Source: a virus. From it: a stretch of 35,672 nt of DNA. Positions 1-35,672 of this stretch are shown here, piece by piece (the first letter of the stretch is position 1; every line of letters starts with the position of its first letter). The notes under the pieces are model-generated. The model searched no databases. It was given only the letters and a program-made list of their open reading frames with translations, and had not been told where the DNA came from. The stretch covers positions 1 through 35,672 of IMG/VR virus record IMGVR_UViG_3300025910_000023. One strand, written 5' to 3'. The position numbers and the translations under genes were made by a program.

Positions 1-42
1 CTCGCGCGTTTGGTCCGAAGCCAATTGCCAGCGGAGTGATCG

Positions 43-306
43 ATGCCCCGTAAGTCAACAGGCGCCCGCGCCAAGGCATCCACGCTCGAAGCCGCCGCCA
101 ACGCCCTGATGACTAAGGCAACCGCCGTCGATACGCCGCTAACGCCCATCGAACAATCGCGGGTCATGAATTCCCTTGCAACGGTTCTTCAGAAGCTCGG
201 GAAGATAAACGACGAGTACGCCGAATGGGACGCGATGATCGATCGCATCCTGGCCGCGCTGAAGCCTTACCCGGAAGCGCTGCGCGCCGTTCGGGCGGTG
301 CTGTGA
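43..306 (+). CDS. Putative terminase small subunit
   Basis: An 87-residue, mostly helical, charged protein sits directly before the large terminase and overlaps its GTG start by four bases (GTGA). Small terminase subunits bind the packaging start site and load DNA onto the large subunit. The position and the C-terminal helical stretch ending LKPYPEALRAVRAVL fit that role. The ATG is preceded by GCGGAG at a usable distance. It is shorter than typical small terminases and I see no clear helix-turn-helix, so the assignment rests mainly on context. It could instead be an unrelated small head gene, with the true small subunit lying upstream of the window. Confidence 0.55.
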   Translation: MPRKSTGARAKASTLEAAANALMTKATAVDTPLTPIEQSRVMNSLATVLQKLGKINDEYAEWDAMIDRILAALKPYPEALRAVRAVL

Positions 307-1880
307 AAGGCACCGCCGGGCGTAAGACGGATTGGGAACGGTTTCGATCCGCGCAGCGTCGTAAGGTAGACGCCGCCCTCGAGGCCCAATCGGTGATCAC
401 CGGCCATGCTTGGCCGGCGCCCACGTACCAGACTGATCCGGTTCGGTTCGCGCGGGAATGCCTCCGCGTTCGGGACCCGAAGGATCCGTCGAAGCTAATC
501 CCGATCCGCCTGACGGGAAAGCAGGTCGACATCCTAAACGCCATCCGCGACCACAAGCGGGTTACGGTGTGCTCCGGGCACAAGGTCGGCAAGAGCATGA
601 CCGCTGCGATCATCGCGCTGTGGTTCTACTGCTCCTTCGATGATGCGCGCGTGATCATGTCCTCGACGACCGCCCGCCAGGTCGATGCGATCCTTTGGCG
701 CGAGGTTCGGCAGCTCTACACGCGCGCGGCGAAACCGATCGACGGGGAGCTACACGAGCTCGCGCGGTCCGGGCTCAAGTCCACCGACTTCCGGGAAATC
801 GTCGGCTTCACCGCTAAGGAAGCGGAAGCGGTCGCGGGCGTGTCGGGCGCGAATCTCCTCTACATCGTCGACGAAGCCTCCGGCGTCCCGGATCTGATCT
901 TCGAAGCCATCGAGGGGAACCGCGCCGGCGGCGCGCGCATCGCGCTGTTCAGCAACCCGACGCGGACGGAAGGAGAGTTCTTCCGGAGCCACTGTGACGA
1001 GCAGACGAAGAAGTTCTGGCACCAAATCCACGTGTCGAGCGAGGACGTGGTGAACGAAGGAATCCCCGGGCTGGCCGAGCAGGCATGGGTGGAACTCAAG
1101 CGCGAGGAATGGGGGGAGGACTCGCCGCTCTACAAGGTCCGCGTCAAGGGGGAATTCGTGCTGGGCGAGGACGGGAAGGTCCTCACGCTGCACGCGATCG
1201 GAGAAGCGCAGAATCGGTGGTACGAAACGACCGCGGAGGGTCGGCTCTACGTCGGGCTCGACCCCGCCGGCGACGGCGACGCGGGGGACGAATCGGTGTG
1301 GGCTGCCCGCCGGGGGAACAAGATCGTGGAGCTCCGCGCCCGGCGCGGGCAATCGGAGGACGCGCACGTCGCGCTCACCTTGCAATTCCTCCGCGACCTC
1401 CGCATCCCCCGGGAGCCGCCCCCGGTCGTCGTAGTGGACCGGGAGGGCGCGGTCGGCGCGCGGGTCTACGGCGCGCTCCGGGCCTACGCGGACGCCCACC
1501 CCGAGGCGTTCGAGCTCCTCCCGGTGCGCGCCAGCGACGCGGCGGTCCGCGAGCCGCGAATCTACGGGCGGCTCCGGGACGAGCTGTGGGCGAACCTCCG
1601 CCAGTGGTTGCGCGAGGGCGGGGCCATCCCGGAGGACGACAAGCTCGCGCGGGAGCTCCACGCGCCCGAGTGGACGAGTGACATCCGCGGCCGACAGAAG
1701 GTGACCGAGAAGAAGGAGCTCCGGAAAGCCCTCGGGCGCTCCCCGGACCGCGCCGACGCCGTAGCCCTGGCCGTGTGGGACTCGCCCGTCCTCGCCCCCG
1801 CAGCGGCGGGGGAACACGGCACCCCGGACGACCCGACCGATACCGCGGACGTGGATCGCACGTTCGACCCGTACACCTGA
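303..1880 (+). CDS. Phage terminase large subunit
   Basis: The 525-residue packaging motor has an N-terminal ATPase and a C-terminal RNase H-like nuclease. Walker A is SGHKVGKS (residues 91-98) and Walker B is LLYIVDE (185-191), with SNPTRTEGEF at 217-226 as the likely coupling segment. Nuclease acidic residues appear in YVGLDPAG (D320), VVVVDREG (D379) and PDRADAVALA (D482, D485). A longer open frame exists upstream, but GTG at 303 is preferred because it overlaps the preceding stop as GTGA. The length is normal for the family. It docks on the portal (3069-4565) and cuts and translocates the genome into the prohead. Confidence 0.95.
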   Translation: MKGTAGRKTDWERFRSAQRRKVDAALEAQSVITGHAWPAPTYQTDPVRFARECLRVRDPKDPSKLIPIRLTGKQVDILNAIRDHKRVTVCSGHKVGKSMTAAIIALWFYCSFDDARVIMSSTTARQVDAILWREVRQLYTRAAKPIDGELHELARSGLKSTDFREIVGFTAKEAEAVAGVSGANLLYIVDEASGVPDLIFEAIEGNRAGGARIALFSNPTRTEGEFFRSHCDEQTKKFWHQIHVSSEDVVNEGIPGLAEQAWVELKREEWGEDSPLYKVRVKGEFVLGEDGKVLTLHAIGEAQNRWYETTAEGRLYVGLDPAGDGDAGDESVWAARRGNKIVELRARRGQSEDAHVALTLQFLRDLRIPREPPPVVVVDREGAVGARVYGALRAYADAHPEAFELLPVRASDAAVREPRIYGRLRDELWANLRQWLREGGAIPEDDKLARELHAPEWTSDIRGRQKVTEKKELRKALGRSPDRADAVALAVWDSPVLAPAAAGEHGTPDDPTDTADVDRTFDPYT

Positions 1881-1890
1881 AAGGATCCCC

Positions 1891-2412
1891 ATGCCCCTAC
1901 GTTCCTCCGCGCCGACGATCGGCGCGATGGTCGGGAATGACATGCTCGATCGCGCCGACGCCCTCGTGGTGGAACTTCGCATCCGCCCCCGGCTTCGCGA
2001 AGATGCACGACAGACCGCCGTGCTGGCCCTGCTCGAGGGGCAGGACCCCGAGCGCGCCATTGCACGTTTTGTAGACGACGAACGCGCGTGCGGAATGACC
2101 GGTGGCGGCACGCGCCCGACGGTGTTGCGCCTCACGGAGGACGAATTAGCCCGCGCCGGTGCCGTCGCGGTGAGCGCGGAGGACCAATTGATCGAACGTG
2201 AGCGGAACGAAGAGCGCGCCGAGATCGCTGGCGCCGTGCTCGTCGGGTTGTCGAGGCGCGACCGGAAGATCGTGCGACTGACCGCGCAGGGGTGGACGCA
2301 GGCGGAGATCGCCGCCCATCTAGGAATGAGTCAGCAAGCCATAGCGAAGATACTCGCGAAGATCCAAACGAAGTCAAAGACATTGCTCCGCCGCGGTTGT
2401 GACGGCGGTTAG
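1891..2412 (+). CDS. Sigma-70 region 4-like helix-turn-helix protein
   Basis: The 173-residue protein has a C-terminal helix-turn-helix at about residues 119-160 (LSRRDRKIVRLTAQGWTQAE, then IAAHLGMSQQAIAKIL). This is the pattern of sigma-70 region 4 or LuxR-type DNA-binding domains. No region 2 is visible, so it is not a complete sigma factor. The N-terminal 110 residues are acidic and unassigned. An AAAGGA Shine-Dalgarno lies five bases before ATG. It sits between terminase and head genes, a place where some phages carry a late regulator or a small terminase-like DNA-binding protein, and both remain possible. A complete phage sigma factor lies at 31618, so the two may act in the same transcription programme (inference). 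Confidence 0.6.
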   Translation: MPLRSSAPTIGAMVGNDMLDRADALVVELRIRPRLREDARQTAVLALLEGQDPERAIARFVDDERACGMTGGGTRPTVLRLTEDELARAGAVAVSAEDQLIERERNEERAEIAGAVLVGLSRRDRKIVRLTAQGWTQAEIAAHLGMSQQAIAKILAKIQTKSKTLLRRGCDGG

Positions 2413-2422
2413 GAATAGGCAA

Positions 2423-2447
2423 GGGGACAGCGATCGGCGCTGTCCCC
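2423..2447 (+). promoter_or_regulatory. Perfect 10-bp hairpin before the head operon
   Basis: GGGGACAGCG (2423-2432) pairs perfectly with CGCTGTCCCC (2438-2447) around a five-base ATCGG loop. It lies between the stop at 2412 and the TTG start at 2458. There is no following T-run, so it is not a standard intrinsic terminator. The 3' arm ends just before the probable ribosome-binding bases AGAGG (2449-2453). Possible roles are transcript end protection or processing, partial attenuation, or control of translation of 2458. Confidence 0.5.
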
Positions 2448-2457
2448 CAGAGGCCTA

Positions 2458-2835
2458 TTGATCCCTGCCTTCGACACGACCCCGCTCCTTTCCAATCTGG
2501 TCACGGTCGCCTCGGGCGCAGCACAGGCCAACAACGCCGTGCTGGCCGGCGCGCAAGGTAAGACTACCTACCTGTCCGGGTTCATGATCACCGGGCTGGG
2601 TGCAACTAGCGCGTCCACAATCGTCGTCACGATCACCGGGCTCGTGGGTGGCGGCACCCCGGCGTTCCAGCTCTCGATCCCAGCCGGCGCAACGATCCTC
2701 ATCGCGCCGCTGGAATTCAAGCCGAATGTCCCGCTCCCGGCCAGCGGACAGAATCAAGCCATCACGGTCAACGTGCCCTCCTTCGGGGCGGGCAATACCG
2801 CGGCATGCGTCACCGCATACGGGTTCCAGACCTGA
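2458..2835 (+). CDS. Hypothetical head-module beta-rich protein
   Basis: The 125-residue protein starts at TTG with AGAGG four bases upstream. It is rich in Thr, Val, Gly and Ala with alternating hydrophobic residues (for example STIVVTITGLVGG), which suggests an all-beta fold. I see no signal peptide or catalytic motif. Its stop overlaps the next ATG by one base. Its position between terminase and portal, and its composition, suggest a small virion surface or decoration protein. I do not recognise a named family. Confidence 0.6.
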   Translation: MIPAFDTTPLLSNLVTVASGAAQANNAVLAGAQGKTTYLSGFMITGLGATSASTIVVTITGLVGGGTPAFQLSIPAGATILIAPLEFKPNVPLPASGQNQAITVNVPSFGAGNTAACVTAYGFQT

Positions 2836-3065
2836 TGGCCGCCACCGTCTACGAGCTCGCGTCTGATGAACGCCCTGCTGGCACCACCCGGGAATGGATC
2901 AACGTCAAGCAGGTCGTGGCGGTGTTCGTCTTCTTCGACGACACCAACTGGCGCTGCATTCTGATCGTCCACGAGATCGGGCAGCTTAGCGCCAGTTTCG
3001 CCACCCAGGCCGCGGCGGAAGCCCGCGCGGCTCTGTGGGTCCAGCGCATCGAGGACGCCAAGTAA
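2835..3065 (+). CDS. Small hypothetical head-module protein
   Basis: The 76-residue protein starts at an ATG overlapping the previous stop by one base. A further in-frame upstream ATG exists inside the preceding gene, but the coupled start is more plausible. It contains a hydrophobic beta-like centre (VKQVVAVFVFFDDTNWRCIL) followed by an Ala-rich helix. Three bases separate it from the portal start. I do not recognise its family. The context implies a packaging or portal-linked accessory role. Confidence 0.55.
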   Translation: MAATVYELASDERPAGTTREWINVKQVVAVFVFFDDTNWRCILIVHEIGQLSASFATQAAAEARAALWVQRIEDAK

Positions 3066-3068
3066 GCC

Positions 3069-4565
3069 TTGGGGATCTTCGCTCGGCTCGCTGCTTACGT
3101 CTCGCCCGCGCCGGCCAAGCCCGACGCGATCGAAATGGGTTCGCCCGCCGCACAGAAGCGGCGCAAGCGCACGAGCCCGCCCACCGTCGCGAAGACGCGG
3201 TGGTATCTCGCGGACCACGAGCATGCGATTCGCGTGGCCGACAGCGGCGACCTGTCCGCGGCCGCCCGCCTCTACCGGTCGTGCCGCCGCGACGGCGTGA
3301 TCCATGGGCTCCTGTCCACGCGAACCGGGGGGCTCGTGCGCATGCGCCGCAAGTTCTCCGGGGACGCGGAGGTCACCGGCGCCCTCGAGGGGCTCCGGGG
3401 GAATCGCACGCTGTTTGACGAGCTGTTCCCGAGCGCGGAGCTTGCGCTCCTCGCGGCCGACGGCATCTTCCTGGGCGTCGGTGTCGCGGAGCTCGTGCCC
3501 CAGGTCTCGGGGCGACCGGAGCTCCGGCGGCTGGAACCGGAGTTCCTCCGGTACCGAATCGACGAAGATCGTTGGTACTACAATTCGTACCACGAGGGGT
3601 ACATCCCCATTACGCCCGGCGATGGGCGTTGGGTCCTGCATTGCCCCGGCGGGAAGCAAGAGCCTTGGACGCACGGGCTGTGGGCGAGCCTTGGGCGCGC
3701 GTACATCGCAAAGGAGCACGCGCTGCTCCACCGCGAGAACTACAGCGCGAAGCTCGCGAACCCGGCGCGCGTAGCGGTCGCTCCGCAAGGCGCCACCGAG
3801 GGGCAAAAGCAATCCTGGTTCCAGAAGGTAATGGCGTGGGGGGTCAACACCGTTTTCGGGATGACGCCCGGCTACGACGTCAAGCTCCTCGAATCGAACG
3901 GCCGCGGATATGAGGTATTCAGCCAGACGATCGAGACCTCGAACAACGAGTTCATGATCGGGCTGGTCGGGCAGATCGTCACGGTCACCGGCGGGTCCGG
4001 CTTTTCCTCGAATGACCTGTACGCCACCGTCCGCGCCGACCTGATCGAGGAGACCGGGGACGCGCTCGCGTTCACGATCAACACCCAGGCGCTTCCCCCG
4101 TGGATCGGGCAAGCCTTCGGCGCCGGGCGCACCGCCGCGGTTGCATACGACACGACGCCCGCGAAGAACCTCAAGGCGGAAGCGGAGTCCCTGTCCGCCG
4201 CTGGCGCCGCAATCGACGACCTGTCCGCCGCGCTGAAGAAGCACGGGCTCCGCCTCGACGCCGCGACGGTCGCCGCGAAGTTCTCGGTCCCCGTCCTCGG
4301 GGACACGTCGGGCGACGGCGAACCCGACGCGAGCGGCGCGGTCGTGCCCGAGGAGCCCCTAGACAACGCGGCCGCGGCGTCGCTCGCGCAGCAAATGACC
4401 GCCCTTGCGGTGCCGCAATGCGAGCACGGCCGATCGAATCGGTGCTGGCTGTGCGGCGTCGAGCGCGAGCGCTCCGTCACGCGGGGGCCGGACGGGAAGC
4501 CCATGTGGACGGTTGCGTGGCGCCCGATCGGCGGGACACCTCCGGCGCTTCAGGTGGCGGCGTGA
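3069..4565 (+). CDS. Portal protein, Mu gp29-like (DUF935)
   Basis: The 498-residue protein has the length and order of DUF935 portals, the dodecameric ring through which DNA enters the head. Supporting features are the position after terminase and before the protease, and the motif run LEPEFLRYRIDEDRWYYN, then KEHALLHRENYSAKLANPAR and SNNEFMIGLVGQIVTVTGG. The start is TTG three bases after the previous stop, with a weak ribosome-binding site. An odd feature is the C-terminal C-x-H-x5-C-x2-C cluster (C451, H453, C459, C462), which looks like a small zinc-binding knuckle. The last 60 residues follow a low-complexity linker, so this tail is probably an add-on outside the ring core. Confidence 0.9.
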   Translation: MGIFARLAAYVSPAPAKPDAIEMGSPAAQKRRKRTSPPTVAKTRWYLADHEHAIRVADSGDLSAAARLYRSCRRDGVIHGLLSTRTGGLVRMRRKFSGDAEVTGALEGLRGNRTLFDELFPSAELALLAADGIFLGVGVAELVPQVSGRPELRRLEPEFLRYRIDEDRWYYNSYHEGYIPITPGDGRWVLHCPGGKQEPWTHGLWASLGRAYIAKEHALLHRENYSAKLANPARVAVAPQGATEGQKQSWFQKVMAWGVNTVFGMTPGYDVKLLESNGRGYEVFSQTIETSNNEFMIGLVGQIVTVTGGSGFSSNDLYATVRADLIEETGDALAFTINTQALPPWIGQAFGAGRTAAVAYDTTPAKNLKAEAESLSAAGAAIDDLSAALKKHGLRLDAATVAAKFSVPVLGDTSGDGEPDASGAVVPEEPLDNAAAASLAQQMTALAVPQCEHGRSNRCWLCGVERERSVTRGPDGKPMWTVAWRPIGGTPPALQVAA

Positions 4566-5668
4566 CGTATACCGTCCGCGCCTACACGTTCCAACCGAAG
4601 GAACCCCCGATCGAGATCAAGCTGTGGGACGCGGGCGCGAATGCGACCGACTACGGCGTGCATCTGTGGACGGAGCGCAGCATGCGCACGGTCGGCGGGA
4701 CGTACGAGGCCCGCGGGAACCTTCTTCAGCTCGATGTTGAACACAACGGCGCCGAGCCCGCGGACCCCGCCAATCCCCCGCCGACGGCGGGCTACGCGCG
4801 CCTCGAATTGCGCGCCGGCGAGCCTTGGCTTGTCTTCGACTGGTCAGCCTACGCCGTGGATCAGATTCGCTCGGGAATGAGGCGGTACCTATCGCCCGAA
4901 TACGAGGTTGACAAGGCGACGGGCGAGATCGTGCGTCTCGTTCGCGTCTCATTGGTCGGGGATCCGGCCACGCATAACGCACGGATACTCGCGGCCGCCG
5001 AGCGGATCCGCGCGATGGGAGGTTGCATGGATCCGAAACTGATTGCCGCTGCATTGGACGCGCTCGTCGCGGGAGACGAGGGCAAGTGCGCCGAGATCCT
5101 CAAGGGTCTCATTGCGCAGGCCGCGGGGGCCGGCGCGGCTCCGGCGGGCGGGGACGTTCCCGAAGCGGCCGCGGCTCCCGCGGCAGACATGCCGCCCGCG
5201 ATGGCGCCGGCGGCCGGCGGCGGTGACGCTCCGCCCGAGGAGGAGAAAGCCATGGCAGCTGCGAAGCCGTGCCCGGTCGCCGCGACCACACCGAAGCGGG
5301 ACCCGCTCGAGGACGTCAAGGCGCGCCTCGACTCGTTCGAGCGTGACGCCATTCTCGCGAAGCATGGCGCCAGGCTCACCGAGGGCCAACGCGTGTGGGC
5401 GTCGAGCCAGCCCGTCGCGGTCGTCAAGGGTCTCGTCGAGGCTTCGCCCGAGCCCGCGAAGTCGACGGCCACGAAGGCCGGCACCCGCGGCGCGACGGCC
5501 GGCGGCAAGGCAAGCGCCCTGCCCCCGGAGGAAAAGGCCGCGCTCGACGCGCGAATGGGGATCACGCGAATCGTGGCCGGCGTGAATCGCACGCCCACGC
5601 GCGTGACCTTCGGCGTCCTCACGCGCGACGACGCCGTGAAGATCCTCGCTTCCAGGAAGGTGGCTTGA
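4562..5668 (+). CDS. Prohead protease-scaffold, Mu I-like
   Basis: The 368-residue protein starts at GTG 4562 (GTGA overlap with the portal). The N-terminal ~155 residues match Mu I-like capsid maturation proteases: NLLQLDVEHN carries the likely catalytic His, and MRRYLSPEYEVD followed by TGEIVRLVRVSLVGDPATHN is the characteristic second block. The C-terminal half is Ala/Pro-rich linker plus helical, charged sequence, as expected for a scaffold. In Mu the same frame also gives the scaffold Z from an internal start, and an equivalent start is present here at 5027. The enzyme should cleave scaffold and capsid N-termini during prohead maturation. A longer open frame upstream (from 4100) is a shadow of the portal gene. 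Confidence 0.88.
   Translation: MTYTVRAYTFQPKEPPIEIKLWDAGANATDYGVHLWTERSMRTVGGTYEARGNLLQLDVEHNGAEPADPANPPPTAGYARLELRAGEPWLVFDWSAYAVDQIRSGMRRYLSPEYEVDKATGEIVRLVRVSLVGDPATHNARILAAAERIRAMGGCMDPKLIAAALDALVAGDEGKCAEILKGLIAQAAGAGAAPAGGDVPEAAAAPAADMPPAMAPAAGGGDAPPEEEKAMAAAKPCPVAATTPKRDPLEDVKARLDSFERDAILAKHGARLTEGQRVWASSQPVAVVKGLVEASPEPAKSTATKAGTRGATAGGKASALPPEEKAALDARMGITRIVAGVNRTPTRVTFGVLTRDDAVKILASRKVA
5017..5022 (+). promoter_or_regulatory. Internal Shine-Dalgarno for nested scaffold
   Basis: GGGAGG lies four bases before an in-frame ATG at 5027, inside the protease gene. It is a near-perfect anti-16S match and stronger than most sites in this window. Its position, at the protease/scaffold boundary, argues that it is functional. 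Confidence 0.7.
5027..5668 (+). CDS. Nested scaffold protein, Mu Z-like
   Basis: An in-frame internal start would give a 213-residue protein consisting only of the scaffold half: MDPKLIAAALDALVAGDEGK, an Ala/Pro/Gly linker, then charged helices (DVKARLDSFERDAILAKHGA). The expected role is to template capsid assembly and then be degraded by the full-length protease. The basis is the strong GGGAGG site and the known Mu I/Z and lambda C/Nu3 arrangement. A second in-frame ATG at 5252 is also preceded by AGGAGGAG, but that run encodes Glu codons and may be coincidental. Confidence 0.65.
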   Translation: MDPKLIAAALDALVAGDEGKCAEILKGLIAQAAGAGAAPAGGDVPEAAAAPAADMPPAMAPAAGGGDAPPEEEKAMAAAKPCPVAATTPKRDPLEDVKARLDSFERDAILAKHGARLTEGQRVWASSQPVAVVKGLVEASPEPAKSTATKAGTRGATAGGKASALPPEEKAALDARMGITRIVAGVNRTPTRVTFGVLTRDDAVKILASRKVA

Positions 5669-5669
5669 C

Positions 5670-6080
5670 ATGGGTGTGATGGCAAAGGACCGGCCAATCC
5701 GGACCGAATTCTGGGCCTACAAGCGCTACACGCTTGCGTCTGGAAAAAAGGCCTACAAGGGCGGAATCGCGGTCTACGACGAGTCGGCCGCGGCCGTGAT
5801 CCCGGGCGAGGCCCAGACGGATCTTTTCGTGCTCGGTCTTTTCGACGAGCAGGTCGACGCGACCTCCGCAGCGAAGCCGGTGAACGTCCAGCTGAAGAAG
5901 GAGGTTCGCATCCGGTGGTTCCCCAATGACGGAACGAACCCCGTGCTCGCGACCGATATCGGGAAGTCGGTCTACCTGGTCAACGATCAGGACGTCTCGA
6001 TTCTGTCAACCGGCCGATCCGTGATCGGTATCGCTTGGGCAATCGACACCGTTAAGGGTGTCGCCGTGGAGATGGTCTGA
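5670..6080 (+). CDS. Putative head decoration/stabilisation protein
   Basis: The 136-residue protein lies immediately before the major capsid protein, with AGGAAGG nine bases before ATG. The sequence has GGIAVYDESAAAVIPGEAQT, a conserved-looking central block and a final GIAWAIDTVKGVAVEMV. This resembles small beta-rich decoration or cement proteins (DUF2190-like in spirit) that bind the capsid lattice. An in-frame second ATG lies three codons on. The stop overlaps the capsid ATG by one base (TGATGG). Function is inferred from position and fold-like composition. Confidence 0.6.
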   Translation: MGVMAKDRPIRTEFWAYKRYTLASGKKAYKGGIAVYDESAAAVIPGEAQTDLFVLGLFDEQVDATSAAKPVNVQLKKEVRIRWFPNDGTNPVLATDIGKSVYLVNDQDVSILSTGRSVIGIAWAIDTVKGVAVEMV

Positions 6081-7135
6081 TGGGTGCTCTTACTCCGCAG
6101 TGGCTGATGGATTTCGAGAGCAACATGCAGTTGCTCACGGAAAGCGAATACGAGCGCCTGAGCTCCAATCTGTGGTGGTCCAAGTTCATGAAGACTCGGC
6201 CGAGCTCCACCAAGCGGGAGCTCGTGGCCTGGCTCCTGTCGACCGCGCAGATCGAATCGCGCGACGTCGGCGGGCAGATGCCATTCGAGGACATGGTGTC
6301 TCGCTACACCGAGTACACGAACCTCGACGCCGGCGCCGGCCTTCGGATGCGAAAGCAGCAGCTCGAAGACCTCGACGGGAACGGGCTCGACGTTGCTTCG
6401 CAATGGTCGCGCGACATCGGCGCCTACATGGCCTACTGGCCGCAAAAGCAGCTCGTCAACCTCATGAAGAACGGTGCGACCGCGGGGAACAACTCCTACG
6501 ACGGCGTGACCTACTTCAACAACGCGCACCTCTATCGCGACGACAATACCGCGACGTTCGCAAACATCTTCACCGGTGCCGCGGCCTCGACGCCCTCGAC
6601 CGATCCGAACGACGCCGGCTACCCCGGCGCGATCGTGCTGGACGAGTCGGTTTCGACCGACACCGCCCTGGTGAACCTGTCCAAGGCGTTCTCGTACATC
6701 CGTTCGATCAAGATGCCGAACCTTTCGGATCCCCGGTTCCTGAAGCCGGTTGCTCTGATCGGTCCGCCGCGCATGCAGAATCGGCTCGTTCAGCTGACGA
6801 GCGCGAAGTTCCTGGCCCAGGCCGCGGCAAGCGGCGGCGGCTCGGGAGATGTCGAGGCGGTGATCTCGGCTTGGGGTATGACCGCCCCCGTCATCGCGGA
6901 CGAGCTCGCGGGCTTCGAGTCGGACACCACGTGCTTCCTCGCGTGCGAGCAGATCTCGTCCAGCCAGCTCGGCGCGTTCGTCTACGTCGAGCGCGAGGCG
7001 TTCAAGATCGACTACTACGGCATGTTCGACGATGCGCAGCTCGCGCGAGCGCAGGAATTCGAGTGGCATTGCACCGGCCGAAACGTCGCCGGCTACGGCC
7101 ACCCCTTCCTGTTCTACAAGCTCAAGGCGACTTGA
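6080..7135 (+). CDS. Major capsid protein, Mu T-like
   Basis: The 351-residue protein occupies the capsid position after protease, scaffold and decoration genes. The sequence shows a Mu-like head subunit pattern: an early WWSKFMKTRPSSTKRE segment, RYTEYTNLDAGAGLRMRKQQ, then SRDIGAYMAYWPQKQLVNLM and SYDGVTYFNNAHL, ending in HCTGRNVAGYGHPFLFYKLK. It should adopt an HK97-type fold and build the icosahedral shell. The start is an ATG overlapping the upstream stop, which gives coupled expression of decoration and capsid proteins. I see no disruption. Confidence 0.88.
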   Translation: MGALTPQWLMDFESNMQLLTESEYERLSSNLWWSKFMKTRPSSTKRELVAWLLSTAQIESRDVGGQMPFEDMVSRYTEYTNLDAGAGLRMRKQQLEDLDGNGLDVASQWSRDIGAYMAYWPQKQLVNLMKNGATAGNNSYDGVTYFNNAHLYRDDNTATFANIFTGAAASTPSTDPNDAGYPGAIVLDESVSTDTALVNLSKAFSYIRSIKMPNLSDPRFLKPVALIGPPRMQNRLVQLTSAKFLAQAAASGGGSGDVEAVISAWGMTAPVIADELAGFESDTTCFLACEQISSSQLGAFVYVEREAFKIDYYGMFDDAQLARAQEFEWHCTGRNVAGYGHPFLFYKLKAT

Positions 7136-7609
7136 GTGGCGGCCTGGCTCGACCTCGCCGCGCTCAAGGCGCGGAGCATCATGCCGGGCGCCGATGTCGA
7201 CGCGCTCGAGGCGAGCGAGCCAGGCTTCGCAGTCAAGCGGTTGACGATTCGCCAGGCGTGGATCGGCGCGCGCCTGGCGAAGCGCTACGACCTGTCCTTC
7301 CCGGCCGGGGACATCCCTGAGATCGTCCTCGGCTGGCTTACCGCGCTCGTCACGCTCGACCTCTACTTGAAACGCGGGTGGAATCCGTCGAGCGAGCAGG
7401 ACGCGTTGATCGCGAAGGACGCGGAGACCGCCGCGACCGAGATCAAGGAAGCGGCCGACTCCGCCACGGGGCTGTTTGATCTGCCGCTGCGCGAGAGTGC
7501 ACCGGGGACGTCGGGCGTCGTGCGCGGCGGGCCGTTCGCGTACTCGGAAGCGTCGCCGTACGCCTGGACAGACGGGCAAGTCGACGACGCCTTGAGCGAG
7601 GACCGTTGA
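7136..7609 (+). CDS. Head-tail joining protein, Mu gp36-like (DUF1320-like)
   Basis: The 157-residue protein follows the capsid gene directly with GTG at 7136. Features resembling DUF1320/gp36 proteins are a helical N-terminus with repeated acidic turns, the block RQAWIGARLAKRYDLSFPAG, then a long helix (EQDALIAKDAETAATEIKEA) and an aromatic C-terminus. Such proteins complete the head-tail connector. The next gene begins inside its stop (TTGA). The assignment rests on position and pattern. Confidence 0.65.
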   Translation: MAAWLDLAALKARSIMPGADVDALEASEPGFAVKRLTIRQAWIGARLAKRYDLSFPAGDIPEIVLGWLTALVTLDLYLKRGWNPSSEQDALIAKDAETAATEIKEAADSATGLFDLPLRESAPGTSGVVRGGPFAYSEASPYAWTDGQVDDALSEDR

Positions 7610-7998
7610 GCGGAGAGGTTGCGCTCGACAAGATGATCGCGACCGCGCGCTACGTCGCCGGCGGCGGCTTCGCGCGGGACGGCATGCAGGCCGCCGCGCG
7701 GACCGTAGAGGGCGCGGTCAGGGGGACGGCGGCTGCGGGGACGTCCCCCGAGGGCGAGCCCTGGGCGGCCACGAAGAAAGGCGGCCGCGCGATGGCGCAC
7801 GCGGCCGCGGCGGTGTCGGTCGTCGTCGTAGGGACCGTCCTGCTCCTCAAGCTCGCGGGCGCGGAGGTGTTCCACCATTTCGGCGTGCGCGGCGCGCCGG
7901 CGCGGCCGGTGATCCCACGCGGCTCGATGCCCGACCGGTTGGGAAATGCCGTCCGGTTGGGGTTCGTCGAGGTCTGGAAGACGAAGGTTCGGAAGTGA
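7606..7998 (+). CDS. Phage virion morphogenesis/tail completion protein
   Basis: The 130-residue protein starts at TTG (TTGA overlap). It has the hallmark order of Mu G/HK97 gp10-type completion proteins: GTSPEGEPWAATKKGGRA, a hydrophobic beta region, then VFHHFGVRGAPARPVIPRGS and a terminal basic helix. These proteins finish the neck or the tail before joining. An unusual point is the strongly hydrophobic stretch AAAAVSVVVVGTVLLLKLAG, which reads like a membrane segment but fits an amyloid-like beta strand pair equally well. Confidence 0.65.
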   Translation: MSGEVALDKMIATARYVAGGGFARDGMQAAARTVEGAVRGTAAAGTSPEGEPWAATKKGGRAMAHAAAAVSVVVVGTVLLLKLAGAEVFHHFGVRGAPARPVIPRGSMPDRLGNAVRLGFVEVWKTKVRK

Positions 7999-8546
7999 GC
8001 TTCTCCGAGCTGTTTGACAAGGTGAAGGCCGCGCTCCCCACGGCGTCCGTCGTGTTTGGCGAGCGCGAGATCGGGAAGCAGATCAATCAGGGGCCTGGGC
8101 GCGCGAATCGCGTGGTCTTCGTCCCCGGCGAGGACTCCGGCGCCCTCGGGACGTTCGATCCGCCGGCGGTGCCGGGGCGGAACCTCCAGGTGCGAGGCGC
8201 CCCGGGCCGGCGGCAGTCCCGCGCGCTGTGGGCCTGGAAAGTTGCAGGCCGCGTGTACGTGTGGGCGTATGACGCGACCGATCCGAATGACGAGCGCAAG
8301 CAATGGGACGCGCTTGTCGCGCTTCACGAGCAGGTAGTCGAGGCGATTCACGCGTACCAAAGCGGCCATTACGCGCTTCGCGCGCCGCGCCTGACGACGA
8401 AGACCCACGAGCGGAAATTCGGGTGCGAGATCATGTTCGTCGTCGATCTGTCGCAACCTGTTCTGTCGGCCGACCGTCAACGCACGGGCGTGCTCGAAAA
8501 CGATGGCGGATCGGTGCTCGGCCAGTCCGGGACCGAGCAAGGGTGA
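7995..8546 (+). CDS. Putative tail terminator/neck protein
   Basis: The 183-residue protein starts at GTG (GTGA overlap) and precedes the sheath. Its alpha/beta pattern (NRVVFVPGEDSG, ALWAWKVAGRVYVWAYDAT, then DALVALHEQVVEAIHAYQSG and EIMFVVDLSQPV) is typical of tail terminators or gp37-like neck proteins in contractile phages. These cap the sheath-tube end and join it to the head. No motif is decisive, so the name is positional. A four-base gap separates it from the sheath ATG. Confidence 0.55.
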   Translation: MSFSELFDKVKAALPTASVVFGEREIGKQINQGPGRANRVVFVPGEDSGALGTFDPPAVPGRNLQVRGAPGRRQSRALWAWKVAGRVYVWAYDATDPNDERKQWDALVALHEQVVEAIHAYQSGHYALRAPRLTTKTHERKFGCEIMFVVDLSQPVLSADRQRTGVLENDGGSVLGQSGTEQG

Positions 8547-8550
8547 AGCT

Positions 8551-10011
8551 ATGAATCCTGCGGTATCCTCGACAGTAGCCGATAACACGCTCGGAATTCG
8601 CGCGCCGTCGAACGTCGTGCTCGCGATCATCGCGACGTCGACGGCGGGCACTGCGGCGACCCCGCAGCTCGTCGCGAACGTGCCGGACCTCCAGACCGGG
8701 TTTGGTGGGGGGGTCCTGGTGGAACTCGCGGCGTACGCGATCGAGCGTTACGGGATTCAGTGCCTGTGCTGTCGCGCGGCCTCGACGGTCGCGGGCTCAT
8801 ACGGGACGATCACTCTGGCCGGGACCGGGACGTCGGTTCCGTCGGGCGACGGTACGATCAAGCCGGACAACGATTACGACATCTGGATCAAGTTCCTGAC
8901 GGGCGGAACGATCGGCGTCACGGGCATCACCTACCAGCTCAGTCTGGACGGGGGAACCACCCTCGTCAACGGCGGGGCCGTGTTCGCGCTTGGAACGGCG
9001 ACCAATATCGTGTTCCCAGACGGTTCCGTGAAGATCATCCTGGGCGCCGGGACCATCGTGGCACTTGACGTCGTGTCCGGTCGCGGCATCGCGCCGAAGT
9101 GGGACACTACTGCGCTCGACGCCGCCCTGGCCGCGCTCGCGGCAACACAGTCGAAGTGGACCTACCTCGAGATCGGCGGCGACCTCGACTCCACCGCGGT
9201 GTCGACGATCGACGCGAAGCTCGAAGTGATGCGCGCCGCCGGTCGGAAGCGCCGGGCCATGGGTCACTTCCGCCGCCCGAACGTGGCGGAGTCCGAAGCG
9301 ACGTACCGCACCGCGTTCCAGACCGCCCTCGCGGCGTCGTCCAGCCGCCGCCTCACGGTCGTCGCGGGCTGGGCGGGGATTGACTCGTCCGTCTCGCGGC
9401 GCCGGTACATCCGCCCGCCGTCCCTCGCGGTCGCGCCCCTCGTCGCCTCCGTGGGCGAGGAGATCGACGTCGCGGAGCTCCGCTTCGGGCCGCTCCCGGG
9501 CGTATTCATCCGGGACGCGAACGGGAACGTGCTCCACCACGACGAAACGCAGAACCCCGGGCTGGACGACGACCGCGCGCTCACGCTGCGCACCTGGGAA
9601 GGGCGCGGGCTCGGCGCGTGGGTCAACAACCCGAAGCTCCTCTCCCCGGTCGGCTCCGATTACCTCTACGTCCAGCTCGGCCGCGTCGTGGACCTCGCGG
9701 ACACGATCTCGAAGGAGGAGCTCGAACCGCTGTGCTCCAAGGGCGTGACCGTGAAGACCGACGGGTCCGGCCAGATCACCGAGGAGGACGCGGCCTCGAT
9801 CGAGGGGCAAGTCAACGCCCGGCTTGCGCGCGAAATGACGGGGCTCCGCAAATGCTCCACGGCGATCTTCACGCTGTCGCGCACTGACAACGTGTTGCAG
9901 ACCGGCCAGATCTCCTGGCAGACGCGCGTAGTCCCGCTCGCGTACCTGAAGAAGCTCGTGGGCGTCGTTGCCCTCGTGGCGTCCGACAAGGCGCCCGTAA
10001 CCGTGGTGTGA
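8551..10011 (+). CDS. Contractile tail sheath protein
   Basis: The 486-residue protein starts at ATG 8551; the frame is open further upstream only by overlap with the previous gene. The N-terminal half is variable and beta-rich. The C-terminal region has the sheath core pattern: a conserved GWAGIDSSVSRRRYIRPPSL region, TWEGRGLGAWVNNPKLLSPV, DYLYVQLGRVVDLADTISKE and the terminal beta handshake strand ISWQTRVVPLAYLKKLVGVV. Sheaths polymerise around the tube and contract to drive it through the envelope. The next gene encodes the tube. DUF2586-type sheath is the closest match I recall. Confidence 0.85.
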   Translation: MNPAVSSTVADNTLGIRAPSNVVLAIIATSTAGTAATPQLVANVPDLQTGFGGGVLVELAAYAIERYGIQCLCCRAASTVAGSYGTITLAGTGTSVPSGDGTIKPDNDYDIWIKFLTGGTIGVTGITYQLSLDGGTTLVNGGAVFALGTATNIVFPDGSVKIILGAGTIVALDVVSGRGIAPKWDTTALDAALAALAATQSKWTYLEIGGDLDSTAVSTIDAKLEVMRAAGRKRRAMGHFRRPNVAESEATYRTAFQTALAASSSRRLTVVAGWAGIDSSVSRRRYIRPPSLAVAPLVASVGEEIDVAELRFGPLPGVFIRDANGNVLHHDETQNPGLDDDRALTLRTWEGRGLGAWVNNPKLLSPVGSDYLYVQLGRVVDLADTISKEELEPLCSKGVTVKTDGSGQITEEDAASIEGQVNARLAREMTGLRKCSTAIFTLSRTDNVLQTGQISWQTRVVPLAYLKKLVGVVALVASDKAPVTVV

Positions 10012-10018
10012 GGTAGCA

Positions 10019-10519
10019 ATGGCAACAGGCAAAGACACGTTCCGGCGCAACGGCTTCGAGATCTCGTGGGCGTCGGTGATCCTCAAGGTGCTGGGCGAGG
10101 AATTCTACGGGCTCGCCGGGATCGATTACGAGGAGAAGATCGAAAGCGCTTTCGTGCGCGGCCTCGAGCGCGGTGGCCCTCCGCGCGGGCAGACCCGCGG
10201 TCAGTACTCGGTCGAGGGGAGCACGCTGAAGTTCCCGAAGGGCTCCGCGGTCTCGTTTTACGAGTTCCTGGCCGCCAAGGCGCCGGATCAGAAGAGCCTC
10301 GGGGCGGTCTCGTTCTACCTGTCGCTCCAATACGTGGAGAATGACCTGTCGATCACCGAAGAGCTGTTCGACTGCTACGTCCGCGGTCGTAAGGTGAGCG
10401 CGGCGCCAGGCGCGGACGGGCTCGTGGACGAGGTTCCCTTCACGTGTCTGTACGCGAAGCTCTCCACGCCGAACATGAAGGGCTTGACGGTCTTCGATAA
10501 CCGCTTCGGGAGGTACTAA
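10019..10519 (+). CDS. Tail tube protein
   Basis: The 166-residue protein follows the sheath by seven bases, with GAGGT before ATG. Its size, position and beta-rich layout (RRNGFEISWASVILKVLGEE, ...SAVSFYEFLAAKAPDQKSLG, ...VPFTCLYAKLSTPNMKGL) fit the Hcp-like inner tube of contractile phages. The tube forms the DNA conduit inside the sheath. It overlaps the next ATG by one base. Confidence 0.75.
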   Translation: MATGKDTFRRNGFEISWASVILKVLGEEFYGLAGIDYEEKIESAFVRGLERGGPPRGQTRGQYSVEGSTLKFPKGSAVSFYEFLAAKAPDQKSLGAVSFYLSLQYVENDLSITEELFDCYVRGRKVSAAPGADGLVDEVPFTCLYAKLSTPNMKGLTVFDNRFGRY

Positions 10520-10971
10520 TGGGTGAAGACCTAAGAGCACTCGAAACCGAACTACAAGCCGAGCTCGAAGCGGTGCGCGCCGCGAAGGACGCGCGCGAGG
10601 ACGCCCGCCGGGCGGCTGTCCTCAAGGACGAGATCGCCGCGGCACGACGCCAGGCGCGCGAGGAAGCGAAGCTCGCGGAGCTCGAAGCCGAGCATGGTCT
10701 GCTCGGGAAGTCGCTCGCCCGGATCGACACGATCGACGGGATGATCGTCGTCAAGCGCGCTGACGGGATCAAGGTCCGCAAGTGGCAGGACGAGCACGCG
10801 GACAACGTGACGAGTGACGCGCTCCGACAGCTCGCGCGCCCGTGCGTCGTGTACCCCGAGCTCGGGGACTTCGACGCCATCGCCGCCGAGCGGCCGATCG
10901 TGATCGTGAACGTCGCGACCGAGGTGCTCCGACTCGCCGGGCTCAAGCTCAAGGAACAAGGGTCAAAATAA
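10519..10971 (+). CDS. Tail assembly chaperone, short form
   Basis: This is a 150-residue protein with a long charged coiled coil (about residues 3-65) and a compact C-terminal domain. It lies between tube and tape measure, exactly where contractile and siphophage genomes carry the tail assembly chaperone. Such chaperones coat the tape measure and recruit tube subunits. The gene ends TCA AAA TAA. The -1 frame is open across this stop and continues to the tape measure start, so a longer form is expected by -1 frameshifting (10968-11171). Confidence 0.7.
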   Translation: MGEDLRALETELQAELEAVRAAKDAREDARRAAVLKDEIAAARRQAREEAKLAELEAEHGLLGKSLARIDTIDGMIVVKRADGIKVRKWQDEHADNVTSDALRQLARPCVVYPELGDFDAIAAERPIVIVNVATEVLRLAGLKLKEQGSK

Positions 10972-11171
10972 ACGCCGTCGTCGCGGACGCGCGGCGCGAC
11001 GGCGGAGTCGAAGCGGAGCTCGTGCGGAGCCTCTTCCAGGAGAGAGGCGAGACCGAAGCGGAATTCGTGCGGAGCACGGCGGGCGCCGTCGTGCTGATCG
11101 GCGCATTGCGACAGATTTCGGCTGAAGTCGAGGCGTTGCGGAAGGTCGTAACGAAGGCTTTCGGTGGCTGA
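10968..11171 (+). CDS. Tail chaperone -1 frameshift extension
   Basis: The -1 frame adds about 67 residues (INAVVADARRDGGVEAELVR, ending ALRKVVTKAFGG) and ends at TGA overlapping the tape measure GTG. It has no convincing start codon or Shine-Dalgarno of its own; the first usable GTG lies mid-domain at about 11022. The likely slip is tRNA-Lys on A-AAA-TAA at 10965-10971, where AAA can re-pair one base back before the stop. A textbook X-XXY-YYZ heptamer is not present, so the exact slip site is inferred. The frameshift in this gene is a conserved tailed-phage feature. Confidence 0.6.
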   Translation: MNAVVADARRDGGVEAELVRSLFQERGETEAEFVRSTAGAVVLIGALRQISAEVEALRKVVTKAFGG

Positions 11172-12936
11172 TAATACCGCGACGTTTGCGATCGAGCTCG
11201 ACACCGGCGGCTCCACGGCCGGCGCCGAAGGGCTGGAGTCTGCCCTCGCGAAGCTCAAGGAAGCGATCCGCGCGGACAAGGCGGAGGTTGCAGGGCTGCA
11301 AGCCGCGCTAAAGAACCTCCAGGGCGGAGCGTCGGTCAACCTAGAGCAGTTCAAGTCGCTCCGGGATCAGCTCAAGGCGAAGCAAGCCTCTCTCGCCGCG
11401 GCAACGGACGGCTACGCGAAGCTCGGCGGCAAGTTCGGGGAGCTCGCGCCGAAGGCAGCGGAGGGCGCCAACAACGTCGAAGGCATCCTCGCCGCGGTGA
11501 AGGGCGGCGCCGGCCCCATGGGCGGGCTCCTGGAAAAGGTCCAGGCATTCAGCGGAGCGATCAAAAAGATCGGTGCGACGAAGGCGCTCGCGGTTGGTGC
11601 CATCGCCGCGATCGCAATCGTCGCCGTGGCACTCGCGGCCGCCCTCGTGTCCGCAACGATCGCTATGGCGTCGTTCGCGCTGAGCGCGGCGAACAGCGCC
11701 CTGGCTCAACGTGCGGTGTTCGACGGCATGAAGCTCGGCGCCGGCGGGGCCGCACACCTTACGTCCACGATCGACGCCCTCGCAAGCTCGCTCCCGACCC
11801 CGCGGAAGGAGCTCGAAGCGCTGGCGGAGAAGCTCGCGGCGACCGGGCTCCGCGGGAAGGAGCTCGACGCGGAGCTCAAGAAAGTAGCGACCGCCGACGC
11901 CGTGAAGAAGTTCGGATCGGTCGGCGCCGGGCTCCTGAACCTCGACGTTCAGATCGACAAGTTCCACGAGAATATCGCTCGGATCTTCTCGGGCGTGAAT
12001 ATCAAGCCGTTCCTCGAGGCGCTCCGGAGCATCCTGTCGCTATTCGACCAAAGCACCTCGAGCGGCAAGGCACTCAAGGCGATCGTCGAAGGGCTGTTGA
12101 ACCCGCTGTTCGCGGGGCTCACGTCGCTCGCGCCACTCGCGAAGGGGTTCTTTCAGGGGCTCGTGATCGGCGCCCTGCTCCTGACGATCGCAGTCCTCAA
12201 GGTGAAGAACGCCTTGAAGGACACCTTCGGCGGGTTCCTCGGGCAGATCGATCTCGTCAAGGTCGGTGTGTACGCGGGCCTGGCCGTGTTCGGCGCACTC
12301 GCGGCGATCCTCGCGGTCGTGGCGGTCGTGGCGGTCGTCGCCGCGGCGGCGATGATCCTCGTCCTGTTCCCGTTCATTGCGATCGCGGCGATGGCCACGA
12401 TCGTCCTCGCGCTTGTCGCCGCGCCGTTTATAGCGCTTGTCGCCGCCGCGTCGGCCGCATGGGATTACCTGTCGGGGCTCGACCTGGCCCAGATCGGTAG
12501 CGACCTGATCGGCGGGCTCGTGGACGGTATCGTGGGCGCCGGCGGCGCGGTCCTGTCCGCGATCACCGGCGTCGTAGGCGGGGCAATCGACGCGGCCAAG
12601 TCCCTGCTCGGGATTCACTCGCATTCGAAGGTCTTCAAGGGAATGGGGATCAACACCGGCGGCGGGTTCGCCGAAGGTGTCGACAAGACCCAAGGCACCG
12701 TTGAGACCGCGACCGAAGGGCTCGCGGACGCGGCGGTAGGCGGCGCAGCTCGGGGCGGGGCGGGCGGCGGCAAGGGCGGCGCGGCCGGCGGGGGCGGGAA
12801 CACCTACCACGTCACGGTCCAGGGCGTGAAGAACGCGGACGAGATGAATTCGGATTCGTTCGTGCGCAAGCTGGCCGCCGCGATCGAGGCCGCCGCGATC
12901 GGCGCCGGGCGCTCGCTCGAACCGGAGCCCGCGTGA
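11164..12936 (+). CDS. Tail tape measure protein
   Basis: The 590-residue protein starts at GTG within the previous stop region. It begins with charged coiled coils (EGLESALAKLKEAIRADKAE), then has three strongly hydrophobic blocks (about residues 140-185, 335-350 and 365-430). It ends with the common tape measure signature LLGIHSHSKVFKGMGINTGG and a Gly-rich segment. Tape measures set tail length and can form a channel during DNA ejection. It is short for a myophage, implying a short tail (inference). Confidence 0.88.
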   Translation: MADNTATFAIELDTGGSTAGAEGLESALAKLKEAIRADKAEVAGLQAALKNLQGGASVNLEQFKSLRDQLKAKQASLAAATDGYAKLGGKFGELAPKAAEGANNVEGILAAVKGGAGPMGGLLEKVQAFSGAIKKIGATKALAVGAIAAIAIVAVALAAALVSATIAMASFALSAANSALAQRAVFDGMKLGAGGAAHLTSTIDALASSLPTPRKELEALAEKLAATGLRGKELDAELKKVATADAVKKFGSVGAGLLNLDVQIDKFHENIARIFSGVNIKPFLEALRSILSLFDQSTSSGKALKAIVEGLLNPLFAGLTSLAPLAKGFFQGLVIGALLLTIAVLKVKNALKDTFGGFLGQIDLVKVGVYAGLAVFGALAAILAVVAVVAVVAAAAMILVLFPFIAIAAMATIVLALVAAPFIALVAAASAAWDYLSGLDLAQIGSDLIGGLVDGIVGAGGAVLSAITGVVGGAIDAAKSLLGIHSHSKVFKGMGINTGGGFAEGVDKTQGTVETATEGLADAAVGGAARGGAGGGKGGAAGGGGNTYHVTVQGVKNADEMNSDSFVRKLAAAIEAAAIGAGRSLEPEPA

Positions 12937-13463
12937 TCAATCTGCTCCGAGGGCTTCGGGTGTGTCTCGGCTGTGGAGACACCAAGCGTCAGGTGGATTT
13001 CTATACCGGTCGCCATACCTGCAAGGCATGTGAGATTGCCAAGCGAGTCCAACACTACGCGGCCAATAAGCAGCGCGTCAACGAATACTCAAGCGCCTGG
13101 AAGGCTCGCAATCGAGGGCGGCGCGCCGAGACGCTTCGACGTGAATACGAGGCAACGGATCCAATCGTGCTCATGTTGCGGACCGCGAAGTCACGAGCCA
13201 AGAAACGAGGAGTTCCCTTCCAGCTGACTCCCGCGGATATCGAGGTTCCGGCGGTGTGTCCCATCCTGGGCATCCCGATTCAGCGATCACGCGAGTTGTT
13301 GGCACCCGGCTCGCCATCCCTGGACCGGATCATCCCGACCCTGGGGTACGTGCCGGGCAACGTCGCGGTGATCAGCCAGCGCGCTAACACGATTAAGAAC
13401 AGCGGGACCGCCGCAGAGCATGAGCGAATCGCGGAGTGGATGCGCGCGAAGGGGGCTACATGA
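12933..13463 (+). CDS. Free-standing HNH endonuclease
   Basis: The 176-residue protein starts at GTG (GTGA overlap with tape measure). It has an N-terminal zinc-ribbon-like pair (CLGCGDTKRQVDFY ... CKACEIAK), a basic helix and a C-terminal HNH-type core: CPILGIPI, then SLDRIIPTLGYVPGNVAVIS with QRANTIKNSGT. Such genes are homing-type endonucleases that interrupt phage structural clusters. Base composition supports an insertion: three 60-base lines in the gene hand-count to 57, 65 and 57% GC, against 72% for a line at 14041. It is intact, and the next gene begins in an ATGA overlap, so the insertion preserves coupling. Confidence 0.85.
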   Translation: MINLLRGLRVCLGCGDTKRQVDFYTGRHTCKACEIAKRVQHYAANKQRVNEYSSAWKARNRGRRAETLRREYEATDPIVLMLRTAKSRAKKRGVPFQLTPADIEVPAVCPILGIPIQRSRELLAPGSPSLDRIIPTLGYVPGNVAVISQRANTIKNSGTAAEHERIAEWMRAKGAT

Positions 13464-13978
13464 ACCCCTTCCTAGACGATCCCGATCTGTACGACTTTCC
13501 TCGCATCGCAGATAAGAGAAGTCCCCTGCTCACGGATGTATCGGGGGCAACCTCCCCTAGACATTGGGACGAAAAGAAGGGCTACGGGCTGTCGGGCGCG
13601 ACGCTGGTCTACACGGGGGACGGGCTCGCGAAGCCGGTGCTTCGGTTCTTCGCGTGGCGGCCGGAACACTTCGTCGCGTGGGAGCCCTTCCGCACGATCG
13701 TCGCCAAGCCGCCGTCGGGCGCGAAGCCCACGGCATTCTCTATCGAGCACCCCTTCCTCGCGGAGCTTGGGATCGTGTCGGTCGTGGTCGAGGACGAAAC
13801 CATGTGGACGCAACAGGACGCTGGGCTCTACACGAAGGACGTCAAGCTGATCCAGTGGCGTGAATCCAAGCCCGCACTCGGGAAGCCGACAGCAACGCAG
13901 TGGATGCAAGCGCCGGCGCAATCGGCGGCAGACAAGGCAATCGACGACCTCGTGAAGCAGGTAAAGGCGCTCGCGTGA
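13460..13978 (+). CDS. Putative baseplate/tail-tip protein
   Basis: The 172-residue protein starts at ATG (ATGA overlap) with GGGGG upstream. It lies between the tape measure and the hub/spike gene once the HNH gene is removed, a slot for tail-tip or DNA-circularisation-type proteins. Visible features are an aromatic stretch (HWDEKKGYGLSGATLVYTGD), FAWRPEHFVAWEPF, a block around VVVEDETMWTQQDAGLYTKD and a C-terminal helical tail (ADKAIDDLVKQVKALA). I do not recognise the family; the role is positional. Confidence 0.55.
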   Translation: MNPFLDDPDLYDFPRIADKRSPLLTDVSGATSPRHWDEKKGYGLSGATLVYTGDGLAKPVLRFFAWRPEHFVAWEPFRTIVAKPPSGAKPTAFSIEHPFLAELGIVSVVVEDETMWTQQDAGLYTKDVKLIQWRESKPALGKPTATQWMQAPAQSAADKAIDDLVKQVKALA

Positions 13979-15240
13979 CCGAATTTCTGACGCTATCAGG
14001 CCGCAAGGGGACGTCCGTTGTCGTGCGCGTGACATCGACTGGCCCGTGGGTCGCGGATGTCGACCTCGAGGGCGATGTAGCACTCACGGGCGCGGTGGAG
14101 CTCCGCATCGGACCCCTGACACTTGTCGGCACCGTCGATCCGGAATTCTCGGGCGCGTTTCAGAAGCGCTCGCGGTGCCGCGTCGTCGCCGGCGCGAACG
14201 GATGGCGCACGACGGTCGCGGAGCTCCACTACCACAACGACGCGGAGATCAACCTGTCACAGGTGCTCGGCGATGCGGCTAGCCTCGTCGGGGAAACGCT
14301 CACGGTCCAGGCCGGCGCCGATCGCTCGATCGGGATCGACTGCGCGCGCGAGCTCGGCGCAGCCGCCGACTTGTTCGATCAACTCGGCGCCTCGTGGTGG
14401 GTCGGCTACGACGGCGTGACCGTGGTCGGAACGCGCCCGGTCGCGGACGCGGCCGCAGGCGTGGAGCTCCTCACGTTCGACCCACTGGAACGTGTTGCGA
14501 CGGTCGCCGCGGACGACCCGCGCGCCGTCACGGTCGGCACGCGGCTCAAGTCGCGGCTGGATACCCCGATGATCGTCCGCGAGCTGGAGTTGACGGTGCA
14601 GGGTGCCGCGGTCCGGTTCACGTGCTGGTGTTCGGACGACGACGCGAGCGCGCTCGGGCGCCTCGAGCGCGGCCTCCGCGCCCTCACGCGCGACACCCGG
14701 CGGCGGTACTCGAACATCTACCGGTATCGCGTGGTCGACACGATCGCCGGCGACGGTCCGGGGTCGGGGCGCTTGCTCCTCCAGGCCGTCCGCAAGGGCG
14801 CCGGGCTCCCGAACATGATCGCGGTGTCGATCTGGCCGGGCATGGCGGGCCTGTCCGCGGGGCACGTCCCCGGGAGCATCGTCCTCGTCGCGTTCGTCGA
14901 GGGCGACCTTACGCTCCCGGTCGTCGTCCACTTCTCGCCGAAGGGCGAGCCCGGCGCGCTCCCGACGAGCTCCACGGTTGACGCGTCCGACGTCGTGAAG
15001 GTCGGTCCGACCACGGACGAGGTAGTGATCGGGGACAACGCCAGCCGCGTCGAGGTCGCCGGCGGGCCCGATCCGCTCGTGCTCACCGGCGCCCAGGCCG
15101 TTGGGCGCGTGGTTCGGTATGGGGACTTCCTATACCTGCCCTCGCCCCTTCCGAGCACCCCGATCCCGGTGATCGCGGCCCCGAACCCGGGCGACCCCCC
15201 GGGCTGGCCCCTGGGCGGGCCCTCCAAGGTGTCCGCGTGA
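13975..15240 (+). CDS. Baseplate hub-spike protein
   Basis: The 421-residue protein starts at GTG (GTGA overlap). Residues 1-245 form a hub-like beta-rich region (DLFDQLGASWWVGYDGVTVV). Residues 250-320 form an OB-fold-like block: RYRVVDTIAGDGPGSGRLLL, then SIWPGMAGLSAGHVPGSIVL and VEGDLTLPVVVHFSP. That block matches Mu gp45/P2 V/VgrG spike bases. The C-terminus (330-421) is repetitive Thr/Val/Asp then Pro-rich, perhaps a short spike stem. So hub and spike, which Mu has as separate gp44 and gp45, appear joined in one chain. It should sit at the tail tip and pierce the envelope. Confidence 0.75.
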   Translation: MTEFLTLSGRKGTSVVVRVTSTGPWVADVDLEGDVALTGAVELRIGPLTLVGTVDPEFSGAFQKRSRCRVVAGANGWRTTVAELHYHNDAEINLSQVLGDAASLVGETLTVQAGADRSIGIDCARELGAAADLFDQLGASWWVGYDGVTVVGTRPVADAAAGVELLTFDPLERVATVAADDPRAVTVGTRLKSRLDTPMIVRELELTVQGAAVRFTCWCSDDDASALGRLERGLRALTRDTRRRYSNIYRYRVVDTIAGDGPGSGRLLLQAVRKGAGLPNMIAVSIWPGMAGLSAGHVPGSIVLVAFVEGDLTLPVVVHFSPKGEPGALPTSSTVDASDVVKVGPTTDEVVIGDNASRVEVAGGPDPLVLTGAQAVGRVVRYGDFLYLPSPLPSTPIPVIAAPNPGDPPGWPLGGPSKVSA

Positions 15241-15728
15241 GCTTCACCGACGGCCTCACCCCGGTCTTCCTCGAGGCGCTGGACGTCGCGGGGACCGACT
15301 ACGCCGCGTCGCTCACCGCGCCCCCCGTCGTGCAGATCGTCGCGACGGACGACCTCGGGCGCGATCTGTCGTGCTCGTCCGATCTCACCGATCTCATGCT
15401 GGACGTCGACGAGATCACCGCCCTGGCTCAGGCTGTGTTCCGCCGGATCACCACACCCCACGGAATGGTGATCGATGCGCCCGACTACGGGCGCGACCTC
15501 CGGGAGCTCCTGTCGAAGGGGCTCACCGCGGCCGAGCGGGACTCGTCCCTGACGCTGTTTCGCGCGGAGATCCTCAAGGACGAGCGGATCGAGGAATGCA
15601 TCATGACCGCGACGTTCGTCGGGGACTCGGGGATCGTCACAATGGCGTGCAAGTCCTCGCTCGGGCCCTTCAAGTTCACGTGTGACGTGTCCGCCGCGGA
15701 GGTTCTCATGTCAGAGGTGTCCTTCTAA
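15237..15728 (+). CDS. Baseplate wedge protein, gp25/Mu gp46-like
   Basis: The 163-residue protein starts at GTG (GTGA overlap). The core DLTDLMLDVDEITALAQAVF, followed by RRITTPHGMVIDAPDYGRDL and LTAAERDSSLTLFRAEILKD, is the gp25-like/DUF2634-type signature (conserved GRDL after an aspartate-rich turn). This protein starts sheath polymerisation at the baseplate. It overlaps the J-like gene by one base. Confidence 0.8.
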   Translation: MSFTDGLTPVFLEALDVAGTDYAASLTAPPVVQIVATDDLGRDLSCSSDLTDLMLDVDEITALAQAVFRRITTPHGMVIDAPDYGRDLRELLSKGLTAAERDSSLTLFRAEILKDERIEECIMTATFVGDSGIVTMACKSSLGPFKFTCDVSAAEVLMSEVSF

Positions 15729-16894
15729 TGGCGCTCCCGCTCGACGTCCTCACGCGGCCGATCACGCGCGACGAAGCGAAGACGAAGATCTATTCAATGC
15801 TCGCGCTCACGGGCATTAACACAACCGCGTGGCAAGAGGGCGCGGTTACGCGGACGATCATCGCGATACTCGCGGCCCTGCTCGCGGGACTGACGAGCGT
15901 CCTCGCCTTGCTCGTGCGCGGGCTGTTCCTCGACCTCGCGGAAGGGATTTGGCTCACCCTTCTCGCGCTGTACGTCTACAACGTCGTCCGTCGGGTCGCG
16001 ACGTTCGCGTCGGGGAGCGTGCTCCTCACGAACAACGGCGGGGGCGTGTTCAACAACGTTCAGCCTGGCGGGTTGATCGTTCAGAACCCGACCACGAAGA
16101 AGACCTACACGAATACGGCGATCTTTTCGCTCGCGGCGGGGCCCGGCACGACCGCGACCGTCCCCGTGCGCGCTATCGAGGCCGGTTCCGCCAGCACCTC
16201 GAGCGCCGGCGCGATCACCGCGTTCGTTACGACGTTCCTCGGGGTGACCTGTTCCAATGCCGCGCCCCTCGTGGGGCTGGACGAGCAGACCGATCCGTCG
16301 CTCCGCCAGGCGTGTCGCGATTCGCTAGGCGCCGCGTCGCCCGCGGGTCCGCCGTCGGCCTACGACTACTTCGCGAAGCGGGCGCCGCGCGCGGACGGCA
16401 CGATAATCGATGTAACCCGTACCAAGGTGGTCCCTAGCAACGTCAACCTCGTAACGGTCATCGTCGCGAACGCATCCGGCACGACGATCAGCGCTCCGGA
16501 CCTCACCGACATTCAGACCTGGCTCGCGAAGAACGCGCTCCCGACCGGACAAACCCTAGTCGTGCAAAGCGCAACCGGCGTGTCGATCTCGTTCGTCGGA
16601 ACACTGTGGGTCGCGGCCACTACGGCCAAGAGTGACGCCGAATTCCGAGCCCAGGCCGACGCGCGGTTGCAGGCGTACCTCGCCGCGGTCCCGATCGGCG
16701 GCCTACAGAAGGTCTCGGGCACAGGGAAGGTCTTCGTCGACGCCCTGGAGGGGCAGCTGTTCCAAGAGTTCACCGATCTGGTGGACGTCGATCTGTCCTC
16801 GCCGACCGGCGACACGACCCTGACGTCAACCCAGGTGCCCACGTTCGCCGGCGGCGGGATGTCGTGGACCATTACGCGGGTGGTGCAGGCTTGA
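15728..16894 (+). CDS. Baseplate J-like wedge protein
   Basis: The 388-residue protein occupies the gpJ/Mu gp47 position after the gp25-like gene. Typical J features are an N-terminal helical segment, a beta-rich middle (PGGLIVQNPTTKKTYTNTAI), the ADGTIIDVTRTKVVP...VTVIVANASG domain and the C-terminal NRASA-like helix (EFRAQADARLQAYLAAVPIG). An unusual hydrophobic run (IIAILAALLAGLTSVLALLV, about 45-64) would look like a membrane helix. It forms the wedge rim of the baseplate. Confidence 0.85.
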   Translation: MALPLDVLTRPITRDEAKTKIYSMLALTGINTTAWQEGAVTRTIIAILAALLAGLTSVLALLVRGLFLDLAEGIWLTLLALYVYNVVRRVATFASGSVLLTNNGGGVFNNVQPGGLIVQNPTTKKTYTNTAIFSLAAGPGTTATVPVRAIEAGSASTSSAGAITAFVTTFLGVTCSNAAPLVGLDEQTDPSLRQACRDSLGAASPAGPPSAYDYFAKRAPRADGTIIDVTRTKVVPSNVNLVTVIVANASGTTISAPDLTDIQTWLAKNALPTGQTLVVQSATGVSISFVGTLWVAATTAKSDAEFRAQADARLQAYLAAVPIGGLQKVSGTGKVFVDALEGQLFQEFTDLVDVDLSSPTGDTTLTSTQVPTFAGGGMSWTITRVVQA

Positions 16895-17685
16895 ACCTCC
16901 AATTCCGGCACAAGCTCCGCGAATGGTGCCCGCCTTGGCTGGCTAAGCCCTTCGGCGTCGCGGAAAAGCTCTTTTGGGTCCTCGGCGCATGTGTCGACGG
17001 AACGATCGAGTGGTTCGTGCAGGGCGCTCAGGCGCGCATGCCCGGCCAAGGCACGCCCACGGCCCTCGGCTACATCGGCCGCGACCGCCGGATCCGCCGC
17101 GGGTTCGACGAATCCGACGCGTCCTACGCCGCGAGGCTCCTCACGTGGCGCGCCGATCATCGGCTAGAAGGGACGCCGGCGTCGCTGTTCTCACAGCTCC
17201 GCGGCTTCCTGTCGCCGCATAACCCGGTCATGCGGTACGTCAATCGTACGGGGACCTCGACGGTCGGGTGGGCGACGATCGACTCTGCCGGCGTGTTCTC
17301 GTACGTCCCCGTCGCGTTGAATTGGGATTGGGACACCCAGCTATCGCTGGCGTCCCGATTCTGGCTCGTGATCTATCCGCCGTCGCAACTCTGGACTGAT
17401 GACGGGCTGTGGGGGGATGGCGACAGCTATTGGGGCGATGAGGGCACGTGGGGCAGCACCGCCACGACCGCGCAAGTCGAGACCGTGCGCGGCATCGTAA
17501 AGGAATGGGCCTCGGCGGCTTCGATCTGCCAGGAAGTGATCATCGCGTGGTCCTCGGGCGACTTCGAGCCCATCGATTCGAGCCCGCCGAACCCCGATGG
17601 TTTCTGGGCGAACTACGGGAAGAACGTGGCCGGGACCGAAGTCCCCGCGCGGATCACGAACGCGGCCTATTGGCCGGTGGGGTGA
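16891..17685 (+). CDS. Tail protein I-like baseplate protein
   Basis: The 264-residue protein follows J. TTG at 16891 overlaps the J stop (TTGA) and is preferred over an upstream in-frame GTG at 16864. Trp-rich segments (LNWDWDTQLSLASRFWLVIY, DDGLWGDGDSYWGDEGTWGS) and the C-terminal GTEVPARITNAAYWPVG suggest a beta-rich baseplate or fibre-attachment domain. The Mu homologue by position is gp48/tail protein I, which connects the wedge to fibres. Sequence similarity to that family is not evident to me. Confidence 0.6.
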   Translation: MNLQFRHKLREWCPPWLAKPFGVAEKLFWVLGACVDGTIEWFVQGAQARMPGQGTPTALGYIGRDRRIRRGFDESDASYAARLLTWRADHRLEGTPASLFSQLRGFLSPHNPVMRYVNRTGTSTVGWATIDSAGVFSYVPVALNWDWDTQLSLASRFWLVIYPPSQLWTDDGLWGDGDSYWGDEGTWGSTATTAQVETVRGIVKEWASAASICQEVIIAWSSGDFEPIDSSPPNPDGFWANYGKNVAGTEVPARITNAAYWPVG

Positions 17686-17689
17686 GCGA

Positions 17690-18196
17690 ATGCAGAACTA
17701 CAATCCGAGCTCCGCGAACTTTCCGACGACCATCCAGCTCCCCCAAGATGGCGTCGACAAGCGCAACGTGTCCACGTTTCGGCCCGGCATCGAGGCCGCG
17801 CTCGATATGGCAACCACGCTCAAGGAAGGGGTCGTGGTCTTCAATGGCGCAAAGAAGTTCGCCGGCGGGATTCAGCGCGCCGTGGCGCTCGGGCAGAATA
17901 ACACTGGAGACAAGTTCTTCAATGTCCACGAGATCTGCGACATGGGCGTCGCATTCGCGGGGGATATCGTTCTCAAGCTCAAGGAAACCGGTCCGGTCCC
18001 GCCGGATGGGGCCATCATGTATTTCGTTCGGGTTCGCAACGTGAACGGCTTCAAGGCCGACATCATAAGCGAGGATCTATCGGTACTGTGCACGTTCCCG
18101 GCGAGCACGAAATGCACGTGCGCGTGCTACTTCGACCTCAACGGCGGCGGACATTGGCGCATCCTGAACTTTAGCCCGGGGGTGACGGTCGCATGA
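17690..18196 (+). CDS. Hypothetical virion/fibre-linked protein
   Basis: The 168-residue protein starts at ATG with a four-base gap to the preceding stop. Visible features are a polar N-terminus (MQNYNPSSANFPTTIQLPQD), a helix, and a beta-rich C-terminus with cysteines (CTCACYFDLNGGGHWRILNF). It lies between the baseplate and the large fibre, which suggests an adaptor or head-fibre-like role. I do not recognise the family. Its stop overlaps the fibre ATG. Confidence 0.5.
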   Translation: MQNYNPSSANFPTTIQLPQDGVDKRNVSTFRPGIEAALDMATTLKEGVVVFNGAKKFAGGIQRAVALGQNNTGDKFFNVHEICDMGVAFAGDIVLKLKETGPVPPDGAIMYFVRVRNVNGFKADIISEDLSVLCTFPASTKCTCACYFDLNGGGHWRILNFSPGVTVA

Positions 18197-20061
18197 GCCT
18201 CGTTCACTACCTAGACGTCCTGTTCGGCGCGGGCATTTGGCAGAATGCCACCGTAGACGTCACGCAAGCCGGTAAGTACAATATCGTTGCTGGCGCGACC
18301 GCGACCTACAATTCCGCGACCGGCGCGGTGGATCTCACGTTCACGGCCGCCGACGGCGGTGCGTCGCTCGGGGTCGCGGACCTCGCGGCGCTCCGGGCGA
18401 TCGGCCCGAGCTCGCGCGCGGACAAGCAAAGCCGCAACGTCAAGAGCGACGGGAACGGGAACCCGGCGGCCTACTTCTTCGACACGGGTTTCGGCGCCGG
18501 CGTGGCCGACGACGGCGTGAACTTGATCAAGCCGACCGACCTGTCCGTCGGGTCCGCCGGCCGGTGGCGCCGCAACCCGCAGATCACGACCGGCGCCACG
18601 CCGGACACGTACGTAGGGCGCGACGCGAACGGCATCATCCAGTCGATCAAGTCCGCAATCGGCGCAGCCTTGATCGTGGGCGAGCAGCTGCGCAACTCGT
18701 CGGCCGCCGGCGCCGGCGCGCAGCAATACTCGCCAGCGTTTGAGTTCTCGGGGTCCGGGTGGTCCACCGGTGCGAGCGCCGCGCGCGCCCTCGATTGGTC
18801 CGTGCAGCAACGCGCGACGCAGGGCGCGGAGCCGACGAACGAGCTCCACTTCCTCGCACAAGCGGCGGGCGGGGGCTGGGTGGACGGCCCGCGGTACGAG
18901 TACTCGGTCGCGGGCGGGAGCGGGCTCAAGTGGGGCGCGGCGGCGGGCGCCGTCGCGATCGGCCAGGACCCGGCGACGTCGGGCGCCGGGGCGGCGTGGT
19001 CGCTCCGGGGGCAGAAAGGGTTTACGGGTTCCGTCGGTGGCGCGCTCACGATCGGCGGCGGGGACGGCGGCACGCCGGGGACGAATCTCGCCGGTGACAC
19101 GAACGTAGAGCTAGGGCAGACGGTCACCAGCAACTCGGCGGCATTCAACTTGAAGGCCGCGGGGTCCACGTTCGGGCGGCTGTCGAGCAACGGATCCCTG
19201 CTCATTGAATCGGTGGCACAGGCGCTGACACTATCCAGCGCGGGGCAGCTGACGATCCAGTCTCCCGCCGGGCTCACACAGATTGAGGCTACCGGCGACC
19301 TCTACCTGAGTTCCCTCCAAGCGTCGCCCAAGTTCCACTTCCGGGGCAGCGGAGATAACGAGGTCCGGACCGAGACCCTGCCGCATACCGGCGCCTGTAC
19401 AGTCACGTACGCGATTGGCGTCACATCGGTCACTTGTTCCCAGGCCGACCAGACCGCGGGCAGCACGAATGGCGCGCAGCACACGTACCGCGCCCAGAAC
19501 GCCACCGGCGCAACGAGCACTGGCGGCAAGGCGACGCTACAAGGCGGCGGCGGCACGACCGCCGGCGGCGCCGCGGAGCTCACCGGCGGATCCGGGATCA
19601 CCAACGGGAATGGTGGGAACGCCACGATATCCGGCGGGGTCAAGGCCGGCTCTGGTGTCGACGGCAACGTCGATCTCAAGACGGGCTCCACGTCGAGGCT
19701 ATTGGTCCAGCCTACCCTCGTCCAGGTGCTGGCGTCGCAATTCCAGCAAGTCAAGGCGGGGCCTACCAATTCGACGAGCAACTACACGTTCGATTGCACG
19801 TTGGGCAACATCCACGAAGTTACGATGGTCGGCAACATTACGGCCCTGAACTTCGGCACACCGAAGACGGGTGCCGTGTACGTGTTCGTGTTCATCCAGG
19901 ATGGCACCGGCTCGCGCACGCTCAGCGTCCCCACCAACCTCAAGGTCGCGGGGGGCGCGTTCACCCTAACGACCACGGCGGGCAAGTATGACATGCTCAC
20001 CTGCTACTACGACGGCACCAACATGCGCGAGACCTGCCGCGCAATGAATGTGAGCGCCTGA
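18193..20061 (+). CDS. Tail fibre protein
   Basis: The 622-residue protein starts at an ATGA overlap. Its Gly-rich low-complexity stretches (GGGTTAGGAAELTGGSG then ITNGNGGNATISGG), many Ser/Thr and a compact C-terminal region ending KYDMLTCYYDGTNMRETCRA are typical of trimeric tail fibres. The N-terminus, which should bind the baseplate, has VHYLDVLFGAGIWQN. The C-terminal ~110 residues may be the receptor-binding knob. No enzyme motif is seen. It likely pairs with the tailspike at 20061 for host recognition. Confidence 0.7.
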   Translation: MSLVHYLDVLFGAGIWQNATVDVTQAGKYNIVAGATATYNSATGAVDLTFTAADGGASLGVADLAALRAIGPSSRADKQSRNVKSDGNGNPAAYFFDTGFGAGVADDGVNLIKPTDLSVGSAGRWRRNPQITTGATPDTYVGRDANGIIQSIKSAIGAALIVGEQLRNSSAAGAGAQQYSPAFEFSGSGWSTGASAARALDWSVQQRATQGAEPTNELHFLAQAAGGGWVDGPRYEYSVAGGSGLKWGAAAGAVAIGQDPATSGAGAAWSLRGQKGFTGSVGGALTIGGGDGGTPGTNLAGDTNVELGQTVTSNSAAFNLKAAGSTFGRLSSNGSLLIESVAQALTLSSAGQLTIQSPAGLTQIEATGDLYLSSLQASPKFHFRGSGDNEVRTETLPHTGACTVTYAIGVTSVTCSQADQTAGSTNGAQHTYRAQNATGATSTGGKATLQGGGGTTAGGAAELTGGSGITNGNGGNATISGGVKAGSGVDGNVDLKTGSTSRLLVQPTLVQVLASQFQQVKAGPTNSTSNYTFDCTLGNIHEVTMVGNITALNFGTPKTGAVYVFVFIQDGTGSRTLSVPTNLKVAGGAFTLTTTAGKYDMLTCYYDGTNMRETCRAMNVSA

Positions 20062-22637
20062 TGATCGAGCTCCTGGACACCGTAGCGATCGGGGACGTCG
20101 TGTCCGCCGCCGCGGCGCTGAACGGAATCGTGTCCGTCGAGCGCGCGACTCCGACGGCCCTCGCGACCGACTACCTCGGCTATGGCATCGTCACGGCCGC
20201 CGGGACCCGCGGGACCCCGGGCGTCGTCCAGACCTTCACGACGCCCGGGAATGGGATTCCCGCAGCGACTACGGGCCTCGCCTCGAATGCCAACGGCTCG
20301 TTGCGCATCGGGGCGAATGCGAAGCTGGAACTAGTCTCCGCGCTCGCACCCGGCGACTATCCGGCGGGGTCGGTGGTCAACGGGGTCACCTACCTCGACT
20401 TCCGGACGCGCGTGGTTTCTGGCGGCGCTACGGATCCGAATGACCTAGTGATCCTCCCCGGCGCCAACCGCGCCGCCGCAACGAACGCAGCCATCGTCGT
20501 CGCAAACGCCGCGTGGCTTGTCGACGGGATTCAGCGGACGGTGCGCTACCTCGCGGGGCGCTACGAATGGGAGACGGCCGTTCTACTCAAGAGCGGTGTA
20601 GCTCTCGTTGGCGCCGACGACTGGCACACGCGCGTGTTCTGGACCGGCGCTACGCCGAGCGTCGGGCTAGCCGACGACCCGACAAACGCGCCCATGCTGG
20701 CGCGCGCGACGATCGCGGGGAGCGACTTCACGACGACGACGGCGACCTGCTACACGGACGAGACCACGCTAACGACGTCGGCCGCCCCGACCGTCGGCGC
20801 GTGGTACCTGCTCCGCTCGACTAGCGCTCAGGCTGGCTACGACGGGTTTAACTTCGGCGTCGACATCGTTCGCGGCGAGCCCGTGAGGGTCAAGACGGTG
20901 ACGGGCTCGGGCCCGTACACGGTGACCCTCTATTCGCCGATCGAGCAGGTGCACGGCTCCGGGTCCGGCCTGCGGGTCATGACGCCCCTCGAGAGGGTCA
21001 CGGTCCGCGGGATCGACTTCCGCCATGAGGGCGGAGCGCATGCGGCTGGTCTGTTTGCCGAGGGCGTCCTCGATCTGCATGTCGACCTCGCCGGCGCGGG
21101 CTTCTCGCGCGGTCCCCTGAGCGGCCGGTACTGCCACACGATCACAGGCCGCGTGCACAACCGGGGCGAGAACAACTCACCGGTCGACCTCGTCTCCTGC
21201 CACAACACGTCGGTCATACACACGTACGACCCGCTCACGACGCTCGCGTTCGCGCATGCCAATGGGATCCCGAGGGGCGTGCACTTCGCCGGCGCATGCA
21301 TGCGGACGCGGATCCTCGGGGCCATCGGCCACTGCGTCGGGCTCGAGATCAAGGGGGCCTGCGAGGCGGTGCTCGACGTCTCGTTGGAACACTGCGACTT
21401 CACCGAGAGGTCGAACCGCGACCCCAACCTGTTCGTCGGCGCCGGCGGCGCCAAGGTCGGCGGCGTCCTGATGAATTGCTCGAACCCGTCGAGCTCGGAA
21501 AACGAGGTCCCGTATTCCGTCTCCGGCAAGGTGCGGCTCCTCGATTGTCGCGTACCGGATCCGTCGACGAATACACTCCAGTTCGGGGCGCTGTTCACGG
21601 ATACAGTGAAATTCGACTTCGAGTCGATCGAATTTGTCAACGACGGGAAGAACCCCAACACCAGCGGATCAAAGTGCATCGGGCTCGGTCTCTACGACAC
21701 GGCGGCGTACGATTCGATCCGGTTCCAGCGCCTTTCGTTCATCGGCATCGAGGCGGCGATTACTCTCTACGGCGGCGGCAACCGCGCGGAGTTCGGGCGT
21801 GTGGAGTACACCGCGAACGCTGCGCTGTTCTCGGGATCGGTCTTCCTCAACTTCGGACACTCGGCGGCCGGTATCTACCCCGTGCGGATTCGACACCTCG
21901 TCATGAACGACCAGCCCGGCCACTTCGCCGCGGACCACGCTGGGACGACTGGCGTCAATCACGACTCGCTGCGCGACATCGTGATCGACAAGCTCGAGAT
22001 CACGAACGGCGGCACCTATGAGGACGTTCGCTTCTGCCTCGATGTCTCGGGCCTCGCCGACTACGCCGGGCAGGCGGGCGACGTCTCGGAGATCTGTCCG
22101 CCGCGCGCCTGCACGTTGGTCAACGCCACGGACACGTTCGCGCTCACCGGTCACGACATGCCGGCCGGGACCCCGGGCCACCTGGGCGGCACAGAGCTCC
22201 CGACCGCCTCGGGCGGATACAACGCCGGCGACATCCTCTACGTGATCGCGTCAGGCCTCACCGCGAACGACTTCAAGCTCTCGCGCACGCTCGGCGGCGC
22301 AACGGTTGACTGGACCAGCAACGGCACCGCGCTGACGTTCGCGCCATCGTACCGCACGGTTCGCGCTGCGACGGGCGGTGCATCGTTCGACAAGGGCGCC
22401 AAGGTGAATGGGGTGGGCTTCGGTCTCGGCGTCGCCGTCCCAGTGCGCCACTACGCCGTCGCATTCGGGAAGAAGAAGCTGGTCCGGATGGGCGCTGTCC
22501 AGGTGCTCAACGGCGACCGTGTAAAGGCGACGCCGGCGACGCTGACGGGCACGGTCGACAATGCCTCTACGGATCCGCTCGGCTTCGCGCGTGGGAAGCC
22601 CAGCGCCGCGGCCGGCACGGTCCAGGTCGACAAGTGA
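20061..22637 (+). CDS. Tailspike with beta-helix, pectate-lyase-like
   Basis: The 858-residue protein starts at an ATG overlapping the previous stop. Residues ~130-230 carry the common phage tailspike entry: repeated NDLVILPGANRAAATNAAIV, then TVRYLAGRYEWETAVLLKSG. This gives way to short repeating beta strands (VTVRGIDFRHEGGAHAAGLF; DLVSCHNTSVIHTYDPLT) through about residue 690, as in right-handed parallel beta-helices. The C-terminal region is beta-rich. Such proteins bind and often cut surface polysaccharide; catalytic residues cannot be named from the sequence. It is the last virion gene before the lysis cassette. Confidence 0.75.
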   Translation: MIELLDTVAIGDVVSAAAALNGIVSVERATPTALATDYLGYGIVTAAGTRGTPGVVQTFTTPGNGIPAATTGLASNANGSLRIGANAKLELVSALAPGDYPAGSVVNGVTYLDFRTRVVSGGATDPNDLVILPGANRAAATNAAIVVANAAWLVDGIQRTVRYLAGRYEWETAVLLKSGVALVGADDWHTRVFWTGATPSVGLADDPTNAPMLARATIAGSDFTTTTATCYTDETTLTTSAAPTVGAWYLLRSTSAQAGYDGFNFGVDIVRGEPVRVKTVTGSGPYTVTLYSPIEQVHGSGSGLRVMTPLERVTVRGIDFRHEGGAHAAGLFAEGVLDLHVDLAGAGFSRGPLSGRYCHTITGRVHNRGENNSPVDLVSCHNTSVIHTYDPLTTLAFAHANGIPRGVHFAGACMRTRILGAIGHCVGLEIKGACEAVLDVSLEHCDFTERSNRDPNLFVGAGGAKVGGVLMNCSNPSSSENEVPYSVSGKVRLLDCRVPDPSTNTLQFGALFTDTVKFDFESIEFVNDGKNPNTSGSKCIGLGLYDTAAYDSIRFQRLSFIGIEAAITLYGGGNRAEFGRVEYTANAALFSGSVFLNFGHSAAGIYPVRIRHLVMNDQPGHFAADHAGTTGVNHDSLRDIVIDKLEITNGGTYEDVRFCLDVSGLADYAGQAGDVSEICPPRACTLVNATDTFALTGHDMPAGTPGHLGGTELPTASGGYNAGDILYVIASGLTANDFKLSRTLGGATVDWTSNGTALTFAPSYRTVRAATGGASFDKGAKVNGVGFGLGVAVPVRHYAVAFGKKKLVRMGAVQVLNGDRVKATPATLTGTVDNASTDPLGFARGKPSAAAGTVQVDK

Positions 22638-22647
22638 GGAGCATCCT

Positions 22648-22881
22648 ATGAATTGGCAATCCGTAATCGTTGACGTCGCGGTGCTCGCGACCGCATGCGT
22701 CCTCTGGTACCTCAAGGCGCCGGAGGCGATCGTGTACCTCCTCATCGGCGCGGTTTGCGGCGGGCGCCTCGCCTTGCAGAAGCCCCCGAGCGGGCCTGGT
22801 GGTGGGGCGCTCGGAGCATCCGGCGCAGGCGCCATCTTCCTGGGTGCACTTGGGCTCCTGCACCGCTCGGGACAATCTTGA
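22648..22881 (+). CDS. Putative holin
   Basis: The 77-residue protein starts at ATG with GAGGAG upstream. It has two hydrophobic segments, SVIVDVAVLATACVLWYLKA (about 5-24) and AIVYLLIGAVCGGRLALQ (about 27-45), and a third hydrophobic Gly/Ala stretch near the C-terminus. Small size, membrane segments and position at the head of the lysis cassette fit a holin, which opens the inner membrane at lysis time. No family signature is decisive. A TTG-initiated gene overlaps its stop. Confidence 0.6.
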   Translation: MNWQSVIVDVAVLATACVLWYLKAPEAIVYLLIGAVCGGRLALQKPPSGPGGGALGASGAGAIFLGALGLLHRSGQS

Positions 22882-23270
22882 GGCGGACGTTGTTCGCCGG
22901 GCTCCTCGCCCTGGCCGGGTGCCAGGCCGCGCTCGACGGCGCGATCAAGACCGCGAGCTACTACGCCGCGGCCGGGGTCGCTGCGGAGCGGGAGCTGTCC
23001 CGCGTGTGCCTCGAGGCCGTGGATCAGCACGTTGACGACGGGGCCGGCCCCGCCGACGTCGAGTCTCGCGTGCGCGCGGTCCTCGCGCAATGCGATCACG
23101 CCTGGGCCCTCCACGACGTCTACGCCGCGGAGCTTGACGTGTTGATCGCCCTCCTCGAGGCGGGCAAGGCGTCGGACGCCCCCGATCTCGCGGCCATCGC
23201 CACCGCGGGTGAGCGCGTCGAGCGCGCCCTCCGCGCGTTCAAGGCCGCCGCGGCCGTGGTGACTGGATGA
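22878..23270 (+). CDS. Predicted lipoprotein, possible spanin-like
   Basis: The 130-residue protein starts at TTG 22878 (TTGA overlap). The N-terminus MRRTLFAGLLALAGC is a lipoprotein signal with lipobox LAGC, cysteine at 15. The rest is helical and charged (SYYAAAGVAAERELSRVCLE; LDVLIALLEAGKASDAPDL). Next to a holin this could be an outer-membrane spanin component, but it is longer than typical Rz1 and not proline-rich. The role in lysis is inferred from context. An ATGA overlap leads into a 45-residue proline-rich gene. Confidence 0.6.
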   Translation: MRRTLFAGLLALAGCQAALDGAIKTASYYAAAGVAAERELSRVCLEAVDQHVDDGAGPADVESRVRAVLAQCDHAWALHDVYAAELDVLIALLEAGKASDAPDLAAIATAGERVERALRAFKAAAAVVTG

Positions 23271-23404
23271 CGGACGCGATCGTCGCGCTCGTCCTTCGCT
23301 TGCTCGATCGAATCTTCCCGCCGCCCCCGCCGATTCCCCCGCCCGCTCCACCGTCCGGTCGTGACCGCGTGCACCGTCACGCGGAGGACAGGTTACGCAA
23401 ATGA
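23267..23404 (+). CDS. 45-residue proline-rich small protein
   Basis: A short gene between two ATGA overlaps (start in the lipoprotein stop, stop in the protease ATG) encodes an N-terminal amphipathic segment MTDAIVALVLRLLDRIF followed by PPPPPIPPPAPPSG and a basic tail ending HAEDRLRK. The double coupling argues that it is real. It may be a membrane-associated lysis accessory; a proline-rich linker is known in Rz1 proteins, but here there is no lipobox. The family is unknown. Confidence 0.5.
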   Translation: MTDAIVALVLRLLDRIFPPPPPIPPPAPPSGRDRVHRHAEDRLRK

Positions 23405-24147
23405 GATATCTCGCCCTGCTCGTGGTCCTGCTCTCTTCGTGCTGCGGGACCTTCGAGCCCAGCCACATTCGGCCCCTGATCAACGCGGCGTCGAATGCGA
23501 CGGCCGAGCTCGTGGAAAAGCGCGCCGACGGGACCTATCGGCCGTTTTGCTCGGCAGTATGGGTATCGAGGGACGAAATGGTCACGGCCGCGCATTGCGT
23601 CGATCCGCACGAGGACACGATCGACACGTGCATGGCCGCGCCCGATCCCGTGGCGTGCATTCTCGCGCTTGGCGCCATCCTGGACAAGTCCCCGATCGGG
23701 ATGACCGTGAACTATTCCACGTGGAGTGACGCCCTGCTCGCGGGCTTCGAATCCCCGACGGTCGCGCGCGAGGCGAAGGTCACGCGCTACGACCGCGCGA
23801 AGGACCTCGCGGTGCTCCGGACCGTGAATCGATCGGACCACGGCATCGCGCCGATCTCTAAGGTCGACCCGCAGCCCGGCGATCCCGTCCACGTCATGGG
23901 GCACACGCTCGGGTTCCCGTGGAGCTACTCGCCCGGCGTGGTCGGGGCGGTGCGCTCGACCATGAACCCGAACGACGACCTCGTGCACGTCGTACAGGTG
24001 TTCTCGGCAGCGTCCTTCGGCAACTCCGGCGGCGGGCTGTTCAACGACGCCGGCGAGTTGATCGGGGTGTGCTCCTTCCTCCTCGAGCGAGCTCCCATGA
24101 TCTCGTTCTTCATTCACCGCGATGTCGTAGAGGCCTTCGTCCAATGA
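23401..24147 (+). CDS. Trypsin-like serine protease lipoprotein
   Basis: The 248-residue protein has a signal with lipobox LLSSC (cysteine 14) and a chymotrypsin-fold protease. The catalytic triad is visible: His65 in VTAAHC, Asp135 in AKDLAVL and Ser209 in SFGNSGGGL. C50 and C66 could form the disulfide around the His loop. HVMGHTLGFPWSYSPGVVGA is the typical pre-serine region. It should act in the periplasm or be tethered to an envelope membrane. No PDZ domain is present, unlike HtrA/DegP. Placement inside the lysis cassette with overlapping ATGAs suggests envelope degradation during release or control of another lysis protein (inference). This is unusual for a phage. Confidence 0.85.
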   Translation: MRYLALLVVLLSSCCGTFEPSHIRPLINAASNATAELVEKRADGTYRPFCSAVWVSRDEMVTAAHCVDPHEDTIDTCMAAPDPVACILALGAILDKSPIGMTVNYSTWSDALLAGFESPTVAREAKVTRYDRAKDLAVLRTVNRSDHGIAPISKVDPQPGDPVHVMGHTLGFPWSYSPGVVGAVRSTMNPNDDLVHVVQVFSAASFGNSGGGLFNDAGELIGVCSFLLERAPMISFFIHRDVVEAFVQ

Positions 24148-25385
24148 CGCTCCGTTGCGTCCAAGCCGGGCGCGGCGAGCCGCGGCCCGCGGTCTTCCTG
24201 TTCCTCGACGGCCCCGGCGGCGATGCCGACCACGACGGGATCGGGGATCAGGACGAGAAACTGATCGCCGCCCTCGGGCCGGAGCCCTGCATCGTCGCGG
24301 ACGATTCGGCCAAAGGGGCGGAATCGATGTCCTCGCTCCTGGCCTATGCCCGCCGCGCCGGCGGGTTCAGCGACCCCGCGGGCTATGCGCTCGTTGGCTA
24401 CTCGATGGGGGTGCAACGCGTCCGCGCGCTTCTCGTCACCGGCGCCGATCCGATGGCAACGGTGTGCATCGATGGCACCCATGCGAGCAAGCCGCCGGTC
24501 CCGTGGCAGATCGACGTGTGGCGCGAGCTCGCGGCGGAGGCCCGGCGTGGTGAGCGGCTGTTCGTCGCGACCTGCACGCTACAGCGGTACGTCGAGCGCC
24601 TTTCCCCGGGGGCGTACACCTCGACCTCACGCGTGCTCGCGGCGGCGCTCGATGCATCGATCTTCGAGACCATGAAGGCGGCGCGGAAGCCCCTCATCGG
24701 CTACCCCGGTGTTCCCGTCGCGGCGATTCACGAAGGCGCCCTGCATGCGTACGCCTATGCCTCGACCAATTGCGATCACGGCGCCCACCTAGCCCAGGGC
24801 CGCGATGTCCTCCCTGCCATGCTCGCGGAGCATGTGCGCGCGGCGATCGTCACGCTCCGCCCGCCGGCGCCCCCGCCCGAGCCCGTGCATAACGAGCCCT
24901 GGGCGCCGCTCGCGGAGCGTTGCGTCCTCTGGTGTGAGAACGAGATGGCGCGGGGCATCCGCGAGGAACCGCCGGGCTCGAACACCTCCGAGCGGATCCG
25001 GGAGTACCTCGCGCCATGCGTCCGCCGCGCGACGGGGCTCCTCCTCGGGCTCCGCGCGGGCGCATGGTGCGCCGCCGCGCAGAGCTGCGCGCAGCGGGAG
25101 TGCCTCGCGCCCGGGGAGCAGACTCGCCACGGCTACCGCGCCGCGGTGTCGGAGATCGTCGAGGACGCGAAGCAGCAAGGCACGTTCCGAGATCGGGCCT
25201 ACCGCCCGAAGCGAGGAGACCTGATGATCCGAACGCGAGAGGGCGGGTTGCACGTCGCGCGGGTTCGCACGGAGCCGCTCCCGGATGGGTCATTCACGAC
25301 CATCGCCGGGAATGAGAGCGATCGTTGGTCGGTGTCGGCAATGAAGCTCACCGATCCGCGGATCGTCGGTTGGGTGGTCTATTGA
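24144..25385 (+). CDS. Alpha/beta-hydrolase-cysteine peptidase fusion (endolysin candidate)
   Basis: The 413-residue protein starts at ATG in an ATGA overlap. Residues 10-235 look like an alpha/beta-hydrolase: nucleophile elbow GYSMG (Ser87), a possible acid in CIDGTHAS (D110), and a candidate His in NCDHGAHLAQGRD (H212 or H215). After a proline-rich linker (PPAPPPEP), residues 252-413 resemble the CHAP/TIGR02594-type peptidase: GIREEPPGSNTSERIREYLA, then AWCAAAQS with Cys309, GDLMIRTREGGLHVARV with His370 and TIAGNES with Asn390. The C-terminal part likely cuts peptidoglycan. The N-terminal part could hydrolyse an ester or lipid in the envelope. No signal peptide is seen, so export would need the holin. 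Confidence 0.75.
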   Translation: MTLRCVQAGRGEPRPAVFLFLDGPGGDADHDGIGDQDEKLIAALGPEPCIVADDSAKGAESMSSLLAYARRAGGFSDPAGYALVGYSMGVQRVRALLVTGADPMATVCIDGTHASKPPVPWQIDVWRELAAEARRGERLFVATCTLQRYVERLSPGAYTSTSRVLAAALDASIFETMKAARKPLIGYPGVPVAAIHEGALHAYAYASTNCDHGAHLAQGRDVLPAMLAEHVRAAIVTLRPPAPPPEPVHNEPWAPLAERCVLWCENEMARGIREEPPGSNTSERIREYLAPCVRRATGLLLGLRAGAWCAAAQSCAQRECLAPGEQTRHGYRAAVSEIVEDAKQQGTFRDRAYRPKRGDLMIRTREGGLHVARVRTEPLPDGSFTTIAGNESDRWSVSAMKLTDPRIVGWVVY

Positions 25386-26119
25386 GGACGCGACGCTTCG
25401 CGGTCGCGGTCGCGAGCGATCTCCACGTCGGGTCAATCTACTGTCGAACCAAGGCGATCCGGGACTTCATAGACACCGCATACGAGCGCGGGATCCGGAA
25501 CGTGCTCATGCCCGGTGACAACCTCGACGGCGAGTACGAGAACCACGGCCGGTACGAGCAAACCCACGTTGGCGTCACGAAGCAGACCCGGGCGTTCCGG
25601 TCGGTCCTGCCGCAACGCAAGGGACTGCGATACGACGCGATCCTAGGCAACCACGAGCACACGTTCCACGAATCGTCAGGGCTAGACGTTGCCGACTACA
25701 TTAATACGCAATTCCGCGCGGCGGGCCGGAAGGACCTCACGGTACACGGGGCGCGTGAGGCGTTCCTCCGCGTCCACGGGATCGATATCTGCCTCTGGCA
25801 TCCGCGCGGGTCGTTCTCACAGCTCGCGATGCGGAAGCAACTCCGCGGGCTCGCGCCCGGGCTCGCCCCGCGGTTCATGTTCACGGGACACTGGCACGTG
25901 TTCGACCGCGTGCGTGAAGGCCGGTGCGAGGCGTTTGCGTGCCGCTCGTTCCAGGGTGGTGGCGGCGATTTCGGGAATAGCCTCCCCGGCGCAACGACCG
26001 TGGGCGGGCTGATCGTTTCGTGGGCCGTCGACGGACACGGTGAACCCCACTCAATCCACGTCGAGTGTCACGACTACCCCGAGCCCGTTGCGGATCCGGT
26101 CGTGGAGATCACCGCTTGA
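25382..26119 (+). CDS. Calcineurin-like metallophosphoesterase
   Basis: The 245-residue protein starts at TTG (TTGA overlap). The metal-binding motifs are complete: SDLHVG (D13, H15), GDNLDG (D46), GNHEHTF (N90, H91), a WHPRGS block and GHWHVF near the C-terminal third. This is the binuclear metallophosphoesterase fold acting on phosphomono- or diesters, nucleotides or nucleic acids. The substrate cannot be inferred. Phages carry such enzymes in nucleotide metabolism, RNA repair or counter-defence. Here it lies inside the lysis cassette, between the endolysin candidate and an acetyltransferase-like gene. Confidence 0.8.
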   Translation: MRTRRFAVAVASDLHVGSIYCRTKAIRDFIDTAYERGIRNVLMPGDNLDGEYENHGRYEQTHVGVTKQTRAFRSVLPQRKGLRYDAILGNHEHTFHESSGLDVADYINTQFRAAGRKDLTVHGAREAFLRVHGIDICLWHPRGSFSQLAMRKQLRGLAPGLAPRFMFTGHWHVFDRVREGRCEAFACRSFQGGGGDFGNSLPGATTVGGLIVSWAVDGHGEPHSIHVECHDYPEPVADPVVEITA

Positions 26120-26607
26120 CGCTGCACGCCTGCCCCATGACCCGAGACCAGGCAAACGCCTACATCGTGGCGCATCATCGCCACCACGGACGTGTGACCG
26201 GTCACCGGTTCATCATCGGCGCGGAGCTCGGCGGGGCCCTCGTGGGCGTAGTGGTCGGGGGCCGGCCCCGTGCGCGGCTCGTGGAACAGTACCGCCACGT
26301 GGAGGTGTCCCGACTCTGCTCAGCCGGGGCGGACAACGTGTGCTCGTTCCTCTACTCGCGTGCGGCTCGGGTCGCGCGAGAGATGGGATTCGCGTCGGTG
26401 TTCACCGCCATCCTGGCGAGCGAGACCGGCGGCAGCTTGCGCGCGGCGGGCTGGATGTATGCGTACACGACCCGCGGCGGATCGCAGGACCGTCCTAGCC
26501 GTCGCCGGGTAGACAAGTCCCCGATTGAACCGAAACAGATCTGGTGTCCGGTCTGGTGTCTCGATGTCGTGCGCGGTCACAACGCAACGCAGGCGGCGCT
26601 CTCTTGA
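26116..26607 (+). CDS. XF1762-like protein, possible GNAT fold
   Basis: The 163-residue frame begins at TTG (TTGA overlap). An ATG seven codons on (26137) gives a 156-residue protein with the XF1762-like pattern: ANAYIVAHHRHHGRVTGHRF, a beta strand VGVVVGGRPRARLV, then VSRLCSAGADNVCSFLYSRA and ETGGSLRAAGW. These phage and prophage proteins resemble N-acetyltransferases (GNAT) in topology, and Mu Mom, which modifies DNA, belongs to that broader fold. No substrate is shown here. Neighbours suggest a role in phage-host interaction rather than assembly. Family recall is moderate. Confidence 0.55.
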   Translation: MTLHACPMTRDQANAYIVAHHRHHGRVTGHRFIIGAELGGALVGVVVGGRPRARLVEQYRHVEVSRLCSAGADNVCSFLYSRAARVAREMGFASVFTAILASETGGSLRAAGWMYAYTTRGGSQDRPSRRRVDKSPIEPKQIWCPVWCLDVVRGHNATQAALS

Positions 26608-27128
26608 CCTCCGTCCTCGACCGCCTGATCGACCTACTCCTCGCCGCGTGGCGTTGGCTCGTCCCTTGGGCGGTGCTGGCGGACGATCAGGTCGGGTTGA
26701 TTCGCCGCCTAGGCGTCACGCATCGGATCATGCGCCGGGGCTGGAACTGGAAGCTCCCCATCGTCGAGGAAGCCCTCGAGGTCTGCTCGGCGCTCGACAG
26801 CACGGCCCTACGGGAACAGTCCCTGACGACGATCGACGGCGCCCAGGTAACCCTACGATGCGTCCTGACGTACCGGGTAGTGGACCCGAAGCTTTGGATC
26901 ATCGAAGTCGAGACGCCGCAAACGGTGCTGAACGACGCCGGATGCCTGGCCGTCTCGGAGCTCGTGTCCGAGCTGAACGCGGACGAGGTTCTCCAGGGCC
27001 CCGAGTTCCTGATCAAGCTCGCGCGCCGCGTCCGCGCTCGCGGCCGGCGGTTCGGTATCGAGGTCCTGTCCGTCGGGTTGGCCGATCGCACGACGGCCCC
27101 GACGATCCGGCTCCTCGGGAAGGACTGA
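26604..27128 (+). CDS. SPFH/band-7 domain protein
   Basis: The 174-residue protein starts at TTG (TTGA overlap). A short hydrophobic N-terminus (LIDLLLAAWRWLVPWAVLAD) is followed by the SPFH core: VGLIRRLGVTHRIMRRGWNW, KLPIVEEA, then LREQSLTTIDGAQVTLRCVL with TYRVVDPK. This is the band-7 pattern of membrane scaffold proteins such as stomatins and HflK/C. It lacks the long C-terminal coiled coil of those proteins. It may sit at the inner membrane and organise or guard it, possibly regulating lysis or protecting against host proteases (inference). A second lipoprotein-like frame begins at its stop. Confidence 0.7.
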   Translation: MTSVLDRLIDLLLAAWRWLVPWAVLADDQVGLIRRLGVTHRIMRRGWNWKLPIVEEALEVCSALDSTALREQSLTTIDGAQVTLRCVLTYRVVDPKLWIIEVETPQTVLNDAGCLAVSELVSELNADEVLQGPEFLIKLARRVRARGRRFGIEVLSVGLADRTTAPTIRLLGKD

Positions 27129-27283
27129 TCGGAGTCCTACCCCTGCTATTGCTCACGGCCTGCGGCGACGCCGCCGCGGCGCATACGCCTGTACAGGGCT
27201 TCGAGCGGGAACGCGAGCTGTTTCGCGGGGTTGTGAGGAATCGACCGACCGGACCTTGCGCCCGGGGATACCAATGTGTATAG
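27125..27283 (+). CDS. Short lipoprotein-like frame, CTG or degraded start
   Basis: A 52-codon frame overlaps the SPFH stop as CTGA. It reads LIGVLPLLLLTACGDAAAAH, a lipobox (LTAC), then TPVQGFERERELFRGVVRNR and a Cys-rich end (CARGYQC). There is no ATG, GTG or TTG suited to the signal peptide. The first possible start is CTG 27125, so initiation is uncertain. The sequence around 27143-27203 is about 80% identical (49 of 61 by hand) to 27864-27924, the start of the lipoprotein at 27849. So it is either a duplicate with a non-standard start or a decayed copy. Confidence 0.4.
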   Translation: MIGVLPLLLLTACGDAAAAHTPVQGFERERELFRGVVRNRPTGPCARGYQCV

Positions 27284-27324
27284 ATATCCCGTGACGGCAG
27301 GGAGCCGTTGAGGAGGATGCGGGG

Positions 27325-27588
27325 ATGGCGAAGATGGTGAGCCGCGACAGCGCGCGGGCGGAACTGGTGAGACAGTGCGAGATGATAACGGTGCGTGGCG
27401 CCCAACGATCATTCTCGGACGCCTACTACGACTGGAGGCGCACCGACGCTCAATCGGAGCTCCACCACCTGCGCTCGGAGCTCTGCGCCATCGCGCTGAC
27501 GGGCGGTTACTGTGGCGACGGGGCGACGGCGCACGAACGCATCCTTGCCGCTCGCGCGGCCGTCGCTGCCCTGGACGAGTGTTGGTGA
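27325..27588 (+). CDS. Hypothetical protein
   Basis: The 87-residue protein starts at ATG with AGGAGG eight bases upstream, a strong ribosome-binding site. It is charged and helical (ARAELVRQCEMITVRGAQRS, LHHLRSELCAIALTGGYCGD). No family is recognised. It is coupled by one base to the ribbon-helix-helix-like gene at 27588, so the pair may be a small regulatory unit. A role within the cassette is not visible. Confidence 0.6.
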   Translation: MAKMVSRDSARAELVRQCEMITVRGAQRSFSDAYYDWRRTDAQSELHHLRSELCAIALTGGYCGDGATAHERILAARAAVAALDECW

Positions 27589-27806
27589 TGCCCCGCACCA
27601 AGCTCCCCGCGCTCGCCCGTCGCGTCCGCGTCGACGTCACGCTGTCGCAGGCGACAATCGCCGTGCTGGACGCGCTGGTCGCCGCCGGGCATGCCCCGAC
27701 GCGCTCGGCGGCCGTCGAGGCGGCGGTGATGGCCTTTTTCGCCTCGGTGCCGCGACCGGGGGACGTCGCGCCGTCGAAGCGCGCCAAGACAAAAGTCACC
27801 CGATGA
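27588..27806 (+). CDS. Ribbon-helix-helix-like small regulator
   Basis: The 72-residue protein starts at ATG overlapping the previous stop by one base. It has a basic beta-strand-like start RRVRVDVTLSQATIAVLDAL followed by two helices (VAAGHAPTRSAAVEAAVMAF) and a basic tail. This strand-helix-helix pattern fits CopG/Arc-type DNA-binding proteins, which regulate plasmid, toxin-antitoxin or phage operons. It may autoregulate this small operon (inference). It could also be unrelated; the signature is short. Confidence 0.5.
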   Translation: MPRTKLPALARRVRVDVTLSQATIAVLDALVAAGHAPTRSAAVEAAVMAFFASVPRPGDVAPSKRAKTKVTR

Positions 27807-27848
27807 CGAGAACGCGAAGAGTGGCCGGTGTCGTGGTATAACGATCGC

Positions 27849-28337
27849 ATGAAGTATCTCGTCCTGCTCCTGCTCGTCGGATGTGGCGACGTCGCCGCGG
27901 CGCATGCGCCTGCACAGGGCTACGCGAGCTCCACGAGCGCCGCGGGCGGCGAGCCGGGCGCCGGGGGGCAGGGCGGGGAGCCGGGCACGGGCGGGGCTGC
28001 GGGGGCGTCCTCCTCGAGTGCCGGGGGGCAGGGCGGGGAGCCGGGCACGGGCGGTTCGGCCGGCTCCCCGCCGACCGGGCCCGTCGTGCTCGTGCGCTGC
28101 AACACGGACTTGGTGATCCCGGATCAGGATCCGACCCCGCAGCTCTACACCTGTTGCGACGTCGGAACGAACCCCGATTGCCCCTCGCCCTACTTCTACG
28201 CGATCACGTGGGCGGGCCCGAACACGGGAACGTGCCTCGGGGGGATCGGGCAGTCGAATGCGATCGCTTGCCCGCCCGGGACCGGATGTTGGGTCGACAA
28301 GGGCTCCGGTGGTTCGTACCTCGGGACGTGCGAGTAG
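27849..28337 (+). CDS. Gly-rich repeat lipoprotein
   Basis: The 162-residue protein starts at ATG 27849; the upstream in-frame GTG at 27828 would give a poorer signal. MKYLVLLLLVGC is a lipoprotein signal with cysteine 12. Then comes a Gly-rich region with GGQGGEPGTGG twice, and a C-terminal part rich in cysteines (LYTCCDVG, TGTCLGG, PGTGCWVD) that may be a disulfide-bonded extracellular domain. Such Gly-rich linkers after a lipobox are common in secreted proteins of Polyangiales, which supports the host inference. It may be displayed on the host surface (for example superinfection exclusion), but that is only a guess. Confidence 0.75.
   Translation: MKYLVLLLLVGCGDVAAAHAPAQGYASSTSAAGGEPGAGGQGGEPGTGGAAGASSSSAGGQGGEPGTGGSAGSPPTGPVVLVRCNTDLVIPDQDPTPQLYTCCDVGTNPDCPSPYFYAITWAGPNTGTCLGGIGQSNAIACPPGTGCWVDKGSGGSYLGTCE
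27960..28054 (+). repeat. Direct 35-bp repeat in lipoprotein linker
   Basis: A 35-base unit is identical at 27960-27994 and 28020-28054, with a 60-base period. It encodes GGQGGEPGTGG. The identity is exact, so it is a recent duplication or under recombination. Confidence 0.9.
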
Positions 28338-28338
28338 C

Positions 28339-28725
28339 CTACTCCGCGATACAGCGGACCGGCGCAGCCAAGGCATCGGTCGCCAGGTTCAGCGCCCGTT
28401 GAGCTCGGAGCAGATCGGCGGCTTGCTGTCGTCGCACCTCCGCCTCGGCGGATGCCAGGCTTCCGTAGACCGGCGGCAGATACGGCGGAGAGTGCACGAC
28501 GGCCACGTACCACCCGTCTCGGCCGTTGTGACAGACCGCCCAACACTTCTTTCCCGTCTTCATGCTCTGACGACGCACGAGGCGCTCCGATCTGACATGC
28601 CCGTTTCCCAGCCATTGCCCACGCGACCGGTGTGCGGTGGTGCGTCGTGGTACGGCGCCGGCGACGAGTAGCTCCGGATTCTCGACTGTTACGCGCGTTG
28701 GCGCTGTTTTTGCTGTGTCGATCAT
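28339..28725 (-). CDS. Hypothetical leftward protein
   Basis: A 128-residue frame reads convergently into the lipoprotein, with one base between the stops. The well-formed part begins MKTGKKCWAVCHNGRDGWYV (ATG at 28563, giving 74 residues) followed by VVHSPPYLPPVYGSLASAEA. The upstream 54 residues are basic and less convincing. The C-terminal half is helical and Ala-rich. No family is recognised. It is downstream of integrase and could be an accessory (lysogenic conversion) gene. Confidence 0.45.
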   Translation of the reverse strand: MIDTAKTAPTRVTVENPELLVAGAVPRRTTAHRSRGQWLGNGHVRSERLVRRQSMKTGKKCWAVCHNGRDGWYVAVVHSPPYLPPVYGSLASAEAEVRRQQAADLLRAQRALNLATDALAAPVRCIAE

Positions 28726-28892
28726 CCGGGGCCACTCGCCCCGACGGGCGCGCGCCAGACTGGCGCCAGAGTCCTAGCCTGATCTGGCCTCACGTGACCT
28801 GCGTTTGACGCCGTAAAGCCCAGCGAATTCAAGCGATCCGAGCCATCTCACCACTCAGCTGAGCTAGTGGCGCAGTTAATAATATCGTACAC
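28726..28892. other. Intergenic segment with candidate attP and tRNA-like sequence
   Basis: No gene is seen between 28726 and the integrase stop at 28893. It contains a palindrome CTCAGCTGAG (28854-28863) and, on the minus strand, GCGCCAC followed by TAGCTCAGCTGAGTGG, which resembles the 5' end and D-arm of a tRNA. It also holds a locally AT-rich run TTAATAATATCG. Its position next to integrase makes it the most likely attP. No complete tRNA can be folded. Confidence 0.3.
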
Positions 28893-29972
28893 TTACGGCT
28901 CCGCGCCAGGGTGTCCGCCAGACTTTGGCGGCGGGGCGAAGTTGACCGCGTTCCTAGCCCGGTCGAGATGGTCTGGCAACAGGTGGCTGTAAAGCTCTGT
29001 CACCCGGGTGTGACTGTGCCCCATGACCTTGGCCAGGAGGAACATGTCTGGGCACCTGGCGAGGAAGGCAGACGCATACGTGTGCCGCGTCGAGTGGGGG
29101 CCGCCCTTGAGCTTGGCCTCGTCCCGGACGTGGTTGAATCGGTCCTTGGGGAATTCTGCGAAGCGGCCCCCTCCCCTTGTCTGGAACACGTAGGTGCCGT
29201 CCTCTGGCGGCAGGAACTCCAGCGCGGCTGACGGGAGAGGGACCTCCCTCGGCTTCCCGTTCTTGGGGCGCCAGACATCGTTCGACGGGATGCGCAGCAT
29301 GCTGGCCTGCCGGTCTACCCACGACCACTCCGCGGCGATGGCCTCGCCCTTGCGGCAGCCCGTGTTGACGAGGAAGACCAGGATGCGCAGGAGCTCGGGG
29401 TCCTCGCTGGCACAGACGGCGAATAGCCGGCCGATCTGTGTGGGCGTCCAAACGTGCACCCGACTCGCGCCACGGACGGGCAAGCGCTTCCACTTCGTGG
29501 GTGCCGTCGGGTAGCCCTGCTCCGCTGCGTAGTTCATGACGGTCCGGAGCACGCGCAGTTCGTTGTTGATGCAGCCAGGCTTGACGGGCTTGTCCCGCCA
29601 CGTCGCGGCAAGCCGCTTGGACTTGTAGTCCTCGATGGCCGCGGGCGAGAGTGCCGTGAGCTTGAGGCCCCCGAGGATGGCGCACAGGGTCGCGACCTGG
29701 TACCGGCGAACCTTGCGCCAGGTGTTCTCTCGGAGGTGTGTCTTCGCATGCGGCGTGTAGACCTCAACGCAGAAGTCTCGCAAGGTCGGTGCGACTCTCG
29801 TGCTCGGCCTGGCTGCTTCCAGCCGGATCCGCTCGCGTGCTTCGAACGCGCGGGCCTCGGCCTTCGTCCCCTGAACGATCTTCTCGTGTTGCTTTCCGTT
29901 CGCAAACACCGTCACCCGGTGCGTGCCCGGGGTCCTGCCCGGATAGATCGGCATCGGCCTCGAACATACCAC
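28893..29972 (-). CDS. int: Tyrosine recombinase integrase
   Basis: The 359-residue protein has an N-terminal arm-binding region, a core-binding SAM-like domain (about 62-160) and a catalytic domain. Catalytic residues are visible: Arg207 in NTGCRKGEA, His293/Arg296 in HSTRHTYAS, His319 in MGHSHTRVTELYSH and the nucleophile Tyr328; Lys240 may be the beta-hairpin lysine. Start choices are GTG 29972 or ATG 29954 (MPIYPGR), the latter with GAGG a few bases upstream. It integrates and excises phage DNA. Its first part overlaps the excisionase frame. It is the last gene of the leftward unit from 31082. Confidence 0.93.
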   Translation of the reverse strand: MVCSRPMPIYPGRTPGTHRVTVFANGKQHEKIVQGTKAEARAFEARERIRLEAARPSTRVAPTLRDFCVEVYTPHAKTHLRENTWRKVRRYQVATLCAILGGLKLTALSPAAIEDYKSKRLAATWRDKPVKPGCINNELRVLRTVMNYAAEQGYPTAPTKWKRLPVRGASRVHVWTPTQIGRLFAVCASEDPELLRILVFLVNTGCRKGEAIAAEWSWVDRQASMLRIPSNDVWRPKNGKPREVPLPSAALEFLPPEDGTYVFQTRGGGRFAEFPKDRFNHVRDEAKLKGGPHSTRHTYASAFLARCPDMFLLAKVMGHSHTRVTELYSHLLPDHLDRARNAVNFAPPPKSGGHPGAEP

Positions 29973-30114
29973 GCAAGGCGTCGGACGAGATCCGCCACCG
30001 GCGCCCGACCTTGACCGCCCGGATCCTCCCCTGCCTACAGAGCTGGACCACGGTCGAGACGGGCACCTGCAGACGCTCGGCGGCTTGCTCCGGGGTGAGG
30101 ATCATGGTTTGCAC
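29764..30114 (-). CDS. Excisionase-type helix-turn-helix protein
   Basis: The first ~50 residues are a clear excisionase/MerR-like HTH_17 domain: MILTPEQAAERLQVPVSTVV, then QLCRQGRIRAVKVGRRWRI and SSDALRGMF. This is the pattern of Xis and related small DNA-binding proteins that bias integrase to excision. The remaining ~60 residues overlap the integrase start in another frame and look like a readthrough tail, so the real functional length may be shorter or the two products may be coupled by frameshifting. ATG 30114 is three codons upstream of the domain, and ATG at 30105 is an alternative. Confidence 0.75.
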   Translation of the reverse strand: MQTMILTPEQAAERLQVPVSTVVQLCRQGRIRAVKVGRRWRISSDALRGMFEADADLSGQDPGHAPGDGVCERKATREDRSGDEGRGPRVRSTRADPAGSSQAEHESRTDLARLLR

Positions 30115-30199
30115 CTCGATACCGAAGCCGCCGCCGCGCGTCTGAGCTTGACCCCGGTCGCCCTACGGGCCCGCTGTAGACGCGCCGCGCGGTGGTAGT

Positions 30200-30502
30200 T
30201 CACCGGTCGCCCAAGAGTGCCGCCATCGCTTGCGCGTCGAGAGCATCTAGGGCCGCAAGCTTCCGCTCCCGTACGTCGGCCGTCGGCGGGCACCTCGTCC
30301 ACGACCAAAACTCCGTGGCCAGTTGGCGGAGCTTTCGGATCAGCACCGGCGCGAGCGCGCCCGGGCGACCCGCGAGACGGTCGATCAGGCGCTCGACACG
30401 GGCCGCATGCGTCCCCGCGTGCGACGCCAGGGGCGCCGGCGCGTCGGGTCGGGTCTCCGCCTGGGAATCCGGGAGGAGATCATCCGCCACCATGGGCGTC
30501 AC
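30200..30502 (-). CDS. Hypothetical early leftward protein C
   Basis: The 100-residue protein starts at GTG 30502 (GTGA overlap with the upstream gene's stop); ATG 30493 is an alternative. It has an unstructured start, then a helical, basic-acidic region (ARVERLIDRLAGRPGALAPV, LIRKLRQLATEFWSWTRCPP) and a final helix KLAALDALDAQAMAALLGD. No family is recognised. It precedes the excisionase by an 85-base gap in which I see no gene. Confidence 0.55.
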   Translation of the reverse strand: MTPMVADDLLPDSQAETRPDAPAPLASHAGTHAARVERLIDRLAGRPGALAPVLIRKLRQLATEFWSWTRCPPTADVRERKLAALDALDAQAMAALLGDR

Positions 30503-30735
30503 GGCGTTCCCCGCAGATGCCGGACCCCCGCCTGCCACAGCGCCCGTGCAAGTGGGTGCGGATCGGTCACCGGTAGGGCGAAGTGGTCGCGTCGGCGCAC
30601 GACCGACTCGACGATCGCGGCGTACGTGACGTCTTCGGGGTAGGCCTGGGCCAGGTTCCGCGCGAGCTCGTCGGCGCGATCGTCGGGAAGGAAGGAAGCT
30701 GCCGCGGTGCGGAGGACGTTGAGGAGGTTGATCAT
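30499..30735 (-). CDS. Hypothetical early leftward protein B
   Basis: The 78-residue protein starts at ATG overlapping the upstream stop (ATGA). It is helical with two amphipathic segments (INLLNVLRTAAASFLPDDRA, ELARNLAQAYPEDVTYAAIV) and a C-terminal basic region. No motif is recognised. As part of the early leftward operon it may affect host functions or recombination; this is unknown. Confidence 0.6.
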   Translation of the reverse strand: MINLLNVLRTAAASFLPDDRADELARNLAQAYPEDVTYAAIVESVVRRRDHFALPVTDPHPLARALWQAGVRHLRGTP

Positions 30736-31082
30736 ACCGACTCCTGGTACACGCGGACCGTGGCGGCGTTCTTGGCCGCGGCTGCGCGCCGTTCACGTTT
30801 GATCGCATCGGGCAGGTCGGATGCCGGCGGCATCGCCTCGAGCGAAGTAAGCAAGATCAAGATAACCCTGTCCCGCGCGCGACTCCGACGGAGCTCCCAG
30901 AGCCCATCCAACGCCGTTTGCACAGCGTTAGGGGCGCCGGTCAGGCGTTCACGCTCGGTCTTGGTGGCGGCGATCCAGACGCGGCGCTCACGCGCGGCGG
31001 GGCACCACGTATCGCAGTGCCAACGGTTACCGTGGCGGAAGCACTTCGAACTGTGTCGCGGCAGGAAGTCGGTGCGGGTCAC
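30732..31082 (-). CDS. Hypothetical early leftward protein A, Cys/His-rich N-terminus
   Basis: The 116-residue protein begins at GTG 31082, the first gene of the leftward operon, right at the end of the conserved promoter element. The N-terminus has C-x2-H-x3-H-C-x2-W-C (CFRHGNRWHCDTWC), a possible zinc-binding cluster, followed by basic helical sequence. GGGGA lies adjacent to the GTG, so the message may be leaderless or nearly so. The family is unknown. Being first in the operon suggests an early regulatory or host-takeover role (inference). Confidence 0.6.
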   Translation of the reverse strand: MTRTDFLPRHSSKCFRHGNRWHCDTWCPAARERRVWIAATKTERERLTGAPNAVQTALDGLWELRRSRARDRVILILLTSLEAMPPASDLPDAIKRERRAAAAKNAATVRVYQESV

Positions 31083-31125
31083 TCCCCGTAGATGTGACTA
31101 CCGGATCAGTTGTCAACCGGATAAC
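31081..31125 (-). promoter_or_regulatory. Left promoter-operator, TTGACA with palindromic operator
   Basis: On the minus strand this 45-base element begins with GTTATCCGGTTGACAAC (31125-31109). The 17-base operator is an imperfect palindrome, GTTATC-N5-GACAAC, holding a consensus -35 TTGACA. It shares 39 of 45 bases with the rightward element at 31502-31546. The -10 is weak: CATCTA lies at spacing 16. It abuts the repressor stop and drives genes 31082 to 28893. Repressor binding here is inferred from the symmetry and from the two-copy layout. Confidence 0.75.
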
Positions 31126-31485
31126 CTAGCCGGTATGTTCGCGCGAGCGGCGCGGGACATATAGGTCTAGGTCTTCCTCCGACATGCGCTCCTCGAGGTA
31201 ATCCAGGAGAACCGGTAGCGACAGTTTGCAAGCCGAGGCCAGCCGACGATGCCCCCGAAGAGAGTCAGGGATTTCCCGGCGCCCCGCCTCCCACGCCGAG
31301 ACGTTCGTGTTGGAGGTGCCGAAGGCCGCAGCCACATCCTCTTGACGAAGGTTGCAGCGATTTCGCAGTGCACGCAGTCGCATCCCCATCTGGTGCCACC
31401 TTTCTTGTCGTTCCGGCATGGTCATCAGAGTTTGCCCTACCCCGGGGGTCGGCCGCAAGAACTGTCCGCTTCTCTTATCAGCCAT
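31126..31485 (-). CDS. XRE/Cro-CI family repressor
   Basis: The 119-residue DNA-binding protein has a helix-turn-helix at about residues 37-80 (LRALRNRCNLRQEDVAAAFG, then TSNTNVSAWEAGRREIP). It is HTH-only, without a peptidase or cleavage domain, unlike LexA-like CI. The start ATG 31485 has GGGAGG six bases upstream (31491-31496). It lies between two opposed, near-identical promoter-operators, as CI lies between OL and OR in lambda. It likely represses both units during lysogeny. An additional half-site GTTATC overlaps its own ribosome-binding site (31486-31491), which could allow autoregulation. Confidence 0.85.
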   Translation of the reverse strand: MADKRSGQFLRPTPGVGQTLMTMPERQERWHQMGMRLRALRNRCNLRQEDVAAAFGTSNTNVSAWEAGRREIPDSLRGHRRLASACKLSLPVLLDYLEERMSEEDLDLYVPRRSREHTG

Positions 31486-31501
31486 GTTATCCTCCCGATC
31501 A

Positions 31502-31546
31502 GTTATCCGGTTGACAACCTAACCCGTAGGCACATCTTCGGGGAGT
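31502..31546 (+). promoter_or_regulatory. Right promoter-operator, paired copy of the left element
   Basis: GTTATCCGGTTGACAAC (31502-31518) is identical to the reversed left copy and carries TTGACA. Conservation continues through GTAG-x-CACATCT to GGGGAGT (39/45 identical), covering the -10 and start region. Transcription should run right into the sigma factor at 31618 with a leader of about 75 bases. Both sites should be occupied by the same repressor. Confidence 0.75.
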
Positions 31547-31617
31547 CGGGACGAACCGGAACGGCTAGTAGGTCCGCTGCGGTAGCGATCCTCCCGAACC
31601 CAACAAGGACGGAAAAC

Positions 31618-32370
31618 ATGGATCTCCGCAGGACCATCGAACGTATCGCCCCGCTAACAGACCTGGAGTCCGGGCTCGTGACCCTCGCCCAGTCCGGCGA
31701 CCGCAAGGCGCGCCGACGGGTCGCGGAGGCGTATCTGAACCTGGTCTGCGCCATCGCTGTAGAGATCTGCCCCGACCCCGAGGACATCGACGAAGCAGTT
31801 GCGGAGGGGTCGATCGCGCTGATAACCGCCCTGGACCGATTCGACCCCGCGAAGGACCGGCCCTTTGCTTCGTTTGCCCGGGCATGGATCGAGGGCGAGA
31901 TCCGCCGGTGGGTGCTAGAAAACAGTGGCGCCCGCCGCCTGCGACGGGGCGCTCGAGGCGCACAGCGTAACGAGTTCATTCCAGCGCCGCCCTATACGTC
32001 CCTCGACGCTCACCTGCCCGGCTCCACCGCGGATGTATCGACGCTGCACGACCTCCTCCCGATCGGCACCGGGGCAGACACGACGGAGATCAACGCCCGT
32101 CCCGTCCCGAGCGCGGAGGACATGGTGCTCGCGCGCGAAGATGTCGGAGACCACATGCGCAGTCGCATCGGCGAAGCACTCTCCGGCCTGACTCCGTACG
32201 AGCGTGAAGTTATCGAGCGGACGATCATGGCAGAGGAGCCCGTCTCTCTGCAAACCATCGCGACCGAGCGCGGTGTGTCTCGTCAGATGGTGGACAAGAC
32301 GCAAAAACGTGCCCTCGCGAAAGTGGCTGAGCACCGCGGCCAGTCGAAGCGTCCCGAGGCAGCGGCGTGA
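31618..32370 (+). CDS. Sigma-70 family RNA polymerase sigma factor
   Basis: The 250-residue protein starts at ATG 31618 with AAGGACGG upstream. The frame is open further back, but the coding begins after the operator. Region 2 is at 31-103 (AYLNLVCAIAVEICPDPEDI, then EAVAEGSIALITALDRFDPA, FASFARAWIEGEIRRWVLEN), the core of sigma-70. A short linker follows, then region 4 at 183-238 (LSGLTPYEREVIERTIMAEE; IATERGVSRQMVDKTQKRAL). It should bind host RNA polymerase and direct it to phage promoters. As the first gene of the rightward unit it may switch the phage to its next transcription phase. It is a complete sigma, unlike the partial gene at 1891. Confidence 0.88.
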   Translation: MDLRRTIERIAPLTDLESGLVTLAQSGDRKARRRVAEAYLNLVCAIAVEICPDPEDIDEAVAEGSIALITALDRFDPAKDRPFASFARAWIEGEIRRWVLENSGARRLRRGARGAQRNEFIPAPPYTSLDAHLPGSTADVSTLHDLLPIGTGADTTEINARPVPSAEDMVLAREDVGDHMRSRIGEALSGLTPYEREVIERTIMAEEPVSLQTIATERGVSRQMVDKTQKRALAKVAEHRGQSKRPEAAA

Positions 32371-32576
32371 TCATCCGCATGGTGATCGCTACCTCGACGA
32401 CGTGCCACATGTTCTACCGCGAGGCCGACGGCCGCAAACCCGGCGACGCCATCAACGCTGCGCGCGCCCGCGGTGAGCGTCAGTCCGTCTACCACGAGGC
32501 TTACGCCCCGCTCGAGGAGCCCGACGAGATCGGTCGGCCACGCGTGCGGCGCGTCTGGAAGCGGCTCTATCTCTAG
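32367..32576 (+). CDS. Small hypothetical early protein
   Basis: The 69-residue protein starts at GTG (GTGA overlap with the sigma factor). The composition is mixed, with a hydrophobic start (IIRMVIATSTTCHMFYREAD) and a basic C-terminus (RVRRVWKRLYL). It is translationally coupled, which supports expression. No family is recognised. It could be a small adaptor or regulator acting with the sigma factor. Confidence 0.55.
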   Translation: MIIRMVIATSTTCHMFYREADGRKPGDAINAARARGERQSVYHEAYAPLEEPDEIGRPRVRRVWKRLYL

Positions 32577-32582
32577 CACCAC

Positions 32583-32825
32583 TTGAACGTCACCAACCGC
32601 TTTCGTCCCCTTCCACTAGTTCTAGCGGATCTGCCCTCCAATCTGGAGTGGGCGGCACCGATCGCCCAGCGCAATCCGTCGCGCGGGTTCAACGCTGGCT
32701 GCTGTCCGCCCACTTCATTCGCGCAAAACGACGGCAACCTATTCCGCTGGATCGAAGCCCCGGACGGGGGATTCAGCGTTCGGCGACTGGTTCCAAAGCG
32801 CATTCACCCCACGGAGACCACATGA
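32583..32825 (+). CDS. Small hypothetical early protein
   Basis: The 80-residue frame starts at TTG with no evident Shine-Dalgarno, but its stop overlaps the next ATG (ATGA), which supports it being translated. The sequence is Pro/Arg-rich with the segment DGNLFRWIEAPDGGFSVRRL. No family is recognised. The start is uncertain and the N-terminal part may be longer or shorter. Confidence 0.4.
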   Translation: MNVTNRFRPLPLVLADLPSNLEWAAPIAQRNPSRGFNAGCCPPTSFAQNDGNLFRWIEAPDGGFSVRRLVPKRIHPTETT

Positions 32826-33217
32826 ACATTACCCAAGCCCTTCGTTTGCTCCCCACCCAGGTCTTCCTCGAATTCGTCAACACGAACGTGCCCGCAGTGA
32901 CGATCGCCGGGACGCTCGCGGAACACCTTCCTGACGCGTGTTTCTTCGGGAGCACCGACGTCCCCGCCACGATCCCCGCGCCGCCCCCGCCCGCGCCGAA
33001 GGCGCGCAAGCCGCGGCCCGCCAAGGTCGCGTCCGCCGACGCCCTCGCCAGGGTGACGGCGGCGTTCGGGCTCAACCCCACGGCGAAGTTGCGCGATCTC
33101 GCGGCGTCCTTGGAGCTCCCGCCCGCCGACGTCGGCGCGGCGCTCGCACGGCTCCTGGCCGAGGGCCACGTGCGGCAAGACGGCAAGGGCCGGGGGACGG
33201 TGTACACGTGGGCATGA
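32822..33217 (+). CDS. Winged-helix-like DNA-binding protein
   Basis: The 131-residue protein starts at ATG 32822 (ATGA overlap). The N-terminal 45 residues are helical, a Pro/Ala/Lys linker follows (PAPPPPAPKARKPRP), then a compact domain at about 75-131 (ADALARVTAAFGLNPTAKLR, DLAASLELPPADVGAALARL, GHVRQDGKGRGTVYTWA). This helix-helix-helix-hairpin pattern is a winged helix, typical of MarR- or Lrp-type DNA binders. It likely binds DNA as a regulator or replication helper, but the target is unknown. Confidence 0.6.
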   Translation: MNITQALRLLPTQVFLEFVNTNVPAVTIAGTLAEHLPDACFFGSTDVPATIPAPPPPAPKARKPRPAKVASADALARVTAAFGLNPTAKLRDLAASLELPPADVGAALARLLAEGHVRQDGKGRGTVYTWA

Positions 33218-33531
33218 AGCTCCGGCCGTTGCTCGAGGCGATCTACGCCTGCGATGCGGCGCTTGATTGGGTCGGCGGGCGGACCGTGTGCGAGCGGACA
33301 TACGAAGCTTGTCCCCATGGGGACTGGCTTACGTTCATCCTGGACAGGGCCTACGCCGACGGTGTGCTGACGGCGCGGGAGGAGTGCGACCGGATGCGGA
33401 TGTATCGTCACCGGATGCGGATGTATCGTCAGGACCAGGACCAGGACCTTTCGATCGATGTCGTCCGCAAGGCCTTCCCGTTCCGTCGCTTCGAGCGGAT
33501 CGTCAAGCGCCTCGCAAAGGCGGTCCTGTGA
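33214..33531 (+). CDS. Hypothetical protein with duplicated basic block
   Basis: The 105-residue protein starts at ATG 33214 (ATGA overlap). It begins with MKLRPLLEAIYACDAALDWV and DWLTFILDRAYADGVLTAR, followed by RMRMYRHRMRMYRQDQDQD, a duplicated Arg/Met block, and a terminal basic helix (VRKAFPFRRFERIVKRLAKA). The 21-base duplication is exact (33390-33431). The family is not recognised. Homologues of this start pattern may exist in Polyangiales phages, but I cannot confirm this. Confidence 0.55.
   Translation: MKLRPLLEAIYACDAALDWVGGRTVCERTYEACPHGDWLTFILDRAYADGVLTAREECDRMRMYRHRMRMYRQDQDQDLSIDVVRKAFPFRRFERIVKRLAKAVL
33390..33431 (+). repeat. Perfect 21-bp tandem duplication
   Basis: CCGGATGCGGATGTATCGTC plus A occurs at 33390-33410 and again at 33411-33431, in frame, adding seven residues. 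The following GGACCA repeat extends the low complexity. Confidence 0.9.
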
Positions 33532-33686
33532 AGCTCGGTCGCGGCCGGCGCACCATCGTACGCGCCGCGTTCCTGCTCGCGAACGGGGATGCGAAACTGT
33601 TCTGGGAACTCCAGCTCGGGCCCGACAGCCCGCCCGCTCGCGGCGTCGGCGGCTTCACGGTCGCGGAGTTATATGGCGCCGCGTAG
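33528..33686 (+). CDS. Small hypothetical protein
   Basis: The 52-residue frame begins at GTG (GTGA overlap) and is basic at the N-terminus (KLGRGRRTIVRAAFLLANGD), then FWELQLGPDSPPARGVGGFT. Coupling supports translation. The next gene starts inside it at 33673. No family is recognised; it is short and only moderately supported. Confidence 0.4.
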   Translation: MKLGRGRRTIVRAAFLLANGDAKLFWELQLGPDSPPARGVGGFTVAELYGAA

Positions 33687-33939
33687 GGACATCGACATCG
33701 CCCGGCGCTTCGGGCTCGTCGTCGCGACGCGGGACATGGGCCCCTGTGCGCCGCGGGTGCCCCGGCCGTCCCCGGTGACGGCGGCGCGTTGGACCTGGAG
33801 ATTGGATGTCTGCCGCCGGGTGCCGAACGGGCGCAAACCCCCGCGGCTCCGACTCGTCCGCGTCGCGGAGGGCCCGCCACTGAAGCACGCCTTGCGCTTG
33901 AAGGGGATTCGAAAGGTGAGAGGAGCCTGGACATGGTGA
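33673..33939 (+). CDS. Hypothetical basic protein
   Basis: The 88-residue frame starts at ATG 33673, inside the previous gene, and is strongly Arg/Pro-rich (RRVPNGRKPPRLRLVRVAEG). Its end overlaps the next start by seven bases. Such composition can be coincidental in GC-rich DNA, but it is preceded and followed by coupled genes and fills an otherwise empty stretch. No function is seen. Confidence 0.4.
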   Translation: MAPRRDIDIARRFGLVVATRDMGPCAPRVPRPSPVTAARWTWRLDVCRRVPNGRKPPRLRLVRVAEGPPLKHALRLKGIRKVRGAWTW

Positions 33940-34607
33940 TTGATCGAGCAACGGCACGTAAGGTAATCGACACCGTAGACGCGGGGCTAACCGCCGGCGT
34001 CGGACGCCCGGAGCCCGGGAAGATGTGCGTGGAGGCGGCCGTGTGCTTCGCCATGGGCCTCGACCATGGCGACAATCCCCCCTGCGTCGGGCGCTCGGTG
34101 CGAAACTTCAAGATCAACCTGAACGACGCCCGATGGTCCTCCGACACCGCGCGGGCGGCCGGCATGCGAGGGCTCGCGGTCGCACAGCTCGGTTCGGACG
34201 AAATCGATCAACTCGCCTTTGCCCGCGAGGTGGCGACCGAGACGATCCGTCGCGTGCTCCCGATGTTGCCTGGGATCCCAGCCGAGCTCGCAAAGCGTTG
34301 CGCTGAAGATCCGACGGCCAACACGGCACGTGTGGTACGGCAATGGGCCGCCAACGCCGCCTACGCCGCCGACGCCCCCGCCTACGCCGCCAACGCCGCC
34401 GCCGCCGCCGCCAACGCCGCCTACGCCGCCAACGCCGCCGCCAACGCCAACGCCGCCGCCAACGCCGCCGCCGACGCCGCCGACGCCGCCGCCAACGCCG
34501 CCGCCAACGCCGATCCGATCCTGCTCGTCGCTGCGGACATCGGATTGCAAGCGCTGATCAAGCTCAAGTCTCCGGGGTGCGAATTCCTGGACATGCTGAT
34601 TGCGTAG
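33933..34607 (+). CDS. Ala-rich repeat protein
   Basis: The 224-residue protein starts at ATG 33933 with AGGAG about eight bases upstream. The N-terminal ~130 residues have MCVEAAVCFAMGLDHGDNPP and FKINLNDARWSSDTARAAGM, a pattern I recall in hypothetical proteins from Polyangiales. Residues 139-193 are an Ala-rich tract of AANAAYAAD-like repeats, followed by a short C-terminal cap (LLVAADIGLQALIKLKSPGC). The repeat may form a long Ala helix or coiled layer. This N-terminal domain could be host-derived. The function is unknown. Confidence 0.65.
   Translation: MVIDRATARKVIDTVDAGLTAGVGRPEPGKMCVEAAVCFAMGLDHGDNPPCVGRSVRNFKINLNDARWSSDTARAAGMRGLAVAQLGSDEIDQLAFAREVATETIRRVLPMLPGIPAELAKRCAEDPTANTARVVRQWAANAAYAADAPAYAANAAAAAANAAYAANAAANANAAANAAADAADAAANAAANADPILLVAADIGLQALIKLKSPGCEFLDMLIA
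34347..34511 (+). repeat. GCC-rich nonamer tract in Ala-repeat gene
   Basis: The 55 codons are almost all GCC interrupted by AAC, TAC or GAC, giving imperfect GCC-GCC-xAC units. It is open in other frames (Pro-rich) and, on the minus strand, Gly-rich, which explains false ORFs. Slippage could change its length. Confidence 0.85.
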
Positions 34608-35455
34608 CTACTCCGCGTCGTCCCTGACGACCGCCGCCGCTTGTCTCCGCAAGTTCGGGTTCAAGTACATCGCCGGCCTCGAGGAGCCCTCGGGTCCGGC
34701 CGCGGCATTCGGCACGGAGTTCCACGCCCGCCGCGACCGGTATCTCCGCGGTGAGGAGGTGCCCGACCTCGAGCGGGAGGGACTCGAATACCTCCCCGCG
34801 CCGAACACGCCCGGTCTCGAGATCGAGCGCGAATTCGGCATCGTGATCCGCGGCGTGTGGTTCACGGGAAGAAAGGACTTCGAGCTCCCCGGCATCGTCG
34901 GGGACCATAAGACCGGGACCGAGTTCCGCTACACGCCCGGGAAGCTGAAGAAGGACTGGCAAGCGAACCTATACGCCGCGGAGTCGATGCACCGCGCGGG
35001 TGGCGCGCCGGCCGTGGAGTTACATTGGATCTGCTACCGCCGCGCATGCCCCCCCGATTGCGGTCGAAGGCATGTGGAGCATTACACGGAGCCCGCCGCG
35101 AAACCCGTCGTCGTCACGGTCACGCGCGCCGACGTCGCGCCCGTGATCGAGGAAATGCACGAACTCGCGTCGATCCTCGCGGTCCTCGAGGACGCCGGGG
35201 CCGAACCGCTCGACCTGCCGCCGTCGCCCGCCGCTTGCGATGACTTCGGCGGATGTCCGTACATCGATCTGTGTCCGACCGTTGAAAGGCTTTTCCCTAT
35301 GGCCCAGACTCCCGAAGAAGTTCTCGCCGCGATTCGCGCGCGCAAGGGCGTTAACCCGCCCGCACCGCCGCCCGCGCCTACGTTGGTGCTCACGCCGGGG
35401 AATGGGGGCGCGCCTGGAACGCCCCCGCCGCCGAAGGCCCCGGAGTGGCAGGCGT
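34600..35455 (+). CDS. PD-(D/E)XK nuclease with Fe-S cysteines, 3' end lost
   Basis: The start is TTG 34600, eight bases inside the previous gene's end. The RecB/Cas4-like nuclease core is visible: GTEFHARRD (His42), GRKDFELPGIVGDHKTG with Asp93, Asp102 and Lys104, then QANLYAA (Gln121, Tyr125). The four-cysteine set C15, C213, C219 and C225 (CDDFGGCPYIDLC) would hold a 4Fe-4S cluster, as in Cas4 and AddB. It would cut or resect DNA ends, fitting phage recombination or replication. After about residue 285 the frame enters foreign antisense DNA, so the true C-terminus is missing here. Confidence 0.85.
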
Positions 35456-35672
35456 CCATGACCAGCAGCACCTGCTGGAAAAACGTGCCGATGAAGATGA
35501 TCAGCAGCTTCTGCACATCGCCGGTGCCCGCCCACAGGATGGTGAGCGGCACAAAGGCCACGACCGGCATGTAGCGGATGAAATCGACGAAGGGTTCAAT
35601 TGCTGCTTCCCAGCGGCGGTAGCTGCCGATGAGGATTCCAACGGGCAGCGCCACGATGGTGGAGATGAAGAA
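35451..35672 (-). CDS. ABC transporter permease fragment, NitT/TauT type
   Basis: Reading leftward from the window edge, the frame gives FFISTIVALPVGILIGSYRR, then AIEPFVDFIRYMPVVAFVPL, TILWAGTGDVQKLLIIFIGT and FFQQVLLVMD. This is the membrane core of SsuC/TauC/NrtB-type permeases for sulfonate, nitrate or taurine. It is a fragment open at the window edge and cut at about 35451. The DNA has visibly lower GC than the phage. It is not a phage gene; it is either contaminating/chimeric or host DNA next to a junction. Confidence 0.75.

What the first reader, a model, noticed from the sequence alone, without database searches (positions are those of the whole stretch)
22648..28337. Unusual multi-enzyme lysis/envelope cassette
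Between the tailspike and the leftward operon lie ten or more coupled genes: holin-like, lipoprotein, proline-rich peptide, trypsin-like lipoprotein protease, hydrolase-peptidase fusion, metallophosphoesterase, XF1762-like, SPFH, lipoproteins. Most are joined by NTGA overlaps from 22878 to 27128, so they are probably one functional unit. I know no described phage lysis system with this combination. It could be an adaptation to a complex myxobacterial envelope, or partly a superinfection-exclusion system.
Basis: partly seen in the sequence, partly recalled or inferred. Interest (0 to 1): 0.78.

Follow-up and report, generated by a model that had tools for sequence, protein, structure and literature searches.

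The report
Esterase–endolysin lysis cassette with accessory genes
The genes behind this phage's tail spike are a small conserved lysis set built around an unusual lysin (an esterase-type domain fused to a cell-wall-cutting domain), followed by unrelated passenger genes, so it is not one ten-gene envelope machine.

Summary
The genes exist as described. They lie in a temperate contractile-tailed phage whose relatives sit in Polyangia (Myxococcota). Eight consecutive 4-nt overlaps are confirmed, but such overlaps run through the whole phage and do not mark a functional unit. Comparison splits the cassette. Core: membrane protein (g1), lipoprotein (g2), small amphipathic/Pro-rich protein (g3), lysin (g5). 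This order recurs in viral contigs and a Polyangia prophage, although g1–g3 are recognised by architecture and position, not by significant sequence homology. Passengers: the trypsin-like lipoprotein (g4) lies beside the terminase in an intact related prophage; the XF1762/Mom-like gene (g7) has 80 examined viral relatives, none beside homologues of g4, g5 or g8; the metallophosphoesterase (g6) and HflK-like SPFH gene (g8) have no close relative in 317 Polyangia genomes. The novel part is g5: an α/β-hydrolase (esterase-like) domain without a Pfam family, fused to a CHAP/TIGR02594 endolysin. At least seven distinct loci carry such fusions, two with an added peptidoglycan-binding domain, two with a circularly permuted CHAP domain. 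Best reading: a holin-released bifunctional lysin, LysB-like plus LysA-like in one chain, for a Gram-negative host; substrate unknown. New variant of a known kind.

The parts
22648..22881 (+). g1: 77-aa membrane protein, holin candidate (core lysis set)
   Evidence: hydrophobic segments 3-24, 26-44, 54-71; similar small membrane ORFs in the same position in L123, L124, L125 and G275; no family match
22878..23270 (+). g2: 130-aa lipoprotein, helical, two further Cys (core lysis set)
   Evidence: TTG start in a TTGA overlap; lipobox LAGC; positional counterparts in L122-L125, G275, G001, L100; sequence homology to g2 not significant
23267..23404 (+). g3: 45-aa amphipathic helix + Pro-rich + charged tail (core lysis set)
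   Evidence: counterparts directly between lipoprotein and lysin in L122, L123, L125, G275; weak similarity from L123 to g3, 2.6e-4 in a database of eight sequences and Pro-biased
23401..24147 (+). g4: trypsin-like serine protease lipoprotein (accessory)
   Evidence: PF13365 1.4e-18; triad H65/D135/S209, lipobox LSSC; homologue in G275 prophage, 30% over 6-248, E 5e-27, beside the terminase genes
24144..25385 (+). g5: bifunctional lysin: alpha/beta-hydrolase (1-240) + CHAP/TIGR02594-like endolysin (about 259-413)
   Evidence: AF2 models and fold searches; invariant S87, D110, H215 and H370, N390; C309 in the WCAA motif; fusion orthologues L120-L125
25382..26119 (+). g6: calcineurin-like metallophosphoesterase, closest to phage DNA-repair-exonuclease family phrog_7339 (accessory)
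   Evidence: no relative at 1e-12 in 317 Polyangia genomes
26116..26607 (+). g7: XF1762/Mom-like GNAT-type DNA-modification protein (accessory, anti-restriction candidate)
   Evidence: NF045478 146.8 bits vs cutoff 50; phrog_1384 Mom-like 4e-25
26604..27128 (+). g8: short HflK-like SPFH/Band 7 protein (accessory)
   Evidence: PF01145 7.8e-15; PDB matches are HflK
27125..27283 (+). g9: short CTG-start lipoprotein-like ORF, probably a decayed duplicate of the g12 leader
   Evidence: 62-nt direct repeat, 81% identity
27325..27588 (+). g10: unknown 87-aa protein (separate group)
   Evidence: no family match
27585..27806 (+). g11: ribbon-helix-helix protein (separate group)
   Evidence: RHH_1 5.9e-5
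27849..28337 (+). g12: Gly/Ser-rich lipoprotein with Cys-rich C-terminus (accessory)
   Evidence: lipobox LVGC; Gly-rich Cys-containing ORFs also near the lysin in L122, L124, L100

Best explanation
g1-g2-g3-g5 are the phage's lysis genes; g4 and g6-g12 are accessory genes that share the late operon. Proposed mechanism: g5 has no export signal, so it accumulates in the cytoplasm until the g1 holin opens the inner membrane. Its CHAP domain then cuts peptidoglycan. Its N-terminal serine hydrolase cleaves an ester in the envelope (an acyl or acetyl ester on a wall-attached or outer-membrane component), doing in one chain what LysA plus LysB do in mycobacteriophages. g2 (lipoprotein) and g3 (small amphipathic/Pro-rich protein) are the best candidates for the outer-membrane step, in the role of spanins. 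g4 is a periplasm-facing lipoprotein protease that may help lysis but is not a fixed member. g7 (Mom-like) most likely modifies phage DNA against restriction. g8 (HflK-like) may influence FtsH or membrane state. Shown computationally: gene content, domains, folds, active-site conservation, conserved order. Inferred: enzyme activities, substrate, holin and spanin roles, timing.
For: Seven fusion rows in A4 keep S87, D110, H215, H370 and N390. The hydrolase domain folds confidently (pTM 0.84) as an alpha/beta hydrolase (VIA Z 13.2, 3.1 A, 169 residues vs esterase 3wyd). For the whole protein the best viral fold matches are CHAP, TIGR02594 and PlyB-like endolysins. L122/L123 orthologues carry PG_binding_1 (4.9e-15 / 2.3e-14) and CHAP. 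The hydrolase also stands next to a SpoIID wall-enzyme gene and is fused to GDSL + SpoIID in Polyangia. Order membrane protein - lipoprotein - small protein - lysin occurs in L123, L125 and the G275 prophage, where the lysin is an unrelated Rv2525c-PG_binding enzyme. g4 and g7 homologues lie elsewhere in G275; g7 relatives never neighbour g4, g5 or g8 homologues.
Against: No activity is shown. g1-g3 counterparts are matched mainly by architecture and position; g2 homology is not significant. In L124 the trio is about 4 kb from the lysin, in L120/L121 no such lipoprotein was seen, and L122 lacks an evident upstream holin. g3 of the window has no clear transmembrane segment. The assignment of D110 as catalytic acid is uncertain (E151 after the next strand is also invariant). 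The host is inferred from relatives.
Confidence: 0.68

Rival explanations
1. All ten or more genes form one co-adapted envelope-destruction unit.
For: Eight consecutive NTGA overlaps; several genes encode lipoproteins and several encode envelope enzymes.
Against: Overlaps are common throughout the phage. g4 and g7 homologues are elsewhere in G275. 0 of 80 viral g7 loci carry g4, g5 or g8 homologues and 1 of 80 a g6 homologue. No g6 or g8 relatives in 317 genomes at 1e-12 and 1e-10.
Confidence: 0.06
2. The hydrolase domain is not a LysB-like severing enzyme but a wall or slime tailoring esterase (for example an O-deacetylase) that only prepares the substrate for the CHAP domain.
For: Fold neighbours include acetyl-xylan and feruloyl esterases as well as Ag85 and lipases; it accompanies different wall-cutting enzymes (SpoIID, CHAP).
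Against: Nothing tested discriminates between the two; fold alone does not tell the substrate.
Confidence: 0.35
3. Some accessory genes (g4, g8, g9/g12 lipoproteins) are lysogenic-conversion or superinfection-exclusion genes.
For: Phage Cor lipoproteins encoded next to tail-fibre genes block receptors, and a phage-borne HflK/C-family gene is described (PMC4936722).
Against: They lie in the same orientation behind late tail genes; no sigma-70-type promoter was found in the region, although that scan does not cover other promoter types.
Confidence: 0.2
4. g2 and g3 form a two-component spanin with a long helical lipoprotein and a short inner-membrane partner.
For: Lipobox in g2; conserved adjacency of a lipoprotein and a small protein; L122/L123 g3 counterparts have a clear N-terminal hydrophobic helix and Pro-rich stretch.
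Against: Window g3 shows no clear transmembrane segment; sequence homology is weak.
Confidence: 0.35

Closest known systems
Mycobacteriophage LysB (mycolylarabinogalactan esterase, D29/Ms6 type)
   Same: alpha/beta-hydrolase with a GxSxG nucleophile in the lysis module; some LysB carry a PG-binding domain (PMC6116114), as L122/L123 do here
   Different: Here the hydrolase is fused N-terminal to the endolysin, has no Cutinase or PE-PPE Pfam match, and belongs to phages whose relatives sit in Gram-negative Polyangia
CHAP/TIGR02594/PlyB-like phage endolysins
   Same: Catalytic Cys/His/Asn pattern and fold match
   Different: Extra N-terminal serine-hydrolase domain; two relatives have the CHAP domain circularly permuted
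Lambda-type holin/endolysin/spanin cassette
   Same: Membrane protein, lysin without export signal, lipoprotein plus small protein next to the tail genes
   Different: The lipoprotein is the longer, helical partner; spanin identity unproven
XF1762/Mom-like family (NF045478, phrog_1384)
   Same: g7 scores well above the curated cutoff
   Different: Placed at the end of a late/lysis operon instead of the early DNA-metabolism regions where its inspected relatives lie
HflK/SPFH (PF01145)
   Same: SPFH domain aligned to HflK
   Different: 174 aa only, no long C-terminal region; below the HflK equivalog cutoff

Membership tests
Phage endolysin, CHAP/TIGR02594 type | Peptidoglycan-hydrolase domain with catalytic Cys, His, Asn | tested here: met
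   C309 in WCAA motif, H370, N390; fold match to CHAP/TIGR02594. The window protein itself is below Pfam (14.4 vs 26) and NCBIfam (19.5 vs 70.6) cutoffs; orthologue L120 passes Pfam CHAP (30.4 vs 26)
Phage endolysin, CHAP/TIGR02594 type | Holin-dependent: no signal peptide or SAR segment | tested here: met
   No N-terminal hydrophobic segment in the first 74 residues of g5
Phage endolysin, CHAP/TIGR02594 type | Lyses peptidoglycan | not testable with these tools
   Needs purified protein
LysB | alpha/beta-hydrolase fold with GxSxG nucleophile | tested here: met
LysB | Cutinase/PE-PPE family sequence | tested here: not met
   No such match for g5 at E 1; only E 0.26 for relative L125
LysB | Separate gene downstream of lysA | tested here: not met
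   Fused N-terminal to the endolysin domain
LysB | Mycolyl-ester hydrolysis in a mycolic-acid host | not testable with these tools
   Relatives sit in Polyangia, which are Gram-negative; activity needs assay
Holin | Small protein with one or more transmembrane segments in the lysis cassette | tested here: met
   g1, position
Holin | Timed inner-membrane permeabilisation | not testable with these tools
   Needs expression assay
Two-component spanin | Outer-membrane lipoprotein subunit (lipobox) | tested here: met
   g2 lipobox LAGC; outer-membrane sorting not tested
Two-component spanin | Inner-membrane partner with N-terminal TM helix | tested here: inconclusive
   No segment at threshold in window g3; clear segment in the L122/L123 counterparts
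XF1762/Mom-like | Score above curated model cutoff | tested here: met
   146.8 vs 50 bits
HflK | Equivalog model cutoff | tested here: not met
   48.7 vs 159.4 bits; SPFH domain itself met (55.8 vs 23.6)
Cor-type superinfection-exclusion lipoprotein | Blocks phage receptor in lysogens | not testable with these tools
   Only the precedent of lipoprotein genes near tail-fibre genes

The most novel reading that the evidence does not exclude
Polyangia phages use a single-chain LysB+LysA lysin whose hydrolase severs an ester link between the cell wall and the outer membrane, implying a covalent ester anchor in the myxobacterial envelope and an enzymatic alternative to spanins in Gram-negative hosts; in one sublineage the CHAP half has been circularly permuted.
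Probability: 0.22. Interest if true: 0.78.

Novelty: new variant of a known kind. Interest (0 to 1): 0.5.

Why it matters
Enzymes that deal with the outer membrane at phage lysis are well known from mycolic-acid hosts (LysB); Gram-negative phages are thought to use spanins. An esterase-type domain fused to an endolysin in phages of Polyangia suggests that these hosts have an ester-linked envelope component that must be cut, and it gives a directly testable enzyme. The circularly permuted CHAP domains are a clean natural example for papain-fold evolution. The comparison also shows how neighbouring overlapping genes can be mistaken for one functional unit.

Tried and rejected
Scans of viral contigs with g5, g7 and g8 as single sequences found no relative; alignment queries worked for g5 and g7. 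The whole-unit idea was tested by co-occurrence and rejected. g12-like Gly-rich lipoproteins near lysins (L122, L124, L100) are suggestive only, since g12 itself gave no significant match. Searches for g4 and g5 in 50,697 phage records gave no match; the L122 lysin matched there only through its PG-binding domain in the rows listed. Homology of g2 across phages by phmmer was not significant. D29 LysB was not in the rows of structures shown, which excludes nothing. Further Polyangia contigs with related terminases (G017, G021, G261) gave no window-like cassette by tblastn. Promoter and terminator scans were uninformative. Literature searches found no fused esterase-endolysin of a Gram-negative phage in the results listed; coverage is partial.

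Full report
What is there. The window is a 35,672-base IMG/VR virus record. It encodes a temperate phage with a contractile tail: terminase 225-1880, portal, head protease, major head protein, tail sheath, tape measure and baseplate genes, then large tail proteins at 18193-22637, followed by the cassette, a leftward integrase/excisionase block and an early region with a sigma factor and an exonuclease. Four-base overlaps are, however, normal in this phage (16 of 40 same-strand junctions in my own gene calls), so they show compact late transcription, not shared function.

Who the relatives are. The terminase has 16 viral relatives at 29-57% identity. Twelve also share the portal, and most of these also share head, sheath, tape-measure and baseplate genes. 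Bacterial contigs with the terminase include a Polyangiaceae MAG, a Myxococcales MAG and two delta-proteobacterium MAGs, plus one labelled Actinomycetota. None of the cassette genes has a tblastn match in the 15 related viral records, so the cassette region is fast-evolving and had to be studied by other routes.

The lysin g5. A search of 317 genomes of the class of the Polyangiaceae MAG found homologues of g5 in 10 genomes. Most hits cover only the N-terminal domain; that domain has no Pfam, NCBIfam or PDB sequence match. In several genomes it is a stand-alone gene next to a SpoIID-domain gene, in multi-copy clusters; in L098 it is fused to a GDSL lipase and SpoIID; in L099 it is fused to a CHAP domain. 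An alignment-based scan of viral contigs gave six more loci, L120-L125. All six have the hydrolase followed by a peptidoglycan-enzyme domain; L120 and L121 are close relatives of each other. L122 and L123 contain an additional PG_binding_1 domain, which strongly supports an endolysin. S87 (in GYSMG), D110, H215 and, in the second domain, H370 and N390 are invariant in the viral set; C309 is the Cys of the WCAA motif.

Fold. The AlphaFold2 model of the hydrolase domain is good (pLDDT 79.6, pTM 0.84) and matches esterases of the alpha/beta-hydrolase fold (Z 13.2, 3.1 A over 169 residues with 3wyd; Z about 11-12 with antigen 85, acetyl-xylan and feruloyl esterases, lipases and thioesterases). The full-length model (pLDDT 71.8) matches CHAP, TIGR02594 and PlyB-like phage endolysins in the viral library. 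No phage record in the INPHARED collection encodes a g5 relative by tblastn.

A circular permutation. In L125, and in L100 from genome G019, the CHAP domain is permuted: a profile of eight unpermuted domains matches L125 first at model positions 60-164 and then at 1-68, and L100 first at 70-163 and then at 4-68, so that the catalytic-Cys helix comes last. Circular permutation is known within the NlpC/P60-CHAP group (PMC10318531); I found no description for an endolysin of this type.

The core cassette. In L123 and L125 the lysin is directly preceded by a small membrane protein, a lipoprotein and a small amphipathic or Pro-rich protein; L122 has the last two, and L124 has the trio about 4 kb upstream. 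The intact G275 prophage, which shares terminase (48%), portal (53%), major head protein (56%) and the tail genes with the window, has after its tail genes a membrane/lipoprotein ORF, a 67-aa protein and a different lysin (Rv2525c-like plus PG_binding_1), joined by ATGA overlaps. So the slot is conserved and the lysin is exchangeable. Significant sequence homology of g2 is not demonstrable and that of g3 is weak and Pro-biased; the claim rests on order and architecture. Gene calls in relatives are from my own script.

The accessory genes. In G275 the trypsin-like lipoprotein homologue (30%, E 5e-27) lies just upstream of the terminase genes and is followed by a lipoprotein matrixin (PF00413 1.8e-6), while the Mom-like homologue lies 11 kb away on the other strand in the early region. 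Among 80 viral loci with g7 homologues (two at 68-69% identity), none carries a homologue of g4, g5 or g8 within about 4 kb and one carries a g6 homologue. g6 and g8 have no relative at 1e-12 and 1e-10 in 317 Polyangia genomes; an empty search of this kind is weak evidence. Family matches name their likely roles: phage DNA-repair exonuclease family for g6, XF1762/Mom-like DNA modification for g7, HflK-like SPFH for g8. g9 is probably a decayed copy of the g12 leader.

Verdict. What is new is the lysin: a fused esterase-type hydrolase and endolysin in a conserved holin/lipoprotein/small-protein cassette of phages whose relatives sit in Polyangia. It works like LysB plus LysA but is not a member of LysB by sequence or gene arrangement. 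Substrate, activity and the spanin role of g2/g3 are inferences that need the bench.

Noticed in passing
L125:8946-10148; L100:2720-4153 (-): CHAP domain of the lysin is circularly permuted in both, with the catalytic-Cys helix at the C-terminus.
   Followed up: partly
L129:660-1376 and 1373-1963 (G275:C1:40660-41963): Pair of phage-encoded lipoprotein proteases (trypsin-like and matrixin) next to the terminase; L150:5991-6515 has another lipoprotein with an HExxH-type motif near the end of its gene block.
   Followed up: partly
L035:853-1659 (-): Related phage G010 has a papain C1-family protein in the lysis slot.
   Followed up: no
L077-L096: Multi-copy clusters in a few Polyangia genomes: stand-alone hydrolase domain, SpoIID-domain gene and several families of unknown function.
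   Followed up: partly
G275:C1:62670-63056; G001:22129-22569; L100:4597-5256; G010:1656-2396: Membrane protein and lipobox lipoprotein occur as one ORF, possibly with an internal start for the lipoprotein.
   Followed up: no
window 35082-35672 (-): Fragment resembling an ABC-transporter permease (PF00528 5e-5, just below cutoff) overlapping the 3' end of the exonuclease gene: possible host junction or chimeric end.
   Followed up: no
window 27142-27203 and 27863-27924: 62-nt direct repeat (81%) of a lipoprotein leader; g9 looks like a decayed copy.
   Followed up: yes

Follow-up and report, generated by a model that had tools for sequence, protein, structure and literature searches.

The right arm of this virus probably carries an immunity (lysis-lysogeny) switch, in which a single XRE repressor would act on two duplicated, outward-facing promoter-operators. 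The window (the whole stretch of 35,672 nucleotides, which is a single IMG/VR virus contig) contains two near-identical 45-base elements in opposite orientations, and the sole gene between them, on the minus strand, encodes a 119-aa XRE protein. The interval between the elements is 376 bp and the centers of their dyads lie 393 bp apart. The region comprises the following features:

28893 to 29972, minus strand: tyrosine integrase of the left unit (PF00589, 53 bits; phrog_1, E=5e-54).
29764 to 30114, minus strand: excisionase-type HTH gene of the left unit (HTH_17, 54 bits; TIGR01764 above cut-off).
30732 to 31082, minus strand: first ORF of the left unit (from the ORF list).
31081 to 31125, minus strand: putative left promoter-operator element, reading left into the excisionase/integrase unit (39/45 to the right copy).
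31109 to 31125, minus strand: 17-bp dyad GTTATC-N5-GACAAC, exact match, proposed left operator over the -35.
31126 to 31485, minus strand: putative XRE repressor (Cro/CI HTH) of 119 aa (HTH_31, HTH_3; no S24 domain).
31486 to 31502, plus strand: weaker operator-like site GTTATCCTCCCGATCAG (2 mismatches to the dyad pattern).
31502 to 31518, plus strand: 17-bp dyad, exact match, proposed right operator over the -35.
31502 to 31546, plus strand: putative right promoter-operator element, reading right into the sigma-factor gene (39/45 to the left copy).
31618 to 32370, plus strand: sigma-70 family sigma factor with regions 2 and 4, at the head of the right unit (PF04542, 50 bits; PF04545, 30.7 bits; phrog_351, TIGR02937 above cut-off).
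34600 to 35574, plus strand: PD-(D/E)XK (exonuclease-type) gene of the right unit (PF12705, 42 bits).

The initial annotation had described the two elements as identical at 39 of 45 bases, including the first 17, and the alignment of the left copy (31125-31081, minus) with the right copy (31502-31546, plus) gave the same figures. Positions 1-17 (GTTATCCGGTTGACAAC) are the same in both copies, mismatches are located at positions 18, 19, 21, 24, 29, and 37, and the likeness breaks off abruptly at both ends. As had also been described, the 17-mer is an imperfect palindrome, GTTATC-N5-GACAAC, that contains TTGACA; its half-sites (GTTATC/GTTGTC) share 5 of 6 bases. No inverted repeat in the right arm (28.0-35.7 kb) is longer than that formed by the two elements, and they also ranked first among the inverted pairs of the entire record (35,672 bases) in a composition-weighted scan, with a score of 57.2 against 35.0 for the next pair and a maximum of 28.1 for the mirror-repeat control. 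In three shuffled windows, the best 45-base inverted match reached 30, 30, and 29 identical bases vs the 39 observed. The scan for GTTRTC-N5-GAYAAC that had been proposed as a check was run over all 35,672 bases and returned two places without mismatch, both within the twin elements. The closest further match to the 17-mer in the record is 13/17, and no further exact copy was found in these 35.7 kb. Neither the exact 17-mer nor a looser pattern of the element yielded a match in IMG/VR, and the operator-like pattern matches from that collection were discarded as chance occurrences located inside a small coding ORF. The twin-element observation itself is confirmed.

Both elements carry a perfect -35 hexamer (TTGACA) within the 17-bp dyad. 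Their -10 sequences are far from the consensus, in agreement with what had been noted before: the best matches are the weak CATCTA in the left element and CATCTT in the right element, both at a spacing of 16 (combined score of the right element, p=0.005 in random windows). The mismatches between copies are concentrated in the presumed spacer (5/12 vs 1/33 elsewhere; Fisher p=0.003, the partition being post hoc). Under this post hoc partition, the diverged spacer (bases 18-29, 7/12 matching) and the conserved bases 30-45 (15/16 matching) form the pattern expected of a promoter under selection. The GTG of the ORF at 30732-31082 begins at base 44 of the left element, and the transcript of the left unit is therefore possibly leaderless or near-leaderless. 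On the right side, 71 bases separate the end of the element from the ATG of the sigma factor.

The weaker site at 31486-31502 adjoins the right copy and covers the ribosome-binding site and the start of the repressor gene. Because sites with two mismatches to the dyad occur at about 1e-4 per base, the probability of finding a third site so close to the right copy by chance is ~1%. This site is suggestive of a possible autoregulation of the repressor. Beside the repressor start, three TTATC half-sites are found in 33 bases (31475-31507); TTATC/GATAA occurs at 0.42 per kb genome-wide. A sigma70 promoter for the repressor was sought next to the right operator and not found; the only candidate is a GATAAC box that lacks a -35. 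The strongest sigma70-like match of the region is TTGTCA-18-TATGTT (31110-31139, plus), whose start lies in the left operator and whose direction is inward, antisense to the repressor gene; it covers the last codons of the repressor and may therefore be due to chance.

The protein encoded between the elements exceeds the curated cut-offs for Cro/CI-type HTH domains (HTH_31, 42 bits with a cut-off of 27, E=1.2e-10; HTH_3, 32 bits with a cut-off of 23), and its fold matches are of the XRE type. Its single-sequence AlphaFold model has a mean pLDDT of 73, with blocks at 87-92 in the helical HTH core, and resembles restriction-controller proteins (C.BclI), DdrO, and the lambda and P22 repressors. 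Among PDB sequences only the P22 C2 repressor was matched (best E=0.0037). Searches of Pfam and NCBIfam detected the HTH and no S24 domain, and no homologues of the protein were found in IMG/VR, GTDB genomes, or INPHARED.

Gene calls and family matches agree with the earlier description of the elements as flanking the XRE gene and facing an integrase unit and a sigma unit. The left element is followed by tightly packed ORFs, then by the excisionase, whose open frame overlaps with its end the start of the integrase. The first of these ORFs (30732-31082) presented no family above threshold in Pfam, PHROG, and NCBIfam searches. The phage encodes both an integrase and an excisionase (PF00589, phrog_1, TIGR01764), as in temperate tyrosine-integrase phages. 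The sigma factor that heads the right unit had no match in IMG/VR and only distant ones in INPHARED (25-40%). Sigma-70 region 2 was matched in one of 48 other virus records searched, G008, where the match (4437-4643) lies on the exonuclease side of the twin element, like in the window. Further along the right unit, the PD-(D/E)XK gene is 34% identical to a frame of G001 and is related to the gene adjoining the twins of G007, G029, G030, and G047. Its 3' end, from ~35450, falls in a foreign-looking contig end, in which a partial ABC-transporter permease (PF00528; 35450-35672, minus) is joined mid-frame to phage sequence; the right end of the contig is either host flank (attachment junction) or the end of a chimeric assembly. 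Several other observations were made in the window. The ORF at 33789-34607 holds a GC-rich array of 9/12-base repeats (34346-34510) that encodes a stretch rich in Ala-Asn/Ala-Tyr (AANAAYAAD...), and a perfect 21-base tandem duplication, ACCGGATGCGGATGTATCGTC, is found within an open frame at 33389-33430. After the virion genes, the stretch at 26065-27128 encodes a Band_7/SPFH protein (PF01145, above cut-off) next to a weakly matching Mom-like protein (PF25680, below cut-off).

Based on this arrangement, the 17-bp dyad of each outward promoter is the most likely target of the XRE protein (31126-31485). A repressor bound there would cover the -35 TTGACA and keep RNA polymerase out, so that both units would be silenced at once: on the left the small genes, the excisionase, and the integrase, and on the right the sigma factor and, further on, the exonuclease. 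The weaker third site over the ribosome-binding site of the repressor may tune its own production. Upon loss of the repressor, both units would fire and the released sigma factor would redirect the host polymerase towards phage genes expressed later. A loop joining the two sites is possible and would not be required, with one site per side, 393 bp between them, and a repressor devoid of a C-terminal oligomerization domain.

Alternatively, the conserved elements could be promoters read by the sigma factor that the phage itself encodes, or could depend on another activator, with repressor binding being secondary or absent. This would explain a conserved, non-consensus -10, and sigma would then act back on its own gene as well as on the integrase unit. 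Such a scenario is in line with the near-complete conservation of bases 30-45 (of the type GCACATCT.CGGGGAGT), which nevertheless hold no sigma70 -10, and with a sigma-70 family factor heading the right unit. We consider it unlikely, however: a consensus TTGACA is located within the dyad, a sigma target needs no dyad at all, the record offers no further copies of the element for the sigma factor to act on, and those relatives with the same layout (see below) in which no sigma gene was detected use ordinary sigma70-like hexamers.

As the collections contained no close relative of the repressor, we placed the phage by its terminase. Relatives of this protein in IMG/VR are mostly about 50-59% identical, and four others (40-54%) were found in MAG contigs labeled delta proteobacterium, Polyangiaceae, and Myxococcales. 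The portal-type protein presented a 29% match to Myxococcus phage Mx4. Together, the MAG-contig relatives and the Mx4 match make a host of myxobacterial type likely. The virion genes are common to the window phage and its relatives and the regulatory genes mostly are not; indeed, the sigma and XRE proteins of the window were undetectable in 15 terminase relatives.

We then scanned 34 records for inverted pairs separated by 150-3000 bases, leaving out simple repeats. An inverted, near-identical, AT-rich pair around an HTH gene was found in G007 (IMGVR_UViG_3300018476_000004), G029, G030/G031, G046, G047, and G048, with scores of 36-60; the mirror control reached 36 once in the 34 records (36.2). 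G030/G031 are one region in two records, and the strong pairs thus represent six distinct phages. Both arms of these pairs present sigma70-like hexamers at a spacing of 16-19, with the dyad over the -35 or the -10. The arms, including those of two more diverged pairs, read as follows:

G007 arm: GTTTATCCCAT[A/T]GACGTGATAAAC, then TATAAC or TATACC.
G029 arm: ATTATCTCATTGACG, then GATAAA in one arm.
G030 arm: T[T/A]GACTTTATAT[C/A]AAGTGC[A/G]CTTTATA.
G047 arm: CGTTGCTTTTATATAACG[T/C]GC[C/G]TTTTATACC.
G046/G048 arms: GCGGCGTTATAACGCCGC, containing TATAAC; a perfect palindrome in 3/4 arms.
G008 and G039, diverged twins: TATCnCnTTGACG or TAGACG.

G024 and G025 presented weak twins only. The pairs of G007 (38694), G023, G027, and G040 were set aside as simple repeats and the pair of G043 as GC-rich. 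We also set aside the region of G044 at 13676-15835 (L159), which has no repressor homologue inside: its four promoter-like long copies (TTTGACAAAA...TGATATCCT), found in both orientations, are another kind of regulation.

Where the neighbors of the twins were read, one outward side is occupied by a small, Cro-sized HTH-like gene. This gene has no Pfam match, so that it is Cro-like by position and look only. A PD-(D/E)XK gene lies directly outward on the other side in G007, G029, G030, and G047, and the repressor gene is oriented from the small HTH-like gene towards the PD-(D/E)XK gene wherever this was read. A two-round profile built on four of the repressors of the twin-flanked relatives identified 20 loci in 18 records. 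Strong twins are present in six of these 18 records, representing five distinct phages and including the G047 pair from the inverted-pair scan; G048 was missed by the profile and adds one further strong twin. The G047 repressor was recognized through the profile, having no match in Pfam, and that of G048 gives only a weak HTH match. Many relatives possess a homologous repressor without a strong twin, and the twin design is recurrent among the relatives, not universal. In G024, an ImmA/IrrE-type M78 peptidase (18949-19563, minus; L180) is encoded inside the interval, convergent with the putative repressor, which suggests that some relatives might be induced by proteolysis.

Across eight relatives, the similarity of the HTH domains was correlated with the similarity of the elements, which were picked by eye (Mantel r=0.57, p=0.0015, a correlation that does not control for shared ancestry). 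Because HTH similarity tracks element similarity, this result points to the enclosed repressor as the probable reader of the elements in these phages. The repressor of the window was not matched by the two-round profile of this family, and the argument for the window is therefore one of shared design rather than direct comparison. The claim of the initial annotation that one repressor shuts both promoters finds support in the anatomy of the window and in the same layout occurring in relatives with other operators, and we retain it as a prediction.

The relatives also bear on a further scenario, a recent duplication of a promoter region without shared regulation, which would leave one or both promoters unregulated. 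Although the likeness spans all 45 bases, non-operator bases included, the dyad was kept perfectly while the spacer diverged, and the repressors of the relatives are flanked by independent twin pairs of other sequence, making this scenario very improbable. Finally, the single gene between the repeats and the tyrosine recombinase gene nearby might suggest that the repeats are not operators but bound a mobile or invertible repressor cassette, as terminal inverted repeats or as recombinase sites. We give this hardly any credence, as the interval holds no transposase, each repeat extends into the 5' end of an outward unit and contains a -35 hexamer, and those of the relatives carry promoter hexamers and very different dyads around related repressors, unlike the ends used by one recombinase.

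A regulatory switch built on twin operators thus remains our preferred interpretation of the window. We can more tentatively speculate, with doubts outweighing our confidence, that related soil-myxobacteria phages share a compact module that has been respecified repeatedly: an HTH repressor inside two duplicated outward promoters with one operator each. The module of the window would gate a sigma factor, and lysogeny would be kept by withholding sigma, not by a cI/cro balance. The about five operator/HTH types seen, the one of the window included, might then constitute mutually blind immunity switches. A layout that recurs with operators changing alongside the HTH domain would provide ready-made repressor/operator pairs, would make immunity groups predictable from sequence, and would offer a simple test of joint specificity change with two operators and a repressor. 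In this phage group, such direct placement of a sigma factor under the repressor is unusual, given the single match (G008) among the 48 other records. A review of myxobacterial temperate phages covers the Mx phages of Myxococcus and does not mention operators (PMC6070905).

The switch had initially been called lambda-like, which holds only for the layout and the expected logic. In lambda, CI octamers bridge the homologous, tripartite operators OR and OL over a distance of 2.3 kb (PMC3708714). As in lambda, a repressor gene stands between two homologous putative operators over two predicted outward early promoters, integration genes lie on one side, and an exonuclease-type gene also falls under the predicted control. 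The comparison does not extend to four other properties: each arm of the window has one clear dyad instead of three operators, with the 2-mismatch extra site on the right only; the 119-aa repressor lacks the C-terminal S24 cleavage/oligomerization domain of the SOS-cleavable CI; the interval is 376 bp (393 bp between dyad centers) instead of 2.3 kb; and a sigma-70 family factor heads the right unit where lambda has cro. In its short length and absence of a cleavage domain, the repressor is reminiscent of gp33 of mycobacteriophage BPs (103-136 residues), which acts on palindromes located at early promoters and close to the promoter of its own gene, with five dispersed regulatory regions, in a system based on integration-dependent truncation of the repressor (PMC4557955). 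Unlike BPs, the window has two exact sites only, both beside the repressor, and the integrase lies downstream of one of them. The switches of G007, G029, G030, G046, G047, and G048 share with the window the inverted twins around an HTH gene, related virion genes and, where read, a PD-(D/E)XK gene outward on one side. They differ by their operator sequences, by a repressor family not detectably related to that of the window with the profile used, by longer intervals (about 1.0-1.3 kb compared to 376 bp), several of which include an additional convergent gene, and by the genes found in place of the excisionase and integrase, namely a small HTH gene and replication genes. The switch of the window appears to be a variant within known switch types, and the most substantial new finding is that the twin design recurs, with changing operators, within one group of phages.
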